Positions 1 to 64,000 of a stretch of DNA of 64,000 nucleotides are shown here, in pieces; position 1 is the stretch's first letter, and each line of letters opens with the position of its first letter. The notes beneath the pieces are model-generated. The model was not told where the DNA came from and ran no database searches. It saw only the letters and a program-made list of their open reading frames with translations. The DNA comes from a virus. The translations under genes were made by a program, and so were the position numbers. Location of the stretch: positions 1 through 64,000 of IMG/VR virus record IMGVR_UViG_3300009008_003296. One strand, given 5' to 3'.

Positions 1-465
1 ATTGCTGCTTTTTATCTTTTTGGTAAAAATTCGGAACCTTTCTTTAAAGATTGTATTAAATGTTTTAATTTCATTTGGGAAGACCTAGGAGAGTTTAAGC
101 AAACCTCTCCATCTCCTTGTTTTGATTTAGAATACCCGGCCACCCAACACCAGCATAGCGACGAAACAATAATCAATATTATGTTATGGAAATACAAAGC
201 GACACGAAATCTAAAACCTACCCCTATTTGGTTTGACACTATCTGGCAAGGAAAAAATTCTGTACCCAATTTAGTAAACTATGCTCAAAACCCAGACTCT
301 TTTGATCGCGAAGAGAATGGGGGCAAATTTTTAAAAGAGGAACCCTCGTGGGGATATGTACCCAATAATCCCCGTGATATTTTGGCCTTCCATGGCAATA
401 AGGACCCAGAAATAATGAAATATATCTTACATGATTATATAAATAACGGAATTATGAACATATAA
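1..465 (+). CDS. Glycosyltransferase-like protein, C-terminal part (5' end outside window)
   Basis: The frame is open from the first base of the window to a TAA at 463-465, giving 154 residues with no upstream stop, so this is the 3' part of a longer gene. An ATG at 181 lies inside the frame and is unlikely to be the true start. The tail carries an 'LAFHGNKDPEIMKYI' stretch, like the HFxGxxKP ending of GT-A nucleotide-sugar transferases. The family call rests on that ending and on the run of glycosyltransferase genes that follows; without the N-terminal half it stays tentative. Confidence 0.6.
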   Translation: MAAFYLFGKNSEPFFKDCIKCFNFIWEDLGEFKQTSPSPCFDLEYPATQHQHSDETIINIMLWKYKATRNLKPTPIWFDTIWQGKNSVPNLVNYAQNPDSFDREENGGKFLKEEPSWGYVPNNPRDILAFHGNKDPEIMKYILHDYINNGIMNI

Positions 466-473
466 TCAGTAAC

Positions 474-526
474 TAAAAAAAATTTTCCGAAAGAAATTAA
501 AAACATAGTGGACTACATATAATATG
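474..526 (+). promoter_or_regulatory. Conserved intergenic element, copy 1 (TAGTGGACTA plus TATAAT)
   Basis: An A/T-rich tract is followed by the small inverted repeat TAGT-GG-ACTA (506-515) and then TATAAT (518-523), which touches the ATG at 524. A near copy lies at 38491-38539, with an almost identical arrangement including the ATG. It could be a promoter or operator. Read in one frame, both copies also encode a similar short peptide tail (I-V-D-Y-I), so a relic of a gene end is an alternative. Confidence 0.45.
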
Positions 527-1276
527 AAAAAGTACTTTTTAGTAATAGCAAGATACCAAAACGAAAAGCAAGAAATTTTTGATAATCACATCAGCCCAAT
601 CAATCAAAGATATTGTGACAAGCATGGATTTGAGTATGTGGTTATAAGGAACGATGAGCCGCTAGAATTAGTACGAGATAATCCTACGTGGTGGAAGTTT
701 ACCATTGTGCAAGATTGGATTAATCAAGGTAAACTCAAACAAGGGGATGTCTTGACTCATTTTGATGCGGACATGGTTATTGTTAAAGACGACCAACCTT
801 ACCAAACAGCCAAAAGTTTTTCTTATGCTATCGATAACGGAAACACTCATTGCATGGGGAACTATACTATAACCGTTAATGATTGGAGTATTGATTTGAT
901 TAACAGAATACTAAGCGAGGAACTATATCAAAAATGCAAAGACCTAGACCATTGGCAAAACTTTAGAGAACAGGCAGCATGGTACACATTAAGTGGCATA
1001 CTTCCACACAGTTGGGTTTCATTTTTTGACATGCCTAACTATGGGTTTCACTCTACAACTTCCCCTTACCTCCATTATTGCCTCGAAGATCTAGACCAAC
1101 ACGTTGAAGTAAGAAGGCCAGAATGGGACACAACTCTCCTAGCAGAGGAAACAAACGACGCCGTAAGCCAAGCTCTACAAAAATATAATATTGTAAAAAG
1201 TAAAAAAGAAGACACTATTGTGCGTCACTTTGCGGGAGGACAGCCGTGGAGCCCGGAGTACTTTAATATTAAATAA
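524..1276 (+). CDS. GT-A fold glycosyltransferase (DxD, GMA12/MNN10-like)
   Basis: A 250-residue protein that starts with a hydrophobic strand (KKYFLVIARY) and has a F-D-A-D-M metal-binding DxD motif at residues 80-84 and a late H-F-A-G-G-Q-P-W motif near 237. This is the layout of GT-A nucleotide-sugar transferases resembling GT34/GMA12. It would move a sugar from a nucleotide donor onto a glycan. It is the first complete gene of the first glycan island and starts directly after the conserved TAGTGGACTA/TATAAT element. Donor and acceptor cannot be read from the sequence. Confidence 0.65.
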   Translation: MKKYFLVIARYQNEKQEIFDNHISPINQRYCDKHGFEYVVIRNDEPLELVRDNPTWWKFTIVQDWINQGKLKQGDVLTHFDADMVIVKDDQPYQTAKSFSYAIDNGNTHCMGNYTITVNDWSIDLINRILSEELYQKCKDLDHWQNFREQAAWYTLSGILPHSWVSFFDMPNYGFHSTTSPYLHYCLEDLDQHVEVRRPEWDTTLLAEETNDAVSQALQKYNIVKSKKEDTIVRHFAGGQPWSPEYFNIK

Positions 1277-1281
1277 ACATT

Positions 1282-1896
1282 ATGCATTGCTTTTGCCTCC
1301 ACCACACAGATCGCCCCGACCGTAAAGATAATTTGCTTAAGGTTTTTAAGAGAGAGGGTCTAAAAGAAGTAGAATGGATAGAAGATTTTCATCCAGATAA
1401 AATAAACAAGGACAAGCTAAACCTACAGCATGATTTAAACATTAATGCTATTTCTGTTTATTTAAAACATCAGAAGTGTTACGAATTGCAGAAAAAAAAT
1501 AATTATAAAAATATCTTAATACTTGAAGATGACGTTATGATCCCTGAAGGCTTCGGGTTTATTTCTTTTTTAAACCAATGTATGGAAGATTTTGAGTCCC
1601 TCGAAGGAGACTTAATGTTTATTGGAGGCGCATTTGATATCAAGCCTCCCGCGATATACCCCAATCAAACAGTTTATACTCTACCGGGATTCAAGTCTCG
1701 TTGTGCTCACTGTTATGTGGTAAGCCACAGATGCATAGACATCATCTTGAAAAACATTAACATTATGGATGATGCGCTAGACTGGAAACTGAATAAAATT
1801 ATAGACGATAATAACCTTAAAGTATGCTACACAGAGCCCAGTATACAACAAGCCACAGTAGAAGGTTTAGATTCTTCAACCATTCAAATCAGTTAA
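1282..1896 (+). CDS. GT25-like glycosyltransferase
   Basis: A 204-residue protein with the N-terminal D-R-P-D-R-K pattern of GT25 (LPS galactosyltransferase family) and the L-E-D-D motif at 81-84 that replaces DxD in that family. The Y-V-V-S-H segment near 146 fits the conserved acceptor-side helix. GT25 enzymes usually have 200-260 residues, so it looks complete. It begins 5 bases after the previous stop, without a recognisable Shine-Dalgarno sequence. Confidence 0.7.
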   Translation: MHCFCLHHTDRPDRKDNLLKVFKREGLKEVEWIEDFHPDKINKDKLNLQHDLNINAISVYLKHQKCYELQKKNNYKNILILEDDVMIPEGFGFISFLNQCMEDFESLEGDLMFIGGAFDIKPPAIYPNQTVYTLPGFKSRCAHCYVVSHRCIDIILKNINIMDDALDWKLNKIIDDNNLKVCYTEPSIQQATVEGLDSSTIQIS

Positions 1897-1902
1897 TAAC
1901 AA

Positions 1903-2649
1903 ATGGATAAGATTTTAGTCATAGGGGATAGCTGTGAAGATAGATTTACCTATGGTTATTCTCACCGCTTATGCCCTGACACCCCAGCCCCAGTTTTTGT
2001 TCCCAACAAAGACATAATTAATTCAGGGATGGCTGGAAACGTATACGAAAACCTCAAAAGCTTTGGTTTTAAGTGCGATTTAATTACAAACTCAGAAAAA
2101 ATTGTTAAGCAGAGATATGTAGACGAAAAAACAAACCACACTTTCCTAAGAGTTGACACAAATGATAAGGTCTCTCCTATAGAATTTAATCCGTCCAAAA
2201 TTCAGCAAGAAGCGTATAAAGCTATAGTTATCGCTGACTACGGAAAGGGCTTTTTGAGCGACTTCGACATATCGCTTCTGTGTAGCCTTAACGAACATGT
2301 TTTTATAGATACTAAAAAAACAATAGGCCCTTGGTGCCGCGAAGCTTCTTTTATTAAGGTTAATAGTCCGGAATTTGAGAGATTCAAAAGCAAGATTTCA
2401 ATGGAAGAGTGGGCAAACAAGTTGATAGTCACCCTCGGAGACCAAGGGTGCATGTTTAGAAAAGAAAAGGGATTTTGTTATTACCCAGTGCATAGTGTAG
2501 ACGTATTTGACTTGTCCGGAGCCGGTGATACTTTTCAGGCAGCTTTAGTGACCAACTACCTAGACACCTTTGATATAGACTTAGCCCTTAAATATGCGAA
2601 CCTGTGCGCGTCAAGAGTTGTCCAAAGAAAAGGAGTGGTGCCCCCTTGA
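1903..2649 (+). CDS. PfkB-family sugar kinase, RfaE/HldE kinase-domain-like
   Basis: A 248-residue carbohydrate kinase. The N-terminus (KILVIGDSCEDRFTYG) and the PDTPAPVF segment near 25-32 match the heptose-7-phosphate kinase domain of HldE (RfaE), and the catalytic G-A-G-D box of PfkB kinases is at 206-209. HldE kinase domains have about 310 residues, so this one is compact. It would phosphorylate C1 of D-glycero-D-manno-heptose 7-phosphate if the assignment holds. A cytidylyltransferase domain that could follow it in the pathway is in the gene at 9926. Substrate is inferred. Confidence 0.7.
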   Translation: MDKILVIGDSCEDRFTYGYSHRLCPDTPAPVFVPNKDIINSGMAGNVYENLKSFGFKCDLITNSEKIVKQRYVDEKTNHTFLRVDTNDKVSPIEFNPSKIQQEAYKAIVIADYGKGFLSDFDISLLCSLNEHVFIDTKKTIGPWCREASFIKVNSPEFERFKSKISMEEWANKLIVTLGDQGCMFRKEKGFCYYPVHSVDVFDLSGAGDTFQAALVTNYLDTFDIDLALKYANLCASRVVQRKGVVPP

Positions 2650-2656
2650 TTATTTA

Positions 2657-3574
2657 ATGAAAAATAAATTGAAACTCGCTTTCAGCGATATGTGGGGGTT
2701 CGAGGATTACCTCTTCAACCCTCACGATAATTATTTTCTCGATCTTTTTAAAACTAAATTCGACGTAGAAATCAACCAAAACAACCCAGACCTTTTAATA
2801 TATTCAGTTTTTGGCTCCAACTACAAACATTTTTCTTGTAAAAAAATATTTTTCTCAGGTGAAAACAGAGGAGCCCCAAAAACCACAACGCCCCACTATA
2901 ACGATTCTGACGTAACCCTCTCTCATTACAACGACGAGGCCAAAGAGGTTTTTGTACCCCTATGGGTTCTCTCGGTTAATTGGTTTCAAAAAAAGCAACC
3001 AAGGCCATTACCGAGCAACCCAACATATTGCGTAGACCTTAACTTAATACAATATAAACGAGAAAGATTTCTTAAAAAATCAGAGCGTCGTAAATTTTGT
3101 GCTTTAATAAACAACGCTCCATCTGGAGATCGAATTTTGTTATTTAAAGCCTTAAGTGAGCACGCCCATATTGACAGCTTTGGATCTTTATTAAACAACA
3201 CAGGTAAACACTTAAGAGGTTCCCAGCAAGATAAAATTGACGTCTTGCACAACTACAAATTTACAGTCGCCTTTGAAAACTCTTACCACTACGGATACAA
3301 TACAGAAAAAATAATAGAACCCCTAGAGGCAGGTTGCATACCTCTTTACGACGGAGGAAAATGTGTTAAAAAATACTTTAACCCTAAAAGCTTTTTGTAC
3401 TACAAAGACTATCCATCGATGAATAGTTACATCGAAGATATTTTAAAAATTGCTCAAAACCAAGATCTTTATGAAAGCATGGTATTAGAGGCTCCTTTAA
3501 ATTTAAACAAAATAGAAAAAGACCTTGCCCCGGCTAATATTTTAAATAATATCCTAAAGGTATTAGATCTGTAA
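2657..3574 (+). CDS. Fucosyltransferase, GT10-like
   Basis: A 305-residue protein starting at ATG 2657, 7 bases after the previous stop; in-frame starts further upstream would run back into that kinase gene. Residues 199-230 contain Y-K-F-T-V-A-F-E-N-S, then Y-N-T-E-K, then P-L-E-A-G-C-I-P, which is the hallmark alpha-1,3-fucosyltransferase donor site of family GT10. The family uses GDP-fucose, and homologues of the two enzymes that make GDP-fucose are at 11591 and 12537. That pairing is the strongest pathway link in the window. Confidence 0.85.
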   Translation: MKNKLKLAFSDMWGFEDYLFNPHDNYFLDLFKTKFDVEINQNNPDLLIYSVFGSNYKHFSCKKIFFSGENRGAPKTTTPHYNDSDVTLSHYNDEAKEVFVPLWVLSVNWFQKKQPRPLPSNPTYCVDLNLIQYKRERFLKKSERRKFCALINNAPSGDRILLFKALSEHAHIDSFGSLLNNTGKHLRGSQQDKIDVLHNYKFTVAFENSYHYGYNTEKIIEPLEAGCIPLYDGGKCVKKYFNPKSFLYYKDYPSMNSYIEDILKIAQNQDLYESMVLEAPLNLNKIEKDLAPANILNNILKVLDL

Positions 3575-3604
3575 TTAAATGAAAAAAACCACCCAGAAAA
3601 AAGG

Positions 3605-4333
3605 ATGAAAGTAGCTCTAAACTTATCCGGCTTAAGCCGCACATTGAGCTACAGTTGGCTCTTTATAGATAAATATATTGCTACCCCCCTTAAAGCTGAT
3701 ATTTTCTTGCATACATGGGACATAGACCACAATAGCGCTCCCGGGCTCGCAAAAGGAACCACATCTCTAAACCCTAACTTTAATGCCCCTTCCGTTTCTC
3801 TGAAAAAAACAAAGGAAGACTACATCGTCGACGAAATAAGACCAACCTCTTATGTTATTGAACCCTTTGAAAGCTTTTCTTTAAAAGAAGAAACCCATTC
3901 TACTTTTGCTATGTATTACGGCATACAAAAGGCAAACCTTTTAAGAAAACAATACGAGAAGAGCAAAGGGATTTCTTATGATCTTATTATTCGCGCTAGA
4001 CTAGATACTTTTTTTGAAGACACAATTCCTAATAAAGATATTGAAGAAGCTTTGACTCAGGACACCCTTTTTGTTGGATGTAATCGCTCAGAAGAAGACT
4101 ACCCCCATCGCGAAACAACAGATGTTTTTGCTTTCAGCAACAGCAGCATTATGAATATTTACGCTGACACCTTTAATTTGTACGATAATGGCAACAATCG
4201 TCATTTACTAGGAGAGCAAGGGATTCACCACCAACTCGTAAGCAACCAAGTTAAAGTTAAATGGTCACACATACCATTTAAACTCCCTAGTGTGTGGAGC
4301 TCTAATGAAATAAGAGTGAACCGATACCAATGA
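3605..4333 (+). CDS. Glycosyltransferase-like protein of capsule/giant-virus type
   Basis: A 242-residue protein beginning KVALNLSGLSRTL, with I-I-R-A-R-L-D-T at about 126-133 as the likely nucleotide-sugar metal site (RxD form), and H-T-W-D near 36. Proteins of this shape occur in capsule clusters and phage or giant-virus glycan islands as putative glycosyltransferases. The upstream AAAAAAGG is too close to the ATG to be a normal ribosome binding site. It overlaps the next gene by 4 bases (ATGA). The activity is inferred from family resemblance only. Confidence 0.5.
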   Translation: MKVALNLSGLSRTLSYSWLFIDKYIATPLKADIFLHTWDIDHNSAPGLAKGTTSLNPNFNAPSVSLKKTKEDYIVDEIRPTSYVIEPFESFSLKEETHSTFAMYYGIQKANLLRKQYEKSKGISYDLIIRARLDTFFEDTIPNKDIEEALTQDTLFVGCNRSEEDYPHRETTDVFAFSNSSIMNIYADTFNLYDNGNNRHLLGEQGIHHQLVSNQVKVKWSHIPFKLPSVWSSNEIRVNRYQ

Positions 4334-6234
4334 CTAAAACAATTTACAAACCGTGGGGAAAAGAGGTATGGCTAGAGCTTAATGACAAGTATTGTTATAA
4401 AAGGATCTACATTAATGCCGGACACAAAACTAGTTACCAGTATCACCTCTATAAGCTGGAAACTAACTATATAATAGAAGGTGAAGCTGAAGTTTGGCTC
4501 GAGGACGACGAAGGCAGTGTAAAGAAAGAAAAGATGACGGAAGGTGATTTTTTTACCATCCATCCCCCCAAAAAACATCGAGTTATAGCGTTAACAGATG
4601 TGATTCTTCAAGAGGTATCCACCCCTCACGTTGACGATGTTATTCGTATCGAAGACGACTCTAAGAGAAGTGACGGAAAAATAGAGCACGAACATATTCG
4701 CCCTGCATTGTGTATTTTAACGGCGGGCTTAGGTAAAAGAATGGGAGGAATAACGGATCATGTTAACAAGGGACTGCTCCCCTTGGATAACAAAGCGCTC
4801 ATTTCACACTTGATTGAAAAAACCTCACCAGATTATGAAATTATTTTACCTTTAGGATACAAAGGAGAGTCTGTTCGAGAATATTGTGAAGCGGCTCACC
4901 CAGATAGAGATTTCATATTTGTAAACGTAGATAGATACGAAGGGGCCGGAACAGGCCCCGGCTATTCTATTTTTCAATGTCAAGAGCACCTCCAAAGGCC
5001 TTTTATTTGGGCGACCGCAGACAGCATTATAAAGAACCCATTACCCTCCCTGCATGGAGACTGGCTAGGCGTATACCCCACCGATATTCCGGAACTTTAT
5101 TCTACAGTAGATATTGAGGATGGTAAAATTATACGGTTTAAAAACAAAGAACCTAATGGTTATAAACATGCATTTATAGGGGTGGCGGGAGTGTACGATT
5201 ACAAAGCTTTTTGGAAAGAGATCGAAATTTCTAATGGCGAAATAGTAAGTGCTTACTACAATGTAGACTCTTACAAAACGATTAAACCTGAGTATTTTGA
5301 GTGGTACGACGCTGGAACTATTGACAACTACCTTAAAGCTACCAGCGCTTCAAAAAATTACAGTATTCCTAAAACCAACGGGGAGTTTTTATATAAGGTA
5401 AAAGATTTTTTTATCAAACTCTCTTCGGATAAAAAATTTATTTCTGGAAGAATTTCTCGATCTAAAAACTTAAAAGGGCTATGCCCTCCGATTGATTATG
5501 CTGGCGAACATTTATACTCTTATAAATGGATCGAAGGAAGTACCTTATATGATTGCGATTCTCAAGATATTTGGAATAATTTTTTGTCTTTTGCTGCTAA
5601 CAAGATGTGGAAGACACACGATGCTGACGCCGCTTCTTTCGAAAAGGCATGTAAAACATTTTATAACGATAAAACTCGTGAGAGATTAAATTTATTCTTC
5701 TCTAGCCGCGAGGCCCACTTTAAAGGCATACATAAAGTTAACGGGGTTGATACGGCACCTATGGAAGCCTTATTGGACTCCATAGATATGAACGAGCTTT
5801 ACCAAGGATCGCCTACAAAGCTTTTTCACGGAGACTTACAGTTTGATAATGTGATCTGTACTAATAAGAGCCAATTTTATTTGATAGACTGGAGACAAGA
5901 TTTTGGAGGGATAGACATAGGTGATACTTATTATGATTTAGCTAAGATGTATGGGGGTTTATTAATGTCTTACAAGCTAATGAAAGACTCTTTTAACTTT
6001 TCATGTTCCTCGGTCTCTTGTAGCAACATAGAGTTCAAACATAAAAGAACTAAAGCATTAAAAGAATTTCAACATGCTTATGAAAAATGGATACCCCTAA
6101 ACGGATTTTGCTTAAATAAAGTAAAAAAGATTACCGCTTTGATTTTCTTAAACATGGCTCCGCTTCACCAGAAAAAGCTTGGAGACTTGCTTTTCTTCAA
6201 ATCTAAATTAATGCTCAATGAATTACTTTCCTAA
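4330..6234 (+). CDS. Three-domain fusion: cupin, sugar nucleotidyltransferase, APH-type kinase
   Basis: A 634-residue fusion. Residues 1-105 form a mannose-6-phosphate isomerase type II cupin (KPWGKE start, Q-Y-H and E-T-N-Y-I-I-E-G). Residues 126-345 are a sugar-phosphate nucleotidyltransferase with L-T-A-G-L-G-K-R-M and T-D-x3-N-K-G. Residues about 355-634 are an aminoglycoside-phosphotransferase/choline-kinase fold with H-G-D-L-Q-F-D-N near 500 and I-D-W-R near 518. The set suggests isomerisation, phosphorylation and NDP activation of one sugar by one polypeptide. HddC-like or MurU/AmgK-like roles are both possible; the substrate is unknown. Confidence 0.75.
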   Translation: MTKTIYKPWGKEVWLELNDKYCYKRIYINAGHKTSYQYHLYKLETNYIIEGEAEVWLEDDEGSVKKEKMTEGDFFTIHPPKKHRVIALTDVILQEVSTPHVDDVIRIEDDSKRSDGKIEHEHIRPALCILTAGLGKRMGGITDHVNKGLLPLDNKALISHLIEKTSPDYEIILPLGYKGESVREYCEAAHPDRDFIFVNVDRYEGAGTGPGYSIFQCQEHLQRPFIWATADSIIKNPLPSLHGDWLGVYPTDIPELYSTVDIEDGKIIRFKNKEPNGYKHAFIGVAGVYDYKAFWKEIEISNGEIVSAYYNVDSYKTIKPEYFEWYDAGTIDNYLKATSASKNYSIPKTNGEFLYKVKDFFIKLSSDKKFISGRISRSKNLKGLCPPIDYAGEHLYSYKWIEGSTLYDCDSQDIWNNFLSFAANKMWKTHDADAASFEKACKTFYNDKTRERLNLFFSSREAHFKGIHKVNGVDTAPMEALLDSIDMNELYQGSPTKLFHGDLQFDNVICTNKSQFYLIDWRQDFGGIDIGDTYYDLAKMYGGLLMSYKLMKDSFNFSCSSVSCSNIEFKHKRTKALKEFQHAYEKWIPLNGFCLNKVKKITALIFLNMAPLHQKKLGDLLFFKSKLMLNELLS

Positions 6235-6862
6235 AATAGATAAAGACACAGCTCTTTATGCTTCCTTTGCGAAAAAAGCAGGGAGCAAAGGGTGTTTATT
6301 TTTTAATCCCCTATTTGCGGAGCACCACATAAATGCAATCTATAAATCTTTTTCGGTAAACAATATAGAAGAAGCTATCAAAGCTGCTAAGACACTCAAC
6401 ATTAAGGGGTTCGCTATAACGATGCCCTTTAAACAAGAAGTTCTAAAATATGTAGACGAAACGTCCGAAGAAGTTAAGAAAATTGGGGCTGCAAATACAG
6501 TTCTTAACAAAAATAATTATTTAAAAGCTTACAATACCGATTATGTGGCAGCCAAGACCATGTTGTTTAATTTTTTTGCAAAAGAGACACAAAAAAAACT
6601 ATATATCATGGGTAACGGAGGTTATTCTAAAGCTGTACAATACGCCGCAACCTTAAACGGCATTAGCTATGAAGTAATTACAAGAAGCAAATGGGATAAT
6701 ATAATTAAAATTAAAAACAGCGTTATATACAACTGTACCCCTGTAGAAAACGTTGCCACTGATCCTTCTAGTGAATTTATTGACTGCATAACCACATCTC
6801 CCACAGGTCGCCGTTTGGCTGAAATTCAATCCCAAGAGCAATTTAAGCTTTATACAGCATGA
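6218..6862 (+). CDS. Shikimate dehydrogenase-like protein (AroE family), short form
   Basis: A 214-residue AroE homologue. The catalytic pieces are present: T-M-P-F-K (Lys72), I-G-A-A-N-T-V (Asn93), Y-N-T-D-Y (Asp108) and a glycine-rich G-N-G-G-Y-S-K-A loop for NAD(P). The C-terminus Q-E-Q-F-K-L-Y-T-A matches the usual end of the family. Normal AroE has about 270 residues, so the second half of the Rossmann domain appears shortened. It sits between the fusion kinase and a KbaZ-like protein, not among aromatic genes, so it may act on a cyclitol or sugar instead of shikimate. Confidence 0.75.
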   Translation: MNYFPKIDKDTALYASFAKKAGSKGCLFFNPLFAEHHINAIYKSFSVNNIEEAIKAAKTLNIKGFAITMPFKQEVLKYVDETSEEVKKIGAANTVLNKNNYLKAYNTDYVAAKTMLFNFFAKETQKKLYIMGNGGYSKAVQYAATLNGISYEVITRSKWDNIIKIKNSVIYNCTPVENVATDPSSEFIDCITTSPTGRRLAEIQSQEQFKLYTA

Positions 6863-7845
6863 CCAAAATTCCTAGATTTTTTATCTGCCCGGTTAGTAAA
6901 AATGTGGCTGATGCAGTTATGACTTTCTGCAAAACCCATAATACGACAATTGGGCTGATACCGTCCCGTAGACAAGTAGAGTGGGACGGGGGTTATGTAA
7001 ATAATTGGACTACACAAGCTTTTGCGCGCTACGCAAAAGAATTACCCCTAGAGCGAGATCATAGCGGCCCGGGACAAGGGTATGTAGATGATGACGGTTA
7101 TGAGTCACTAGAGCATGATTGTAAATATTTTGATTTAATCCACGTAGATCCGTGGAAAAAATATCCCTCTTACAACGAGGGTTTAAAATGGACAGTTGAT
7201 ATAATTAATTTTTGCTACCACCGCAACCGGCTACTACATTATGAGATAGGGACGGAAGAAGCCCTGCGCCCCTTCACACCTCAAGAACTCAACCAGCTGA
7301 TAGAGGATCTTAATAAACAACTAAAGCCTGAAATTTTCAAACAGATTAGATATGCTGTTATTCAGTCAGGGACCGCGCTTAAAGAAAACATTAATACAGG
7401 CGCCTACAACAAAGAGAAGCTTTCAGAAATGTTAAAAGCTCTTAAGCCATACGGACTATTAGCCAAAGAGCATAATGGGGACTACTTAGGGGGAGCCCTA
7501 GTACGCGATAAAATGAAAGTGGGATTAGATGCCATTAACATTGGGCCCGAATTTGGGTTGGTAGAGACCCAAACTTATCTTGATATTTTTAAAAAAAGCA
7601 ATACAAGCCCAGATTCTTTTTTTGATTTATTTTGGAAGTTATGTTACGACAGCAAAAGATGGACAAGGTGGGTAGATAGTAATTTTGATCCGCTTCAGAA
7701 CCGCACAAAACTTATTCAAATTTGCGGCCACTACGTATTTTCTCACCCTGTTTTTGTCAGTAAAATTAAAAAATCCTTTAAATATATAGACGAAACAATT
7801 CAAACTAATATTATTAAGCGCCTAGAAGACTACTACTATGAGTGA
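6859..7845 (+). CDS. KbaZ/GatZ-like TIM-barrel protein (tagatose-bisphosphate aldolase family)
   Basis: A 328-residue protein with G-L-I-P-S-R-R-Q-V near 32, an R-D-H-S-G-P-G-Q-G active-site-like loop near 66, the H-V-D-P-W-K segment near 95 and N-I-G-P-E-F-G near 230. These match the class II tagatose-bisphosphate aldolase non-catalytic-subunit family (GatZ/KbaZ), members of which also occur in polysaccharide loci. It overlaps its neighbours by 4 and 8 bases, so it is co-translated with the AroE-like protein and the HAD phosphatase. The reaction is not known; an aldol step in making an unusual sugar is plausible. Confidence 0.7.
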   Translation: MTKIPRFFICPVSKNVADAVMTFCKTHNTTIGLIPSRRQVEWDGGYVNNWTTQAFARYAKELPLERDHSGPGQGYVDDDGYESLEHDCKYFDLIHVDPWKKYPSYNEGLKWTVDIINFCYHRNRLLHYEIGTEEALRPFTPQELNQLIEDLNKQLKPEIFKQIRYAVIQSGTALKENINTGAYNKEKLSEMLKALKPYGLLAKEHNGDYLGGALVRDKMKVGLDAINIGPEFGLVETQTYLDIFKKSNTSPDSFFDLFWKLCYDSKRWTRWVDSNFDPLQNRTKLIQICGHYVFSHPVFVSKIKKSFKYIDETIQTNIIKRLEDYYYE

Positions 7846-8200
7846 CACTCGCCCTATTACTATATTTTGTGATATTGACGGTACTTTAGCCGAACACCAC
7901 CCCCCTAACATTAGTACCCATCCAGACAATTCGCTGAAAATTCTCACTGATACCATCAGCAAACTTACAGAATGGGACGCCAAAGGGTACAATATAATAT
8001 TAACAAGTGGCAGAAAAGAAGGTACCAGAGAAGCGACAGAGAGACAGTTGGCACAGGCTGGAATTTTTTACGATCAGTTGATTCTTGGTATAGGAGGGGG
8101 CATCCGTTATTTAATTAACGACAGAAAATCTGACGGGAGAGAGTCTGCCTTTGCTATTTGCCTCGAAAGGGACGAAGGAATAGGCGGTATAAATATCTAA
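7838..8200 (+). CDS. HAD-superfamily phosphatase, small capsule type
   Basis: A 120-residue HAD-fold protein. Motif I is F-C-D-I-D-G-T-L (residues 11-18), motif II is the L-T-S-G-R segment near 55, and the acidic motif is I-N-D-R-K-S-D near 94-100. No cap domain is present. Such small HAD proteins accompany sugar-phosphate pathways in capsule clusters, where they remove a phosphate. Here it follows the KbaZ-like gene with an 8-base overlap. A GmhB-like role in heptose synthesis is possible but cannot be told from the sequence. Confidence 0.75.
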   Translation: MSDTRPITIFCDIDGTLAEHHPPNISTHPDNSLKILTDTISKLTEWDAKGYNIILTSGRKEGTREATERQLAQAGIFYDQLILGIGGGIRYLINDRKSDGRESAFAICLERDEGIGGINI

Positions 8201-8209
8201 TCTTTCAAA

Positions 8210-9196
8210 ATGAAAAAAATTACCTTTTACAGTCCTCACCTAGGCCTACGAGGCACAGAGGTTACAATGTTTGATTATGCTTTTTACGGACGCAAGTTTT
8301 ATAATTGGGATGTACAAATTTTATATCATGAGGAAAACCCTAATAGCCATATAAGCGCTATACAAAAATTTCAAAAAGAATTTGACGTCTATTCAATTAC
8401 AGATCCTACGGATAACCCCTTATCCCTTAACGGCGCCATCGAAACATTTTTAGAGTCTCACCCCAGCGAGTACTTTTATATTCAAAAAGGAGGCCACAAT
8501 GACGGGCTGTGCCCCTCTAACTCTAAAACCTGTATACTGTGTTGCACGATGGTTGACCCTAAAAAAGAAAAACACGGAGATAGATACGCGTTTATTTCAG
8601 ACTGGCTTAGCCAACATTGTTCTAAAGGAGAAATCCCCGTTGTCCCAAGCATTGTGGATTTACCTGATATCCAAGAAAATCTTCGAGAAGAGTTGTCCAT
8701 CCCTAAAGATGCTATAGTTTTTGGAAGAACTGGAGGCATGGATACGTGGAATCTGCCTTTTACTAATACAGTAGTCGAACAAATTTGCCAACATACTGAT
8801 GATATATATTTTGTTTTTCAAAACACACCTAGGTTTATTGACCACCCACAGGTGATTTTTATACCACCTACCTCAGATTTAACCTACAAGGTTCAATTTA
8901 TAAATACTTGCGATGCATTCCTTCACTCTAGGTACGAAGGTGAGAGCTTTGGTGTTACATGTGGAGAATTTTCTATCAGAAACAAACCTGTTATTACGTT
9001 TCTTCACTCCTTCGAAAGAAACCATATTAACCTTCTTGCCGACAAAGGTATTTATTACGAAAATGGGGAACAATTATTTAGAATTTTATACTCTTTCAGA
9101 AACAGCTACCTCGACAAAGAAAAGGATTGGAATTGTTACAGGCAATTTCAACCTGAAAAAGTCATGCCTCAATTTAAGAAGATTTTTATAGATTAA
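8210..9196 (+). CDS. GT-B glycosyltransferase (GT4-like)
   Basis: A 328-residue protein with the GT-B start S-P-H-L-G-L-R-G-T-E-V and a C-terminal R-Y-E-G-E-S-F-G-V-T-x-G-E motif near 240-253, which matches the E-x7-E donor-site motif of family GT4. The length is slightly below the usual 350-380. It is in the run of glycan genes with 9 bases between it and the previous stop. Donor sugar unknown. Confidence 0.7.
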   Translation: MKKITFYSPHLGLRGTEVTMFDYAFYGRKFYNWDVQILYHEENPNSHISAIQKFQKEFDVYSITDPTDNPLSLNGAIETFLESHPSEYFYIQKGGHNDGLCPSNSKTCILCCTMVDPKKEKHGDRYAFISDWLSQHCSKGEIPVVPSIVDLPDIQENLREELSIPKDAIVFGRTGGMDTWNLPFTNTVVEQICQHTDDIYFVFQNTPRFIDHPQVIFIPPTSDLTYKVQFINTCDAFLHSRYEGESFGVTCGEFSIRNKPVITFLHSFERNHINLLADKGIYYENGEQLFRILYSFRNSYLDKEKDWNCYRQFQPEKVMPQFKKIFID

Positions 9197-9197
9197 A

Positions 9198-9929
9198 ATG
9201 ATAACAGTTAAAACTGACCACGAATTCTGCGTAGACCAACCGGACTACCAAATACATAACCAAGCAAAAGAACTAAAACTTAATTGTTCGGCAGGTCAAG
9301 ACAACCATAGTGATTTAGATTTAATTAATGAAACGCTTTCTCGGTTTAACAACAATCAAATTAATTGCTTGGACCTCGGGTGTGCGGGAGGGCAGTTAAT
9401 CTTAGATTACAATAAGTCTCCTAAAACTAATATCTGTATTGGCCTAGACGGTAGCTGTGGGGTCTACAAGCACCCTAATTGGGAGCACGAGAGAAGAGAT
9501 CGGGCCCTACCTACTGTTTTAAGACACGCAGACCTGACAAAACCTTTTGCTATTTTAGACGAGGGTGCTCCCGTTAAGTTTGATATCATCACATGTTGGG
9601 AAGTTATTGAACATTTTGAAGAAACTGACCTAGACATCTTTTTTACAAATGTATTGAAACACTTAAATAAAGAAGGCTTGTTTTTCGGCAGTATTGCCCT
9701 TTTCGAAGACACCCGAGATAGTGATGGTTTTCACCAAAACCATCTCAGCTATAAAGCTAACGATACTCAGTTCAAATTGCACAAAACCGTCTTCAAAGAG
9801 AAAGGGCCGTGGGATAAAATCTTATCAAACTATTTTCAAGTAGTAGATTATGACCTTCACATAAAACTAAGAAATCATTCGAATTCGTATTATTTCATGT
9901 GCCACCATAAGAGAGCCAATACTATATGA
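9198..9929 (+). CDS. SAM-dependent methyltransferase (class I)
   Basis: A 243-residue protein with motif I L-D-L-G-C-A-G-G-Q at about 57-65, an acidic residue in G-L-D-G near 80, and I-T-C-W-E-V-I-E-H-F near 130, the post-II pattern of Ubie/small-molecule methyltransferases. It probably methylates a sugar or another small acceptor, given its place in the glycan island. It starts one base after the previous stop and overlaps the next gene by 4 bases. Confidence 0.75.
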   Translation: MITVKTDHEFCVDQPDYQIHNQAKELKLNCSAGQDNHSDLDLINETLSRFNNNQINCLDLGCAGGQLILDYNKSPKTNICIGLDGSCGVYKHPNWEHERRDRALPTVLRHADLTKPFAILDEGAPVKFDIITCWEVIEHFEETDLDIFFTNVLKHLNKEGLFFGSIALFEDTRDSDGFHQNHLSYKANDTQFKLHKTVFKEKGPWDKILSNYFQVVDYDLHIKLRNHSNSYYFMCHHKRANTI

Positions 9930-10648
9930 CATATGTTTTTGATTTAGATAATACACTTTGCGCTACCTCCTCCTCGAAGAAGTACAGCGAGAGCATCCCT
10001 TATTTAAGCGTTATTAATCAAGTTAATAACCTTAAAAAAGAGGGGCACTATATTAAAATCTTTACAGCTAGAGGTTCTGGGTCAGGCATTGATTGGCGTG
10101 ATTTAACAATACAACAACTGTTAGAGTGGGGGGTAGAATATGACGAATTAATCTTAGGCAAACCAAGTTACGACATCTGCATAGACGATAAATCTACCAG
10201 CGCTCATGACTGGAGAATTAAAAATGGCTGCCTAATAACTGGTTTTGTTGCAGGTGCTTTTGATTTACTGCACGCAGGACACTGTCTATTCTTAAAAGAG
10301 GCAAAAAGTGTATGCGATTATTTATTTGCCGCACTACAAACTGACCCTACAATTGATGATCACAAAGACCGCCCTTTACAACAGCCAAAAAATAAACCTA
10401 TTCAATCTATTGAAGAGCGAAAAATTCAACTGGAGGCCACCTCTTACGTCGATAAGATTTTGGTTTATGAAACCGAAAAAGATCTTTTAAATTTAATCAA
10501 AGAGCTTAAGCCAAACATTCGTATTCTCGGCTCCGACTATAGAGACAAAAAAGCCACAGGAGAAGAGTGGTCGGAAGGGGTAATTTACCACCAGCGTGCT
10601 CAGCAATGGTCGTCTTCAGAGCTTAGGGGGCGCGTAAATGGTAACTAG
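9926..10648 (+). CDS. HAD phosphatase fused to RfaE/TagD-type cytidylyltransferase
   Basis: A 240-residue fusion. Residues 1-95 are HAD-like (V-F-D-L-D-N-T-L at 4-11, T-A-R-G near 48, D-I-C-I-D-D-K near 86). Residues about 105-240 are a nucleotidyltransferase with G-A-F-D-L-L-H-A-G-H at 110-119 and S-S-S-E-L-R near the end. In heptose pathways a phosphatase (GmhB) acts just before the nucleotidyltransferase (HldE C-domain or HddC), so the fusion joins two successive steps. The gene runs into the HddA-like kinase with an 11-base overlap. Substrate is inferred. Confidence 0.8.
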   Translation: MTYVFDLDNTLCATSSSKKYSESIPYLSVINQVNNLKKEGHYIKIFTARGSGSGIDWRDLTIQQLLEWGVEYDELILGKPSYDICIDDKSTSAHDWRIKNGCLITGFVAGAFDLLHAGHCLFLKEAKSVCDYLFAALQTDPTIDDHKDRPLQQPKNKPIQSIEERKIQLEATSYVDKILVYETEKDLLNLIKELKPNIRILGSDYRDKKATGEEWSEGVIYHQRAQQWSSSELRGRVNGN

Positions 10649-11588
10649 CAAGTGCCCCTTAAGGGTTTCCTTGTGTGGAGGATCTACTGATTCTCCTCTT
10701 TTTATTAAAAAATATAGGACAGGAAAGGTTATTAGTTTTACTCCCAACCTTTATACCTATTCTACTTTCCACCAAGACGTAAACGGTTTTAATAATTATG
10801 ATAAAAAATATGTTGTTTCTTATTCTAAATTTGAGAGATGCTCAAAAATTCAACAAATACGTAATGACGTCGTACGCGTTGTCTTAGATTTTTTTAATAT
10901 ACCTCCCATAAAAGTTTCACTAGATTCGGATGTTTTTTCTTTTGGCTCTGGATTGGCATCTTCATCCTCTTATATCTTAAACTTAATACAAGGAATTAAT
11001 CTTCTCTACCGCTTTAATATGAGCACAGAGGAAATATGCCGCGTTGCTTTTACGCTTGAGTCAAAAGTTAATCCTTTAACTGGATATCAAGACCCTTTTG
11101 GTTGCGGCATTGGGGGTTTTAAGTTTATGGAATTTGATGCTCAAAACAATTTTCAAGTTACCTTTCTTCCTACTGATATTTTTGACAGGTTTGATTTTTA
11201 TTTAGTTTATACTAACCTTAAAAGGGAGTCAACCAACATATTAAAGTCATTAAATCTAGACGCAGCACAACCTCTTTTAGATCAAGTGGATGACATGAAG
11301 AGCGCGCTGATTAACAAAGATTACAAAAGGGTATTCTACACCTTAAATAAAAGTTGGGAGATTAAAAAAAACACAAGCAGTCAAATTTTAAAGTCTGCCG
11401 CTTTGTTGGAAATGGATGATCTTTTAGCAAAGAGCATTAATATTAGAGCTCATAAGCTTTGTGGAGCCGGAGGGGGCGGTTACTTTTTAGTTATTTCTGA
11501 CAAAAATACACAAATTAAACTTGACAAGATTTATCCTTATATTAGAATCAAGATAGACAACAAAGGATTAAGTAGTATTTCTTTTTAA
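10638..11588 (+). CDS. hddA: GHMP-family kinase, HddA-like (heptose 7-phosphate kinase)
   Basis: A 316-residue GHMP kinase. P-L-R-V-S-L-C-G-G-S-T-D near 7-18 is the typical HddA N-terminus, G-S-G-L-A-S-S-S-S at 103-111 is the ATP-binding loop, and C-G-A-G-G-G-G near 275 is GHMP motif 3. HddA phosphorylates D-glycero-D-manno-heptose 7-phosphate in the GDP-heptose route. Its neighbours are a phosphatase-nucleotidyltransferase fusion and GDP-sugar dehydratase and reductase genes. Fucokinase-type GHMP enzymes are the main alternative, and would fit the GT10 gene. Confidence 0.75.
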   Translation: MVTSKCPLRVSLCGGSTDSPLFIKKYRTGKVISFTPNLYTYSTFHQDVNGFNNYDKKYVVSYSKFERCSKIQQIRNDVVRVVLDFFNIPPIKVSLDSDVFSFGSGLASSSSYILNLIQGINLLYRFNMSTEEICRVAFTLESKVNPLTGYQDPFGCGIGGFKFMEFDAQNNFQVTFLPTDIFDRFDFYLVYTNLKRESTNILKSLNLDAAQPLLDQVDDMKSALINKDYKRVFYTLNKSWEIKKNTSSQILKSAALLEMDDLLAKSINIRAHKLCGAGGGGYFLVISDKNTQIKLDKIYPYIRIKIDNKGLSSISF

Positions 11589-11590
11589 TT

Positions 11591-12547
11591 ATGAATATTT
11601 TATTAACAGGAGCAAGTGGATTTTTAGGCCAACATTTGGTTGATAAAATTGCTAACGAAATAGACAAGATCAACGAAGTTAATAACTACGAGGGAACCAA
11701 GCTTTATCAGCTTTTCGCTCCTCGTAGCTACGAATTAGACTGCCTTAAATATACAGAGCTTTATCACTATTGCCACTACAAGAACATAGATGCCATCATT
11801 CACTTGGCAGCAGAATGTGGAGGTATCGGTATTAATCAACGCAAGCCTGCAGATTTCTTTTTAAATAATGCCCAAATGAGCTTGAACGTTTTAAAGGTTT
11901 CACATGAATTAAAGCTTGAGAAGCTTGTCACCATTGGCACTGTCTGTTCTTATCCTAAACACACCCCCGTCCCTTTCAAGGAAGAGGATTTATGGAACGG
12001 TTACCCAGAAGAGACTAATGCTCCTTATGGGTTAGCTAAGAAAAACCTTTTGGTGGGGGCACAGGCTTTTTCCCAGCAATATAGTTCTAATTTTATTCAT
12101 TTGATTCCTGTTAATATGTATGGTGAACATGATCATTTTAGCTTAGAAGATTCCCATGTTATACCTGCGATGCTTCGAAAATTTCATGAGGCCAAAGAGG
12201 CTCAAGTACCCTCCGTCACCCTATGGGGAGATGGCTCAGCTTCTAGAGAGTTTTTATATGCTGGCGATTGCGCAGATGCAATTTGGAAGGCCTTCCTGCA
12301 TTACGACAGATCAGACCCTGTTAACATTGGAGCGGCTAAAGAAACTACGATAAAAGAGCTCGCAGAAACAATACAAAAGCTTGTAGGCTTTGAAGGTGAA
12401 ATAATATGGGATACAACCAAACCTAATGGTCAGCCAAGACGTTGTCTTGATACCTCCAAAGCTAAAGCTGAATTTAATTTTGAAGCGCAAACCACACTAG
12501 AAGAAGGCCTAAAAAGAACTTACAATTGGTACATAAATGAGCAATAA
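11591..12547 (+). CDS. fcl: GDP-L-fucose synthase family epimerase/reductase
   Basis: A 318-residue extended SDR enzyme: G-A-S-G-F-L-G at 7-13 binds NADP, V-C-S-Y-P near 118 is the family signature, and the catalytic pair is Tyr146 and Lys150 (Y-G-L-A-K). It would convert GDP-4-keto-6-deoxymannose to GDP-L-fucose, or the heptose equivalent. It is followed, with an 11-base overlap, by the dehydratase that makes its substrate. Length is normal for the family. Confidence 0.85.
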   Translation: MNILLTGASGFLGQHLVDKIANEIDKINEVNNYEGTKLYQLFAPRSYELDCLKYTELYHYCHYKNIDAIIHLAAECGGIGINQRKPADFFLNNAQMSLNVLKVSHELKLEKLVTIGTVCSYPKHTPVPFKEEDLWNGYPEETNAPYGLAKKNLLVGAQAFSQQYSSNFIHLIPVNMYGEHDHFSLEDSHVIPAMLRKFHEAKEAQVPSVTLWGDGSASREFLYAGDCADAIWKAFLHYDRSDPVNIGAAKETTIKELAETIQKLVGFEGEIIWDTTKPNGQPRRCLDTSKAKAEFNFEAQTTLEEGLKRTYNWYINEQ

Positions 12548-13601
12548 TATTATAGTAGTAACTGGGGTTACCGGGCAAGACGGTAGCAATATGGTTGATT
12601 TTCTTTTAAAAGAAACAGGTTGCCATATCGTAGGGTGCTTTAGGCGATCGTCTGTCCCTAATGATGAAAACGTCATTCAACATGCCGATAATCCGCGTTT
12701 TGAAAAAGTATATTTTGATTTAACTGACCCTACTTCAGTTAATCACGTAGTTAAAAAATATCAACCTGCATATTTTATCAATTTTGCAGCCCAAAGCTTT
12801 GTGGGGGCTAGCTGGGATATTCCTGTGGCCACATGGAACTGCACAGCTACTGGAGTTCTTCATGTTTTAGAGGCTATTCGAACAGAGTCTCCTCATACTA
12901 AATTTTATAACGCTGGAAGTTCAGAGGAGTTTGGGGATGTGGAGTATAGCCCGCAAGACGAAAAACACCCCTTGCGTCCTCGCTCCCCGTATGGGGCTGC
13001 CAAAGCGGCAGCTCGTCATATTGTAAAAGTATACCGAGAAAGCTATAATCTTTTTGCGGTTCAAGGTTGGCTGTTTAACCATGAAGGCACGCGCCGAGGA
13101 GAAGAATTTGTTACTCGCAAGATTACCAAGTCTGTAGCATTAATCAATAAAGCCCTTCGTGAAAAACGTACCCCTCCCGCTATACACTTAGGGAACCTTG
13201 AGTCTAAAAGAGACTGGGGTGATTCAGAAGATTTTATAAGAGCTGTCTGGCTTATGATGCAGCAAGATAATCCATGTGATTATGTAGTAGCGTCAGGAGA
13301 AACCCACTCTATCCGAGAGTTTGTTGAGGCTTCTTTTAAGTCAGCTGGTATTCCTTTTGAGGCTACAAATAATGATTTAACTACAGACGAATTAAGCGTA
13401 GCTTATACGCTTAAAGACGCCCCCGATGTTCCTTTGGTGTATGTAAATCCTAAATATTTTAGGCCTGCAGAGGTTAAATTATTGCTAGGGGACCCAAGTC
13501 GCATTGAAAAAGAATTAGGGTGGAAGCGCAATGTTTCTTTTGAAAAACTAGTTGACAAGATGACAGAACATGATATACTTACTCTTAGCAATACTCTTTG
13601 A
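12537..13601 (+). CDS. gmd: GDP-mannose 4,6-dehydratase family enzyme
   Basis: A 354-residue extended SDR enzyme with G-V-T-G-Q-D-G-S at 10-17 and the catalytic Y-x3-K at Tyr152/Lys156 in S-P-Y-G-A-A-K. F-N-H-E and R-D-W-G segments match the GMD family. It oxidises C4 and removes water from C6 of a GDP-sugar. Close relatives (DmhA, WcbK) use GDP-heptose, so with the HddA-like kinase next door the product may be a 6-deoxyheptose instead of fucose. A promoter for the next gene lies inside its 3' end. Confidence 0.88.
   Translation: MSNNIIVVTGVTGQDGSNMVDFLLKETGCHIVGCFRRSSVPNDENVIQHADNPRFEKVYFDLTDPTSVNHVVKKYQPAYFINFAAQSFVGASWDIPVATWNCTATGVLHVLEAIRTESPHTKFYNAGSSEEFGDVEYSPQDEKHPLRPRSPYGAAKAAARHIVKVYRESYNLFAVQGWLFNHEGTRRGEEFVTRKITKSVALINKALREKRTPPAIHLGNLESKRDWGDSEDFIRAVWLMMQQDNPCDYVVASGETHSIREFVEASFKSAGIPFEATNNDLTTDELSVAYTLKDAPDVPLVYVNPKYFRPAEVKLLLGDPSRIEKELGWKRNVSFEKLVDKMTEHDILTLSNTL
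13552..13579 (+). promoter_or_regulatory. Promoter for ribonucleotide reductase gene
   Basis: TTGACA (13552-13557), 16 bases, TATACT (13574-13579), inside the 3' end of the preceding dehydratase gene. Predicted start of transcription is near 13586, leaving a leader of about 40 bases before the ATG at 13626. Confidence 0.65.
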
Positions 13602-13625
13602 GTGTAAACTATTGATTAACCTCTA

Positions 13626-15563
13626 ATGACGACTAAAAAAGACGCCACACCTATCATCTCGGACGATTTCGTAGCAAAATATAAAAACAAACAACCTAAA
13701 TGGGGCTTTAATGGTCTTGGATATATCGTTTACAAGCGCACCTACTCCAGACTAAAAGACGACGGTTTACTGGAAGAGTGGCCTGAAACCATTGCACGGT
13801 GCATTAATGGTGCCCAAAAAATTGGAGCAAAATATACAAAAAAAGAAGCTGAAAGACTGTTTGATTTAGTTTTTAACCTAAAGTGCAACTTCGCCGGTCG
13901 CGGCCTCTGGCAACTAGGAACCTCAACCGTGGACCGCTTTGGCGGCAATAGCTTGCTAAATTGTTGGTTTACCGCTATCAAAAAACCTGAGGATTTTTGT
14001 TTTATTTTTGAAAATTTAATGTTAGGGGGAGGCGTAGGCTATTCTATTCGTCGAGAAGATATCCATGAACTACCTCGCGTTAAGCGTGGCGTTAATATTG
14101 AGGTTAAAAACACAAGCGATGCTGATTTTATTGTGCCCGACAGTCGCGAAGGGTGGGTACGTTTGTTACAAAAAGTTTTAGACGCTTTTTTTACTACAGG
14201 ACAGTCTTTCAATTATTCTACTGTTCTTGTCCGCGGCGCCGGAACACCTATCCATGGTTTTGGGGGGACCGCCAGCGGGCCTGAGATTCTTATTGATGGA
14301 ACTGCAAAAATTTGCGAAGTGATTAAGGCTCGTGAAGGTAAAAAGCTCCGCAGCTTAGATGTTTTAGATATAGCTAACATTATTGGCTCTGTTGTCGTAG
14401 CAGGAAACGTTCGTCGATCTGCTGAAATAGCATTAGGAGATCCTGATGACTTCCTATACCTTAAAGCTAAAAGATGGGACCTCGGAAACATTCCTAACTG
14501 GAGAGCTATGAGCAACAATACTATTTATTGTGATAGTTATGATCATATTATGGAAGGAGTGTGGGACGGTTACGCTGGAAACGGTGAGCCCTATGGATTT
14601 TTTAATCTTGCTTTGAGCTCTAAGTATGGTCGAACAGGAGAAAAAAGCAGAGAGAATTGCGAAGGCACCAACCCTTGCGGGGAAATTTCTTTAGCCAATA
14701 AGGAGTGTTGCAATCTTGCGGAGCTCTATTTAAATAATATAGAATCCAAAGAAGAATTAGCAGAATGCTCCACATTATTATACAAAACACAAAAAGCTAT
14801 CTGCGCTCTTCCTTTTATTCACGAAGATACAAATAAAATAGTCCACAAAAACTTTCGCATTGGGCAAGGAGTCACGGGCCTATGCCAATCTTTTGAAAAG
14901 ATTCCATGGCTAGACTACTGTTATAAAGAATTGCGCCAATTTGACAAAGAGTGGAGCGCCAAAAATAATTGGCCCGAGAGCATTAAACTCACTACGGTTA
15001 AGCCTAGTGGCACTTTAAGCCTACTAGCTGGCGCTACTCCCGGTGTACACCCTGCCTATTCTCAATATTACATTCGACGCGTGCGTATGTCTAGCGATGA
15101 CCAGCTTGTGGAAACCTGTAAAGGGCTTGGATACCATGTGGAATACGTTAAGAATTTTGACGGCTCACTTAATAGAGATACGGTGATTGTGGAGTTTCCT
15201 TGTGAATCTGGCAAAAACGCTACATTAGCCAAAAACATGAAAGCTGTCGACCAATTAGAGCTAGTCAAAACAATTCAGAAAGAATGGTCTGATAATGCAG
15301 TTTCCTGTACGGTTTATTATCGCAAGGAAGAGCTCGACGATATCAAAGAATGGCTTAGTAAGAACTATAAAAATAATATCAAAAGCGTATCTTTTTTATT
15401 ACACCAAGACCACGGGTTTGACCAAGCCCCGTACGAGGAAATAAACAAGGAAGAATATAACAAAATTAAGAAAAATATTAAAAAAATTAAACCCCAAGCA
15501 ATCTCTAATGGCAAACAAATAGAGGGGTTGGAATGCGCCGGAGGAGCATGCCCCATTAAATAA
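13626..15563 (+). CDS. rtpR: Adenosylcobalamin-dependent ribonucleoside-triphosphate reductase (class II, monomeric)
   Basis: A 645-residue reductase of the Lactobacillus leichmannii type. N-P-C-G-E-I-S-L near 350 holds the active-site cysteine, E-C-C-N-L-A-E-L follows, and the C-terminus has the redox pair Cys637/Cys642 in C-A-G-G-A-C-P-I-K. No NrdB-like radical subunit is nearby, as expected for a B12 enzyme. It reduces NTPs to dNTPs for phage DNA synthesis and needs a host supply of adenosylcobalamin. It is driven by its own TTGACA/TATACT promoter. Confidence 0.9.
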   Translation: MTTKKDATPIISDDFVAKYKNKQPKWGFNGLGYIVYKRTYSRLKDDGLLEEWPETIARCINGAQKIGAKYTKKEAERLFDLVFNLKCNFAGRGLWQLGTSTVDRFGGNSLLNCWFTAIKKPEDFCFIFENLMLGGGVGYSIRREDIHELPRVKRGVNIEVKNTSDADFIVPDSREGWVRLLQKVLDAFFTTGQSFNYSTVLVRGAGTPIHGFGGTASGPEILIDGTAKICEVIKAREGKKLRSLDVLDIANIIGSVVVAGNVRRSAEIALGDPDDFLYLKAKRWDLGNIPNWRAMSNNTIYCDSYDHIMEGVWDGYAGNGEPYGFFNLALSSKYGRTGEKSRENCEGTNPCGEISLANKECCNLAELYLNNIESKEELAECSTLLYKTQKAICALPFIHEDTNKIVHKNFRIGQGVTGLCQSFEKIPWLDYCYKELRQFDKEWSAKNNWPESIKLTTVKPSGTLSLLAGATPGVHPAYSQYYIRRVRMSSDDQLVETCKGLGYHVEYVKNFDGSLNRDTVIVEFPCESGKNATLAKNMKAVDQLELVKTIQKEWSDNAVSCTVYYRKEELDDIKEWLSKNYKNNIKSVSFLLHQDHGFDQAPYEEINKEEYNKIKKNIKKIKPQAISNGKQIEGLECAGGACPIK

Positions 15564-15608
15564 GGAAAAATTTCCAAAACGCCTAAAAAAGGTGTAAAAT
15601 ATTATTGC

Positions 15609-16418
15609 ATGAAATATCCAGACTCTTATCTACCAGCCGGAAACGAGCTAGAGGTCGACTTTAGCCCTTCTATCCGCAAACAAGCGGATGCTAAAAAATT
15701 TACCAGCAAAGAGGTTAACAACCTCCCTGATTCTGACTTTGCTTATATTTCACCGGGAGGCAAGAAGGATTCCGAAGGTAAAACAACCCCTCGTTCTTTG
15801 AGGCACCTGCCTATTCCCGATGCCGCACATGTGCGTAACGCTTTGGCGCGCCTCAATCAAACAGATATTCCGCCTGCAGCCAAGAAGGAAGCTTTGGCTA
15901 AAATTAAACGTAAAGCGAAAGAACTTGGAGTAGAGGTATCGAAATCTGACGCCGGGATTAAAGACGGCAACGCAGATTATCCAACTTCCGAGGATCGCAC
16001 TTCGGCCAAAACAAAAAAAGAGTGGGATAAAGTAGACAAGAAAGAACTCAAAAAGGATACTAAAAAAGAAAAAAAGGAGCACGAAGAGGATGCTATAAAA
16101 GACGATGAGTCAAAAATTAAAAAGCTTAAAAAAGGAACCCCTTCGGAAAAGAAAAGCGTAGAGATCCATGATATTAAAAAAGATGAAAAGTTTGATAAGA
16201 AAAATAAGAAAGCCGACGCTGCAGAGTTCCCAGAGGTAGCTTTTAAACCAGCTCCTTTTGATGGAGTTTTAGAGAGCGCTCCCTATTCTAAACTTTTAGA
16301 GCCTGTTGATTGGGATAAGCTTAAAAAAGAACTTAATTTTAATAACCTATGGTTCAAAAAACCCAAGGCCCCCAAAGCGGATTACCGTAAATTTTTAGAC
16401 CCTAACTACACTCCTTAA
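15609..16418 (+). CDS. Lysine/glutamate-rich protein with DUF6582-like N-terminal region
   Basis: A 269-residue protein. Residues about 40-112 contain L-P-D-S-D-F-A-Y-I, P-G-G-K-K-D and R-S-L-R-H-L-P-I-P-D-A-A-H-V-R-N-A-L-A-R-L, a conserved module (DUF6582) often found in phage prohead-protease or scaffold-type proteins. The rest is highly charged, with K/E/D runs (120-205), and ends with proline-containing repeats. No protease residues are seen. A virion-assembly or internal-protein role is possible; function unknown. Confidence 0.55.
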   Translation: MKYPDSYLPAGNELEVDFSPSIRKQADAKKFTSKEVNNLPDSDFAYISPGGKKDSEGKTTPRSLRHLPIPDAAHVRNALARLNQTDIPPAAKKEALAKIKRKAKELGVEVSKSDAGIKDGNADYPTSEDRTSAKTKKEWDKVDKKELKKDTKKEKKEHEEDAIKDDESKIKKLKKGTPSEKKSVEIHDIKKDEKFDKKNKKADAAEFPEVAFKPAPFDGVLESAPYSKLLEPVDWDKLKKELNFNNLWFKKPKAPKADYRKFLDPNYTP

Positions 16419-16618
16419 TGCAACGCAATTATAGCTTTAGTCGCAATGACGAGATTGAGCCTACAGGGGGGCAAATACAGACTGATGTAAACACTTCTAT
16501 TCGCGGCACAGACCCCCCTCTTGATGCCGTTTTAAGTGGGGTTCAAAGCTTCGTTATTGCTTGTGGGTTTGACATTGGGAATAGCGGCATAGCTGCTGTG
16601 CCCCCTCCTTCAGAATAA
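16418..16618 (+). CDS. Hypothetical protein, 66 residues
   Basis: A short protein rich in Gly, Pro and Ser that overlaps the previous stop codon by one base (TAATG). No motif recognised. Its coupling to the DUF6582-type gene suggests a related role. Confidence 0.5.
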   Translation: MQRNYSFSRNDEIEPTGGQIQTDVNTSIRGTDPPLDAVLSGVQSFVIACGFDIGNSGIAAVPPPSE

Positions 16619-16633
16619 AGTTTTTATTTTTTC

Positions 16634-16774
16634 TTGACTCCCAAAGCACCTTCGGTTATGCTTGTCCCGCTAAGAGACGCACATGAGCCTACACCATTCT
16701 TTTTCTGGCTACTTTGAAGGAACCAAAGTGGTTCAAAAAAATGGTTGACAAAGCGCCCAGATGTAGGTTATACT
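16634..16774 (+). promoter_or_regulatory. Two tandem promoters in the 187-base gap before gene 16806
   Basis: Proximal: TTGACA (16745-16750), 18 bases, TATACT (16769-16774), a good match placed 31-49 bases before the possible start codons. Distal and weaker: TTGACT (16634-16639), 17 bases, TATGCT (16657-16662). Between them is a small hairpin (ACTTTG around 16713 with CAAAGT about 13 bases later) without a T-run, so it is not a clear terminator. Confidence 0.6.
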
Positions 16775-16805
16775 AAATTCTTCGAATCAGAGCTTTTACG
16801 CTCCC

Positions 16806-17171
16806 ATGTTATTTTTAAAGTTTATGGCCCAAAAGAAAAAAAACAAAAGAAGAATTCAAGATGTAGTTAGAAAGCATCTGATTGCCCCTAAATATGAAAA
16901 GAAAAAATTCTGGGCAAAAGAGATGATGATCTTGAAAAGATTGATGCAGAAATATAATAATGAAGACTTTTGGCACAAGGCAGACTTTGGCAAGCAATTG
17001 AATAGTTTTGCTCAATTTTACGCTCTACCTTACAATAAGATGCTTGAAACTAAATACCAAGAATTTCACTTAAAAATTGAAACCCCTGCTCCTCTTACGC
17101 TAGGCGACAAGTCCGGAACAGATCGAGTTTTCTCTCCTACCAAAACATTAAAAAACTTTCTAAATGGCTAG
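16806..17171 (+). CDS. Hypothetical basic protein preceding the recombinase
   Basis: A 121-residue protein with a lysine/arginine-rich N-terminal third and a Pro/Thr-rich end. ATG at 16806 and ATG at 16824 (M-A-Q-K-K-K) are both possible starts; the second removes a hydrophobic LFLKF stretch. It overlaps the recombinase gene by 8 bases, which links it to recombination or replication by context only. No fold recognised. Confidence 0.55.
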   Translation: MLFLKFMAQKKKNKRRIQDVVRKHLIAPKYEKKKFWAKEMMILKRLMQKYNNEDFWHKADFGKQLNSFAQFYALPYNKMLETKYQEFHLKIETPAPLTLGDKSGTDRVFSPTKTLKNFLNG

Positions 17172-18300
17172 AACAAAAAAAGAAGTACCCAAGGGGCTGT
17201 CCCCCAATGATTTAATCAAGTCTTTTTTAAAATCTACTGAAAAAGACCACTATAACTACGAAGAAAGCTACGATTACCAAGTGTCTAGCGGAAGCCTAAT
17301 CTTAGATTTTGAGCTAGGAGGAGGGTTGGGCCCGGGGTTGCATCGCTTTACAGGGGTCAATGAAGGAGGCAAGACATCCGAGGCGCTAGAAGTAATGAAA
17401 AATTTTCTTGCGACTGTCCCTAATTCTCGTGGGTTTTATATTAAAGCGGAGGGGCGCCTTACTAAACAGATGAGAGAGCGCTCAGGAGTGGATTTTGTCT
17501 TTAAAGAAGATGAGTGGGACAAGGGAAATTGTTTTGTTTTTGAGTGCAACATTTACGAGACTGTTGTGGAGGCCTTAAGGCTTCTTGTAGGCAAGAATGC
17601 AGACGACACTCGGTATTGTTTTATTCTAGATTCGGTTGATGGGTTAATTTCCAAAGCAGATACCCTTAAAACCTTTGAGGAGTCACGTAAAGTTGCAGGG
17701 GGCGCAGTGATAGCGGCTGACTTTATGAAGCGCGTTAGTATCGGTCTGGCTAAGCGAGGTCATATGGCCTTGTTTATTTCTCAAGTTAGAGCTGATATAC
17801 AACTGGACCCCTACTCTAAAGCCCCAATTCGCCAAACTACGGCGACAGGAGGCAACGCTTTATTGCATTTTGCTAATTTTATTCTTGAGTTCGAGCCGCG
17901 ATTTAAAAAAGACTGGATATTAGAGAAGCCTAACGATAAGCACGACCCCGAAAAAAATAAAATTGTTGGGCACTATGCCAAAATAACAGTTAAGAAAAGC
18001 CCCAACGAAAAAACCAACGCGGTCATAAAATACCCAATTCTTTATGGGCGCAAAGGCGGAAAAAGTATTTGGGTAGAAAAAGAAATCTTAGACATGTTAT
18101 TTTTATGGGAGTTTGCCCACAGAAAAGGGGCAGGATGGATAGAATTTGACCCAGAGCTTCTTAATATAATGTCAGAAGCGAAAATCGATTTTCCCCAAAA
18201 AATACAAGGCGAAAACCAGTTCGATAATTTTTTAGAAGAAAACCCAGATGCCAAAGAGCACCTAATGGATTACTTTAAAAAAATGGTGCTCTCCATTTAA
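17164..18300 (+). CDS. uvsX: RecA/UvsX-like recombinase
   Basis: A 378-residue RecA-fold ATPase. Walker A is G-V-N-E-G-G-K-T-S at 64-72, Walker B is C-F-I-L-D-S-V-D near 153-160, and F-I-S-Q-V-R near 203-208 matches the L1-flanking QxR segment. Length and layout fit phage UvsX. It would coat single-stranded DNA for strand exchange and recombination-driven replication. An endonuclease gene follows after 1 base. Confidence 0.85.
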   Translation: MARTKKEVPKGLSPNDLIKSFLKSTEKDHYNYEESYDYQVSSGSLILDFELGGGLGPGLHRFTGVNEGGKTSEALEVMKNFLATVPNSRGFYIKAEGRLTKQMRERSGVDFVFKEDEWDKGNCFVFECNIYETVVEALRLLVGKNADDTRYCFILDSVDGLISKADTLKTFEESRKVAGGAVIAADFMKRVSIGLAKRGHMALFISQVRADIQLDPYSKAPIRQTTATGGNALLHFANFILEFEPRFKKDWILEKPNDKHDPEKNKIVGHYAKITVKKSPNEKTNAVIKYPILYGRKGGKSIWVEKEILDMLFLWEFAHRKGAGWIEFDPELLNIMSEAKIDFPQKIQGENQFDNFLEENPDAKEHLMDYFKKMVLSI

Positions 18301-18301
18301 A

Positions 18302-18703
18302 ATGACTTTTCAAACGCTTCTAGGAAAAAGGCGCAGAATTAAGCGTCCTGTAATTTACTTAATCAATTGGGAAAAAAACAGTCGTAGCAAATTACAAAGC
18401 AAGGTTAAAAATTTTTTAAAAGTTTTTTGGGACGGAGATGTAGTTTTTGAAGAGTTTCCAGTAGTTGGAACACGCCTAACATTGGATTTTTATAATGCGA
18501 CGAAAGATATAGCTATAGAAGTACAAGGAAGCCAGCACACAAAATACAATAAATTCTTTCATAAAGGAAATAAAATAAATTATTTAAATCAATTAAAAAG
18601 AGACGACGACAAACTATCCTTTTGTGACCTGAATGGTATTAGATTACTTGAGGTTCACGAAGGCAATCTTGATTTTGCCTCTCTGTATAAAGAAATAGTG
18701 TAA
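18302..18703 (+). CDS. PD-(D/E)XK-type endonuclease
   Basis: A 133-residue protein. L-D-F-Y (Asp62) followed by I-E-V-Q-G (Glu73, Gln75) forms the PD-x-(E)xQ/K catalytic pattern of Vsr/DUF559-like nucleases, and H-T-K-Y continues the family motif. The C-terminal R-L-L-E-V is the usual last strand. Probably a junction or repair nuclease working with the adjacent recombinase; the exact substrate is unknown. Confidence 0.65.
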   Translation: MTFQTLLGKRRRIKRPVIYLINWEKNSRSKLQSKVKNFLKVFWDGDVVFEEFPVVGTRLTLDFYNATKDIAIEVQGSQHTKYNKFFHKGNKINYLNQLKRDDDKLSFCDLNGIRLLEVHEGNLDFASLYKEIV

Positions 18704-18709
18704 ACATAT

Positions 18710-18976
18710 ATGGATATGTACGAAGACTTACCTGACCGCCCCCTAGAGGAGTTTACTATTCCTAATAGCTTTTTAGACAAACTATTTGAGTTTACGGGGG
18801 ACGGCGATGACGGGGGTTTTATTTTAGCCTATGTCACACAAGATGGACGCCCCCTTATTCAGTGTAAAATTGGCTCCCAGATTGTGGAAATGGGGCTACG
18901 AAAAGCATTGGAAAAATTCCTTGACGACATGGAACTGGGCGAAAAAGCGCTCTCCGAAGACCAACCTCCTTCATAA
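18710..18976 (+). CDS. Hypothetical acidic protein, 88 residues
   Basis: Small acidic protein between the nuclease and cupin genes, with a G-D-G-D-D-G-G run near 32. ATG at 18710 and 18716 are both possible. Preceded by GTGTAAAC, similar to sequences before several other starts in the window. No family recognised. Confidence 0.55.
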   Translation: MDMYEDLPDRPLEEFTIPNSFLDKLFEFTGDGDDGGFILAYVTQDGRPLIQCKIGSQIVEMGLRKALEKFLDDMELGEKALSEDQPPS

Positions 18977-18979
18977 AAC

Positions 18980-19336
18980 ATGAGTTCGACATCTGTGCCA
19001 ATTATAGACAAAGAGTGGGGACACGAAAAGTGGCTTGTTAACAATAAAAAAGAAAATTATTGTGGCAAAATTCTTCATATTAACGAAGGGCATCGTTCAT
19101 CAATGCACTACCATGTAAAAAAGCACGAAACTTTTTATATTCTTTCTGGTACACTGCAAGTTGACATGATTAATACTGTCACAGGTGAAGTTATTACTTA
19201 TATCGTACAAAAAGGGGAAACTTTTGAGGTAGAGCGCAACGACCCCCATCAACTAATTGCTGTGGATGGTCCCGTTGAGTTTATTGAAATTAGCACCTTT
19301 CACGAAGATAGTGACAGCCTAAGAGTCTGGAAATAG
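18980..19336 (+). CDS. Single-domain cupin (mannose-6-phosphate isomerase type II-like)
   Basis: A 118-residue cupin: W-G-H-E-K-W start, G-H-R-S-S-M-H-Y-H (metal histidines near 40-44), K-H-E-T-F-Y-I-L-S-G, and a C-terminal D-P-H-Q-L. It resembles the N-terminal domain of the fusion at 4330 and the cupin domain of ManC. It may isomerise or epimerise a sugar phosphate. It is oddly placed among replication genes. Confidence 0.75.
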   Translation: MSSTSVPIIDKEWGHEKWLVNNKKENYCGKILHINEGHRSSMHYHVKKHETFYILSGTLQVDMINTVTGEVITYIVQKGETFEVERNDPHQLIAVDGPVEFIEISTFHEDSDSLRVWK

Positions 19337-19339
19337 TTC

Positions 19340-19368
19340 TTGACTTTGTTTGGTTGTAACGCTACAGT
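19340..19368 (+). promoter_or_regulatory. Promoter for helicase gene
   Basis: TTGACT (19340-19345), 17 bases, TACAGT (19363-19368). The ATG of the helicase is 10 bases after the -10 box, so the transcript would have almost no leader. Confidence 0.6.
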
Positions 19369-19377
19369 AGTATTGGT

Positions 19378-20898
19378 ATGATATTTTCACTAGAGCTTGA
19401 ACAACATCTTCTTTCCGCGCTTATCAAACACCCTGAGAAGTACGGCAATATTGCTAGCTTTATTGATGAGAATGATTTTTGTGCAGACGAGAACTCTATA
19501 AATAAAACTATTTTTTATGTGCTTAGGCAAGCGCTAGAAAACGCAGAGCAGATGGACGAAGTGCTTTTGTCCCAGCGTGTGGACGCCCTTAATATCAGCT
19601 TTCCAAATGATATTAAAATTTCTGATTATATTCGCTCTTTAGCCTTGCGCAAAGTTTCTCCAAACAATGTAGAAAAAATAGCCCAAGAGCTTAAAAAATA
19701 TACCGTTAGACGCGAAATCTTTGATGGCGCAAAAAGAGTGGCGGACTCTATGCGCAAAATGTCTCCTTGCACCTCATACAATGACATCATAGAAAGCGCA
19801 GACAACACCTTTAACGAGAAAATTAATTTTTTTGATGCTGGCCCTAGTAGCCCCGTTAATATCTCTGACGAGATGGAGGAATGGATAGAGGTTAGAGGCA
19901 ATAACCCCGTTACGGAGTTTGGCCTTATGAGCCCTTACAAGCGCGTCAATGATCTTTATGGCTCCCTATTGCGTCCGGGCAATATAACGGTCGTGGTGGC
20001 TCGCTCAGGGGTCGGGAAGACGCGTTTTTGTATGGACTTTTGTACCAAAGTGTCTTCTCAGTACGGAGTTCCTGTTTTGCATTTTGATAATGGTGAAATG
20101 TCAAAAGAAGAGCTTATTGTGCGCCAATGTTCGGCTTTAAGTGGCGTGTCAGCTAACCTACTAGAGACAGGCCAATGGAGACAAGCCGGAGAAGAAATTG
20201 TGAACAAGGTTCGCGCCGTTTGGAAAACGGTAAAAAATATTAAGTTTTATTATTATAATGTGGGAGGGATGAGCGTGGATAACATGACAGCAACCTTACG
20301 ACGCTTTTACTATTCCAAAATAGGCAGAGGGAATCCCTTGATTTTTTCGTTTGATTACATTAAAACCACCTTCGAGAACAATGGAGCGAAGTCAGAATGG
20401 CAAATCGTTGGGGAGATGGTAGACAAGTTTAAAAAAACTATTCAAAAAGAAATTCTTTCTGACGGTGGTCCCGTTATCCCTATGATTACTTCGGTACAAA
20501 GCAATCGATCTGGAATAGTCAACAATAGACAAGCACAGGATGTTGTTGATGACGAAAGTATCGTATCTCTTTCTGATCGCATTACTCAATTTTGTTCTCA
20601 TATGTTTATTTTAAGACAAAAGACTTTAGACGAAACAGCCAATGAGCCGAATTTTGGTACTCATAAATTGATTAATGTGAAGTCTCGTCACCTTGGCGCC
20701 GAATATATGAGAGCCATTAACCCAGTCAGAATGCCAGATGGTTCTTTGCGCAAAAATGCGATTAACCTACAAATGGATGGTTTTAACGTGGAAGAACGTG
20801 GCGACATGGTGGATTTAGTGAGAGCTCTAGATGTTAACGGCGAGCTTGACGCCGATGAAAACGTTGCTGATGATTTTATTCCGGAGCTTTTACGCTAA
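19378..20898 (+). CDS. dnaB: Replicative DNA helicase, DnaB-like
   Basis: A 506-residue two-domain helicase. Residues 1-110 match the DnaB N-terminal domain (L-E-Q-H-L-L-S-A-L start), and the RecA-like motor has Walker A A-R-S-G-V-G-K-T at about 208-215 and F-D-Y-I-K near 324 as Walker B. It unwinds DNA ahead of the fork and recruits the primase, whose gene overlaps its last base (TAATG). It has its own promoter with a very short leader. Confidence 0.9.
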   Translation: MIFSLELEQHLLSALIKHPEKYGNIASFIDENDFCADENSINKTIFYVLRQALENAEQMDEVLLSQRVDALNISFPNDIKISDYIRSLALRKVSPNNVEKIAQELKKYTVRREIFDGAKRVADSMRKMSPCTSYNDIIESADNTFNEKINFFDAGPSSPVNISDEMEEWIEVRGNNPVTEFGLMSPYKRVNDLYGSLLRPGNITVVVARSGVGKTRFCMDFCTKVSSQYGVPVLHFDNGEMSKEELIVRQCSALSGVSANLLETGQWRQAGEEIVNKVRAVWKTVKNIKFYYYNVGGMSVDNMTATLRRFYYSKIGRGNPLIFSFDYIKTTFENNGAKSEWQIVGEMVDKFKKTIQKEILSDGGPVIPMITSVQSNRSGIVNNRQAQDVVDDESIVSLSDRITQFCSHMFILRQKTLDETANEPNFGTHKLINVKSRHLGAEYMRAINPVRMPDGSLRKNAINLQMDGFNVEERGDMVDLVRALDVNGELDADENVADDFIPELLR

Positions 20899-21992
20899 TG
20901 GAAACCGAAGACATTAAAGAAATCTTAATTGAACTAGGGTTTAAACTACGTGATCGCGGACCCTACTGGCAAACCAATGCGCTATGGCGCAATGGAGATA
21001 ACTTTACTGCGGTCCAAATATATAAAGACTCTGGGGTTTGGCGCGACTATGTTGACGACACTTCTTTTTTGCCCTTTCAGGCACTTATAGAGAAAACCTT
21101 AGGAACTAAGGATAAAAAAATACTGTCTCGCTATATTCAGCCTTCTGGCGACGTCAAATCGCCCTCTGCCTTTGAAAAACAAGATCAAAAAGTTAAAATA
21201 CAAATGGACGAAACCTATTCATTGGAGTATTTATCCAAATTATTGCCTCATTTTAAATTCTATAACGATAAAGAAATCTCAAATTTAACATTAAAGCTCT
21301 ACAAAGGTGGTTTGGCTACCGCTGGTAAGCTGAACGGCAGATTTGTTTTTCCTGTTTTTGATGAAAACGATCCTTCTCAAATCATTGGCTTCACAGGGCG
21401 CCATTTGCGGTGGAACAGCGAATCAGAGTTTCCCAAGTGGAAGCATGTAGGGCGCAAATCTAATTGGCTTTATCCTATATGCATTACTGGGCCAGCGGAT
21501 TTCTGCCCTTTTTTAGAATGCATTCAAGAACGCAGAGAAATTATCGTTGTCGAAAGCATTGGGGATAGTTTGGCATTAACAGAGAACGGCTTCCTGAACC
21601 ATCTTGTAGTAGGAGGACTTGACCTAAGCTCAAAGCAGATTTCTTTTTTGCTATCCCAAGAATTGAACCAAATCATTATTGCTACCAATAATGACGAGTC
21701 TAAAGCGGGGCTTCATGCAGCTATTAAAATTTTCGTTAAGCTTTTAAATTATTTTGACATCAATAAACTCCGCATCAATCTTCCAGTAGGAAATGACTTT
21801 GGAGATATGCAGCAAGAAGGTGTAAATTTTACAGAGGCATGGTATAAAAAACCCTTAAACAAAGAGAAGCAAATATCTAAAATATACTCTATCCTTAAAA
21901 GCAAAGAGGGAATGAATATCGTAAAAAATAAAACAGAAAGAAAGAAAAAAATAAATTTTCTTAAAAATCTACTAGAACAACCCAATGTCTAA
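20898..21992 (+). CDS. dnaG: DNA primase, DnaG/TOPRIM type
   Basis: A 364-residue primase. The TOPRIM glutamate is in V-V-E-S-I-G-D-S-L-A-L near 216, followed by A-T-N-N-D-E-S-K-A-G near 261 as the second acidic site. A canonical N-terminal zinc finger (CHC2) is missing; the first 60 residues instead have a W-R-N-G-D and W-R-D-Y-V-D pattern. The basic C-terminus may bind the helicase. It overlaps both neighbours and so belongs to one replication operon. Confidence 0.85.
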   Translation: METEDIKEILIELGFKLRDRGPYWQTNALWRNGDNFTAVQIYKDSGVWRDYVDDTSFLPFQALIEKTLGTKDKKILSRYIQPSGDVKSPSAFEKQDQKVKIQMDETYSLEYLSKLLPHFKFYNDKEISNLTLKLYKGGLATAGKLNGRFVFPVFDENDPSQIIGFTGRHLRWNSESEFPKWKHVGRKSNWLYPICITGPADFCPFLECIQERREIIVVESIGDSLALTENGFLNHLVVGGLDLSSKQISFLLSQELNQIIIATNNDESKAGLHAAIKIFVKLLNYFDINKLRINLPVGNDFGDMQQEGVNFTEAWYKKPLNKEKQISKIYSILKSKEGMNIVKNKTERKKKINFLKNLLEQPNV

Positions 21993-23034
21993 AAGAAAAC
22001 CTGTTTACCTATCAGCTAGCCGCCTCAAAACGGTTAAGATGTGTTCTTGGCTTTATTGGTGCAAATACCACCAGCGTTTACCAGACAAGTCTAACGATGG
22101 TGCTTCCAGAGGCACTGTTTGCCACCTAATTTTTGAATGTCTCGGAAAGCCCTCGAGAAGGCACTACTATGACTCTATTCTAAAAAGCAATGATCCGTTT
22201 GTTATCCCTTCTATTAAAAGGCTCATACTGTCCACTGCTCAGGCACTTAATGTAGACGACGAAGAGAACATGAGTCTTATTAAAGATATGATTGCAGCAG
22301 GGGTGCGCTACGATTTTTTAGGTAAGAAAAACGGTAAACCAGCCCAGTCCTTTTCAGAGTATGAGTTTGACATGCATGTCAACGAAGGAGCAAAAGATTA
22401 TTATATTAAAGGCTTTATAGATAAGTTGTTTATATACGATAAAAAAAGCTCTGCTTTGATCAGAGACTTTAAAACAAGCAAACAGGTCTTCAAAGGGGAA
22501 GATAAGAAAAAAAACCTGCAAGACTATATTTACAGCCTCGCTGTTAAATACCTTTTTCCAGATATTAAAAACCGTAATAGCGAGTTTGTTTTTTTAAAAT
22601 TTGATTTGGAAAAAGGCGATAAACCTGAAGGCATTATGAAGATGCGTAAAATTTCTAACAAAAAGTTGGATGAGTTTGAAATCGAATTAACACAAGCCCA
22701 AACATATTTAACAAAATTTAATTATAATTGCGCTATCGGCTCTTATGCCGCAGATAAACCAAACCCCAAAGACGGCAGCTTTGGTGGCCCTATTGCTTGT
22801 GGGAGAGCAAAATACAGAGGTCAACCCAAGAAAGACGGTAGCCCCATGTGGCACTGTACTTACAAATTTCCCTTTGATTACTATGGCCTTTTTGATGAGA
22901 ACGATAATCTGGTAAGTACAGAATTTCCAGATAACTACAGCGTACTCCTCAAAAATAAGAAAAAAAACTTTTCTATTAAAAAACTACATTACGCAGGGTG
23001 CCCTCGGTGGAATTATCTTGACATGCCCATGTAA
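21985..23034 (+). CDS. RecB/Cas4-like PD-(D/E)XK exonuclease
   Basis: A 349-residue nuclease. S-A-S-R-L-K-T-V-K near 10 is the usual RecB-family start, G-F-I-D-K-L near 143-148 gives the Asp, I-R-D-F-K-T-S near 158-164 gives Asp and Lys, and L-Q-D-Y-I-Y-S near 178 is the QxxxY motif. Two cysteines near 20 and 26 plus three near 271, 291 and 340 could hold an iron-sulfur cluster, as in Cas4 and AddB. It would process DNA ends. A strong promoter for the PHP-like gene lies in its last codons. Confidence 0.8.
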   Translation: MSKRKPVYLSASRLKTVKMCSWLYWCKYHQRLPDKSNDGASRGTVCHLIFECLGKPSRRHYYDSILKSNDPFVIPSIKRLILSTAQALNVDDEENMSLIKDMIAAGVRYDFLGKKNGKPAQSFSEYEFDMHVNEGAKDYYIKGFIDKLFIYDKKSSALIRDFKTSKQVFKGEDKKKNLQDYIYSLAVKYLFPDIKNRNSEFVFLKFDLEKGDKPEGIMKMRKISNKKLDEFEIELTQAQTYLTKFNYNCAIGSYAADKPNPKDGSFGGPIACGRAKYRGQPKKDGSPMWHCTYKFPFDYYGLFDENDNLVSTEFPDNYSVLLKNKKKNFSIKKLHYAGCPRWNYLDMPM

Positions 23035-23045
23035 TAGGCTATACT
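23018..23045 (+). promoter_or_regulatory. Promoter for PHP-like polymerase subunit gene
   Basis: TTGACA (23018-23023), 16 bases, TATACT (23040-23045), overlapping the end of the exonuclease gene. The ATG at 23054 is 9 bases past the -10 box, predicting a leaderless transcript. Its position also decides the start codon of the next gene. Confidence 0.65.
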
Positions 23046-23053
23046 CAGATAGT

Positions 23054-23797
23054 ATGGTACCTTTATTTAAAACGCATTACAGCATAGGTAAGTCTATACT
23101 AACCGTCAATGACCCCTCTCGCCTCAAAGAGGGAAGCTCGGACAGCGTAATACAAATTGCCCTTGATAACAACCTTGACAAACTAGTGCTTGTGGAAGAT
23201 AATTTTCACGGTTTTCTCGAATCGAAGAAAAGGTGCGAAGAGCATAATATACAACTTGTGTTTGGGTTGCGTTTAAATGTTTGTAACTCCCATAGCGATG
23301 ACAACAAAAAAAACCATAAAGTCATCGTGTTTGCCAAGAATGACCACGGATGCAAAAAGCTTTATAAGATACATTCATCAGCTTTTTGTGACTACAGCCA
23401 ACGGCTAACATTCAAAGACTTAAAAGAGCACTGGACAAACAATTTATTGATGGCGATTCCTTTCTATGATTCGTTTTTATATCACAATAATTTTTCTTTC
23501 AGTGAATTTATTCCTGATTTTAGTTTTTGCAAACCGCTGTTTTTCCTAGAGAACAATAAGCTTCCCTTTGACCATTTACTGCGCGCAGTTGTAGAAGAAT
23601 ATGCTAAAGCGCACACATATGAAACAGAAGAAGCGAAAACTATTTATTATAAAAATAGAAAAGATTTTGCAGCTTACCAGACTTTCAAAATTATCTGCAA
23701 TCGTAGCTTTAGCGGTCGCAAGTCAGACTTAACTCGACCGAATTTGGACCATTGCGGCAGCCAAGAGTTTTGTATGGAGAGCTTTTTAGAAAAATGA
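23054..23797 (+). CDS. PHP-like N-terminal domain of DNA polymerase III alpha, as a separate gene
   Basis: A 247-residue protein starting at ATG 23054, just after a promoter. F-K-T-H-Y-S-I-G near 5-12 and L-V-F-G-L-R-L-N-V near 64-72 align with the PHP domain that starts bacterial DnaE (HxHS and the GxE segment), and A-K-N-D-H-G-C-K-K-L near 88 is the family's 'LAKNxxGYxNL' region. Metal ligands are degenerate (V-E-D-N-F-H-G in place of TDHG). The polymerase core is a separate gene at 26157, so DnaE is split. Role: presumably a structural or exonuclease-contact subunit. Confidence 0.7.
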   Translation: MVPLFKTHYSIGKSILTVNDPSRLKEGSSDSVIQIALDNNLDKLVLVEDNFHGFLESKKRCEEHNIQLVFGLRLNVCNSHSDDNKKNHKVIVFAKNDHGCKKLYKIHSSAFCDYSQRLTFKDLKEHWTNNLLMAIPFYDSFLYHNNFSFSEFIPDFSFCKPLFFLENNKLPFDHLLRAVVEEYAKAHTYETEEAKTIYYKNRKDFAAYQTFKIICNRSFSGRKSDLTRPNLDHCGSQEFCMESFLEK

Positions 23798-24261
23798 AAA
23801 AATTTATAATCAGTGACAACGCTCTTGAACGAGTAAAAGACCGAGCAGCAAAGCTTCCTTTGCTAAATAATTCTATCCGTCAAGGTATGGGCAGCTTGGT
23901 GGCATACATAGGCGAAGAGGTTGCTAAAAATGTTCTCAACGGGGAAATTAAAGATACCTATGATTATGATATTGTTTACCAAGGTACGAAGGTCGATGTC
24001 AAAACCAAAGAGCGTACGGTTGCGCCTAAAGCTTACTACGAATGTTCGGTCGCAGACTTCAACACAAGACAAGACTGTGATGAATATGCTTTTGTAAGCG
24101 TTCTCCACACTCTTAAAGAAGCGTGGTATCTCGGAAAGATTAGTAAGCGTGACTTTTACAATCAAGCAGTTTTCCACCGTAAAGGAGAGGTTGATCCTGC
24201 TAACAATTTTACCTTTAAAGCAGACTGTTATAACATTCCTATAAATTTATTAAATTCATAA
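23794..24261 (+). CDS. PD-(D/E)XK nuclease-like protein
   Basis: A 155-residue protein; ATG at 23794 overlaps the previous stop by 4 bases. G-E-E-V-A-K near 40, Y-D-Y-D-I-V (Asp59) and V-D-V-K-T-K (Asp68, Lys70) form a restriction-endonuclease-fold active site. It lies in the insert between the two polymerase genes. Function beyond nuclease is unknown. Confidence 0.6.
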   Translation: MKKFIISDNALERVKDRAAKLPLLNNSIRQGMGSLVAYIGEEVAKNVLNGEIKDTYDYDIVYQGTKVDVKTKERTVAPKAYYECSVADFNTRQDCDEYAFVSVLHTLKEAWYLGKISKRDFYNQAVFHRKGEVDPANNFTFKADCYNIPINLLNS

Positions 24262-24329
24262 TGAAAAAGAAACAATACGATATTCTTCCGTCTCCCTGCG
24301 AAGAGGATTATATGGTATGGGTATGGTAA
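24261..24329 (+). CDS. Possible 22-residue peptide
   Basis: Starts at the last base of the previous stop codon (TAATG) and ends 1 base before the next ATG. Tight coupling is the only support. Ends with a W-V-W tail. Confidence 0.3.
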   Translation: MKKKQYDILPSPCEEDYMVWVW

Positions 24330-24330
24330 G

Positions 24331-24501
24331 ATGGACGACACCCCTCAACAACGATATAACAAGACCCCCAAAGGGAAAAAAGCTCGGCTTCGAGCTCAAA
24401 AAAAGTACGATATAAAAGACAAAGAAAAACGCCGTGCACAAAAAAGAGAATACATGCGCCGCAAAAGAGCAGAGAACCCTAGTTACTGTAAATGGAAATA
24501 G
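24331..24501 (+). CDS. Small highly basic protein, 56 residues
   Basis: Begins M-D-D-T-P-Q-Q-R-Y and is then dominated by Lys, Arg and Gln, suggesting nucleic-acid binding. It ends 2 bases before the tRNA gene. Confidence 0.45.
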   Translation: MDDTPQQRYNKTPKGKKARLRAQKKYDIKDKEKRRAQKREYMRRKRAENPSYCKWK

Positions 24502-24503
24502 TC

Positions 24504-24580
24504 GCCACCTTAGCTCAGTCCGGCAGAGCATCCGATTTGTAATCGGAAGCGCCTTGGTTCGAATCCAAGAGGTGGCTCCA
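24504..24580 (+). tRNA. tRNA-Thr (anticodon UGU)
   Basis: A 77-base cloverleaf. The acceptor stem GCCACCT pairs with AGGTGGC (7 of 7). The D arm is GCTC/GAGC. The anticodon stem TCCGA/TCGGA carries loop TTTGTAA, so the anticodon is TGT. The T arm is CTTGG-TTCGAAT-CCAAG, and CCA is encoded at 24578-24580. It reads the ACA codon and lies just before an HNH endonuclease gene, in the insert that separates the two polymerase genes. Confidence 0.95.
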
Positions 24581-24585
24581 TCTAT

Positions 24586-25101
24586 ATGAAAGACCATACA
24601 CCCACATTAAAGAAAAAATGCAAAAATTGCGGCACAGCAATAACAGTGCGGCGTTCTGACCACAACAGAGGACAGGCTCTTTTCTGTAGCCGTGCTTGTA
24701 GCGGCTACCACAATAATACGAAAAGAAAGAGCTTAGACCTAACTTGCACCATATGCGGGGGCTCATTTAAATCTAAATGCTCCCACGCTAAATACTGTAG
24801 CACCTCTTGCCGCAGACACATGTATATCTCCCGCGCAAAAAAGGATAGAGATAGAGGGAAGTATCGCTACCACCTTAGCAAAAAAATAAGAGACAAGTAC
24901 GGCACACTCTCTTGTTTTATTTGTGGCTGGCAAGAAGCCACGTGCGATGTGCACCATATTGTGCCTCGCTCAAAAGGAGGGACAGACGAAGATAGTAACA
25001 TGACCGTCGTATGCCCCAACCACCACCGCATGATTCACCAAGGCAAAGTAAATGTGAATAATATTAAAACCCTAGCCCATCAATTTAAATTAAAAAAATG
25101 A
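24586..25101 (+). CDS. HNH endonuclease with zinc-finger array
   Basis: A 171-residue protein. Two treble-clef-like CxxC...CxxxC units lie at about 12-38 and 54-75. The HNH nuclease core follows: C-F-I-C-G at 110-114, D-V-H-H-I-V-P at 121-127, an Asn near 138 and C-P-N-H-H at 143-147. It starts 5 bases after the tRNA. HNH proteins of this kind are typical free-standing homing endonucleases in phages, which fits its place between two halves of the polymerase. Confidence 0.85.
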   Translation: MKDHTPTLKKKCKNCGTAITVRRSDHNRGQALFCSRACSGYHNNTKRKSLDLTCTICGGSFKSKCSHAKYCSTSCRRHMYISRAKKDRDRGKYRYHLSKKIRDKYGTLSCFICGWQEATCDVHHIVPRSKGGTDEDSNMTVVCPNHHRMIHQGKVNVNNIKTLAHQFKLKK

Positions 25102-25523
25102 AAGACAAACTTTTTTTATCACCAAAGATACAAGTTAAAACTGTGGATGGTTGCCGTGGGGTTTTCTGCGTAGAAGATATTAAGAAAGGGGAGGGCGTGG
25201 AAGAAAGCGGGCTTCTCCTTCTGGAAAATAACAAATGGGAGGACTGTGACAAAGAGCTTTTAAAGTGCGCTTTCCCATGGCCAGAGTTGCGCTCAGATTG
25301 GAAGGATTTTTGCGATGAACATGGAGGCATCTTGCCTTTTCATGCTACCCGTCCAGTTTTAGTGCTTGGGTACGGTATGTTTTATCGGCGCTCCCCCTCA
25401 CCTAACATTAACCATAAGATAGAAAAAAAATTATTTACTTGCAATTTTGTAGCAACATGTGATATAAAAGAAGGGGAAGAATTGTTTTTACCTAAACCCA
25501 AAACCGAAGAAAACCATGAATGA
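25098..25523 (+). CDS. SET-domain-like protein
   Basis: A 141-residue protein. G-C-R-G-V-F-C-V-E-D-I-K-K-G-E near 18-32 matches the SET-N start, L-G-Y-G-M-F-Y-x-x-S-x-x-P-N near 90-103 corresponds to the SAM-binding/catalytic NHSxxPN region (N-H replaced by R-R), and D-I-K-E-G-E-E-L at 122-129 is the SET-C motif. SET proteins methylate lysines; a phage protein target or a non-catalytic role is possible. It overlaps both neighbours. Confidence 0.7.
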   Translation: MKDKLFLSPKIQVKTVDGCRGVFCVEDIKKGEGVEESGLLLLENNKWEDCDKELLKCAFPWPELRSDWKDFCDEHGGILPFHATRPVLVLGYGMFYRRSPSPNINHKIEKKLFTCNFVATCDIKEGEELFLPKPKTEENHE

Positions 25524-26157
25524 TAATCTGTTACGATTTAAAAAAAACCAAAAGTATTTGTGTTTTGATTTTGAGACGTGCCATCTAAATCTTTTGAACT
25601 CAGACAATAAGCCATGGCAATTAGGGTATGGCATTTTCCAAGGGAAGAAGCTCATAAAAAGTTTTGATCGATTAATTAAGTGGCCTGTTTTAAACATTAG
25701 CCCCGAAGCAGCCAAGATTTGCCGTTTTAATCGTCGCCATTATGAAAAAAATGCTACAGATGCAGCAGCCATCCTTCAGGAATTTGAAAAATATCTTTAC
25801 GACCCTTCTTATTTGGTTCTTGGCCATAATTTATTAGGGTTTGATGTTTATATCCACAATATTTATCGTAAATTACTCAAACTCAAGTCAGACTTCTCCT
25901 ACGTAGACAGAATTATCGATACAAACTGCATCGCGAAAGCCGCCAAAGAAAAAATTAAAAAAAGCAAAAGCGAACCATTGATTAATTGGCAATATAAGCT
26001 GAATGAGTTTCGCAAAAGAGGGCTAAAAACTAACCAAAAACAATTACTTAAAGACTATGATATTAAATTTGACGAAAGTAAGCTCCATGACGCTCGTTAC
26101 GATATCGGAATGACATTTAAAATTTTTAACAAACTCATATGGGAGGTCGAAATATAA
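25516..26157 (+). CDS. DnaQ-like 3'-5' exonuclease (proofreading)
   Basis: A 213-residue DEDDh exonuclease: F-D-F-E-T at 17-21 (ExoI), G-H-N-L-L-G-F-D near 104-111 (ExoII), and H-D-A-R-Y-D near 192-197 (ExoIII with the general-base His). It stops on the start codon of the polymerase gene (TAATG), so it most likely proofreads for it, as the epsilon subunit does for polymerase III. Confidence 0.85.
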   Translation: MNDNLLRFKKNQKYLCFDFETCHLNLLNSDNKPWQLGYGIFQGKKLIKSFDRLIKWPVLNISPEAAKICRFNRRHYEKNATDAAAILQEFEKYLYDPSYLVLGHNLLGFDVYIHNIYRKLLKLKSDFSYVDRIIDTNCIAKAAKEKIKKSKSEPLINWQYKLNEFRKRGLKTNQKQLLKDYDIKFDESKLHDARYDIGMTFKIFNKLIWEVEI

Positions 26158-28727
26158 TGTTTGCAGATAAGTTTACCAAATACGATAAGTGTGCCCCAGC
26201 TGGGGTTCTTCTCCCTAAGATTAAAATCGATAAAAAGTTTTACAAAAAACTTGGTCTCGACGAAGAAGTCGATAATCTAAGATTCCTAAAGAAGCTTTGT
26301 TGGGAGAGTATTAAAGAGATGGGCATCAATAAATACCCCAACAAAGATCGATATTACGACAGAGCAGGAGAAGAGCTGAAAATATTAGACGAGCTCGGAT
26401 TTATTGATTATATTTTGCTTAATTGGGATATTTTAAACTATTGTCACGAACATGATATACCGACTGGTCCCGGCCGCGGATCAGCCGCAGGTTCCCTAAT
26501 ACTTTATTTGCTCAAGGTTACAAAAGTAGATCCGATTAAGTACAATCTTTTCTTCGAGAGATTTGTTTCTAAAAGCCGTGCTCGCAAAATAGAGAAAGAC
26601 GGTATAACTTATCTTGACGGATCTTTATTGGCTGATGTTGACAATGATATCGCTTATGATCGACGAAGCGAGGTGATTGAATACATCAAACGTAAACACC
26701 CTTCTCGTACATGCCGAATTTTAAATTTGGTTAGCTTAAGCGGTAAGCTTTGCATCAAGGAGACCGGCAAAATTGTTGGTCTTTACACAGAGCAAGAGGT
26801 TAACGAGTTAAGCGATTTGATTCCTGTTAAATTTGGTAAGGTTTCCCCTTTGTCTGAGGCGCGCCAAGAAAGTGAGCTTTTCGACGAGTGGTGCGAGGAA
26901 AACATCAAAGTTTACGAGATAGCTCGCAAACTAGAAGGCCTTATTAAGAACACAGGTATTCATGCGTCAGGTATTGCAATTTCCCATGACCGTTTAACTG
27001 ATATTTGCCCGCTCCAAAAAACTAAAGAAGGAGAGCTGACCTCTTGTTATGACATGAATTGGATTTCTGAGCTTACAGTTAAGTTTGACATATTAGGCTT
27101 GAAAACTTTAACCGTTCTAAAAGAGGCGTCACGCCTTGCTCAAATAAACTTAGAGAGCATCGACCTGAGCCAAAAAAAGCTCTACAAGCATCTACAAAAC
27201 CTTGAATGCCCACAAGGGCTTTTTCAAATTGAGGCGGATACCAATTTTGGTGTTTGCAAAAAAATTAAACCTCGCAACCTAGAGGAAGTTTCGGCTGTGA
27301 TCGCTATAGCGAGACCGGGCGCTCTCGAATTCAAAGATCAGTACGCCAACTATATTCGCACAGGTACCCCAGATCTAGTTCATCCTGAATTTGCTGATAT
27401 TCTAGACTCTACCGGAGGTATTCCTCTTTATCAAGAGCAACTCATGCAAATGGCGGTGAAAGTAGGGTTTACGTTGGATGAAGCTGAGCAATTGCGCCGC
27501 ATTGTTGGAAAAAAGAAAGTGGACCAGATGCCCGAATGGCAGTCCAAGATTCACCAGAAGGTAGAAGAAAACCGTTTAACGAACGCATGGACAGGCCTTC
27601 GCGGAACAGAGATCGCTGATGTCCTATGGCAGGTAGCAGAAGATAGCGCTAATTATTCTTTTAACAAATCTCATTCTATTAGTTATGCCATCCTTTCCGC
27701 ATGGACAACTTATCTAAAGTTCAATTATCCTCAATATTTTTATATTGCTTTGCTTAAAATGGCGAAACACGAGGCTGATCCTTTTGACCAAGTCAACAGA
27801 ATAGCTCGAGAGTTAAACTACTTTAACATGAAGCTCCTACCTCCCGATTTGGCAAAATCAGAAATGGACTTTACAGTAGAAGGCAAAGATATTCGTTATG
27901 GGCTTAATTGTATTAAAGGTGTTAGCGAAAAAAGCTTACAGTCCATTGTTGACTTTAGAGCTTCGGAGATTTCTAATAAGTTTGATGTTTTTCTAGCCGC
28001 TAAAGACGCCAAAATTAACATAGGGGTGTTGTCATCGCTAATACAGGCCGGAGCACTTAGCTCTTTCGGCAATAGCCGCAGCCGCATGGCGCTTGAAGCT
28101 CAAGCATTTAATATTTTAACTGATAGAGAAAAAAGAAATTTCATAGCTCTTGGACCTAAATATAATTATGATGTTTTAAACATATTGGGCACAGAGGTCC
28201 TCAAAAACAAAGGCGTAGGGGACGACAACAAACCAATCATGAAAGAGAGCCGCACCCAAACCTTTCTTAAAAAATACAGACCCTACAAACACATATACGA
28301 TAAGAATAAAAGTTTTGAAAAATTTGCTAATTGGTATTTTGAAAACCAACTATTAGGCTATTCTTACACTCATACGCTCCGAGATGTCTTCAAGAACGAA
28401 ACCGGCAATTTAATGAATTGTTACGAAGTGTGTTCTACAGATACCAACGAAGGTGTAAAATTTGTAGGAGTAGTAAAAGATTGTAGTCGGCGTTTGGTTA
28501 GCAGAAACAACAACCGTTACATTCGTCTTACAATGGCAGATGAACTTGGGCGTATTGATTGTATGTTTTTTGACCCCAAGCTGGAAAAATATTTAGAAGG
28601 TAAAGGGGCACCCGAAAAAGACAATATTGTCACTATTGTAGGAAAGAAATCAGAAGATATTGTTTTTGTAGACGATATGAATGTTTTAGATGGACGTATT
28701 TACATGAAACTGTCAGATATAAAATGA
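26157..28727 (+). CDS. dnaE: DNA polymerase III alpha-type polymerase without PHP domain
   Basis: An 856-residue C-family polymerase. I chose ATG 26157 because GGAGG at 26142-26146 lies 10 bases upstream, a rare strong Shine-Dalgarno site here. P-G-R-G-S-A-A-G-S-L near 104-113 and A-D-V-D-N-D-I near 159-165 (catalytic aspartates, replacing PDFDIDF) identify the palm. A helix-hairpin-helix region is near 580 and an OB-fold lies after about 750. The N-terminal PHP region is missing and encoded at 23054. It is the replicative polymerase of this phage. Confidence 0.9.
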   Translation: MFADKFTKYDKCAPAGVLLPKIKIDKKFYKKLGLDEEVDNLRFLKKLCWESIKEMGINKYPNKDRYYDRAGEELKILDELGFIDYILLNWDILNYCHEHDIPTGPGRGSAAGSLILYLLKVTKVDPIKYNLFFERFVSKSRARKIEKDGITYLDGSLLADVDNDIAYDRRSEVIEYIKRKHPSRTCRILNLVSLSGKLCIKETGKIVGLYTEQEVNELSDLIPVKFGKVSPLSEARQESELFDEWCEENIKVYEIARKLEGLIKNTGIHASGIAISHDRLTDICPLQKTKEGELTSCYDMNWISELTVKFDILGLKTLTVLKEASRLAQINLESIDLSQKKLYKHLQNLECPQGLFQIEADTNFGVCKKIKPRNLEEVSAVIAIARPGALEFKDQYANYIRTGTPDLVHPEFADILDSTGGIPLYQEQLMQMAVKVGFTLDEAEQLRRIVGKKKVDQMPEWQSKIHQKVEENRLTNAWTGLRGTEIADVLWQVAEDSANYSFNKSHSISYAILSAWTTYLKFNYPQYFYIALLKMAKHEADPFDQVNRIARELNYFNMKLLPPDLAKSEMDFTVEGKDIRYGLNCIKGVSEKSLQSIVDFRASEISNKFDVFLAAKDAKINIGVLSSLIQAGALSSFGNSRSRMALEAQAFNILTDREKRNFIALGPKYNYDVLNILGTEVLKNKGVGDDNKPIMKESRTQTFLKKYRPYKHIYDKNKSFEKFANWYFENQLLGYSYTHTLRDVFKNETGNLMNCYEVCSTDTNEGVKFVGVVKDCSRRLVSRNNNRYIRLTMADELGRIDCMFFDPKLEKYLEGKGAPEKDNIVTIVGKKSEDIVFVDDMNVLDGRIYMKLSDIK

Positions 28728-31129
28728 TTACAGAAGATATTAATTTTACCCCTCGATCACAAAAGTTGCTTCAGGCAACAAAGCGTATTGCGCTAGCTTT
28801 TCGGCATGATGAGATTTTGTTGCCCCATTTATTCGCTGCTTTTTTTGACCTTAAACAAGCTAAGTCTCTTAGTATTGCAATTGATCTTGGGCTTGATTTA
28901 GATCAATTACGACATGTTTTGTATAATGAAATATTATCTACGCTTCCCAATCATAAGGTTGAACCTGTTGAGATAAAGCTCTCTCCCCTTATAGTATCTA
29001 TTTTAAAACAGTCTACCGAAATAGCATCTGAATTTGGCCATCCTTGGGTAAGCGTGGATCACATTTTTTTATCTATTTTAGATAATTTCGAGAAATGGCC
29101 CTCTAAGCTTCATGCTTTATTTTCTTTTAACACTACAGAGCTTTTTACGGAGATCGTTACTTATCTTTCAGACGCTCAGCTTCCTACAGCCCCCTCTTCT
29201 ACAGGGGCGCCATCGCCCTTTACAGAAGGGAAATCAGACTTTAAAGTCTTAGAAAAATATGCTAATAATTTAACCGAAAAAACACTTCAAGGTAAAACTG
29301 ATCCCGTTTTCGGCAGAGAGGAAGAAACCGCAAAGGTGGAAGATATTTTAAATCGCCGTAAAAAAAATAGCGTTATCTTGTTGGGAGAGGCAGGTGTTGG
29401 AAAAACTTCTATTGTTGAGGGTTTAGTTCAGCGCATTGTGAGCGGTGAAGCACCTTTGTTTTTGCAAAATAAAATTATTTTTAGTTTAGATTTAAATACT
29501 ATTGTAGCTGGAACTAAATACCGAGGAGAGTTTGAGGATCGTTTGAATAAAATTATAGAAGAGGCCAAGCATTCAAATGTGATTTTATTTATCGACGAGA
29601 TTCATACTCTTATTGGGGCCGGAGACGCTGAAGGGTCTTTAGATGCTGCCAATATCCTTAAACCTGCTCTGTCTAGTGGAGACATTACAGTAATCGGGGC
29701 CACTACTTACACCGAATATCGTAAAAAACTTTTCAAAGACAAAGCCCTGCACCGTCGCTTTGACCAAGTCATAGTCGAAGAACCAACCAAAGAGGAAACT
29801 TTAAAGATTTTAGACCAAAAAAAGAAAATTTACGAATCTTTTCACTATGTTTCAATCACTTCTGAGATATTGCAGGATATAGTTAACTATGCGGAGGAGT
29901 TTTTACCACAGAGCCAGTTCCCCGACAAGGCTATTGATTTACTTGATCTTATATGCAGCCATGTTAAGATAAAAAAAATTAAAAAACCACGATCCCTACG
30001 AGACCTTGAGGCGAAGTTTATTTCCAATCTGACAGAAAACAAAAATTCTGAAGAAGAACAGAATATGCTTTTTGAAAAGATTAAGTCTGATGCCGCCAAA
30101 TGGAGCGACCAACTATCTCATAAAAGGTACAAGGTTTCAAAACGCGATCTTTTTGAAATACTTTCCCGCAAAACAGGTATTCCAGCTCACGATTTTGGAC
30201 AATCTGTGTCTCAAAAATATATCGGTCTTGAAAATCAGCTTAAAAAACTGGTAGTTGGACAGCCAGAAGCTATTAGCTCTATTTCACGTTGTCTTTTACG
30301 ACATAAAAGCGGGCTTCGAGACACCGCGCGCCCCATTGGTAACCTAATGTTTCTTGGCCCTACCGGCGTTGGCAAAACCTATGTTGCAAAATGTCTGGCC
30401 AAATATTTTTTTAAAAATAAAAATAATTTTATTCACCTTGACATGTCTGAGTTTTCTGAAAGTGCTAGTGTGTCTAAGCTGATAGGCTCTAGTCCCGGGT
30501 ATGTGGGCTTTGACCAAGGGGGCGTTTTAGTAGAAAAAATTTCTCAGAACCCAAATTCAGTGGTTCTTTTTGATGAGATAGAAAAAGCTCACCCCAAAGT
30601 GCACCAAATTTTACTTCAAATCCTCGAGGAGGGGCGCCTTCACGATTCACAAGGAAGAGACGCCAACTTTCGAAATAGCATCATTATTATTACTGGTAAT
30701 ATTGGCTCTCAGAAACTTATGCAAAAAGAATCTCTTGGTTTTGCAGATTCTACCGCGCAAAGCCGCGTAAGTGACGCTCGCCAAGAGCTTAAAAAAGTTT
30801 TGCCTCTTGAACTTATCAATCGATTTGATGATATTATCTTTTTCAAAGACCTGTCTGATTCCAGCCTGAAGGCTATTGTTCGCCACGAACTTCAACATCT
30901 TGTGGAGAACGCCACCAAAAGTGGCATTAATTTAGACTTTGATTCGAATATTGAGGATTTTATTGTAAATGATATTGGGGATTCGTCTTTTGGCGCTCGC
31001 CTCATCAAGAGAGTAGTTCAAAATAAGATTACCGACAAACTTTCTTTAAAATTTATTAAAAACCCTCACATAAAAAACTATTCGGTCCGCTATAATAAAA
31101 AGCAGGACAAAATTGATGTAAAATTTTGA
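28724..31129 (+). CDS. ClpA/ClpC-type AAA+ unfoldase
   Basis: An 801-residue Hsp100 protein. Clp N-domain repeats occupy about 1-150. The first AAA module has G-E-A-G-V-G-K-T near 221 and L-F-I-D-E-I-H-T-L near 287. The second has G-P-T-G-V-G-K-T near 545 and V-L-F-D-E-I-E-K-A-H near 613. S-L-G-F near 670 sits where ClpC carries its ClpP-binding VGF loop, so it may dock to host ClpP. It could redirect host proteolysis or remodel replication proteins. It overlaps the polymerase by 4 bases. Confidence 0.88.
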   Translation: MITEDINFTPRSQKLLQATKRIALAFRHDEILLPHLFAAFFDLKQAKSLSIAIDLGLDLDQLRHVLYNEILSTLPNHKVEPVEIKLSPLIVSILKQSTEIASEFGHPWVSVDHIFLSILDNFEKWPSKLHALFSFNTTELFTEIVTYLSDAQLPTAPSSTGAPSPFTEGKSDFKVLEKYANNLTEKTLQGKTDPVFGREEETAKVEDILNRRKKNSVILLGEAGVGKTSIVEGLVQRIVSGEAPLFLQNKIIFSLDLNTIVAGTKYRGEFEDRLNKIIEEAKHSNVILFIDEIHTLIGAGDAEGSLDAANILKPALSSGDITVIGATTYTEYRKKLFKDKALHRRFDQVIVEEPTKEETLKILDQKKKIYESFHYVSITSEILQDIVNYAEEFLPQSQFPDKAIDLLDLICSHVKIKKIKKPRSLRDLEAKFISNLTENKNSEEEQNMLFEKIKSDAAKWSDQLSHKRYKVSKRDLFEILSRKTGIPAHDFGQSVSQKYIGLENQLKKLVVGQPEAISSISRCLLRHKSGLRDTARPIGNLMFLGPTGVGKTYVAKCLAKYFFKNKNNFIHLDMSEFSESASVSKLIGSSPGYVGFDQGGVLVEKISQNPNSVVLFDEIEKAHPKVHQILLQILEEGRLHDSQGRDANFRNSIIIITGNIGSQKLMQKESLGFADSTAQSRVSDARQELKKVLPLELINRFDDIIFFKDLSDSSLKAIVRHELQHLVENATKSGINLDFDSNIEDFIVNDIGDSSFGARLIKRVVQNKITDKLSLKFIKNPHIKNYSVRYNKKQDKIDVKF

Positions 31130-31138
31130 TTTAGAGTG

Positions 31139-31144
31139 TATAAT
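31139..31144 (+). promoter_or_regulatory. Candidate -10 box in AGTGTATAAT context
   Basis: TATAAT preceded by AGTG, 10 bases before the ATG at 31155. No well-spaced -35 box is seen. The same AGTGTATAAT string precedes the gene at 63865. Confidence 0.45.
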
Positions 31145-31154
31145 ATTATTAATT

Positions 31155-31352
31155 ATGGAAGCTCTAAAAGGCAAAAAGACTTATTTTACCGCTGGCGCAG
31201 CGGTTTTGACGGCTCTCGGCGCATATTTCGCTGGAGAGGTCGATCTGACGGTTACAATACAGGCCGTTTTCGCAGCATTGATGGTAGTATTTTTACGCCA
31301 AGGGGTTACATCTGAGGCCAAAAAGGGCGCTGAAGCACCCAAGGAAGGTTAA
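31155..31352 (+). CDS. Small membrane protein, holin-like
   Basis: A 65-residue protein. K-G-K-K-T-Y-F-T-A-G near 5-14 leads into a first membrane segment (about 12-28), a short acidic turn, and a second one (about 33-49), then a charged tail. This two-segment layout with the GKKTY start is common among small phage holin-like proteins. Function as a holin is inferred; no endolysin is adjacent. Confidence 0.5.
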   Translation: MEALKGKKTYFTAGAAVLTALGAYFAGEVDLTVTIQAVFAALMVVFLRQGVTSEAKKGAEAPKEG

Positions 31353-31354
31353 TT

Positions 31355-31603
31355 ATGTCTGCAGGAACAAGTGGTAATTCACCTTCTGGACCCGAGGCCA
31401 CAGGTCCGGTTGATAGTCCAGACGCAACAGGCCCAGATTCAGGTTCTTGTGTAGGAGATGGCAGTGGCTCTACTGGTCCGGCTCCTGACGCAACAGGCCC
31501 AGATTCAAGCGGTGCAGCCGGAGAAACTAGTGGCCCTATCATAAGTGACGATAGAGATGCGGCAGCTGCGGCACCACGCCCCCTCCCTAGTCATAGACAT
31601 TAA
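31355..31603 (+). CDS. Gly/Pro/Ser-rich low-complexity protein with ATGP repeats
   Basis: An 82-residue protein made mostly of Gly, Ser, Asp and Pro, with recurring D-A-T-G-P units. The same motif recurs at 32096. It begins 2 bases after the previous stop. Possibly a flexible virion or surface protein; not a strict Gly-X-Y collagen repeat. Confidence 0.5.
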   Translation: MSAGTSGNSPSGPEATGPVDSPDATGPDSGSCVGDGSGSTGPAPDATGPDSSGAAGETSGPIISDDRDAAAAAPRPLPSHRH

Positions 31604-31605
31604 TC

Positions 31606-31851
31606 ATGGCAGCTAACACTACACCATGTCAAGTTAACAGTGCGACAACTATTGCTGACCCGGGCTCTAATACCGATGGTTTTGGAGTCGTCACAAAAAG
31701 AAATATTTATATTGTCGCTGCTACCGCTAATTTTACAGCTAACGGTGTGGCTTGTGTACCCGGAAACGTTAATTTTTCCAATAATCCCTTTTTGGTGACA
31801 GGGGCTGTTAGCGGGGCTACAGTTGGTACTATTTGGTATTACATTCAGTAA
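31606..31851 (+). CDS. Hypothetical protein, 81 residues
   Basis: Beta-rich composition (many Thr, Val, Asn, Gly), like a small structural domain. It sits between the repeat protein and the next small gene in a tight row, with a TAATG junction at its end. No family recognised. Confidence 0.5.
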   Translation: MAANTTPCQVNSATTIADPGSNTDGFGVVTKRNIYIVAATANFTANGVACVPGNVNFSNNPFLVTGAVSGATVGTIWYYIQ

Positions 31852-32054
31852 TGCCACTGCCAACAAAGCGAACTGACGAACCTCGCGATAAGTTTATATC
31901 TCGTTGTATGAGTGACGAGATGATGAACGCGGAATTCAAGGACCCCAAGCAGCGCGCGGCTGTTTGTAATAGTCAATTTGAGCGTCGTAAAAAAAGTAAA
32001 GGTACAGCTAGTTGGGATGATGTGCGCCAAGGAGATATTCTAGGTATTATATAA
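31851..32054 (+). CDS. Small phage protein with RCMSDEMM motif
   Basis: A 67-residue protein starting at ATG 31851. R-D-K-F-I-S-R-C-M-S-D-E near 12-23 and Q-R-A-A-V-C-N-S-Q-F near 35-44 match a short conserved motif (SRCMxDxxMxxEFxDxxQRxAVCxSxW) seen in phage head-maturation or capsid-associated proteins. Here it stands alone. A virion-related role is possible. Confidence 0.5.
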   Translation: MPLPTKRTDEPRDKFISRCMSDEMMNAEFKDPKQRAAVCNSQFERRKKSKGTASWDDVRQGDILGII

Positions 32055-32061
32055 TTTTTAC

Positions 32062-32089
32062 TTGACATTCTTTCTTTTCTCTATACTAT
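32062..32089 (+). promoter_or_regulatory. Promoter for gene 32096
   Basis: TTGACA (32062-32067), 16 bases, TACTAT (32084-32089) in a TATACTAT context. The ATG follows 6 bases later, predicting a leaderless message. Confidence 0.55.
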
Positions 32090-32095
32090 TTTTAT

Positions 32096-32494
32096 ATGAG
32101 TTCGAACTTAAGTACTGAAGCGACCGGACCCGCATCTTCTAGCGGGAACGTAGGAACAGGCACAGTCGGGGAACTGAAGACTGATTTTGCAAACTTGCTA
32201 ATCAATCGAGTGACCTTGGGCGAGTGTCTAAATGTTATTCGTGATGCGTGCGTAGCTCGCGCAGGTGAGCTTGTGGATAGCGCCGATGAACCCACCCTAG
32301 AAAACATCAAAAAAGATGTAGCTGCTTTCCATGAAGCTGGCTCTGCTGGTGAAGCTGGCTCTTCCGTGGGAGATGGTAGTGATTACCAGAGCCCTGATGC
32401 TACTGGCCCTAGTGATGCTACTGGCCCTAGTGATGCTACTGGCCCTGCAGGAGACGGATCTTCTGGCAATGTAGGTGGTCCCACCGGCCCTTAA
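32096..32494 (+). CDS. Low-complexity protein with S-D-A-T-G-P tandem repeats
   Basis: A 132-residue protein. A helical-looking middle (about 25-80) is flanked by Gly/Ser/Pro-rich ends, with three S-D-A-T-G-P copies near 100-117. It shares the ATGP motif with the protein at 31355. It has its own promoter and is followed by a strong terminator, so it is a separate transcription unit. Function unknown. Confidence 0.55.
   Translation: MSSNLSTEATGPASSSGNVGTGTVGELKTDFANLLINRVTLGECLNVIRDACVARAGELVDSADEPTLENIKKDVAAFHEAGSAGEAGSSVGDGSDYQSPDATGPSDATGPSDATGPAGDGSSGNVGGPTGP
32396..32446 (+). repeat. 18-base tandem repeat (three copies, last one partial)
   Basis: Unit GATGCTACTGGCCCTAGT, identical in all copies, inside the coding region at 32096. 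It encodes the D-A-T-G-P-S repeat. Exact identity at DNA level points to recent slippage expansion. Confidence 0.85.
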
Positions 32495-32527
32495 CCTGTT
32501 TTTGTATAAAAAATTTGTTTTCATTTT

Positions 32528-32553
32528 AGCCACACTTTTAGTGTGGCTTTTTT
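32528..32553 (+). terminator. Rho-independent terminator
   Basis: The 9-base stem AGCCACACT/AGTGTGGCT with a 3-base loop is followed by a T-run (32548-32553). The promoter of the SSB-like gene begins immediately after it. Confidence 0.85.
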
Positions 32554-32554
32554 G

Positions 32555-32582
32555 TTGAATAAGGTGTGCTTTATACTATAAT
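32555..32582 (+). promoter_or_regulatory. Promoter for SSB-like gene
   Basis: TTGAAT (32555-32560), 16 bases, TATAAT (32577-32582). The ATG at 32591 is 8 bases after the -10 box. The -35 box starts 2 bases after the terminator T-run. Confidence 0.6.
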
Positions 32583-32590
32583 CTGACACA

Positions 32591-33184
32591 ATGAATGTAG
32601 CTATTTATAAGCCCAACGCAAAGAAAACCGGCAACGCTTTTAACTTTCAAATATCCACCAAAAAAGACGTTACTTTTTATGTGAACGCTATCCAGCAACA
32701 TAGTTGGAACGACAAGACAAAGACTGGTTCATTTGTTCAGAACAGAGAAGATCCTGATAAAAATATTAGCTTTAAGCTAAACGAGTTTGAGCTTGGTGAA
32801 ATGCTGTCAGCCTTTGAAGGGCGTTATTCATGGAATGCGTTTCATTCTTTTAACGATAACAAAACCATCATCAAGCTTGCGCCATGGGATAAGAAACGTA
32901 CTGTTAAAAACAAGGATGGCGACGACTCTTTTGTGGTTCCGGCCTTTGGCTTTTCAGTGACACGAAACGGGAATCAAACTTTTAGATTACCGCTAGAGCC
33001 CGGAGAAGTAGAGGCTATCAAGCGATTAATCTATAAATATTTTGATGTTTTGTTTCAAAATAGAGAGTTTTCTAGCTCGGATAACACCGCTGACGGCCAT
33101 CGCCCATCCCCCAAGAAAACCTCTGCCCCCAAGCCTAAAAAGCCACCAGTAGAGGAAGAAGAGGATGATGATGCTCCGTTTTAA
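32591..33184 (+). CDS. Single-stranded DNA-binding-like protein
   Basis: A 197-residue protein with a beta-rich N-terminal part (about 1-150, aromatic and basic residues alternating) and a Pro/Lys linker, then an acidic tail ending D-D-D-A-P-F. That tail is the protein-docking tip of bacterial SSBs (DDDIPF). The body does not show a clear OB-fold signature and may be a PC4-like fold. I infer a ssDNA-binding protein that recruits the replication proteins encoded upstream. Confidence 0.65.
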   Translation: MNVAIYKPNAKKTGNAFNFQISTKKDVTFYVNAIQQHSWNDKTKTGSFVQNREDPDKNISFKLNEFELGEMLSAFEGRYSWNAFHSFNDNKTIIKLAPWDKKRTVKNKDGDDSFVVPAFGFSVTRNGNQTFRLPLEPGEVEAIKRLIYKYFDVLFQNREFSSSDNTADGHRPSPKKTSAPKPKKPPVEEEEDDDAPF

Positions 33185-33196
33185 GTGTAAATTACA

Positions 33197-34477
33197 ATGC
33201 CCAACTTAAGGGAATACATGGAAGAAGAAAATAAAAAAAACATGAGCAACCTAGAAAATTTACCAGATGGTGTAGACGAGCTTTCGCCCTCTCCCCAAGA
33301 AGAGTTTATAGACGAGGCCACAGACGAGGCCACAGACGAGGCCAGCTTTGAGGCTGAGGCGTTTTCAGATGATGACCTAGGGGTAGATATCCCTGATATT
33401 CCGCTGCCCTCAGAAGGGCCTCCAGAGGCTAATATAGAGGATAAGTTTGATTCAGCTTATAAATTTGCAGTCGTAGGGGTGGGTCAAGGAGGCTCTCGGT
33501 TAGCAGAGACATTCTGGAAGCTAGGATATAGGCGTGTAGCGGTTATCAATACCGCTGCCCAAGACCTAAAATCAATCAAGGTTCCTCGAGAAAATAAGCT
33601 TCTAATAGGGGGAGAAGGGGCCGGAAAAGATCGTAAGGTAGCTGAAGATATTTTTCAAGAGAACCGGGAAGATATCCTTGATTTTTTAAAGCGTACTTTC
33701 AAAGGTGGGTTCGATAGAGCTTTGGTGTGCATTGGTGCAGGTGGCGGAACGGGAGCCGGGGGAGGTCCTGTTGCAGTAGAAATAGTGCATGATCTTTGCC
33801 AAAGCTATAACATAGAATCCTCTGATGCTGATGCTCGCGTAGGTGCTGTAGTAGCTCTTCCTACTCGAGCAGAGGGCTCGCGCGTACAACAAAACGCCAA
33901 ACAAACAGCAGACATACTAATCAAACAGTCTCAAGCGGGCACTTTATCCCCCCTTGTCATTTTAGATAACGAGCGTATCAAACAAATTTATCCTAAATTG
34001 TCAGTCAATCAGTTTTGGAGTACCGCTAATACAAGTATCTGCTCTTTATTTCATTTATTTAATAAAATAGCATGCCAAGATTCCCAATATACAGCTTTTG
34101 ACAAAGCAGACTTGGATACTATTTTTTCATCAGGCATTATCTCTTTTGGGGCAGTCCCTGTTTCAAAAGGGGACGACGGTATAGAGGAAACCGATATCAG
34201 TTATGCAGTTCGTGACAACCTTAAGAAGAATATTCTGGCGAACATTGAAGTATCCACAGGAGATGTAGCCGCATGCGTTGTAATCGGAGATCGCAAGACC
34301 CTCGACAATACGGCGCAGGAGAGCCTAGAACATGGCTTTGAGCAGCTTAGTCGTCTTTTGGGGTCTGGTTCGACAGTCCACCGCGGCATTTACCATACTC
34401 CTAAAAAGGGGCTTGTGGTTTACACTATTATAGGAGGTATTAAAGCCCCTGAACAGTTGTTTGATTATTCCAAATAA
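33197..34477 (+). CDS. Tubulin/FtsZ-family GTPase
   Basis: A 426-residue protein. After an acidic N-terminal extension (about 1-95, with D-E-A-T repeats), the GTPase starts at V-V-G-V-G-Q-G-G-S (about 93-101). The tubulin signature G-A-G-G-G-T-G-A-G-G-G is near 180-190, and F-D-K-A-D-L-D near 299-305 fits the T7 loop with its catalytic acidic residue. Phage tubulins (PhuZ, TubZ) make filaments that centre or move replicating phage DNA. This one resembles FtsZ in its G-box. A terminator follows. Confidence 0.85.
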   Translation: MPNLREYMEEENKKNMSNLENLPDGVDELSPSPQEEFIDEATDEATDEASFEAEAFSDDDLGVDIPDIPLPSEGPPEANIEDKFDSAYKFAVVGVGQGGSRLAETFWKLGYRRVAVINTAAQDLKSIKVPRENKLLIGGEGAGKDRKVAEDIFQENREDILDFLKRTFKGGFDRALVCIGAGGGTGAGGGPVAVEIVHDLCQSYNIESSDADARVGAVVALPTRAEGSRVQQNAKQTADILIKQSQAGTLSPLVILDNERIKQIYPKLSVNQFWSTANTSICSLFHLFNKIACQDSQYTAFDKADLDTIFSSGIISFGAVPVSKGDDGIEETDISYAVRDNLKKNILANIEVSTGDVAACVVIGDRKTLDNTAQESLEHGFEQLSRLLGSGSTVHRGIYHTPKKGLVVYTIIGGIKAPEQLFDYSK

Positions 34478-34498
34478 TTATATATCGTTCCATTTAAG

Positions 34499-34533
34499 CG
34501 CACCTACAAGTTGAATTGTGGGTGTGTTTTTTT
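34499..34533 (+). terminator. Rho-independent terminator overlapping a promoter
   Basis: The stem of CGCACCTACAA with TTGTGGGTGTG (G-T wobbles) is followed by seven T's. Part of the loop and 3' arm also forms the -35 box of the next promoter. Confidence 0.8.
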
Positions 34534-34538
34534 ATAAT
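34511..34538 (+). promoter_or_regulatory. Promoter embedded in the terminator, for gene 34550
   Basis: TTGAAT (34511-34516), 16 bases, TATAAT (34533-34538). The ATG is 11 bases later. The same box pair and spacing as at 32555 argues that this is real. Confidence 0.55.
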
Positions 34539-34549
34539 CCCTAACTTTT

Positions 34550-36463
34550 ATGGCTGAAAGAAAAAAGAAAATCCTGATTCACAGCAACCACTGCAAGGCG
34601 TTTACAGGGTTTGGCAAACACAAGAAAAATCTTTTAAAGTATTTGCACCGTACTGGCAAATATGAAATAGTAGAGGCTTCTAATGCGAAGCATAAAGACC
34701 AAGTCTCCAATATGCCTTGGAAAGCTATTGGCACCCTTCCTTCTAACCAAAAACTTTTAATGGAGATTGGCAAAGACCCGAATAGGCAGCGCAACGCAGG
34801 TTACGGGCACGAATTAATTAATGAAATAATTGAGGAAGAGAAACCTGATGTTTATTTAGGCATAGAGGATATTTGGGCCTTTAGTGGATTTACTTCGCGT
34901 CCATGGTGGAACAAAATGCATTGCATGATTCATACCACTTTAGACAGCGTCCCTCTTTTGCCCGAATCTATCCAAGCTGCACCTAAAATAAAACATTATT
35001 TTGTATGGGCGTCATTTGCCCAGCGCGAACTCGAGAGGGTAGGGCATAAGCACATCAAAACAGTGAGAGGCTCTCTTGAGACTAATCATTTTTTTAAAAT
35101 AGACGACAAGGAGCGCGAGCGCCTAAGGGAGGATCATGGGCTTTCTAAAAATTTTGTGATTGGCTTTGTGTTCAGAAACCAGCTTCGAAAAAGCGTTCCC
35201 AATCTCCTAGAAGGCTTTAAAACATTTAAAGCAGCCCATCCAGAATCTAGTCCTAAACTTTTACTACACACCCATTGGGCCGAAGGATGGGACATACCTA
35301 CCTTAATCAAAGAAAAGCAATTAGATAAAGACGATATTGTTACCACTTATATATGCGGCAAATGTCATCAGTATTTTGTGCGCAGCCATAACGGCCAAGC
35401 ACAAGACTGTGCTGGATGCAACACAAAAGGTTCCCTGCATACAACCAATATTAAAGTCGGTGTTTCAGAAAAACAGTTGAATGAGGTCTATAATTTAATG
35501 GACGTTTATTGCCACCCTTTTACTAGCGGAGGGCAAGAAATCCCTATCCAAGAAGCGAAGTTATCAGAGTTGATTACTTTGGTCACTAATTACTCTTGCG
35601 GAGAAGACTGCTGTACCCCTGATAGCGGGGGATTTCCTTTGGAGTGGGCCGAATATCGGGAGCCCGGCACCCAATTTATTAAAGCTTCCACTTCTGCTCG
35701 TTCTATTTTTGAGCAACTTGTTCGAGTTTATAAAATGAGCCCCGCAGAGCGCGCAGCCAAAGGGAAAGAGGCTCGACAATTTGTAATTGATAATTACTCT
35801 ATTGAGGTAGTAGGTAAATTTTTTGAAGACTTGTTCGACGAGTTGCCCCTGATAGACTGGAGCGAAATTGACTTGCAAGCCGTGAAGCTTGAAAAAAGAA
35901 ACCCAGACTATCAGCCTCCGGAGGAACCCAACAATTCAAAATGGCTTTTAGGCCTTTATAAAAACATGCTGCGCATGGATATAGACGAAACAGATAATGG
36001 TTACAAGTATTGGATGAACGAATTTGTTAAAGGTAAAGCTAGAGCCGACATTTTAAATTTCTTTGTCCAAACAGCTAAAAAAGAAAACGCCGATCTTTTT
36101 AAAAAATCTTTAAAAGAAGAGATAGATTCTAGTCGCCCCAATAAAAGAATTGCCTATGTGATGCCGGACCACGAGGAAGATGTCTTTATGAGCTTAAGTG
36201 TTATTAAGTCCCTCAAACAACTTTACCCGGATCATGACATATATTTCTTCACTCAAAGAAAACATTTTCCGTTAGTGGACGAAAGCACTGATGTCTATAA
36301 GCTGTGTGAGTTTTATAACGAAATGGATGATTGTTTATATTTTGAAGGAAAGGCAGATGAAAAGGGTTTGTTTGATATGGCTTTTCTGCCTTGGCTTGAA
36401 ACTAAACGAGCTTTAAATTATACCCGCCATGGTCGAGACAAGCTTCAATTTGACTTAGCATGA
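34550..36463 (+). CDS. GT4-like glycosyltransferase with zinc-ribbon insert, fused to N-half of a GT9-like domain
   Basis: A 637-residue protein. Residues 1-440 are GT-B (GT4-like), with G-F-G-K-H-K-K-N-L near 21 and P-F-T-S-G-G-Q-E-I-P near 321-330 as donor-site region. A C-G-K-C...C-A-G-C zinc ribbon (about 269-290) is inserted just before it. From about 530 (R-I-A-Y-V-M-P) the sequence resembles the first half of a GT9/heptosyltransferase, which stops abruptly and seems to continue in the next gene. Linked by ATGA overlap. Confidence 0.7.
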   Translation: MAERKKKILIHSNHCKAFTGFGKHKKNLLKYLHRTGKYEIVEASNAKHKDQVSNMPWKAIGTLPSNQKLLMEIGKDPNRQRNAGYGHELINEIIEEEKPDVYLGIEDIWAFSGFTSRPWWNKMHCMIHTTLDSVPLLPESIQAAPKIKHYFVWASFAQRELERVGHKHIKTVRGSLETNHFFKIDDKERERLREDHGLSKNFVIGFVFRNQLRKSVPNLLEGFKTFKAAHPESSPKLLLHTHWAEGWDIPTLIKEKQLDKDDIVTTYICGKCHQYFVRSHNGQAQDCAGCNTKGSLHTTNIKVGVSEKQLNEVYNLMDVYCHPFTSGGQEIPIQEAKLSELITLVTNYSCGEDCCTPDSGGFPLEWAEYREPGTQFIKASTSARSIFEQLVRVYKMSPAERAAKGKEARQFVIDNYSIEVVGKFFEDLFDELPLIDWSEIDLQAVKLEKRNPDYQPPEEPNNSKWLLGLYKNMLRMDIDETDNGYKYWMNEFVKGKARADILNFFVQTAKKENADLFKKSLKEEIDSSRPNKRIAYVMPDHEEDVFMSLSVIKSLKQLYPDHDIYFFTQRKHFPLVDESTDVYKLCEFYNEMDDCLYFEGKADEKGLFDMAFLPWLETKRALNYTRHGRDKLQFDLA

Positions 36464-37614
36464 ATGTTCTAGAAAAATACAGTATAAATTGTGGCGTAAA
36501 AATATCCCACCCGGCTGCCGCTTCGTCGTATTTTCCTCTTCGGGACGAAGAATATATTATATTGGATTTACGCAATAAATACCCCAGCAACATTTATGAG
36601 GTTTTTCCTGACGTGTTAGCCTATATTAATAGCAGCCTTAAAAAGGCTAATATCAAAATATACGCTTTCAATAATTCAGAAAGTGAAATTGTTGCCGGAA
36701 CCCAACCTTTTATTAGTCTGACAAAAAAACAAGAGGCTTATCTTATTAAAAATTCTCTTTTGGTCGTTTCAGGAGATAATCTTTCAGCTCACTATGCGGC
36801 GGCTTTTGGGGTTCCTAGTTTGGGACTTTATTCCGCTTACCCTGCTGCCTGTACAGCCCCTCTTTGGGGCAAGTCTCATTCTTCATTAGAGAGCGACCGG
36901 TGCGGCAACCTTCCTTCTTACGGTATAGAAGAAAATCCTAAAACTATTAATTTTATTAAGCCAGAAAAGATTGCTGCTTTGATTTTAGAAAAACTTAAAA
37001 TTGACCACCCCATCGCCGACGAAACTATTTACATAGGGGATCATTATCCAATTAAAGTAGTTGAAGTTATCCCGGACCATATTTCGCCTCCTGATTTTTT
37101 ACAAGGTAGAGCAATCAACTTGCGTGCCGATTATCATTTTGACGAAGAACGTATTGTACACTGGCTTCAAGGAAGAACAGTTAACCTGTTAGTAGATCGA
37201 CCTATTAATTTAAATTTATTAAAATATTTTAAACAAAACATTGTTCAACTTACAGTTAACATTAATGATTCTTTTTCAGAAGAGTACCTAAAATCAGTGG
37301 TGGCTCTAGGAATTAAATCAGAGATTTTTTGCGAAGATAAAGCGAGGTTAAGTGATTTTAGGTTTAACTTATTTGATTTTGATATAGAAGAGAGTATTTT
37401 TAAGTCTAAAAAAGACCTTGATGAGTCTTTAAATAAATTTAACAAAAACACAAAGTTCTTGTCTGGCAAAATTTTACTTAGTGACGGACAAAGGTACTCA
37501 TGCCTTGAGGCAAAAAAACAAAAAAATGTCTTGACAGGAGAGCCCGAAGTAGTGTATGATACAGAAGACTTTTGGAAAGAATTAGATCACTACAGACTCT
37601 TTAACAATATATGA
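36460..37614 (+). CDS. C-half of GT9-like glycosyltransferase plus extra domain
   Basis: A 384-residue protein. S-G-D-N-L-S-A-H-Y-A-A-A-F-G-V-P-S-L-G-L-Y near 105-125 is the donor-binding core of GT9 enzymes (SxDxGxxHxAAALGxPxxxLFG). A GT9 N-terminal half is absent here but present at the end of the upstream gene. Residues after about 190 form a separate domain with Leu/Asn-rich repeats and no clear relative. The two genes overlap by 4 bases and are probably made together. Confidence 0.6.
   Translation: MNVLEKYSINCGVKISHPAAASSYFPLRDEEYIILDLRNKYPSNIYEVFPDVLAYINSSLKKANIKIYAFNNSESEIVAGTQPFISLTKKQEAYLIKNSLLVVSGDNLSAHYAAAFGVPSLGLYSAYPAACTAPLWGKSHSSLESDRCGNLPSYGIEENPKTINFIKPEKIAALILEKLKIDHPIADETIYIGDHYPIKVVEVIPDHISPPDFLQGRAINLRADYHFDEERIVHWLQGRTVNLLVDRPINLNLLKYFKQNIVQLTVNINDSFSEEYLKSVVALGIKSEIFCEDKARLSDFRFNLFDFDIEESIFKSKKDLDESLNKFNKNTKFLSGKILLSDGQRYSCLEAKKQKNVLTGEPEVVYDTEDFWKELDHYRLFNNI
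37531..37560 (+). promoter_or_regulatory. Possible promoter for gene 37611
   Basis: TTGACA (37531-37536), 18 bases, TATGAT (37555-37560), inside the 3' end of the preceding gene and 50 bases before the ATG. Confidence 0.4.
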
Positions 37615-38372
37615 CATACAAGCGAAACGAAGATGGGCTTCTTGAAGGGGTAGACTATACATTCAACGACGACAGTTCAGTGGACTGGCGCGCCATGATT
37701 GACCCAAAGCATCTTTACCCAAATAAAGGGTGGTTTGAATCGCGTGGAGAACCAATGCCTCGTTCCTCAGAAGGGTTAGCTGATCACCAATTACTTATCA
37801 AACTGTCAGGTATTAAAGAACTAGCTAAGTTGCGAGGGTTTGATGGAGTTCGTTATGAAGTTATTAAATGCGAGAAAGATCATGTCGCAGTGAAGTGTCG
37901 CATACATTGGATACCAAATTTTGAGTCAGGCATGTATTACTCCCTTAAAGAGGGGGACGAGGATTATTTTAATAGTCGAGTAGCATTTGAGGACATTGCA
38001 AACGCAACAACCGAAAATACTAGTAGCTTTGCTCAAAAATTTCTAGAAACTATAGCGGCTAATCGCGCTTTCGTGCGCTGTGTTCGCAATTTTTTAAATG
38101 TTCATATTGTAGGGGCCGACGAGATAGACAGCTCTCAAAGTAATACTGTCCCTCCTGCGACCCAAGAGCCTAAGCGACCAGACAAGCTGTCCCCTATTAA
38201 CTTATTGATGGAAAAAGTAGATCTTGGAGAGGAAGATTTTTCTACCTTTAAAGATATTTTACGAGGTCTATGGAAAAATAAACAATATCAAAACGAAAAA
38301 GTTGCCGACTGGGAAAGTTGGGATGACATTCCTAAGCGCGAAGTAGTTAAAATCTTAGGGATCATAGACTAA
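37611..38372 (+). CDS. Hypothetical protein, possible single-strand annealing type
   Basis: A 253-residue protein. The N_A_T_T_E_N region near 123 and F-L-E-T-I-A-A-N-R-A-F-V-R near 138-150 resemble the helix that ends the core of Rad52/Erf-like annealing proteins (..ETxAxxRAxxR). The C-terminal quarter is a charged helical region. I am not certain of the family. Overlaps both neighbours. Confidence 0.4.
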   Translation: MTYKRNEDGLLEGVDYTFNDDSSVDWRAMIDPKHLYPNKGWFESRGEPMPRSSEGLADHQLLIKLSGIKELAKLRGFDGVRYEVIKCEKDHVAVKCRIHWIPNFESGMYYSLKEGDEDYFNSRVAFEDIANATTENTSSFAQKFLETIAANRAFVRCVRNFLNVHIVGADEIDSSQSNTVPPATQEPKRPDKLSPINLLMEKVDLGEEDFSTFKDILRGLWKNKQYQNEKVADWESWDDIPKREVVKILGIID

Positions 38373-38470
38373 TGTATTTATTTTTTATTTTACTTGCGTC
38401 CGGTATCGCTTTGTGGACCATGTGCCAGAAAAGTAACGAAGACGATGATGATGGCCCGATTTGGAGATAA
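38372..38470 (+). CDS. Small membrane peptide, 32 residues
   Basis: One membrane segment (about 2-16) followed by an acidic run D-D-D-D. Starts on the stop of the previous gene (TAATG). Confidence 0.4.
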   Translation: MYLFFILLASGIALWTMCQKSNEDDDDGPIWR

Positions 38471-38483
38471 AACTTCAATTCTC

Positions 38484-38552
38484 GTGAACGAAAAAATTTT
38501 TTCAAAACAAATTCAAACAATAGTGGACTATATACTATGTCAATCAATGTAA
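38484..38552 (+). CDS. Possible 22-residue peptide starting GTGAACGAAAAA
   Basis: GTG start with the same 12-base opening seen at 56509 and 58318. It encodes V-D-Y-I-L near its end, overlaps the conserved TAGTGGACTA element, and runs 16 bases into the next gene. Confidence 0.25.
   Translation: MNEKIFSKQIQTIVDYILCQSM
38491..38539 (+). promoter_or_regulatory. Conserved intergenic element, copy 2 (TAGTGGACTA plus TATACT)
   Basis: Near copy of the element at 474-526: A/T tract, TAGTGGACTA (38521-38530), TATACT (38531-38536), ATG immediately after. The two copies differ by a 2-base gap before the -10-like box. Confidence 0.45.
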
Positions 38553-38719
38553 TAAACAGAACATCAACCCAAAAGGTTGCCCTTAAGGTATGCGAAGAAA
38601 AGCGCCCCCAATTCACAAGAGTATCTCCGATTTGGCTTGACAAACTGAACCAAGACGTTATACTTCTTATAGAAGATAGAATTTTACACAACACTAGCAA
38701 ACAAAAAACATTACGATAA
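38537..38719 (+). CDS. Hypothetical protein, 60 residues
   Basis: Follows the conserved element directly. Basic, with an I-L-L-I-E-D-R helix in the second half. No family recognised. Confidence 0.5.
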   Translation: MSINVINRTSTQKVALKVCEEKRPQFTRVSPIWLDKLNQDVILLIEDRILHNTSKQKTLR

Positions 38720-38720
38720 T

Positions 38721-39011
38721 ATGAGTAATAATACTAAGGAATCCGAATGGAAGAACCGCGAGCGCGGAGCTCTTTGGAAGAAGCAAGGCAAGAACCAGAA
38801 CTACCTGACTGGTGTCATCAAAAGCCTAGACGACATGGGACAGGAAGTAAAAAACAAAGTGATTGTTTTTGCCAACAAGAACAAGACCAGCGAAAATGCT
38901 CCGGATTTCATTATTTATGAATCCAAGGACATGAACCAAGCCGACACCGCGGCTTCCGCAACCGCTTCGACCAACGAGAACAACGAAGAAATTCCCGCCC
39001 TGTTGAAGTAA
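38721..39011 (+). CDS. DUF736-like small protein
   Basis: A 96-residue protein. The segment G-A-L-W-K-K followed by Y-L-T-G-V-I (about 16-33), then V-F-A-N-K-N-K and I-Y-E-S-K near 50-70, has the DUF736 pattern found on plasmids and in phages. The tail is Ala/Thr/Asn-rich and unstructured. Function of the family is unknown. Confidence 0.5.
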   Translation: MSNNTKESEWKNRERGALWKKQGKNQNYLTGVIKSLDDMGQEVKNKVIVFANKNKTSENAPDFIIYESKDMNQADTAASATASTNENNEEIPALLK

Positions 39012-39012
39012 A

Positions 39013-39177
39013 ATGACAAACTCCCTCTTATCAGAAAAGATAGCAGAGATATCTGACACTCTAGTTTCCTACGCTCCCAGTTTTGAGAGCGATGAAGATA
39101 AAGAGGAATACATTTATGCGGTAAACGAGGCTATTCTCGACTTAGAAAAAATACAAGAACAGTTAGCAACTACATAA
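39013..39177 (+). CDS. Hypothetical acidic protein, 54 residues
   Basis: Helical, Glu/Asp-rich peptide starting 1 base after the previous stop and ending 2 bases before the next start. No family recognised. Confidence 0.45.
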   Translation: MTNSLLSEKIAEISDTLVSYAPSFESDEDKEEYIYAVNEAILDLEKIQEQLATT

Positions 39178-39179
39178 CA

Positions 39180-39380
39180 ATGTCTAATTCTGTCAGCGAG
39201 TTCGAAAGAACCAAACCAACAGAGACGTATAAGCTCTTTAAAGAACTTATACAAAAATATAGCAAACTCGGCGAAGTAAATCCCCCAATGGATGATATTG
39301 ATTGTGCTATTCAAAGAACCTCTACAATGGTAGTAGAGGATTTAAATAATCTTTTTAAGCTTTTCAAAAGTGGCGAGTAA
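39180..39380 (+). CDS. Hypothetical protein, 66 residues
   Basis: Helical protein ending in a repeated L-F-K motif. Overlaps the deaminase start by 11 bases. No family recognised. Confidence 0.5.
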   Translation: MSNSVSEFERTKPTETYKLFKELIQKYSKLGEVNPPMDDIDCAIQRTSTMVVEDLNNLFKLFKSGE

Positions 39381-39792
39381 GAGAATAGATTGGGTTCGAT
39401 ATGCCCTTGACCTTGCTAAGGTGGCCGCTACTCGTAGCGAAGATCCCTTTGTCAAGGTCGGGGCAACGATCCTTCGAAAAGATCACTCTATCGCATCCTT
39501 GGGCTACAATGGAGTCCCCTCTGGCGTAAAAATTAACTGGGGCGACCGAGATGAGCGTCGCAAGAGAGTTATTCATGCGGAAATTAATGCGTTGCGCTAC
39601 ATCAAACCACAAGAGGGCTACATATTAGCCTGTTGTTTGTCTCCGTGTAGGTATTGCGTACAAGCTATCGCATCTTACGGTATTAAGATTGTGTGCTATG
39701 ATGAAGAGTATGACAAAGACGAGTTTGCTTTTGAGTTAGCGAAAGAGTTTGGCGTGAGTTTATGCAAGTACACTGAAGGGATTTATGAATAA
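39370..39792 (+). CDS. Deoxycytidylate deaminase-like enzyme
   Basis: A 140-residue zinc deaminase from a GTG start. H-A-E-I-N-A-L near 73-79 supplies a zinc ligand and the catalytic Glu; S-P-C-R-Y-C near 93-98 supplies two cysteine ligands. Y-N-G-V-P-S-G near 45 fits the dCMP deaminase family, which makes dUMP for dTMP synthesis. The allosteric N-terminal extras of T4 Cd are absent. It serves the same nucleotide supply as the reductase at 13626. Confidence 0.8.
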   Translation: MASKRIDWVRYALDLAKVAATRSEDPFVKVGATILRKDHSIASLGYNGVPSGVKINWGDRDERRKRVIHAEINALRYIKPQEGYILACCLSPCRYCVQAIASYGIKIVCYDEEYDKDEFAFELAKEFGVSLCKYTEGIYE

Positions 39793-39794
39793 AT

Positions 39795-40016
39795 GTGCAT
39801 CATTTTATTCTCCAGCTTGACAAGGAGGTATCTTCCGATGACTGTATCATCGCTTTAGATGATTTTATGTCTAGCATTATTGACCACCATATTCACCAAA
39901 CCCCAATAAACCCTAAATATTTATTTTCAAAAAAATCACATTTGTTAGACGACCTGACTTCCAAAATGAGACACGTTCAAACAAACACCCACCTTTTTTT
40001 AGTTATATCAGAATAA
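39795..40016 (+). CDS. Hypothetical histidine-rich protein, 73 residues
   Basis: GTG start 2 bases after the deaminase stop. Two acidic helices and H-H-I-H. No family recognised. Confidence 0.45.
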   Translation: MHHFILQLDKEVSSDDCIIALDDFMSSIIDHHIHQTPINPKYLFSKKSHLLDDLTSKMRHVQTNTHLFLVISE

Positions 40017-40062
40017 GAGGTTGACTTTTTCTTTTTTTGAATTAAAATTTTTATATATACGA

Positions 40063-40329
40063 ATGAGTACTATACTAGAAACCGTAACGGAAGCTCCAGC
40101 TACGCTGGTTAGCGCTATTGAATCAGCCAACTCTGAACAGCTTGATACTTTATGGAGTATTTTAAAGTATAAAGAGATTGGTATTTTTAGAAAAATTAAA
40201 TGTATGACTCATGTGTTAGGTCTTGAATTCACTCAAGTGGTAGATGATTTGCCTAAAGATGACGAAGGGCGTGTTTTAGACTATAAGACACGTCATATGA
40301 TTCACGATATTTTAATCCAAGTCTCTTAA
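40063..40329 (+). CDS. Hypothetical protein, 88 residues
   Basis: I prefer ATG 40063: the region before it (40021-40062) is extremely T-rich, looks intergenic and holds a TATATA run and a weak TTGACT. The protein is acidic and helical. No family recognised. Confidence 0.5.
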   Translation: MSTILETVTEAPATLVSAIESANSEQLDTLWSILKYKEIGIFRKIKCMTHVLGLEFTQVVDDLPKDDEGRVLDYKTRHMIHDILIQVS

Positions 40330-40336
40330 AAAACAA

Positions 40337-40558
40337 ATGAACGACGACATGTCTTCGGAAAGTGGCTCTTATATTGTAAGAGATAAGCGTGGCACCTATA
40401 TGAGTGGCTATAGCCAGCAACTAGGAAAAACCAAGGCCCGTGCTTGGGCTCGCCATTGTGCACAGCGCTCGAAAGGGGTGCTCTATTTTCGCAAAGGAGA
40501 AGGCGAGCCAGAGGAAGAGCTCGAAAATTATTTAGTGGCCCTCAAAAATAAAGGGTAA
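40337..40558 (+). CDS. Hypothetical protein, 73 residues
   Basis: Contains Y-I-V-R-D-K-R-G-T-Y and a K-A-R-A-W-A-R-H helix; acidic C-terminus. Its stop lies 2 bases before the unusual start of the next gene. No family recognised. Confidence 0.5.
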   Translation: MNDDMSSESGSYIVRDKRGTYMSGYSQQLGKTKARAWARHCAQRSKGVLYFRKGEGEPEEELENYLVALKNKG

Positions 40559-40560
40559 AC

Positions 40561-41430
40561 ATTAAACGGGTTTTTATTCATCTTGCGTCTAATTCGCTTG
40601 GGGATAATTTGGCGTGGACACCTCAAGTAGAGGAATTTAGGCGCCTTCACCAATGCGATGTGGATGTTCACGTCTCTCCACGTTTACGTTGTCTTTTTGA
40701 TGGGGCCTACCCTTTATTGAATTTTGCTTCTGAAGTTCCTGACGGAATAAAAGGCATTTCTATAGGGTGCCACACGCCAAATGACACCACGAAACCTGTT
40801 ATTCAGATAGCCACCGATCAACTCGGGCTTCCTTATAGAGAAATTAAACCTAAAATAACGCTACCCACTAACTTAAAAAATAATTTTAATAAAAAGTATG
40901 TTTGTATTGCAACCCAATCTACGGCCCAATGCAAATACTGGAATAACCCTAGTGGGTGGAAGCAAACGGTTGATTACCTCAAAGTCTTAGGCTACGAGGT
41001 AGTATGTATAGACCGAGACGCTTGTTTTGGTGTGAAAGGCCAGTGGAACCATACTCCAGATAACGCCATAAGAAAAAACAATTTTAAAGAGAATAATGAT
41101 CCTGAGATTCCTTTGACTGATCGTATCAATGACTTATATTTTTGTGATTTTTTTATTGGACTAGGATCAGGCCTTTCGTGGCTTGCGTGGGCCCTTGAAA
41201 AGCCGGTAGTATTAATTTCTGGCTTTTCGCCACCATCTGCTGAATTTTATACCCCTTACCGAGTTATTAATCAAAATGTTTGCAATTCTTGCTGGGGTGA
41301 CCCTGATCACCCTTTTGATAAAGGTGACTGGATGTGGTGCCCTCGCCACAAAGATACTTCTCGTCATTTTGAATGCAGCAAAGAAATAACCTTTGAAATG
41401 GTTAAAAAACAAATAGATCGTTTACTATGA
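40561..41430 (+). CDS. TibC/BAHT-type heptosyltransferase (probable ATT start)
   Basis: A 289-residue protein if read from ATT 40561. The first ordinary start in frame (TTG 40609) would cut off V-F-I-H-L-A-S-N-S-L-G-D-N, the conserved family N-terminus, and a stop codon lies at 40549. AAGGG sits just upstream of the ATT. G-L-G-S-G-L-S-W-L-A-W-A-L near 199-211 and the cysteines in C-N-S-C-W, W-C-P and F-E-C match the iron-binding bacterial autotransporter heptosyltransferases, which use ADP-heptose. Its twin is at 41800. Confidence 0.75.
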   Translation: MKRVFIHLASNSLGDNLAWTPQVEEFRRLHQCDVDVHVSPRLRCLFDGAYPLLNFASEVPDGIKGISIGCHTPNDTTKPVIQIATDQLGLPYREIKPKITLPTNLKNNFNKKYVCIATQSTAQCKYWNNPSGWKQTVDYLKVLGYEVVCIDRDACFGVKGQWNHTPDNAIRKNNFKENNDPEIPLTDRINDLYFCDFFIGLGSGLSWLAWALEKPVVLISGFSPPSAEFYTPYRVINQNVCNSCWGDPDHPFDKGDWMWCPRHKDTSRHFECSKEITFEMVKKQIDRLL

Positions 41431-41810
41431 AAATAGAAGTATCAAACGGAGAAATTTTAGATAAACTATCTATCCTTGAGCTGAAGCTTCATTTTATGGA
41501 AGATGAATCGCAAAAAGCTAATGTCCAAAAAGAATACGATCTCTTAAAAACAGTAAGCACAAAAATCCTTTTGACCAACAACAAAACCTTTCCTGAGGGT
41601 TTGTATAACGAGTTACGTCATATTAACTTGAAATTATGGTCTATTGAACATAAAATTAGATCAAAAGAATTTAACGATGAGTTTGATAAAGGTTTTATCC
41701 AATTAGCTCGCTCTGTTTACAAAACCAATGACAAAAGAGCCCGCATCAAAAAAGAAATCAATGTGCTCACAGGTTCGATGCTTGTAGAGGAAAAACACTA
41801 TGAAGACTAA
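41427..41810 (+). CDS. DUF6165-like protein
   Basis: A 127-residue protein starting I-E-V-S-N-G-E-I-L-D-K-L-S-I-L-E-L-K, the pattern of DUF6165, followed by coiled-coil-like helices. DUF6165 genes are often next to heptosyltransferase and O-antigen genes. It lies between the twin TibC-like genes, overlapping both, so it may assist them. Confidence 0.65.
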   Translation: MKIEVSNGEILDKLSILELKLHFMEDESQKANVQKEYDLLKTVSTKILLTNNKTFPEGLYNELRHINLKLWSIEHKIRSKEFNDEFDKGFIQLARSVYKTNDKRARIKKEINVLTGSMLVEEKHYED

Positions 41811-42693
41811 AATTTTTTTTAAAGCAAATGGCCTTGGCGACACCATTGGATGGATGGGGCAAGTGGAGAGGTACAAAAAAGCTACAGGGAATCAAGTTGA
41901 TGTTTTTTGTAGATTTAATGATATTTTTGGGGGAGAGAACATTAACATATATCCAAAGAATAGCCCACTAATCCAAGACACTTATGATTACTCTTTTGTG
42001 ATAGACTATCACGGTTGGGATAGGCCCCCTCATCTTACGAATGAAGTGAAAGACATTAAAGAAGGAGGGCTGATTCAAATGGCTTCTGAAATTTTGGGAT
42101 TCGAGGAAGTAGAGGAAATAAAACCTATCCTTAAGTTTAAACCTAAAAGTATAAAACTCAGACGCCCCACGGTTTCGATGGCCTCTCTATCCACAATGCA
42201 GCAACGATTTTGGACTCTCAAGGGGGGATGGAACAGGGTTATCTCTTATTTAAAGCAGCGGAGAATTGATGTTGTTAGTCTAGACCAAGATATACAATTT
42301 GGAGGTGGTGTACCTCGAGGAGACATTCCTGCTTATACCCCTATTCCATCAGCATCAAAAAATAAAACTGGTCTTTCTCTTCGCGCAGTAGCGAACTATA
42401 TCAATAAATCGTTATTTTTTATGGGGTTGAGCGGAGGTCTTTCGTGGCTTGCGTGGGCGCTCAATAAGCCTGTGGTAATGGTGGTGGGACCAATTAGTGA
42501 AAGATATCATTTTGAAAACCCTTACCTAGTACAAAACAAAAACGTCTGCCATGCGTGTTGGGACAAACATGAGATGGTAGCGAACGATTGGTATTGGTGC
42601 CCTGAAAAGAAAGATTTCGAATGTAGCAGACAAATAACGCCCGAGATGGTGATCGAAAAAATTGATCTAATTTTAAATTTAAATAAGATATGA
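41800..42693 (+). CDS. TibC/BAHT-type heptosyltransferase, second copy
   Basis: A 297-residue homologue of the gene at 40561. N-terminal N-G-L-G-D-T-I-G-W is the sugar-nucleotide loop; G-L-S-G-G-L-S-W-L-A-W-A-L near 207-219 and the cysteines in C-H-A-C-W, W-C-P and F-E-C match the iron site. A 20-base stretch coding for the L-S-W-L-A-W core is identical to the other copy. Possibly each copy adds a different sugar or targets a different protein. Confidence 0.75.
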   Translation: MKTKIFFKANGLGDTIGWMGQVERYKKATGNQVDVFCRFNDIFGGENINIYPKNSPLIQDTYDYSFVIDYHGWDRPPHLTNEVKDIKEGGLIQMASEILGFEEVEEIKPILKFKPKSIKLRRPTVSMASLSTMQQRFWTLKGGWNRVISYLKQRRIDVVSLDQDIQFGGGVPRGDIPAYTPIPSASKNKTGLSLRAVANYINKSLFFMGLSGGLSWLAWALNKPVVMVVGPISERYHFENPYLVQNKNVCHACWDKHEMVANDWYWCPEKKDFECSRQITPEMVIEKIDLILNLNKI

Positions 42694-43559
42694 ATTATTT
42701 TGTTGTTCATTCGGATAAGAAATATGCTAAAAACGCTGAAAAGTTATTTTATTTTTTAGAAAAACACTCTTGTCATCAGGTTATATACGTTACGTTAGAT
42801 TTTTATTATAAATCTCCCTTTGCTAACGTGATCCCTGTTACTTATAATACAAACGTGAGCGTAGACAGTACTATAGAATACGGGAGGAACTTACCTTTTA
42901 TGTTTGTGAAACCCACTATCTGTCAATTTGTTTTAAGTCTTTTTGAGGGGGCTAATTTTTGTTATCTTGACTCTGACATTATTCCCCTTCCGAATATAGA
43001 TTCTATATTTAATAAATTTAATTCTTTGGAAAATTACCCCCTATTTGCGCAGCATTGTTGGCCCGGATTACTCTGGAACCACATGGACGTTGACGAAGAC
43101 CATGAACAAAACTTATTTACTTATTTAAATTACGACAAAGCGGGCCTCAGAAACGGCGTCTTGGCCGAGAGGTATATCCAAGGCTGTCTGTTTCTTTTTA
43201 ACGAAAAATGCCAACTTTTTTTAAAAAAATGGGTTGAGGTGTGTAACGACGAATATATAACAAAGAACTATAAGAAGTATGCCCCAGCACACGAAGAGTC
43301 CATTGCTAACGCTTTGTTGTGGGCGAACCAGTATCATAAAGATTTGGGAGCAGTTCATATTGATTTGCCGGTTTCTGAAGACAAGCGACATGATCTTACG
43401 GAATTTTTTAATTTAATAAGAAAACCCCCTCAAGATGAGTTTTTCTACGATGAGTTTAGCCGCTTCCCAAGTCGTTCGAATTTCGACAGTATTAAATGTC
43501 TACATGGAAAACTGGACGATAAAAATATGAATTTGCTTAAACACTATGAATGGAACTAA
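42690..43559 (+). CDS. GT-A glycosyltransferase (GT8-like)
   Basis: A 289-residue protein. Y-L-D-S-D-I-I-P-L near 92-100 is the DxD metal site; C-W-P-G-L-L-W follows, and C-L-H-G-K near the end is a typical closing histidine motif. Part of the second glycan island with ATGA overlap upstream. Confidence 0.65.
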   Translation: MNYFVVHSDKKYAKNAEKLFYFLEKHSCHQVIYVTLDFYYKSPFANVIPVTYNTNVSVDSTIEYGRNLPFMFVKPTICQFVLSLFEGANFCYLDSDIIPLPNIDSIFNKFNSLENYPLFAQHCWPGLLWNHMDVDEDHEQNLFTYLNYDKAGLRNGVLAERYIQGCLFLFNEKCQLFLKKWVEVCNDEYITKNYKKYAPAHEESIANALLWANQYHKDLGAVHIDLPVSEDKRHDLTEFFNLIRKPPQDEFFYDEFSRFPSRSNFDSIKCLHGKLDDKNMNLLKHYEWN

Positions 43560-44469
43560 AAAGCCAATATCAATCAACCACTATTTTCCCGAAGGCGAAG
43601 ATTGGCGAACCTATCCTGCGATCAAGGTAACCACTGCCGACGCGTTCCATTATTGCGCTATGCCCTTGGAATTCGCTATGTACCGTGGTATCGAAAAGGT
43701 GTGGAGCTGCGAGCTTGGCGACAACTCTTGGGCGACCTTCGATGACACTGAGATGTACAACGCCGTTTTAACTGATCGTAACGGGAATATAATAATGCAA
43801 AAAAAATGGAACCCTCTAGAGGATGGAGATTTTTTTTATCAGGCTCTTTATCTTTATTGCATGCGTCTCACCAGTGAGGGTAAAAAACCTAAAGGTATCG
43901 CGATAGGAACCCATGATGGAGCATTTGGAGAATGGGCCCCTGTAGTACAAGAGGATTTAACTGATGCTTGCTTGGTTGAGGCGTCGCAACCTCAATTTGC
44001 GAACCTTGTTCGCAATTATCAAAGGTACCCCAACGTTAAATTGGTCAACCAGTTGATTACCACAGAAGGGCAAGATATAGAATTTTTCGAAGGAGGAAAT
44101 GGTTACACTAATTCTGTTGTAGAAAGAGTCATAAGAGACTGGGAAACGCAGGAAATCAAAAGCTCTATAAGATCCTCTTGTTCAATTAATGATTTAATTG
44201 GCAATTACATATCCAGCGGAGAGCGACTAGATTGGCTTCATTTAGATGTTGAAGGATATGATGCGGATTTGCTAAGAGCTCTCAAGCAACCGCTCCCGCC
44301 TTTTATTATTTTTGAAAATCACCCTTCTCACCACAAGGAAGAACTGGAGTATAATGAACAACAAAAAAAACGGATTCAAACTTATCTGAGGGATAGCGGG
44401 CACGACATAGTATCTTCAGGTGTTTCTTGCTTAGCAACCCTCCCCTATGAAGTTCAAAACATTAAATGA
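43546..44469 (+). CDS. FkbM-family methyltransferase
   Basis: A 307-residue protein. I-G-T-H-D-G-A-F-G-E near 122-131 is the SAM-binding loop, L-V-E-A-S-Q-P near 144 the acidic site, and L-H-L-D-V-E-G-Y-D near 243-251 the FkbM signature. The first 110 residues are an extra domain. It would methylate a sugar hydroxyl in the glycan assembled by its neighbours. Confidence 0.8.
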   Translation: MNGTKKPISINHYFPEGEDWRTYPAIKVTTADAFHYCAMPLEFAMYRGIEKVWSCELGDNSWATFDDTEMYNAVLTDRNGNIIMQKKWNPLEDGDFFYQALYLYCMRLTSEGKKPKGIAIGTHDGAFGEWAPVVQEDLTDACLVEASQPQFANLVRNYQRYPNVKLVNQLITTEGQDIEFFEGGNGYTNSVVERVIRDWETQEIKSSIRSSCSINDLIGNYISSGERLDWLHLDVEGYDADLLRALKQPLPPFIIFENHPSHHKEELEYNEQQKKRIQTYLRDSGHDIVSSGVSCLATLPYEVQNIK

Positions 44470-47400
44470 AAATTAAAGCACACTGCCCCTTTTTAGGTCG
44501 TACCGGGTATAATGCCCATGCTCGAGGCTTTTTTACTGCTTTAAGCGAGTTAATTGACTTGCGGGTTGACAACTACACATGGTGCGATGATACTGATAAC
44601 TATCTTACCGACCATCAAAAACGTATTATTTCCGAGGTGACCTTAAGAGCTCCCGACGGAGAGCAACAGTATCCTCCCGACTGGAAAGAAGAAATTGAAA
44701 GCTTTAAGTATGATGTAGACATTGTACTACACGAACATTGTCATCGACACTTCTGGCGCGAATACACGAAGCCAAAAATTGCCTATACTGTATGGGAGAC
44801 AGATCGGATGAATGATGATTTTTTTGAACGTCTTTTAGAATATGACCAGCTTTGGGTTCCATCTGAATGGCAAAAAGAATGCGCTATAGGGCAAGGTTAT
44901 CCGTGCGATCGTGTTAAAGTGGTGCCTGAGGCGGTAGAACCTGATTGTTTTCCCGATAATGCAATTGTGCCGGATGATTCAATATTTACATTTTGTGTGT
45001 TAGGGCGCTGGGACCACCGTAAATCAATTACTGAAATTTTGGAATGTTTTGTTGAGCTTTTTGGAAACAATCCTAAGGTGCAGCTTATTGCCTCTATTGA
45101 TAACCATTATGCTGAAGATGGCCTATCCACCGAAGAAAGGTTTAAAAAAATGGGGTGGGGTAATATAAAAAATATTATATTAAAATCTTTTCCCTCTCGC
45201 CCCGAGTATATCGATATTCTACGGCGCAGTCATGTTTTTTTATCCTGTGCGCGTTCGGAAGGATGGAATATTCCCCTTATCGAAGCCATGGCATGCGGCG
45301 TACCATCCATCTATAGCGATTGCTCTGGCCAAACAGAATTTGCATCTGGGAAGGGTATTCCAATTCCTATCTTAGGGAAGGAGAAAGCACGCATTGGCCA
45401 TGGTGGTATTGCTAGCAAATGGACCACTGAGATGCCGGGCCACTATTTTACCCCGGATTTTACACGTCTTAAAGAGAAGATGCGGTTTTGTATAGACAAT
45501 TACGCTACGCTTAAGACCAGAGCTCTCAAGGAATCAGTAGAGATTAGATCGAAGTATACTTGGGCAAACGCCGCCCTCATTGCGTTGAAGAACTTAGAAA
45601 ACTTTGCCCCAAAAACCCAAAAGGTCAATGTATTAGTACACGCTGATGATGAGTATTTAAAATATGCTAATATATGTATAGAGTCTATTAGAAAACATTC
45701 TGGTTATAATGTTATTTTATATGGGTATGATACCCATTTTAAAGGAAAATTTATTCCCCCGAACACTGAAGTTCGGCGGTTGCGAAAATGGCCCCTATCA
45801 AAAAACGGTCGTAACTTAGGCGTCATGAGTTGCCGCGTTTCTATGTGTTTAGATGCGCTCGAGCAGGATCCTAATGATTTATTTATTATGGTGGATTCCG
45901 ATATGGTTGCAATGAAAGACCTGCGTCCCTTTTTTAGAGAGCAATTCGATAGATTAGAAGATTACCCCCTTTGCATTACCTATAAGCACGACAATCTTAT
46001 TCACTCTAGGCTAGAGCCAGATGGCACCACAATCCAAAAAGGGCACGGTGATGAAGCGGCCTCTGTTTTTGGTGTTGAACCTAGAGGGGTTGCCTTCAAT
46101 CATCCCATTGATTTTACTATTGGTCATGGGGTTGTTATTTTTGATAAAAAATCAGCGCCATTCTTCTCAGAGTTGCTGGAGCTTTCCTTACGGAGTCTGA
46201 AGGAAGAGCTTGTTGACCTCATTGATGATAAGTCTTTTGAATCAGAAAGAATCCACAATATTTTGATGTGGAAATATGGCTTTACACAACACTTACCTCT
46301 TTCATGGGTTTCTAAGGATGAAGATAATGATTTTCTTCAACCAGACCTGAAAACGTACACGGACGCTGGATTTGATGTGGTTTACACTCATCAAGATAGA
46401 CGTTCTTATGACATTGCCCCAGAGCAACTTTTATTTTTGCATGGCAGATCTTTTCCCCCTCTCTCTTCCCAATTAATGATTATCGCTCATCCTGACGACG
46501 AAACTATCTTTGGGTTCTCTGAGTTAGATGGCGACACTGATTGGAAAATAGTGTGTGTTTCTAGCGATAATCGTGAGGATGATTTCCATAAGGCGATGGC
46601 ATTTTATGGGATTAAAGACTACGAGATGTGGGGTTTTAACTCTTCGGTTATGGAAGCATTTCCTTCTGACTCATTAGATAAAAAAATAGAACATTTAATC
46701 AACAGCCAACAATGGAAAAAAGTAGTTACCCACAACCCATGCGGAGAGTATGGTCATATTCAGCATAAAAATGTTTTTGATTCGGTCAAAAAATATTGTG
46801 ATAATTTTTATATTTTTTGCAAATCTGCCTCAATATTAGGGCCCCACGAACTTCAGCGCAAACAGGAGGCTTTAAAAATCTACAGCTCAGAGGATATCAT
46901 CCCTCAACTCCAACAGCTTAACGGAGACTGGTATATTATGCCCGACATGTCTACCAACTATATAGAGCATGGTACTGTAGAATTATATAAACCAAGCAGA
47001 CATACCACCCCTTTTATTCACTGTTGGGAAAAGACCCCCGATTATTCGCCGGTACCCTTTCATAAAAAAAAGGAGTTCCCCTCTTTTGTCCCAAAAATTA
47101 AAGTGCACTGTCCTTTTCTCGGACACACTGGCCTCAGCGCTTCCGCGCGCGGGACGTTCACAGCATTAAGCAGTATTGTTGATCTGCGCGTTGACAACTA
47201 TACGTGGTGCGATGACCGTCACAACTACCTTACTGAACACCAGAAAAAGATTATTTCTGAAGTGACCTTGAAGGACCCTCAAGACAATTATATCGAGAAA
47301 CAGCACCCACCTGAGTGGAAGAAAGAAATAGAAGATTTCCAATACGACATAGATATCGTGTTTCATGAGTACGATCACGACCACTTTCTTAAGAAGTATA

Positions 47401-49070
47401 GTAAGCCAAAAATTGCCTACACCGTATGGGAGACAGATTTATACGCTGCTCACTTTTTTAAAACACTTCTTGAATACGACGAATTATGGGTTCCATCTAA
47501 ATGGCAAAGAGAATATAGCATAGCGCAGGGTTACCCGGCTAGTCGCGTTAAGGTAGTGCCTTTTGCTGTAGAGTCCGATTGTACCCCCAGTTCTGATGGT
47601 GAGTCTTTAGATGATTCAGTTTTTACCTTTTGTTTGTTTGGGCGTTGGGATTATCGCAAATCTACCACGGAGATTATCCGATGTTTTGTTGAATTGTTTG
47701 GTAACAACCCAAAAGTACAACTAATAGCTTCTATTGATAATCCTTTTGCCCTTGATGGGCTTTCGACGGAAGAGCGTAAAGCAAAAATGGGGTGGGGGGA
47801 GGTTGATAATATTATTCTTAAGTCTTTCCCCAATCGTAAAGAATATGTCAAAATTATTCAAGAAAGCCACGTATTTTTATCTTGTGCACGTGCAGAAGGG
47901 TGGAATATACCTTTATTAGAAGCGATGGCTTGCGGGACTCCTGCTATTTATAGTGATTGTTCTGCTCAACTAGAATTTGCCCAAAATAAAGGTATTCCGG
48001 TTCGTGTCTTAGGAAAGGAGAAAGCTGGAGTAGGTATAAGGGAAGTAGTCAGCCGATTTACTGCGAACCTTCCCGGCCATTACTTTAGTCCGGATTACGA
48101 GCACCTGAAAAGCCAGATGCAGTATTGTATAGACAACTATAAAAGTTTAAAAACAACAGCCCTCAAGGAGTCCGCCGAACTTCGTCAAAAGTATACGTGG
48201 CAACATACTGCCCGCATTGCCCTTGACCATTTAGACAGTTTTTGTAAATCTCAGGCCATTAATATTCCCAAACCAAACCCTTCCCCTGCTTCATCCAAAT
48301 TTATGAAAAAGAAGATATTCTTTCCCCTCATTACCTACGGAGGTATGTGTAATACTGAATTCGCTATTGGTGCTATGGGTACCCTTTTGCGGATTCAGCA
48401 AAGTTCTGATATTGATATGGTGGTTTCTTCCATTGTCTTTGAGAGTTTGATTAGTCGGGCTCGAAACGCTTCTGCTGCTTGGGCGCTTTCGTCAGATTAT
48501 ACCCATTTATTGTTTATTGATTCTGATATTCATTTTGAGGCAAACGATGTCTTCAAACTAATTGAAGCCGACAAAGATGTGGCGGTGGGTGTTTACCCTA
48601 AAAAATATTACAATCGCCACAAAATGGAATTTTTAGCCAAGGACGCACCTCATGTTTTTAACGATAAAAATGAATGGAGAGCCCTTGCGACGGATTTCTC
48701 TAGCGAATGCGGCGACAAGGCTTTAGATAAGGCACGGCAAGGCGAAATATTCACGGTAGATTATGCAGCCACAGGTTTCATGCTTATTAAAACTGATGTC
48801 TTTAAAAAAATTATTGACAAGCGCCCTGACCTGAAGTATACTAATGATGTTGATGGCTACATGAGTGCCGGAGACAACTTTTATGACTTTTTCACAGTGG
48901 GTGTAAATCAATCAAATAAAAAATATGAAAGCGAGGACTACGGCTTTTGCCAGCTCTGGCGTTCGGTCGGCGGACAAATCCACGTTATACCCTCTATCAA
49001 TCTTACCCACACGGGAAGAAACCATTACCCCGGAAACATCCAAGCTCAAGCTCAAATGTTTCATAAATAA
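44466..49070 (+). CDS. Giant multidomain glycan enzyme: GT4 - GT - LmbE deacetylase - GT4 - GT2
   Basis: A 1534-residue single polypeptide. Residues 1-385: GT-B transferase with E-G-W-N-I-P-L-I-E-A-M-A near 265. About 385-660: GT-A domain with M-V-D-S-D-M-V near 478. About 667-860: LmbE/PIG-L deacetylase with A-H-P-D-D-E and a downstream G-H-I-Q-H. About 876-1258: a second copy of the first domain (E-G-W-N-I-P-L-L-E-A-M-A). About 1279-1534: GT2-like with F-I-D-S-D-I-H. The duplicated domains are similar throughout but differ at many third positions. It could extend a repeat of several sugars and deacetylate one of them. Confidence 0.85.
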   Translation: MKIKAHCPFLGRTGYNAHARGFFTALSELIDLRVDNYTWCDDTDNYLTDHQKRIISEVTLRAPDGEQQYPPDWKEEIESFKYDVDIVLHEHCHRHFWREYTKPKIAYTVWETDRMNDDFFERLLEYDQLWVPSEWQKECAIGQGYPCDRVKVVPEAVEPDCFPDNAIVPDDSIFTFCVLGRWDHRKSITEILECFVELFGNNPKVQLIASIDNHYAEDGLSTEERFKKMGWGNIKNIILKSFPSRPEYIDILRRSHVFLSCARSEGWNIPLIEAMACGVPSIYSDCSGQTEFASGKGIPIPILGKEKARIGHGGIASKWTTEMPGHYFTPDFTRLKEKMRFCIDNYATLKTRALKESVEIRSKYTWANAALIALKNLENFAPKTQKVNVLVHADDEYLKYANICIESIRKHSGYNVILYGYDTHFKGKFIPPNTEVRRLRKWPLSKNGRNLGVMSCRVSMCLDALEQDPNDLFIMVDSDMVAMKDLRPFFREQFDRLEDYPLCITYKHDNLIHSRLEPDGTTIQKGHGDEAASVFGVEPRGVAFNHPIDFTIGHGVVIFDKKSAPFFSELLELSLRSLKEELVDLIDDKSFESERIHNILMWKYGFTQHLPLSWVSKDEDNDFLQPDLKTYTDAGFDVVYTHQDRRSYDIAPEQLLFLHGRSFPPLSSQLMIIAHPDDETIFGFSELDGDTDWKIVCVSSDNREDDFHKAMAFYGIKDYEMWGFNSSVMEAFPSDSLDKKIEHLINSQQWKKVVTHNPCGEYGHIQHKNVFDSVKKYCDNFYIFCKSASILGPHELQRKQEALKIYSSEDIIPQLQQLNGDWYIMPDMSTNYIEHGTVELYKPSRHTTPFIHCWEKTPDYSPVPFHKKKEFPSFVPKIKVHCPFLGHTGLSASARGTFTALSSIVDLRVDNYTWCDDRHNYLTEHQKKIISEVTLKDPQDNYIEKQHPPEWKKEIEDFQYDIDIVFHEYDHDHFLKKYSKPKIAYTVWETDLYAAHFFKTLLEYDELWVPSKWQREYSIAQGYPASRVKVVPFAVESDCTPSSDGESLDDSVFTFCLFGRWDYRKSTTEIIRCFVELFGNNPKVQLIASIDNPFALDGLSTEERKAKMGWGEVDNIILKSFPNRKEYVKIIQESHVFLSCARAEGWNIPLLEAMACGTPAIYSDCSAQLEFAQNKGIPVRVLGKEKAGVGIREVVSRFTANLPGHYFSPDYEHLKSQMQYCIDNYKSLKTTALKESAELRQKYTWQHTARIALDHLDSFCKSQAINIPKPNPSPASSKFMKKKIFFPLITYGGMCNTEFAIGAMGTLLRIQQSSDIDMVVSSIVFESLISRARNASAAWALSSDYTHLLFIDSDIHFEANDVFKLIEADKDVAVGVYPKKYYNRHKMEFLAKDAPHVFNDKNEWRALATDFSSECGDKALDKARQGEIFTVDYAATGFMLIKTDVFKKIIDKRPDLKYTNDVDGYMSAGDNFYDFFTVGVNQSNKKYESEDYGFCQLWRSVGGQIHVIPSINLTHTGRNHYPGNIQAQAQMFHK

Positions 49071-49081
49071 TTTATTAAAAC

Positions 49082-49336
49082 ATGTGGACACGAAACAAAC
49101 ATAAACATACGGCTCGGCGACCTCATCTGCAAAAAGGCGGTTCGCACAGTAGCGCGGGACGCCAAAAAATCTCCTCTCGTAAGGATAAAAAAATCAACCA
49201 AATGAATCTTGTCGAAACACAAAAGAAGATTGAATTCTTGAAAAGCCGTAACGAATACAATAATCAAAACAAGTACGCAAGAGATCTGACTGATCGATTT
49301 TTGGAATTAATGAACAGTGGCTCCCACAGCAACTAA
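49082..49336 (+). CDS. Small basic protein, 84 residues
   Basis: N-terminal half is rich in Arg, Lys and His (nucleic-acid-binding character); the second half is helical. Overlaps the next gene by 20 bases. No family recognised. Confidence 0.5.
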   Translation: MWTRNKHKHTARRPHLQKGGSHSSAGRQKISSRKDKKINQMNLVETQKKIEFLKSRNEYNNQNKYARDLTDRFLELMNSGSHSN

Positions 49337-49682
49337 CTCCACATTCCCCCCCTTGGATTGTGATCCCTGTGAGCTTCTCAAAGGGGACGAGAAAGCTTTC
49401 CTTATTGCTTCATTAGTATTGGTTGGCGAGCGCCCTGTTTTCTTTTATGATAAATTTAATTTATTTGCAGAGCCTTTTATTTCCCAGAATACTAAGAACC
49501 GCATTGAGTTTCCATTAAAACCAACAGCAGAGCTTCCTGATTATATTCCTACTTTTGGTTTTGGGGTCAACCACAATATTCTGATAGCCGAGGTGTGGCC
49601 TTGGCTTGACAAGGGTTGGCATCGTTGGTGGGAACATACGATAGTAGGTAGGAAAGATTTTACACTAAGTGTTTATGCCTAA
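49317..49682 (+). CDS. Hypothetical protein, 121 residues
   Basis: GTG start inside the previous gene. Rich in aromatics (W-P-W-L-D-K-G-W-H-R-W-W near 93), with C-D-P-C near 15. No family recognised. Confidence 0.5.
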   Translation: MAPTATNSTFPPLDCDPCELLKGDEKAFLIASLVLVGERPVFFYDKFNLFAEPFISQNTKNRIEFPLKPTAELPDYIPTFGFGVNHNILIAEVWPWLDKGWHRWWEHTIVGRKDFTLSVYA

Positions 49683-51285
49683 GTCTGTTTTAAGTTTTGC
49701 GGCCGCGCATCACGATTCTAATTTATCCGTGTATGTAAAGAATCAGCTCTATACTATAGAGCTGGAAAGAATTTACGGCAATCGATACTTGGCGTTTCAA
49801 ACATGTTCAGAGGCCGAACAACAATCCCTTTTAATCTCTTTAAAGCAAATCCTAAAAGACAAAGGCCTTCTTGTACCTTCTTTTGATGTGGGTTTGTTTG
49901 ATTGGGAAAGTACAGCAGAAACGATTCAAAAGTTTTGTGAGATTTTTAATGTTGTAAAAGTTTATCAAAAAGGAGATGACGCCACGTTCCATCATAGAGC
50001 TCATGCCGCGGGAGCTTTTTATTCCAGTGGTTTCGATGAAGCTTTGGTTTTTAGCTATGATGGAGGGGGGGAACCTGACGGTACTATTTGTGTCTACGAC
50101 CTTAAAAAACCTGATCCGGATTTTACTCAACTTAACCCCTTTGCACTGCGATGTTTGACGACCAAATATTGTTCTTTATCTTCTTTTATGGAAGAAATTA
50201 GAGGTTCGCAAAAAAATCAAGATTATCTTCATCGACGTTTTGATCAAGTGGACCATGGGTGTTCGGGTAAGTTTATGGGATTATCGGCGTATGGTGTTTT
50301 TGATAAGTTTATGTTTGATGCCTGCAAAAAGTGGTTGCAGGTAGGTTCCCTTAATCCGTATGATTCTCATTTTTGGGGAGAGATAGGAACTCATTTTAAA
50401 AATGGAGTGCAGGGTACAACTTCCTATAATTGGGCTTTTAACATGCAACGTGCTTTTGAAGCTGATTTTTTAGAGCTTTTTGTTAAGTTTTTTGATAAGA
50501 GCAAACATAAAAACGTTTGCTTAACGGGAGGGGGTGCCCTCAATGTTGTGCTCAACGAGAGGCTGAGTAAGACTTATCCAAATGTTAATTTTTTTGTTTC
50601 CCCTTCTCCCGGTGATAGCGGTTTATCATCTGGCATGATAGTCCGTTATCTCAAAAACCCGCTTGTTTCCGAATCTATGTATACGGGCTGTGAAATTTTA
50701 GACAAAGGGGCTTTGCCATACATTTTAGATCATCGAGCGTGGAAGAAGGCTACCCCGAAACTCATAGCAAAGGAATTAACAAGAGGAAAAATTATTGGTA
50801 TCTGTCGAGGTGACAGCGAAATAGGCCCCCGTGCATTAGGAAATCGAACTATATTGGCGGATCCCCGAAGTCACCAAGCTAAAGATATAATCAATGATAA
50901 AGTTAAATTTAGAGAATGGTATCGGCCGTTTGCTCCTGTATGTAAAGAAGATAAGGCATCAATTTTTTTCGAAACGTCTGATAATGCGTGCTACAAGTAT
51001 ATGTCTTTTAGCCCTCAGGTGCGAGAAAAATATCGAACAGTATTGCCCGCAGTGACCCATGTGGACGGATCCTCTCGATTACAAACCGTTTCTGCACAGC
51101 AAAATCAGTTTATCTATGACATATTAGATGAATTTGAGAAGCTGACGGGTATTCCCGTCTTGGTTAACACTTCTTTTAATACTAAAGGAAAAGCTATTTT
51201 AACTCGATATCTCACCGCTATGCAAGTCTTAGATTCAACAGGACTTGACAGCGTGGTGCTAGAAGGCTATTATATTTATAAATAA
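49675..51285 (+). CDS. Carbamoyltransferase (NodU/TobZ family)
   Basis: A 536-residue enzyme; ATG 49675 chosen over an upstream GTG. F-H-H-R-A-H-A near 105 holds metal-binding histidines of the YrdC/Kae1-like part, Y-D-G-G-G-E near 125 binds nucleotide, G-G-G-A-L-N near 284-289, and G-P-R-A-L-G-N-R near 383-390 is the family hallmark. It transfers a carbamoyl group from carbamoyl phosphate to a sugar or other hydroxyl, a common nodulation-factor and antibiotic decoration. Here it is a probable glycan decoration step. Confidence 0.85.
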   Translation: MPKSVLSFAAAHHDSNLSVYVKNQLYTIELERIYGNRYLAFQTCSEAEQQSLLISLKQILKDKGLLVPSFDVGLFDWESTAETIQKFCEIFNVVKVYQKGDDATFHHRAHAAGAFYSSGFDEALVFSYDGGGEPDGTICVYDLKKPDPDFTQLNPFALRCLTTKYCSLSSFMEEIRGSQKNQDYLHRRFDQVDHGCSGKFMGLSAYGVFDKFMFDACKKWLQVGSLNPYDSHFWGEIGTHFKNGVQGTTSYNWAFNMQRAFEADFLELFVKFFDKSKHKNVCLTGGGALNVVLNERLSKTYPNVNFFVSPSPGDSGLSSGMIVRYLKNPLVSESMYTGCEILDKGALPYILDHRAWKKATPKLIAKELTRGKIIGICRGDSEIGPRALGNRTILADPRSHQAKDIINDKVKFREWYRPFAPVCKEDKASIFFETSDNACYKYMSFSPQVREKYRTVLPAVTHVDGSSRLQTVSAQQNQFIYDILDEFEKLTGIPVLVNTSFNTKGKAILTRYLTAMQVLDSTGLDSVVLEGYYIYK

Positions 51286-51286
51286 G

Positions 51287-51508
51287 ATGAAAGAACAAAT
51301 ACTTAACACTATCGCCGTACATAACGTAAGCCAATACCACCATGCTAAAACTAACCTAGATAATTACTTAGCTAACCCTGCTGCTATTGGAGAGCATCCT
51401 GACATTGTCGCTGAGGCGATTAAATTGGTGGAATCTATGGAGGCGGCAGAATCCAACCTTCAAACATTAAACGCAGCCTATGGAACCGATTACACAACAG
51501 CAATGTAA
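51287..51508 (+). CDS. Hypothetical protein, 73 residues
   Basis: Helical, Asn/Glu/Ala-rich. Overlaps the next gene by 29 bases. No family recognised. Confidence 0.45.
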   Translation: MKEQILNTIAVHNVSQYHHAKTNLDNYLANPAAIGEHPDIVAEAIKLVESMEAAESNLQTLNAAYGTDYTTAM

Positions 51509-51689
51509 TGAATTTTATTTAAAAGACACCAAGTTTAGAGTCTTCGCTGACGATAATATCATTAGCGTCTATAATGTTCACCATCTTTCTCGCGCAGATA
51601 TTAATGCGGCGATTCGCTATATGATACTAGAAGCTATTATTGAAATTGGTACCTATCAAGTAAACGTTTACTCAGAAAATTTTAAATGA
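51480..51689 (+). CDS. Hypothetical protein, 69 residues
   Basis: Small mixed alpha/beta protein overlapping both neighbours. No family recognised. Confidence 0.45.
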   Translation: MEPITQQQCNEFYLKDTKFRVFADDNIISVYNVHHLSRADINAAIRYMILEAIIEIGTYQVNVYSENFK

Positions 51690-52444
51690 GCAATATTTTA
51701 ATTTCAACCATCGTTAGAAACCGCGGTGAAACCCTTCGTGGGTGGCATGATCAACTTGAATCGTTGGTTTGTTTAGACGAGCATAATCAATACTATTTAA
51801 GTATTTATGAAAATGATTCCGAAGACAATAGCGTCGCGCTGTTAAATTCTTTTGATTATTCTTTTTGTAAGGATTACTGTCTAAAAAGCGAAACGCTTAA
51901 CACCAAATATTACTATCCTCCTTTTGAGGACTACGGAACGGAGCAAGGACACTTTAGTAAAGTTGATAGAGTCAACAATTTAGCAGCAGCGAGAAATAAA
52001 AGTATTTTTGAGTGTGGTTTTTTGGGAGACACCGACTATGTTCTTTGCATAGAACCTGATATTAAATACAGCCCACAAGAATCGCTACCGAGCGTCATCA
52101 ACAAGCAACACTACGATATTATTTCAGCTAAAAGCATTTTCACCAGCACTCGTTATGAGTCGCATCCTCTGTATGATGGGTGGGCTACCAGAAAAACCGA
52201 ACATGAGGAAAGCTGGGATTTTTCCATATCTTTAGAGGGTATGATACCAGTTTGGTCAACGTTTAATTGTTTTTGTATGTACAAGTCCCTTCCTTTTAAA
52301 CAAGGGGCCGCTTTCGGAGGGTTTAATAAACGGCTAGATAAGCCTGACTGTGACACGGCTGTTATATGTGAAGAGTTCCGTGCTTTAGGGTACCATAATA
52401 TGGTAATGAATTGTGAGTTTGAGGTCTTACAAGAGCTTGAATAA
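51686..52444 (+). CDS. GT-A glycosyltransferase (GT69/CAP59-like)
   Basis: A 252-residue protein. I-Y-E-N-D-S-E-D-N-S near 39-48, N-L-A-A-A-R-N near 96-102 and C-I-E-P-D near 118 follow the pattern of mannosyltransferases like CAP59 (ENDSxDxT, LxxxRN, DxD-like). Located between small genes and the ColD-like enzyme. Confidence 0.65.
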   Translation: MSNILISTIVRNRGETLRGWHDQLESLVCLDEHNQYYLSIYENDSEDNSVALLNSFDYSFCKDYCLKSETLNTKYYYPPFEDYGTEQGHFSKVDRVNNLAAARNKSIFECGFLGDTDYVLCIEPDIKYSPQESLPSVINKQHYDIISAKSIFTSTRYESHPLYDGWATRKTEHEESWDFSISLEGMIPVWSTFNCFCMYKSLPFKQGAAFGGFNKRLDKPDCDTAVICEEFRALGYHNMVMNCEFEVLQELE

Positions 52445-53610
52445 TGAAGTGGCCGTTAAATATTTCTCATTTTACTTTTTTAGATAGATTAAAAATTTGT
52501 TTGTTCTTTTTGAATCCTAAAAAAGTTTGGACGATGGGGGCAGAAGTAGAGTCTTTGGAAAAAGTGATGGCCGAATACACTGGGGCTCGCTATGCGGTAT
52601 TTACTTCTAGTGGTTCGACGGCGAATAGCCTAATAGCGATGAGCCTAAAAGACCTTAAAAAGGCTGAACTTTGGTCTCATGATAAATGTGAAATTGTTTT
52701 TCCTTCTACTACGTGGGCCACGTCTGTCACCCCTTTTATAAGAGAAGGTTTCATTCCTAAATTTATAGACGTGTGTCCCCATGACCTCTCTCTTGATTTG
52801 CACCTACTAGAGCAGTATCTCTCAGAACACTCAAGAAAGGTAAGGTGTGTTTTCTTGACGTCGCTTTTAGGGTTTACCCCAAATATAGATGCAATAAAAG
52901 CAATATCCCAAAAGTACAAAGTGGAAGTGATGCTTGACAATTGTGAAAGCCATTTAGGTAGGTTTCAAAACGAAAACATAAATTCCTTTTTTACCTCTAC
53001 TACCAGTACATATTTCGGGCATTTGGTTCAAAGCATTGAAGGAGGGTTTGTTTTCACCAACAGCAAAAAAGAGTACGAATATTTTGTTATGGCACGCAAC
53101 CACGGTATGACGCGATCCTTGAAGAGCCCTGAGCCCTATTTAAATCCTTTGGTTGATCCGCGGTTTGATTTTTACACCAAAGGAAGCAACTTTAAAAATT
53201 CGAACGTTAATGCGCTGATCTGTAACTTGAATTTTCAGAGAGTAGATAAGTACATTAAAGCGCGAGTACATAAATATCAACTCTTTAAAGAAGGTATGGC
53301 TAAGATACTTGACTTCCCAGAAGAGTCCTCTTCTAAGATGCACGTTCCTTTTTCTTTACCAATAATACCAAAAAAAGAATACCTTGATAAGGTACCTCTT
53401 TTCAAGCAATACTGCGAATCCCATTCCATCGAAATGCGCCCCCTCGTTTCAGGCAACCTTCTGACACAAACAGCATTTAAAGAATATGGTAATGGGGCAG
53501 ACTTTAAGTATAGCACCTTCCTACATGACCATTGTTTTTACATAGGGTTGCATCCAAGCTTAAAAGATAGCAGCATTAGAAAGCTATGCAAAGAATTTAA
53601 TAAAATTTAA
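52444..53610 (+). CDS. DegT/AHBA-fold enzyme with His in place of PLP-lysine (ColD/E1-like)
   Basis: A 388-residue protein of the DegT/DnrJ/EryC1 fold. T-S-S-G-S-T-A-N-S near 54-62 is the phosphate-binding loop. At the Schiff-base site the motif is Y-F-G-H193 followed by E-G-G, so the usual lysine is replaced by histidine. The same change defines GDP-4-keto-6-deoxymannose 3-dehydratase (ColD) and the related E1 enzyme. Its substrate would be the product of the dehydratase at 12537, giving a 3,6-dideoxy sugar such as colitose. Aminotransferase activity is unlikely without the lysine. Confidence 0.75.
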   Translation: MKWPLNISHFTFLDRLKICLFFLNPKKVWTMGAEVESLEKVMAEYTGARYAVFTSSGSTANSLIAMSLKDLKKAELWSHDKCEIVFPSTTWATSVTPFIREGFIPKFIDVCPHDLSLDLHLLEQYLSEHSRKVRCVFLTSLLGFTPNIDAIKAISQKYKVEVMLDNCESHLGRFQNENINSFFTSTTSTYFGHLVQSIEGGFVFTNSKKEYEYFVMARNHGMTRSLKSPEPYLNPLVDPRFDFYTKGSNFKNSNVNALICNLNFQRVDKYIKARVHKYQLFKEGMAKILDFPEESSSKMHVPFSLPIIPKKEYLDKVPLFKQYCESHSIEMRPLVSGNLLTQTAFKEYGNGADFKYSTFLHDHCFYIGLHPSLKDSSIRKLCKEFNKI

Positions 53611-53613
53611 TTT

Positions 53614-54174
53614 ATGAACGAAATTAACGGTGAATTTGGCCCAAATAATCCAAGATCTTTAAATATTTTTATTCCACAGATTTCAGATCAAACGGTGGTA
53701 GATGATTGTATTTTGCCATTGCTTCAAGAGGCTATTGCTGAGGGTGAGTTCCTTTACCCTTATTATATAGCGCCAAACCAGACTGAGAAAGCGTCTTTGG
53801 TCTTTGGTTATCTTTTTTCCGCGTGTGTTCGAGAAAAAACTTTTGCTTTGGCTTTAGATGGGAATAATCCCGTGGGGTTTGAGGCTTATTTGCGTAGTCC
53901 ATTTTGTGATTATTTTAAAACTCCTAATATCTATGATGGTTTGCTCACCTTTGTTTCAAAATCGTATCGAAGAAAAGGGGTATCCACTAAGTTACGTAAA
54001 TTTTTATTGAACACAGGAGGGTTTAAGAGAGGCGACATATTTCGCTTTAGCGTTAAAAGAGACAATGCGGCAGGGTACTTATCAGTAGAGAAACTTGCAA
54101 AAGAGCTTAACATTAATATGGTAGAAACCGGTGCTAACTATGAAGGCCAAGTCACTCACCAGCTTGATATTTAA
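53614..54174 (+). CDS. GNAT-family N-acetyltransferase
   Basis: A 186-residue protein with V-S-K-S-Y-R-R-K-G-V-S near 113-123, the R-x-x-G-x-A/S acetyl-CoA pyrophosphate loop, after a beta strand with L-L-T-F. The last part is the usual C-terminal GNAT strand-helix. Acceptor unknown; an amino-sugar or amino acid on the glycan is plausible. Confidence 0.7.
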   Translation: MNEINGEFGPNNPRSLNIFIPQISDQTVVDDCILPLLQEAIAEGEFLYPYYIAPNQTEKASLVFGYLFSACVREKTFALALDGNNPVGFEAYLRSPFCDYFKTPNIYDGLLTFVSKSYRRKGVSTKLRKFLLNTGGFKRGDIFRFSVKRDNAAGYLSVEKLAKELNINMVETGANYEGQVTHQLDI

Positions 54175-54763
54175 GGAGTTAACAGGGAAAGAGATTTTAC
54201 CTGTTCAAGAGGCGTTTCTTGATGAAGTAGCCCCTATTGTTGCTGATTTTAAATATGATTTGCTTGAACCTCCTAGCTCTGCCTCGGTAGCTCTTTCTGT
54301 TGCTTGTGACAAAGACCTTTATCAAACCCTATCTAACAGTATGGGTTTATGGGGCGCTAACCATTTTGTTTTTTCCGATGTTGTTCGTCAATGGCGTACG
54401 GGGGATTATCCTGATCTCATAGCGGGGATGGGTCACCCTAAGTTTAAAGGGGGCGACCCTCGTACAGCTGAAATAGAGGGGTTAGCCGTTAAACACAATA
54501 TTTCCCTTTCTTCGTTAGGATCTTTTAAACAGTTTGGGGCTCAGAGAGGGCTATATGTTAATTTAGCTGGGTGCTTAGGGATGATATTATGGGACATGGG
54601 GTTCACGGAGGATAATGTAGATTTTTTTCCTATGGTATGGAGATTTTTGGGACTGACGAAGCTTTATGGTTTTCTTAATGATGAAATTAAATTGGGAAGT
54701 GGAATAGATTGTATTAAAGAAGCTTACCGCAAGGTTTATCCAGATCGTTATGATACTCACTAA
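54140..54763 (+). CDS. Citrate synthase/citryl-CoA lyase-like protein, short
   Basis: A 207-residue protein (ATG 54140, overlapping the GNAT by 35 bases). G-M-G-H near 97 and D-P-R-T near 107, then N-V-D-F-F near 160, match the active-site half of citrate synthase (GxGH, DPR, NVDFY). Length agrees with the short citryl-CoA lyase-like form. It may make or break a C-C bond on an acyl-CoA. Its place next to an acetyltransferase suggests acyl-group chemistry. Confidence 0.65.
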   Translation: MKAKSLTSLIFKELTGKEILPVQEAFLDEVAPIVADFKYDLLEPPSSASVALSVACDKDLYQTLSNSMGLWGANHFVFSDVVRQWRTGDYPDLIAGMGHPKFKGGDPRTAEIEGLAVKHNISLSSLGSFKQFGAQRGLYVNLAGCLGMILWDMGFTEDNVDFFPMVWRFLGLTKLYGFLNDEIKLGSGIDCIKEAYRKVYPDRYDTH

Positions 54764-55490
54764 TAGTTCTCAATTTATAGGACAACTTGTTTCCGACTTA
54801 AAGCCTATTGAGGAAACGATCTCAAACCCTTATTTTTCTTATACTTTAGGCTTTAATATTAAACATAATGAAATTCGTCAATGCAAACTTTATATTCGTT
54901 TTTTTGATCGTGACGATTCTTTTTTAAAGTTTTTTGAAATTTTCACAGATGCAAACATTAAGGCAATGGCTATTCATGATTTTCGCCACGCGGAAGACAT
55001 TGCTTTTAAGAAGAGCGCATTAGGCTTTAAAGGATTTACCATTGGCCTTGTGAGAGATTTTAATACTAATAGAACAGGGTGTGGATGGGGGGCTCGTGCC
55101 ACAAGCATTATTAGTGGTCCTTATTTTTATGGCTATAGATTTTTTGATGATTTCCTTTTCAGAAAAATGTACAAATACGTCACACCTAATCTACGCTTTT
55201 TAAAGCTGCCCTTCATGACGGAGATGGTGGAAATACAAGAGTCCTTTGAGGAAAAAGAGCACAAATATTGCTTGTGCCCCACGATAACAAGAGATAATTT
55301 AAGTGAAATTAGTCGATCTATAGAGGGAAACTTAAGCCCTTCGTGTAAATTATACCATAACGAAATTATAAAGCTTAACCCCGCATTGACGCTGGTTAAC
55401 ATGGGGATAGGGCCTAACGAAGAAAAATTGTATTATCATAATTTTAAAAAATCTAACAAAATAAAACATTACTTTTTAAACGATGAATAG
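54750..55490 (+). CDS. Hypothetical protein, 246 residues
   Basis: No family recognised. Rich in Phe, Tyr and Lys, no membrane segment. Overlaps the citrate-synthase-like gene by 14 bases and the next by 8, so it is probably part of the same pathway. Confidence 0.5.
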   Translation: MILTNSSQFIGQLVSDLKPIEETISNPYFSYTLGFNIKHNEIRQCKLYIRFFDRDDSFLKFFEIFTDANIKAMAIHDFRHAEDIAFKKSALGFKGFTIGLVRDFNTNRTGCGWGARATSIISGPYFYGYRFFDDFLFRKMYKYVTPNLRFLKLPFMTEMVEIQESFEEKEHKYCLCPTITRDNLSEISRSIEGNLSPSCKLYHNEIIKLNPALTLVNMGIGPNEEKLYYHNFKKSNKIKHYFLNDE

Positions 55491-55911
55491 CTATATTTTA
55501 GGTGCAGCGTTGGGGGTCACCCTCTTAATATCCGCGGTGGGGTATTTTTTTTATAAAAAGAACGAAAAGCTGAAAGCTGAACTCACCACAATCAACCTTC
55601 AAGTAGAAAGCTACGAGAACAGGCTAGGACAATTGACCCAAGCGGTTGATGACGCCCAAAAAACAATGGACACTCTACACGAACGCAATAACGCTATTGA
55701 AAAAGCTGCGGGCGATCGCAAAGAAGAGCTTGACAAAGTTCTCAGAACGCATAATATTGACAGGATCGCCGAGCGCAAGGCCTCCCTCCTTACTAGGAAG
55801 GTTAACAGGGCCAGCGCTAACGTGATGAAAACATTCGAAATGTTAACCGACCCTAAATATGTTTACACCAAACCAATCGATTTCGGCGGTAGCGCCATGG
55901 AAGAAAATTAG
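55483..55911 (+). CDS. Rz-like inner-membrane spanin candidate
   Basis: A 142-residue protein with one N-terminal membrane segment (about 5-23), then a long charged coiled coil (about 30-115) and a short tail. This is the layout of phage i-spanins (Rz). A lipoprotein candidate that could be the o-spanin is at 58494, 2.6 kb away, instead of the usual adjacent or nested position. Confidence 0.5.
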   Translation: MNSYILGAALGVTLLISAVGYFFYKKNEKLKAELTTINLQVESYENRLGQLTQAVDDAQKTMDTLHERNNAIEKAAGDRKEELDKVLRTHNIDRIAERKASLLTRKVNRASANVMKTFEMLTDPKYVYTKPIDFGGSAMEEN

Positions 55912-55948
55912 TATTAAGATATTTTTCACTACCGTTGCCTTAGTTTCA

Positions 55949-56026
55949 ATGTATTTAGTGGGGTGGTCTTCTTACAACTATGCCCTTCAGTTTACATCTT
56001 ACCCAGCAACAAAAGCAATAAAATGA
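55949..56026 (+). CDS. Possible 25-residue peptide
   Basis: Short frame with a hydrophobic start (M-Y-L-V-G-W). Supported only by the tight spacing of the region; the preceding frame continues upstream without a start codon. Confidence 0.25.
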   Translation: MYLVGWSSYNYALQFTSYPATKAIK

Positions 56027-56036
56027 AACGGATTAT

Positions 56037-56117
56037 ATGTTATGGGATGAATGGAAGCTTTCAAAAGTATTTACTAAAACCCTGTCCGAGTTGGAGATCC
56101 CAATCGAAGATAAATAA
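56037..56117 (+). CDS. Possible 26-residue peptide
   Basis: Ends on the start codon of the HIT gene (TAATG), so it could couple translation. Otherwise nothing is known. Confidence 0.3.
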   Translation: MLWDEWKLSKVFTKTLSELEIPIEDK

Positions 56118-56512
56118 TGAAAGATTGTCGTTTTTGTGACCTCAGCCTCCATGCGGTGATGGATACCGACGAGTATGCCGCCTCTTTTCTTGATGCTTGG
56201 CCAGTGGTAGAATTTCATACGCTTTTTATTCCTCGTCGCCATGTCTTGACTTATTTTGATTTGAGCGAAGAGGAATTGCAAAGTATCCATAAGTTAATAA
56301 TGACGCAGCGCAAGCGTATTTTAGATCAAGATCCAACCATAGAAGGTTTTAATATTGGGTGGAATTGCGGGAAGGCGGCTGGTCAAAGTGTTTTCCATGC
56401 TCACTGTCATTTAATTGCTCGCAAAGAGGGTGAAAAAATTCAGCGTAAGATATCAGAGCCGCCATCTTTCCTTCATCCGTGGGTAGATGAGCTTGGAATC
56501 TTACAAAAGTGA
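56117..56512 (+). CDS. HIT-family nucleotide hydrolase
   Basis: A 131-residue protein: C-x2-C-D start, F-I-P-R-R-H near 34-39, and H-A-H-C-H-L-I at 94-100, the catalytic histidine triad (HxHxHx). HIT enzymes hydrolyse dinucleoside polyphosphates or AMP-adducts. It could remove alarmones made on infection. GTGA overlap with the next gene. Confidence 0.85.
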   Translation: MKDCRFCDLSLHAVMDTDEYAASFLDAWPVVEFHTLFIPRRHVLTYFDLSEEELQSIHKLIMTQRKRILDQDPTIEGFNIGWNCGKAAGQSVFHAHCHLIARKEGEKIQRKISEPPSFLHPWVDELGILQK

Positions 56513-56727
56513 ACGAAAAAAGGCCAAATAATAAATATGCGCGAAACAAACAAAAGGCCACCAAGAGGGCGTCGCTCGACCATGGAATATGTGAAATATG
56601 TGGGGGAGAGTTTAGAGCTTCTCATAATTTTGAAAAGGACTTGGAGTGTGAATTGATATGGGTCAAATATAAAAGAAAAACGATTTTAGTTTGCGACCAG
56701 TGTAAAAAAGAGTTAGAATCAACATAA
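56509..56727 (+). CDS. Zinc-ribbon protein with NEKxPNK N-terminal motif
   Basis: A 72-residue protein from GTG. N-E-K-R-P-N-N-K-Y-A-R near the start is one of four related copies of a short motif in this region. C-E-I-C and C-D-Q-C form a zinc ribbon. Starts inside the stop of the HIT gene. Confidence 0.55.
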   Translation: MNEKRPNNKYARNKQKATKRASLDHGICEICGGEFRASHNFEKDLECELIWVKYKRKTILVCDQCKKELEST

Positions 56728-56732
56728 TAATT

Positions 56733-56966
56733 ATGTATGCAGCATACAAAAACGAACCCCAATTTTCACATGATCCCGCTCCCGATAACACTCCGGTTAG
56801 ATCGCATCAAATAAGACTAAGTGACAAGCAAATTGATTCTCTTAAAAGCCTGAAAAGTAGAAATTACGGGGGCCTAACCTTAGGAGTAGCAAACGAATTT
56901 AATATCTTAGTATCAGTTGTTAACCAACTTACAGAAGACGATGAAGTTTTAGATAATTATGATTAA
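56733..56966 (+). CDS. Hypothetical protein, 77 residues
   Basis: Pro- and Asn-rich start, then a helix-turn-like part (L-S-D-K-Q-I-D-S-L-K). Could bind DNA, but this is a guess. Confidence 0.45.
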   Translation: MYAAYKNEPQFSHDPAPDNTPVRSHQIRLSDKQIDSLKSLKSRNYGGLTLGVANEFNILVSVVNQLTEDDEVLDNYD

Positions 56967-56972
56967 AAATTT

Positions 56973-57671
56973 ATGAAAAAGTTAAAAATACTACTATTAT
57001 TACTGACCGTGCTTATTGTTAGCGCCTCAGCAATAGCCGCTCCAACAATGCCGGGAAGCATAAAAATTTCTGGAGTAACACATAATAGCGTAAAAATAGA
57101 TTGGCGCGAATCTATCTCTATGAGCGGAGAAGGCAAAGTCATATACGAAGTTAAGATGCGTATTCGCAAGGGAGACAAGCCATCCGAGTGGGGGTTTCAT
57201 GGAGGTTGTTGTTTGTCAAGAGATAACAGCGTAATAGTTAGCGGTCTTTTGCCCGAAACGAAATACGAGATTAGAATAGTTGCGTACGACTCCTCTGGAG
57301 AAAACAGTAAAGCCCGAATGAAAGAGAACGCTTTTACTACTTTAGAAAAGCCAACTACATACCAAGTGCTAAAAAGTTTCCCTGTAGGATTTTCTCTGGT
57401 AAGCATTCCATTTAAATTTGTTGATAATACAGTAAAATATATATTTGGAACAGAAGCGTTCTTTAACAAACATCTTACGATCTACAAATACAATCGACAA
57501 ACTGGTTTTGCTATTAACAGTTATGACCTCGATTTTGGCTGGGATGACGAATCAATGGTGCTGGAAGCTGGAGAAGCTATTTGGATACTGAACGATTCCC
57601 CCAGCGGAGAGATAAGACATAGAGCGTTCAGAGGAAATGTTTCAGACAAGTGGCGAGAGATAGATGAATAA
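56973..57671 (+). CDS. Secreted fibronectin type III protein
   Basis: A 232-residue protein with a signal peptide (about 1-22, A-I-A-A-P end) and an FN3 domain from about 24-115 (P-G-S-I-K-I, W-R-E-S, G-L-L-P-E-T-K-Y-E-I-R-I-V-A-Y-D). The last 100 residues form another beta-rich domain. FN3 domains occur in phage tail and cell-surface proteins. It may act in the periplasm or on the virion surface. Confidence 0.65.
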   Translation: MKKLKILLLLLTVLIVSASAIAAPTMPGSIKISGVTHNSVKIDWRESISMSGEGKVIYEVKMRIRKGDKPSEWGFHGGCCLSRDNSVIVSGLLPETKYEIRIVAYDSSGENSKARMKENAFTTLEKPTTYQVLKSFPVGFSLVSIPFKFVDNTVKYIFGTEAFFNKHLTIYKYNRQTGFAINSYDLDFGWDDESMVLEAGEAIWILNDSPSGEIRHRAFRGNVSDKWREIDE

Positions 57672-57674
57672 GTA

Positions 57675-57860
57675 ATGCCTTGTAACACTAATATAACCTG
57701 CGTTTGCCAATTAGAAGTTTCCGATGCTGACGAATACGAAGCTCTACAAGAAGTAGTTGAAATGATCGAAAAAAAATACGAGCTGTCCGAAAATGTCACT
57801 CTAACAGTGAAAGAAACAGTGACGACATCTTCATCGGGCTGCGGTGTAAACTATAAATAA
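57675..57860 (+). CDS. Cysteine-containing small protein, 61 residues
   Basis: Begins M-P-C-N-T-N-I-T-C-V-C and has an acidic helix in the middle. No family recognised. Confidence 0.45.
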   Translation: MPCNTNITCVCQLEVSDADEYEALQEVVEMIEKKYELSENVTLTVKETVTTSSSGCGVNYK

Positions 57861-57864
57861 GAAA

Positions 57865-57954
57865 ATGTCCAATAAACATAAAATTATATGGTGGCTTATT
57901 ATTTTAGGGGCTATAATTCTAAATTGCGTACTAGCTGCTAAATATTTAACTTGA
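57865..57954 (+). CDS. Membrane peptide, 29 residues
   Basis: One membrane segment (about 8-25). Its stop overlaps the TTG start of the next gene by 4 bases (TTGA). Confidence 0.4.
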   Translation: MSNKHKIIWWLIILGAIILNCVLAAKYLT

Positions 57955-58151
57955 AAATATTAAAAAATTTATGGTTAATCTGGTGTCGTACAGTCGATCA
58001 TCGCATAGGCAAAACAGATGAAGATGAGCCAGACATTCCTATACTTTCTTTGCGGCAGGCTCAAGTTAGTCTTTTTTTAAGAACTTTTATAATTTTGGTG
58101 AACTTAATTACTTGTTTTTTTATCGTGGCGAATATAATACATAAATGGTAA
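57951..58151 (+). CDS. Small membrane protein, 66 residues
   Basis: TTG start overlapping the previous stop. A basic N-terminal region is followed by an acidic stretch (T-D-E-D-E-P-D) and a C-terminal membrane segment (about 43-62). Confidence 0.45.
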   Translation: MKILKNLWLIWCRTVDHRIGKTDEDEPDIPILSLRQAQVSLFLRTFIILVNLITCFFIVANIIHKW

Positions 58152-58153
58152 TT

Positions 58154-58276
58154 ATGAAGAAAAAAAAGCCAAATAAATTTATCGCACGAGAGAAACCTAA
58201 AACGAGTTGTGAATTTGTTCCATTTACGATTGAAAATTTTCCAAATAAAAAATATAATATAACATTTGAAATATGA
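58154..58276 (+). CDS. Small protein with KKPNKFIARE motif, 40 residues
   Basis: Starts 2 bases after the previous stop. The N-terminus is one of four related copies of the NEKxPNKxxARE motif. ATGA overlap with the next gene. Confidence 0.45.
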   Translation: MKKKKPNKFIAREKPKTSCEFVPFTIENFPNKKYNITFEI

Positions 58277-58356
58277 ACGAAAAAATGCCAAATAAGATGT
58301 GTGCGCGAGAGTCAAAAGTGAACGAAAAATCGCCAAATAAGATGCGCGTGCGGGAG
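58273..58356 (+). repeat. 45-base tandem duplication of a gene-start segment
   Basis: Two in-frame units starting at 58273 and 58318 share A/GTGAACGAAAAA and GCCAAATAAGATG plus similar following bases. Further related copies are at 56509 and 58154. Confidence 0.65.
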
Positions 58357-58476
58357 GCCGACCACTATTTTAAAATTTTAAATAAAATCCAAAAAGAGCG
58401 GAGCCAAATAAATTTTGATAGTCTTTATGCTCGCCAAATGATTGCAGCCAAAATCGCTGACTCTTACGACCTTTGA
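58273..58476 (+). CDS. Small protein with two tandem NEKxPNK motifs, 67 residues
   Basis: N-E-K-M-P-N-K-M-C-A-R-E is followed 15 residues later by N-E-K-S-P-N-K-M-R-V-R-E. A helical part follows. The second copy begins with an in-frame GTG where the first has ATG, so it may be a duplication of a gene start. Function unknown. Confidence 0.5.
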   Translation: MNEKMPNKMCARESKVNEKSPNKMRVREADHYFKILNKIQKERSQINFDSLYARQMIAAKIADSYDL

Positions 58477-58493
58477 GCAAAAAAAACAATACA

Positions 58494-58799
58494 ATGAATA
58501 AGATTTTTTTATTATTTTTAATTATTTTGACAGGATGCGCTTCTCCCCGAATTGCCCTTGAAAACAAACCTATTCCTTTCGTTAAGCCTCCATTGCCAGC
58601 CGGAATCGACTTGCGCGAAGTGGAGTGGCAAGTATTAAGCGTCAACACAAACGCTTGGTTTGCGCTAGATACTGAAAATTATTTAGGTCTTTCAAAAAAC
58701 ATGGTAGACATAGCTGAATACATACAAAAATTGCGGATTGTAACAGAGCAATATCAAACCAATTATAGCAAAATGTTCCCAAATAAGACAAATGACTAA
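58494..58799 (+). CDS. Lipoprotein, o-spanin candidate
   Basis: A 101-residue lipoprotein from ATG 58494 (TTG 58473, overlapping the previous stop, is an alternative). Signal segment with lipobox L-T-G-C near 11-14, then a proline-rich stretch and a helical domain (Y-L-G-L-S-K-N-M-V-D-I-A-E-Y-I). Short phage lipoproteins of this kind include outer-membrane spanins. The Rz-like partner would be the gene at 55483. Confidence 0.5.
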   Translation: MNKIFLLFLIILTGCASPRIALENKPIPFVKPPLPAGIDLREVEWQVLSVNTNAWFALDTENYLGLSKNMVDIAEYIQKLRIVTEQYQTNYSKMFPNKTND

Positions 58800-59253
58800 A
58801 ATTGCTATTGTAAGTGGAGGGTTCGACCCTGTTCATGTAGGTCATGTTGAGTTAATCAATCAAGCGAGTTCAATCGTAAGTCACGACGGAGGGGGCGTAA
58901 TCGTCATTCTTAATACAGATGAATTTTTAACACGCAAAAAAGGGAAGCCCTTTATGCCATTTTTTGAGCGTCAAATAATTTTAGAAAATTTAAAAAATGT
59001 TGACTTGGTAATAAAGCCGACCGATAAAGATGATACTGTCAGAGAAACCCTCAAGTCGCTTGCAAAATTGGCAGAGAATGAATACAAGTTATATTTTTGC
59101 CAAGGAGGGGATAGAACTTACGACAAGGACAACCCTTCTAATACGCCCGAACACGATGTATGCAAAGAAGTGGGCATTGAACCGATTTATGGATTAGGAG
59201 ACAAAGTTCAAAGTAGCAGTTGGCTCATAAAAAACAGTAGTAAAAAGAATTAA
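58792..59253 (+). CDS. Cytidylyltransferase-family nucleotidyltransferase
   Basis: A 153-residue protein with S-G-G-F-D-P-V-H-V-G-H at 8-18, the HxGH ATP-binding motif, and W-L-I near the end in place of the usual STS/SSS motif context. Close in type to RfaE/TagD-like and NadD/CoaD-like enzymes. Substrate cannot be told. The 8-base overlap with the lipoprotein gene makes it part of that row. Confidence 0.7.
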   Translation: MTKIAIVSGGFDPVHVGHVELINQASSIVSHDGGGVIVILNTDEFLTRKKGKPFMPFFERQIILENLKNVDLVIKPTDKDDTVRETLKSLAKLAENEYKLYFCQGGDRTYDKDNPSNTPEHDVCKEVGIEPIYGLGDKVQSSSWLIKNSSKKN

Positions 59254-59287
59254 ACAAAACTTTTAAAAACTTTTTTTAGTTTTGGGC

Positions 59288-59315
59288 TTGACTTATTTTG
59301 CAGGGGTGCTATACT
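59288..59315 (+). promoter_or_regulatory. Promoter for rIIA-rIIB
   Basis: TTGACT (59288-59293), 16 bases, TATACT (59310-59315); ATG 10 bases after the -10 box. Confidence 0.65.
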
Positions 59316-59325
59316 TGGTTCCGTT

Positions 59326-61728
59326 ATGATTACTAAACAGTCCGATATTAACCTCAAGCAATCGCAAGATTTCAAATCCTATACCTTTGGGATTAAGGAT
59401 ACAGGTCTTGCTCATATCTTCAATGTTCTGCGTAACCAGTTATACTCTGATAAGATTCTCGCAGTCATTAGAGAATACTCTGCAAACGCTATTGATGCTC
59501 ACGCCGAACTTGGCAAGCAATCAACCCCAATCAAAGTTACCCTTCCTAACAAACTAAACCTCAAGTTAAAGATTCGTGATTTTGGTCGAGGGTTGACCGA
59601 AAACCAGATTGGTGAGATTTACGCAATGTATGGAGAATCTACCAAGCGCGGCACAAACCAGCAAGTTGGTCAGTTGGGCCTTGGATGCAAGTCAGCATTT
59701 GCTTATGGTGATAATTTTGTAATTAACTCCTTTGTAGGTGGGAATGTTACTTCTTACAATGCTTTCATTGACCCATCTCAAGTTGGTCGAATATCTAAAT
59801 TGCATAGCAAAAAGACCAAGGAAAAGAACGGTATCGAAATTGAGATACCTGTCAATCAAGATGATGTTGACGCATTTAGAGAAAAAGCGATTGACCTTTT
59901 CCAGAATTTTGAGGTAAAACCCGATATAGAGGGGCAATCTATCCAAGATGCCATTAGTGATGGTGATGTTCTTATCGGTAGCGATGACGGTTCATGGAAA
60001 GTGATTCGTAATTCATCGTCAGTTGCCGTGATGGGTAACATTCCTTATCCTATTGATGGGTATGCGATGGATTTTGATTACCGAGAGGAAGCGCATCTAC
60101 GAACTTTAGTAAATTTGGGGGTGCGCTTGCGTGTCGATATTGGGGATTTGGAGGTTGCGGCTAGTCGTGAAGCACTTCAATACACCAAGGCAACGAAAGA
60201 GTCTATACGCAAAAAGTTGCAAGAGATTGTGGATGCCTTACCTACTTTATTGGGCCAAAGATTTAGTGAATGTAAATCAATGTGGGAAGCAAAATGTCTC
60301 TATCAAGCGAGTTTTGGTTATGGTGGATTTGCTTACCATTTAAGTGATATTATGGATAAAAAGGGGGTCACTTGGGTAGATTCTCAAGGCAAATCCCACA
60401 AAATTACAGACGCTAGTTTTAAGTTTGCCGAAAACACTACGGGGGGTAGTGGATGCCTAATCTCTGTTTATGCGAAAAATCGCCACGGCAAGCGACGAGT
60501 TAAAAGCGATAAAGATTCTCGCGTTCACGCTTCTGGTGAGAAGATATTATTTGTAGAGGATGATAGAGATACCCATGTCGGTCGTATGAATCGTATTGCT
60601 CCCCTTTTGGAAAATTACGAAGGTCGTGCAGATGACGAGGACATGAAGGACAAACCTATCTACGATAAGATATATCTAATCCATTATGATTCCCCTGCAA
60701 TCAAGCGCAATGTTTTAGAGAAGAATAAGTTTGATGCACCTACTGAAAAACTGTCGTCACTTCATCCAGTTAAGTTGACCGTGGTTTATCCACGCGACAC
60801 TAGCGTAAAGCACGGTAACATAAATGCTGGAGGGGTTTCCAAGGCCAAGCATACTTCTAATGTTTTTGTTTTTGATACAGATTTCAACGGAGGTAACTGG
60901 CATCACCCTAAAAGCGATTTCTTTAAAATTCAAGAGGTAGAATTGGATAATATAAAAAATGGTGTCTATGTAATTTTAGATAAATTTTATATTAAAAACC
61001 CCGAAGGTGCAGAGCAGCATCCGAACACAATCAAGGAAATGACTGCATCCTATAAAGGTTTAACAGGAAAAGACTTGCCCACGGTGTATGCCTTTAAAGT
61101 GAAACAAGAGGATGTTCCTAAAAAACAAAAAGGATGGACAGACTTACATTCTTGGTATAAAGCCGCAGTTAACAAGTATCTTGAAGATAACTCACTTACA
61201 CAAGAGTTTGTTGATTCCGAAGCAGCGAGCAAACATCTAGGAAATAGTGACCATTGTGACTTTCATTTCCTGTTGCGTAAGATGGCCAAGTGCAAGGATG
61301 CGACAAACCATCGTAATCCCATTAAATCGGAGCCTTCTTTAGTGGAAGAAGCATTAAGCAAAATAGCACTTGACAACTCTCCCTTAAAGAAGTATCTTAA
61401 AGCAGTTGAATCTATGGTTCCAACTCAAGCTCAAGACAAGCAGATGCGAAACATTCGTGAGCAGTTGGGAAAAGACTTCAAAAATTGGCACAAGGGCGAT
61501 AAAGTTACTGTTTCGCATGACCTTGACAAGCTATATGCAAAAGTAATTAGAACCTACAAGATGCTCCATTATTACGAGGACAATTTCTTGTGCGGTTGGG
61601 GCTACCAAGGTCGTGATTTCAAAAAATCTTGGAAAGATTTGACCAACTATGCGAATCTGGTGGATGCTACTTATGTTCGCACTAACATTTTTGAAGAAGC
61701 AAATAAAATTGAAGCAAAAAAACAATAA
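59326..61728 (+). CDS. rIIA: rIIA-like GHKL ATPase-fold protein
   Basis: An 800-residue protein. The GHKL ATPase motifs are R-E-Y-S-A-N-A-I-D-A-H near 49-59 (N-box), D-F-G-R-G-L-T near 85-91 (G1) and G-Q-L-G-L-G-C-K-S-A-F near 116-126 (G2). It resembles T4 rIIA, which affects lysis inhibition and blocks the host Rex exclusion system. It pairs with the rIIB-like gene immediately downstream, under its own promoter. Confidence 0.85.
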   Translation: MITKQSDINLKQSQDFKSYTFGIKDTGLAHIFNVLRNQLYSDKILAVIREYSANAIDAHAELGKQSTPIKVTLPNKLNLKLKIRDFGRGLTENQIGEIYAMYGESTKRGTNQQVGQLGLGCKSAFAYGDNFVINSFVGGNVTSYNAFIDPSQVGRISKLHSKKTKEKNGIEIEIPVNQDDVDAFREKAIDLFQNFEVKPDIEGQSIQDAISDGDVLIGSDDGSWKVIRNSSSVAVMGNIPYPIDGYAMDFDYREEAHLRTLVNLGVRLRVDIGDLEVAASREALQYTKATKESIRKKLQEIVDALPTLLGQRFSECKSMWEAKCLYQASFGYGGFAYHLSDIMDKKGVTWVDSQGKSHKITDASFKFAENTTGGSGCLISVYAKNRHGKRRVKSDKDSRVHASGEKILFVEDDRDTHVGRMNRIAPLLENYEGRADDEDMKDKPIYDKIYLIHYDSPAIKRNVLEKNKFDAPTEKLSSLHPVKLTVVYPRDTSVKHGNINAGGVSKAKHTSNVFVFDTDFNGGNWHHPKSDFFKIQEVELDNIKNGVYVILDKFYIKNPEGAEQHPNTIKEMTASYKGLTGKDLPTVYAFKVKQEDVPKKQKGWTDLHSWYKAAVNKYLEDNSLTQEFVDSEAASKHLGNSDHCDFHFLLRKMAKCKDATNHRNPIKSEPSLVEEALSKIALDNSPLKKYLKAVESMVPTQAQDKQMRNIREQLGKDFKNWHKGDKVTVSHDLDKLYAKVIRTYKMLHYYEDNFLCGWGYQGRDFKKSWKDLTNYANLVDATYVRTNIFEEANKIEAKKQ

Positions 61729-61743
61729 TTGAAAGAACAAAAA

Positions 61744-62568
61744 ATGATACCGTATATCCTAACAGACGATAGCCTAACCGTGGTGTTGAATGGAGAGTCC
61801 TACACCATGAACAAATCGAACCCCGCTTTCCGCAATGCTCTTGAAGCACTTGATAGCGATGATGCCGAGAAACTGGCAGCAATGTTCGACACACCCAAAG
61901 CAGTTACCGAGTATGTTGATGGCAACATCGAAGTGACAAGTGCGGGAGAGGTAAAGTATAAAGGTAGCGAGGTTCATAACCATGTGGTTGGTCGCATCCT
62001 GTCCTTTATGAGCGAGGGTTTACCTTACAAGCCTTTGGTGAAGTTCCTTGAGAAGTTGATGGAGAATCCATCACGCCGCTCAACTGAAGAACTGTATCGG
62101 TTTTTAGAGCATCGACAAATGCCCCTGACTCCTGACGGCAATTTTCTTGCCTACAAGGGAATCCGTGAAGATTATACCGATTGGTATAGTGGCAAATTCT
62201 CCAATAAGGTTGGTGAAACCTTGGAGATGCCGCGCAATGGGGTGTGCGATGATGCCAACCACGGATGTTCTTCGGGTTTCCATGCGGGTAGTTTGGAGTA
62301 TGCCGAGGGTTATGGTAACGGAGGTCATTTAATGGTTGTAGAAATCAACCCCAAGGATGTAGTGAGCGTTCCTCACGATTGCGACTGCCAGAAGTTACGC
62401 ACCGCAAAATATAAAGTGGTTGACCACTATAAAACCAAGTTGGCAGATACCTTCTGCGACGATTATTACGAGGATGACTATGATGATAATGAGTCTGGTG
62501 AGTCCTATGACGATGGTTACGATGCTGGCTACCAAGCCGCAATCGACAAAGTAAAAGCGAATCTCTGA
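61744..62568 (+). CDS. rIIB: rIIB-like protein
   Basis: A 274-residue protein (ATG 61744 chosen over an upstream TTG). M-P-L-T-P-D-G-N-F-L-A-Y-K-G near 123-136, M-P-R-N-G-V near 161, C-S-S-G-F-H near 174 and N-P-K-D-V-V-S-V-P near 201 are the conserved core of T4 rIIB homologues. Acidic D/Y-rich C-terminus. Acts with rIIA. Confidence 0.85.
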   Translation: MIPYILTDDSLTVVLNGESYTMNKSNPAFRNALEALDSDDAEKLAAMFDTPKAVTEYVDGNIEVTSAGEVKYKGSEVHNHVVGRILSFMSEGLPYKPLVKFLEKLMENPSRRSTEELYRFLEHRQMPLTPDGNFLAYKGIREDYTDWYSGKFSNKVGETLEMPRNGVCDDANHGCSSGFHAGSLEYAEGYGNGGHLMVVEINPKDVVSVPHDCDCQKLRTAKYKVVDHYKTKLADTFCDDYYEDDYDDNESGESYDDGYDAGYQAAIDKVKANL

Positions 62569-62593
62569 CAAGGGTTGTCGGTAGTCATAACAA

Positions 62594-62616
62594 GAGGGGG
62601 CGCGATGCGCCCCCTC
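62594..62616 (+). terminator. Strong GC hairpin after rIIB
   Basis: A perfect 10-base stem GAGGGGGCGC/GCGCCCCCTC with a 3-base loop, 26 bases after the rIIB stop. No T-run follows, so it may stabilise the mRNA 3' end or terminate inefficiently. Confidence 0.55.
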
Positions 62617-62664
62617 CCTTCTACCAAAAACTAACTGTCATACAATTTATTTAAATTTTTTAAA

Positions 62665-62925
62665 ATGGAGAACATAGAATCATTCACTTCACTTGACGCT
62701 GACCTTGGTAGCCAGTTTATCTGTTCAAAAACAATCAACATCCAATTTAGTGGAGAGGATTTAAAAAATCTGCTGGCGTTGAAGGAGACGCAAGGCATCA
62801 ACTTGCAGTTTGGGAGTGATGGTAACGGCAGTATCAAGCAATATGTAACAAATGAACAGTTTGATACCTTGCATGAGTTATTGGATATTGTTTTAGAAGG
62901 AGTTTGCAATTACAACCTAGCATGA
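62665..62925 (+). CDS. Hypothetical protein, 86 residues
   Basis: Acidic protein preceded by a very A/T-rich stretch. Overlaps the next gene by 4 bases (ATGA). No family recognised. Confidence 0.5.
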   Translation: MENIESFTSLDADLGSQFICSKTINIQFSGEDLKNLLALKETQGINLQFGSDGNGSIKQYVTNEQFDTLHELLDIVLEGVCNYNLA

Positions 62926-63134
62926 CTAAAATTATATTTGAAGATGATGGCGGTGAAAAAGTCACCCTTGAAGGAGACTTTGTTCAAATCGGAGACTTGT
63001 TTCAAGCGTTAAAGAGAATGTGTCTAGCATGGGGCTACCATCCAGACAATGTTCAAGAATTATTTCAAGACTGCGAGAACTGGGCAAACGAAAGAACGGT
63101 TGAATCATTTTGCTGTGCGGATAAAAAAGAATGA
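62922..63134 (+). CDS. Hypothetical protein, 70 residues
   Basis: ATG 62922 overlaps the previous stop. Acidic, with E-L-F-Q-D-C-E-N-W. No family recognised. Confidence 0.5.
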   Translation: MTKIIFEDDGGEKVTLEGDFVQIGDLFQALKRMCLAWGYHPDNVQELFQDCENWANERTVESFCCADKKE

Positions 63135-63346
63135 AAATTTTTAACTTTATTAAAGACGAGTTGTGTGTCCCTATTGCCGCGCACAATCTCCAAGAAGCAC
63201 AAGAGTCCTTTTTTAAGACCGAGGGCTATAAGATAGAGGTGGACAAACTTCGTTCGCCTGACGATGACAAAGACCAGTTTAAACTATTCGACATGAAAAA
63301 ACTGGAACAAGAATGGAATAAAGTAGAAGAAGGAGAACCAATTTAA
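63131..63346 (+). CDS. Hypothetical protein, 71 residues
   Basis: Overlaps the previous stop by 4 bases. Charged and helical. No family recognised. Confidence 0.5.
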   Translation: MKIFNFIKDELCVPIAAHNLQEAQESFFKTEGYKIEVDKLRSPDDDKDQFKLFDMKKLEQEWNKVEEGEPI

Positions 63347-63850
63347 ATGACACATATTGAATTAAAAGAATACTTTGAACAACAACGAACAATGGGACTA
63401 AAAACTAGACACATCGAGCAAAACGAAAAGCAGATAAAGCAGCATCTTGCCTCTGTTAGAGCAGCAAAAATCTCCAAGCAAGTGTTTTGGGAAAAAAACC
63501 AGTATATTGGTCACAACCCTAAAATTACTCCAGAGCAAATCATTGCCAAAACTTCTACTGACAAGTTCCCGTGCGATGCTATTACGGTTCGCTTCCATTC
63601 TTTGAAACACAAGGTGGCTACTGCTTATTTTTATGGTAAATCGGAGACTCGCAAGTTCGGTAACAATCACACATGGACTTATCCTGCAAGCAAATTAACG
63701 GTAACTTTCCCTAATACGAATCCCTCTAATGGGCGTAGAGCATGGGGCTACGCATATCAAGGAGACTTGCATAACAGCATGAGTCGGCAAGAAGTGGATA
63801 TTACCTTGGATTACATTGAAGATGTTTTGTCAGATTTTCTAAACCTTTAA
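63347..63850 (+). CDS. Hypothetical protein, 167 residues
   Basis: A rare clear purine-rich site (AGGAGAA, 63331-63337) precedes its ATG. Basic N-terminal helix, then a beta-rich part with R-F-H-S-L-K-H near 79. No family recognised. Confidence 0.5.
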   Translation: MTHIELKEYFEQQRTMGLKTRHIEQNEKQIKQHLASVRAAKISKQVFWEKNQYIGHNPKITPEQIIAKTSTDKFPCDAITVRFHSLKHKVATAYFYGKSETRKFGNNHTWTYPASKLTVTFPNTNPSNGRRAWGYAYQGDLHNSMSRQEVDITLDYIEDVLSDFLNL

Positions 63851-63853
63851 GTG

Positions 63854-63859
63854 TATAAT
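63854..63859 (+). promoter_or_regulatory. Candidate -10 box (AGTGTATAAT)
   Basis: Same ten-base string as before the gene at 31155; ATG follows 5 bases after the box. Confidence 0.45.
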
Positions 63860-63864
63860 TTATC

Positions 63865-64000
63865 ATGGCATTAGGACAAAAGTATTCCATAGGAGACAGC
63901 AAGACCTCCATGTATTTTTGGGCAAACAATGATGCAGAAGCAATTCAGTTTGTTAAGCACCATAAATTTACCATGACCAAGGATACTCGCCTCACCAATC
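63865..64000 (+). CDS. Hypothetical protein, 5' part (runs out of window)
   Basis: ATG at 63865 with an open frame to the window end (45 complete codons). Starts M-A-L-G-Q-K-Y and has W-A-N-N-D-A-E-A-I-Q-F. No family recognised from this part. Confidence 0.5.
   Translation, partial: MALGQKYSIGDSKTSMYFWANNDAEAIQFVKHHKFTMTKDTRLTN

Follow-up and report, generated by a model that had tools for sequence, protein, structure and literature searches.

The window analysed here, a 64,000-nucleotide stretch of viral DNA (IMG/VR record IMGVR_UViG_3300009008_003296), carries a gene for a DnaE polymerase core that lacks a PHP domain and, upstream of it, a separate gene for a PHP-domain protein. The locus raises the question of whether these two proteins are parts of one replicase and, if so, what separated their genes. 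What the PHP domain does in bacterial replicases is only partly understood. Its presence is described as strictly conserved in replicative bacterial polymerases, and the E. coli domain as inactive, yet with an integrity that modulates polymerase stability and activity (PMC3666897). The features of the locus are as follows.

21985-23034: PD-(D/E)XK gene, a clear match (PF12705, 3.3e-13), upstream of the PHP gene
23018-23045, + strand: sigma70-like promoter site TTGACA-16-TATACT (11/12 matches), preceding the PHP gene
23054-23797, + strand: free-standing DnaE PHP-domain protein, metal site apparently lost (ATG start, 247 aa)
23794-24261, + strand: small protein, no family assigned; its ATG shares bases with the PHP stop (ATGA)
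24331-24501, + strand: orf56, a 56-codon frame with no family at E up to 0.1
24504-24580, + strand: tRNA-Thr (tgt)
24581-25089 (frame 24586-25101), + strand: HNH endonuclease insert directly behind the tRNA (Pfam HNH, 3.7e-8)
25098-25523, + strand: SET-domain protein (Pfam SET, 4.7e-8)
25516-26157, + strand: DEDDh 3'-5' exonuclease, DnaQ/PolC-exo-like (RNase_T, 1.1e-7; phrog_192 'DNA polymerase exonuclease subunit', 2.4e-15)
26157-28727, + strand: DnaE polymerase core (palm, fingers, HhH, OB-like) without PHP; alternative ATG at 26139

Identity of the PHP protein and the polymerase core

A preliminary description of this DNA had aligned the product of 23054-23797 with the PHP region of DnaE, and the profile and fold comparisons agree with it. 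The protein matches Pfam PHP (3.2e-9), positions 63-188 of 1190 in phrog_405 (DNA polymerase) and positions 13-129 of the NCBIfam DnaE model PRK05673 (3.6e-7), and a profile comparison covers residues 12-240 of E. coli DnaE. Its AF2 model (pLDDT 93.6) aligns with residues 7-257 of Taq DnaE across 229 residues (Z 23.2, 2.4 A); PHP enzymes that do not belong to the C family reach a Z of about 13, and this difference rules out that the protein is some other PHP enzyme. A phmmer search against PDB sequences gave no match at E up to 1, and INPHARED yielded one weak match (E 2e-3). An alternative, longer frame for this gene begins from TTG at 23018.

The core matches PRK05673 over positions 276-1047 (2.2e-146), along with Pfam DNA_pol3_alpha (9.3e-59), finger (7.6e-33) and HHH_6 (1.7e-19), and neither Pfam nor NCBIfam profiles found a PHP domain in it, in keeping with its earlier designation as a polymerase core without PHP. 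Profile comparison places it on E. coli DnaE from residue 274 onward, and its AF2 model (pLDDT 89.4) aligns with Taq DnaE 286-1122 (Z 36.2, 6.5 A, 713 residues) and E. coli DnaE 269-910 (Z 32.5, 4.7 A, 603 residues). A Pfam OB match at residues 773-839 (5.8e-5) fell below its cut-off; in the model, residues ~750-847 align to OB-fold chains at Z about 12, with this part lying C-terminal to HhH. The catalytic aspartates are located at positions 160, 162 and 311, and the triad is present in 155 of 155 relatives. With palm, finger and HhH parts and three catalytic aspartates, the core is identified from its sequence as a C-family DNA polymerase of the DnaE type. The core itself does not carry the N-terminal PHP domain that a DnaE-type polymerase has in the same chain; instead, as profiles and predicted folds both indicate, the PHP protein and the core cover adjacent, non-overlapping parts of DnaE, and the pair taken together spans it. 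In INPHARED, 1333 records match the core, all under 60% identity, and the 60 of the 1333 that were listed range from 24.8 to 34.1%. A Gp23 capsid search of the window's own record gave no match, and its control also matched nowhere.

The PHP gene probably has its own promoter, as had been proposed. The PD-(D/E)XK gene upstream extends into the site at 23018-23045, its end overlapping the first hexamer, and promoter-like sites (at least 10 of 12) were found upstream of PHP in 102/149 loci among the matches listed. By the same criterion, such sites occurred at 25/780 random places, before the exonuclease in 3/155 and before the core in 12/149. The sites are similar in most of nine relatives compared.

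Distribution of the split and the place of the HNH gene

Relatives were collected by IMG/VR scans from which the best 80 loci each were taken, with 7 of 8 scans used, so that all counts describe a sample. Among the matches listed there were 185 distinct cores, comprising 171 with a separate upstream PHP gene, one fused to PHP and 13 cut by the contig end (contig start within 733 bases). The genes are therefore split in 171 of the 172 decidable distinct relatives listed, and since the split is clade-wide in this sample, a recent event is ruled out. The genes always come in the order PHP, DEDDh exonuclease, core, with the exonuclease between PHP and core in 171/171 of the listed loci; an earlier criterion had put 9/156 loci without an exonuclease there, whereas under the final criterion it is present in all 171. 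In the window, the exonuclease stop and the core start share bases in TAATG. Among the matches listed, the exonuclease lies within 30 bases of the core in 133/171, and the PHP/core gap is at most 720 bases, space for the exonuclease alone, in 87/171. Tight coupling is not universal, as the exonuclease-core distance exceeds 300 bases in 19/171 of these loci and the PHP-exonuclease distance in 52/171. Across 61 representatives, the distances of PHP correlate with those of the core (r 0.841; permutations reached at most 0.295), as do those of exonuclease and core (r 0.834) and PHP and exonuclease (0.725), although such correlation arises in any co-inherited genes. Collectively, these data indicate that a large group of uncultured phages encodes as separate proteins a replicative polymerase that is a single chain in bacteria.

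Genes other than the exonuclease between PHP and core are variable cargo. Those reported previously in the window stand with regard to the tRNA-Thr, HNH, SET and DnaQ-like exonuclease genes. The PD-(D/E)XK label once given to the 23794-24261 frame is unconfirmed because that frame (translated from 23785) had no Pfam match at E up to 1; the clear gene of this type is the one upstream of PHP. Among the matches listed, relatives of the 23794-24261 protein are found between PHP and core in 14/156 distinct loci, and the SET gene is a recurrent cargo of the interval (19/156). The tRNA-Thr is also present in the near relatives L002, L003, L004 and L024/L029, the last two being one contig. A Pfam scan of the interval genes, which took in 55 of 79 representative frames, found LAGLIDADG_3 matches in 2/55.

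The preliminary description had tentatively attributed the split to an HNH element. The HNH gene is indeed located between the PHP and core genes, and in Bacillus phage vB_BauM_KLEB27-3 an HNH gene lies between two DnaE pieces. However, relatives of the window HNH gene occur in 1/156 distinct split loci among the matches listed, a count that covers relatives of this gene and not every endonuclease family. The gene is also missing behind the tRNA-Thr in the split relatives L002, L003, L004 and L024, that is, in all 4/4 close relatives covering the site, and it adjoins the tRNA, not a DnaE end. A homing endonuclease that split a gene is expected where the gene is split and not where it is whole, and the window HNH gene does not follow this pattern. 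It is thus highly improbable that, in this phage, a free-standing HNH homing endonuclease broke a once-whole DnaE at the PHP/core border; the gene arrived late as a passenger and did not cause the split. More generally, the HNH gene, the tRNA, the SET gene and the small genes would be passengers of an insertion-tolerant gap between PHP and exonuclease, with no part in causing the split.

A probable three-gene replicase with a non-catalytic PHP subunit

We consider it very probable that the locus holds a three-gene unit for a C-family (DnaE-type) replicase, made up of a PHP subunit, a DEDDh proofreading exonuclease and a core, in which PHP is a separate, non-catalytic subunit. Active PHP nucleases are described as having the metal-ligand motif HHDHEH[C/H]DH (PMC12926913). 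On ligand columns that we placed ourselves on the alignment, 161 PHP sequences have the expected residue in 0/161 at seven of the nine positions, with Asp retained in 8 and Glu in 1, whereas in unsplit DnaE rows each of the nine ligands is kept in 9 to 11 of 11. None of the 161 sequences appears to have an intact metal site, so that none would be an active PHP nuclease. The gene is not a decayed pseudogene, which is ruled out by the conservation of its frame in decidable loci.

The loss of the metal site and the separate gene could also mean that PHP is a stand-alone regulator, or a remnant with another role, rather than a polymerase subunit. Against this, in 172/172 decidable distinct loci among the matches listed PHP either lies upstream of the core or is fused to it, an alignment of 113 sequences shows it to be conserved, with nine residues invariant, and it is fused to exonuclease and core in the relative L354; its fold is also closer to DnaE than to other PHP enzymes, as noted above. 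We therefore regard a role outside the polymerase as unlikely.

If PHP is a replicase subunit, the PHP protein and the core likely reassemble as proteins. The PHP protein would pack on the core as it does inside DnaE, serving as a structural part and perhaps as a dock for the exonuclease, and the separate proteins could restore an alpha-epsilon-like assembly without protein splicing. A split intein joining the halves covalently would be another route. Split-intein-like halves are present in L181, L190, L201 and L216, and L181 matches Hint and Intein_splicing weakly, short of the cut-off in both cases; these halves, however, lie inside the core at YSFNK/SHS. The endonucleases of L181 and L190 we take, by eye, to be NUMOD/Vsr-like. 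PHP proteins end near the domain and cores start at the palm; no intein or intein-like extension was seen by eye at these ends, nor did the Pfam scan of the window proteins find an intein. We give covalent joining by a split intein next to no credence.

The exonuclease residues Asp18, Glu20, Asp110, His191 and Asp196 are kept in 163, 163, 165, 165 and 164 of 165 sequences, respectively, and the solved structure that its profile matches best is a PolC-type chain from T. maritima, 2p1j (2.7e-10). In E. coli epsilon, a C-terminal tail binds PHP and the clamp. The phage exonuclease is without a long tail of this kind, as 16 proteins end ~17 residues past the last catalytic Asp (196 of 213 in the window), and its docking must therefore differ from that of E. 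coli epsilon.

In the clade sampled, PHP has been separated and inactivated, yet it has been kept, with the proofreader gene beside it. Since this PHP is separable and can be added or omitted, its structural, docking and fidelity roles become directly measurable. Phage PHP genes annotated as 'unknown protein' may likewise be replicase subunits.

Ancestry of the layout and comparison with known systems

The search for unsplit relatives proposed earlier turned up one, L354, a single phage represented by four contigs, but the exonuclease sits inside its chain. The 1364-residue protein comprises PHP (12-254), exonuclease (270-464) and core (493-1357). In a quick tree of 61 rows (42 split representatives thinned from 154 cores, the window, 16 unsplit DnaE, Rhodococcus phage Trina and L354), the split members and L354 form one clade (SH-aLRT 100). 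An ancestor with one PHP-exo-Pol chain, from which fission gave three genes while L354 kept the old state, is possible, though we would sooner doubt it than assert it. L354 does exist as one chain, and in a topology test on 38 rows (22 split, 15 unsplit and L354, with Trina and Bacillus phage Curly left out) placing L354 outside every split member was not rejected (p-AU 0.855) and gave a likelihood 21.3 above the free quick tree. A careful tree (22 split, 7 unsplit and L354) puts L354 near the base without settling its placement. On the other side, the first quick tree nested L354 with the split L213 and L355 (SH-aLRT 96), there is one fused sequence type against 171 split among the matches listed, and the exonuclease profile had no match in the listed unsplit DnaE frames. 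The quick tree was the basis for reading L354 as a derived fusion, a reading that the smaller set and the careful search do not bear out. In a mixed alignment including L354, the PHP and exonuclease rows have low identity to L354 and were taken as misplaced. We suggest only tentatively that C-family replicases have a third proofreading layout (PHP, exonuclease, polymerase), which originated in phages and was the ancestral state of this clade, being one chain in L354 and otherwise a three-subunit enzyme with PHP as a separate scaffold subunit carrying the proofreader.

Fractured genes with split inteins were reportedly described by Dassa in 2009 (cited in PMC6892783). As so described, they resemble the broken core of the four relatives above, and not the PHP/core border or anything in the window.

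Bacterial DnaE with a separate epsilon (DnaQ) has PHP, palm/fingers, HhH and OB-like parts in the same order as the phage pair, and the inactive PHP with a separate DEDDh proofreader recalls E. coli. Unlike in bacteria, the phage PHP is a separate gene with the exonuclease gene between it and the core, the exonuclease is without the epsilon tail, and little of the core follows the OB fold. PolC is similar in having an exonuclease between PHP and polymerase parts, but this is described as inserted inside PHP, with an N-terminal OB domain (PMC3919608), whereas the phage exonuclease follows a complete PHP (247 residues, no insert) and the OB-like part is C-terminal; by that description, the phage enzyme is not a PolC. 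According to the same source, Bacteroidetes DnaE1 has a fused exonuclease attached to the N-terminus of PHP; like L354, it would combine DnaE and exonuclease in one chain, although in L354 the exonuclease lies between PHP and palm.

Our literature search, mostly of open-access text, found no report of a PHP-exo-core split or of a stand-alone PHP in phages. GenBank records nonetheless show that phage DnaE genes are split elsewhere. C-family polymerases are encoded in two genes in Bacillus phage KLEB27-3, Rossellomorea phage phiT1, Mycobacterium phage Fowlmouth and Corynebacterium phage P1201, where, unlike in the window, the break is within the polymerase core and PHP is on the first piece. In the OM43 phages MEP401 and MEP402, the DNA polymerase is described as divided over two genes that are separated by a small frame of unknown function (PMC10580990), a likeness by description only. 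One cultured phage, Trina, is split at the PHP/core border. Its gp101 (PHP, 303 aa) and gp102 (core, 956 aa) are two genes with a 4-base overlap; unlike the window clade, it has no gene between them and gp101 keeps an HLHTQYS motif. In the quick tree the Trina core lies outside the clade; Trina and Curly form long branches there, and neither their join nor the exact place of Trina is trusted.

Two genes covering adjacent parts of DnaE

The polymerase region of the window comprises the following genes:
23054-23797 (+), free-standing DnaE PHP-domain protein gene (PHP)
24504-24580, tRNA-Thr
24586-25101 (+), HNH gene
25098-25523, SET gene, overlapping the start of exo
25516-26157 (+), DEDDh exonuclease gene (exo)
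26157-28727 (+), DnaE polymerase core gene (core)
28724-31129, ClpA/B-like double AAA+ gene, with a 4-base overlap with the end of core

In profile searches, the DnaE match of the PHP protein is confined to the first ~250 residues, and that of core starts at ~residue 274 and runs onward. The AlphaFold2 models of both proteins are confident (mean pLDDT 93.6 for PHP and 89.4 for core), and structure alignment places them side by side on the same solved chains: PHP on residues 7-257 of Taq DnaE (Z 23.2, 2.4 A, 229 residues) and 6-246 of E. coli DnaE (Z 23.1), and core on residues 286-1122 (Z 36.2, 6.5 A, 713 residues) and 269-910 (Z 32.5), respectively. PHP enzymes outside the C family align with the PHP model at Z of about 13 or less. 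The two genes are therefore pieces of a single DnaE, divided, as the preliminary description had proposed, at the PHP/core border and without overlap on the Taq chain.

Using the nine-ligand PHP metal motif given in PMC12926913, we found the ligands at seven positions kept in 0 of 161 sequences, the loss at ligands 1, 2 and 4 being alignment-dependent since no phage residue is placed in those columns. At the remaining positions an Asp is kept in 8/161 and a Glu in 1/161; each of the nine is kept in 9 to 11 of 11 unsplit DnaE rows. The profile alignment pairs phage PHP Lys6 with E. coli His12. The DEDDh residues are retained in exo, as are the three aspartates of core; the exo profile has DnaQ and the PolC-type exonuclease of 2p1j as its nearest matches. 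Loss of the PHP ligands alongside a separate exo fits the link between ligand loss and a separate proofreader reported in PMC3666897.

Distribution, gene order and transcription

IMG/VR was scanned with single proteins and with alignments (80 loci per scan), and genome_contigs once. Among the matches listed, the clade holds at least 185 distinct core sequences, of which 171 have a separate upstream PHP gene and one carries PHP within its own frame; the other 13 were not decidable for PHP, their contigs beginning 733 bases or fewer upstream of core. Among these same matches, exo lies between PHP and core in all 171 split loci, within 30 bases of core in 133 and of PHP in 112, and the PHP-core gap is at most 720 bases, space for exo alone, in 87. 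All members sampled, L354 among them, group as a single clade in the core tree (SH-aLRT 100), distant from the bacterial and phage DnaE sampled. Those outside DnaE that were examined by profile carry PHP on the chain or, where core is broken, on its first piece, with the exception of Rhodococcus phage Trina.

Neighbouring genes were tallied for the first two scans, which gave 42 loci holding PHP and core, duplicates included. Where enough sequence was present, PD-(D/E)XK (33/36), primase (32/36) and DnaB (31/36) genes lie upstream, and a ClpA/B-like gene lies downstream of core (30/35). A tmRNA with tag peptide is predicted by ARAGORN close to the polymerase cluster of one phage contig (L007:16485-16895). 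Elsewhere, the window encodes a 1534-residue protein with glycosyltransferase-like parts (44466-49070), a second glycosyltransferase-like gene (34550-36463), nucleotide-sugar epimerase-like genes (11591-13601) and short frames with many collagen-like ATGP/DATGP repeat units (31355-31603 and 32096-32494).

The promoter previously assigned to PHP has clade-wide backing. In 102/149 loci, the 100 bases before PHP contain a TTGACA/TATAAT-like pair with at least 10/12 matches; by the same criterion such a pair occurs before exo in 3/155, before core in 12/149, at random places in 25/780 and in shuffles in 35/745. Since the site is common before PHP and rare before exo and core, a transcription unit containing all three genes probably begins with PHP, the site being a consensus match rather than a mapped start. 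In the window it leaves hardly any leader ahead of the ATG at 23054, and the region overall has 45 promoter-like sites against 29.2 expected, only moderately above chance.

Cargo, the HNH gene and a single-chain relative

The stretch between PHP and exo accepts cargo of diverse kinds; family matches among 55 representative frames include IMPDH, cupin and LAGLIDADG, among others. IMP dehydrogenase-like cargo accounts for 6 of the 55 (e.g. L011:6202-7188). SET, a fold of protein lysine methyltransferases, is found between PHP and core in 19/156 distinct loci. That the HNH gene of the window split DnaE, as had been suggested as a possibility, is contradicted by the near relatives L002, L003, L004 and L024, which align with the window to the end of tRNA-Thr (24579-24580) and, in these alignments, lack the HNH gene, yet are all split. 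Alignment restarts at 25090 in L002 and L024, with 13 and 12 bases between, respectively, and at 25230, within a more diverged stretch, in L003 and L004; L030, L031 and L032 stop short of the site. L024 has a different frame of 255 codons upstream of the tRNA. Relatives of the HNH gene occur in 1/156 distinct loci, namely the window, counted as one with L005 and L010, whose cores are 100% identical to its own and which also carry it.

Unsplit relatives, which the preliminary description had called for, are represented by one chain, L354, but exo is also inside it. This single frame of 1364 codons carries PHP (12-254), exo (270-464) and core (493-1357), in the Pfam order PHP, RNase_T, pol3, and, like a Rosetta-stone fusion, links the three functions. 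An assembly fault in one sample is unlikely, as four IMG/VR contigs, each with its own metagenome number, encode the protein at 100% identity. A quick tree groups L354 with L213 and L355, whereas a careful one built from 30 rows leaves it near the base without firm position; placing it outside all split members is compatible with the data (p-AU 0.855). With its placement differing between trees, the single chain may have come before the three genes or after them.

Proposed assembly and known systems

Most likely, the PHP protein would fold on its own, bind core at the site PHP occupies within DnaE and help to hold exo, the three together forming a Pol III core-like enzyme; we infer the binding, its contact surfaces and a requirement for PHP. 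What the data show directly is the identity of the parts, their adjacency on DnaE, their co-occurrence in a constant order, which active sites are lost and which retained, and the L354 fusion. Inspection by eye and a Pfam scan revealed no intein at the ends of PHP and core that meet at the border. Within core, four relatives are broken at YSFNK/SHS, with split-intein-like halves of about 93 and 38 residues, and thus in some phages of the clade the polymerase seems to be made up of PHP, exo and a core in two pieces. L202, close to L190, has an unbroken core.

Relatives with a broken core
L181:7372-11250, ~300-codon endonuclease-like frame in 0.9 kb between halves
L190:7712-11608, ~300-codon endonuclease-like frame in 0.9 kb between halves
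L201:7372-10576, 232 bases between halves
L216:5998-8982, 21 bases between halves

In one contig a frameshift near codon 383 interrupts the core frame (L017:9000-9330, also L028); it is perhaps a sequencing error, since the near-identical L002 is intact.

The literature searched contained no report of a clade-wide PHP-exo-core arrangement, whether in three genes or in a single one. PolC and some Bacteroidetes DnaE1 differ from the clade in carrying the exonuclease at other positions, according to PMC3919608. Phage DnaE genes broken inside core are already known from GenBank, whereas here the break is at the PHP/core border; also known is Trina, with two annotated DnaE genes that profiles divide at this same border.
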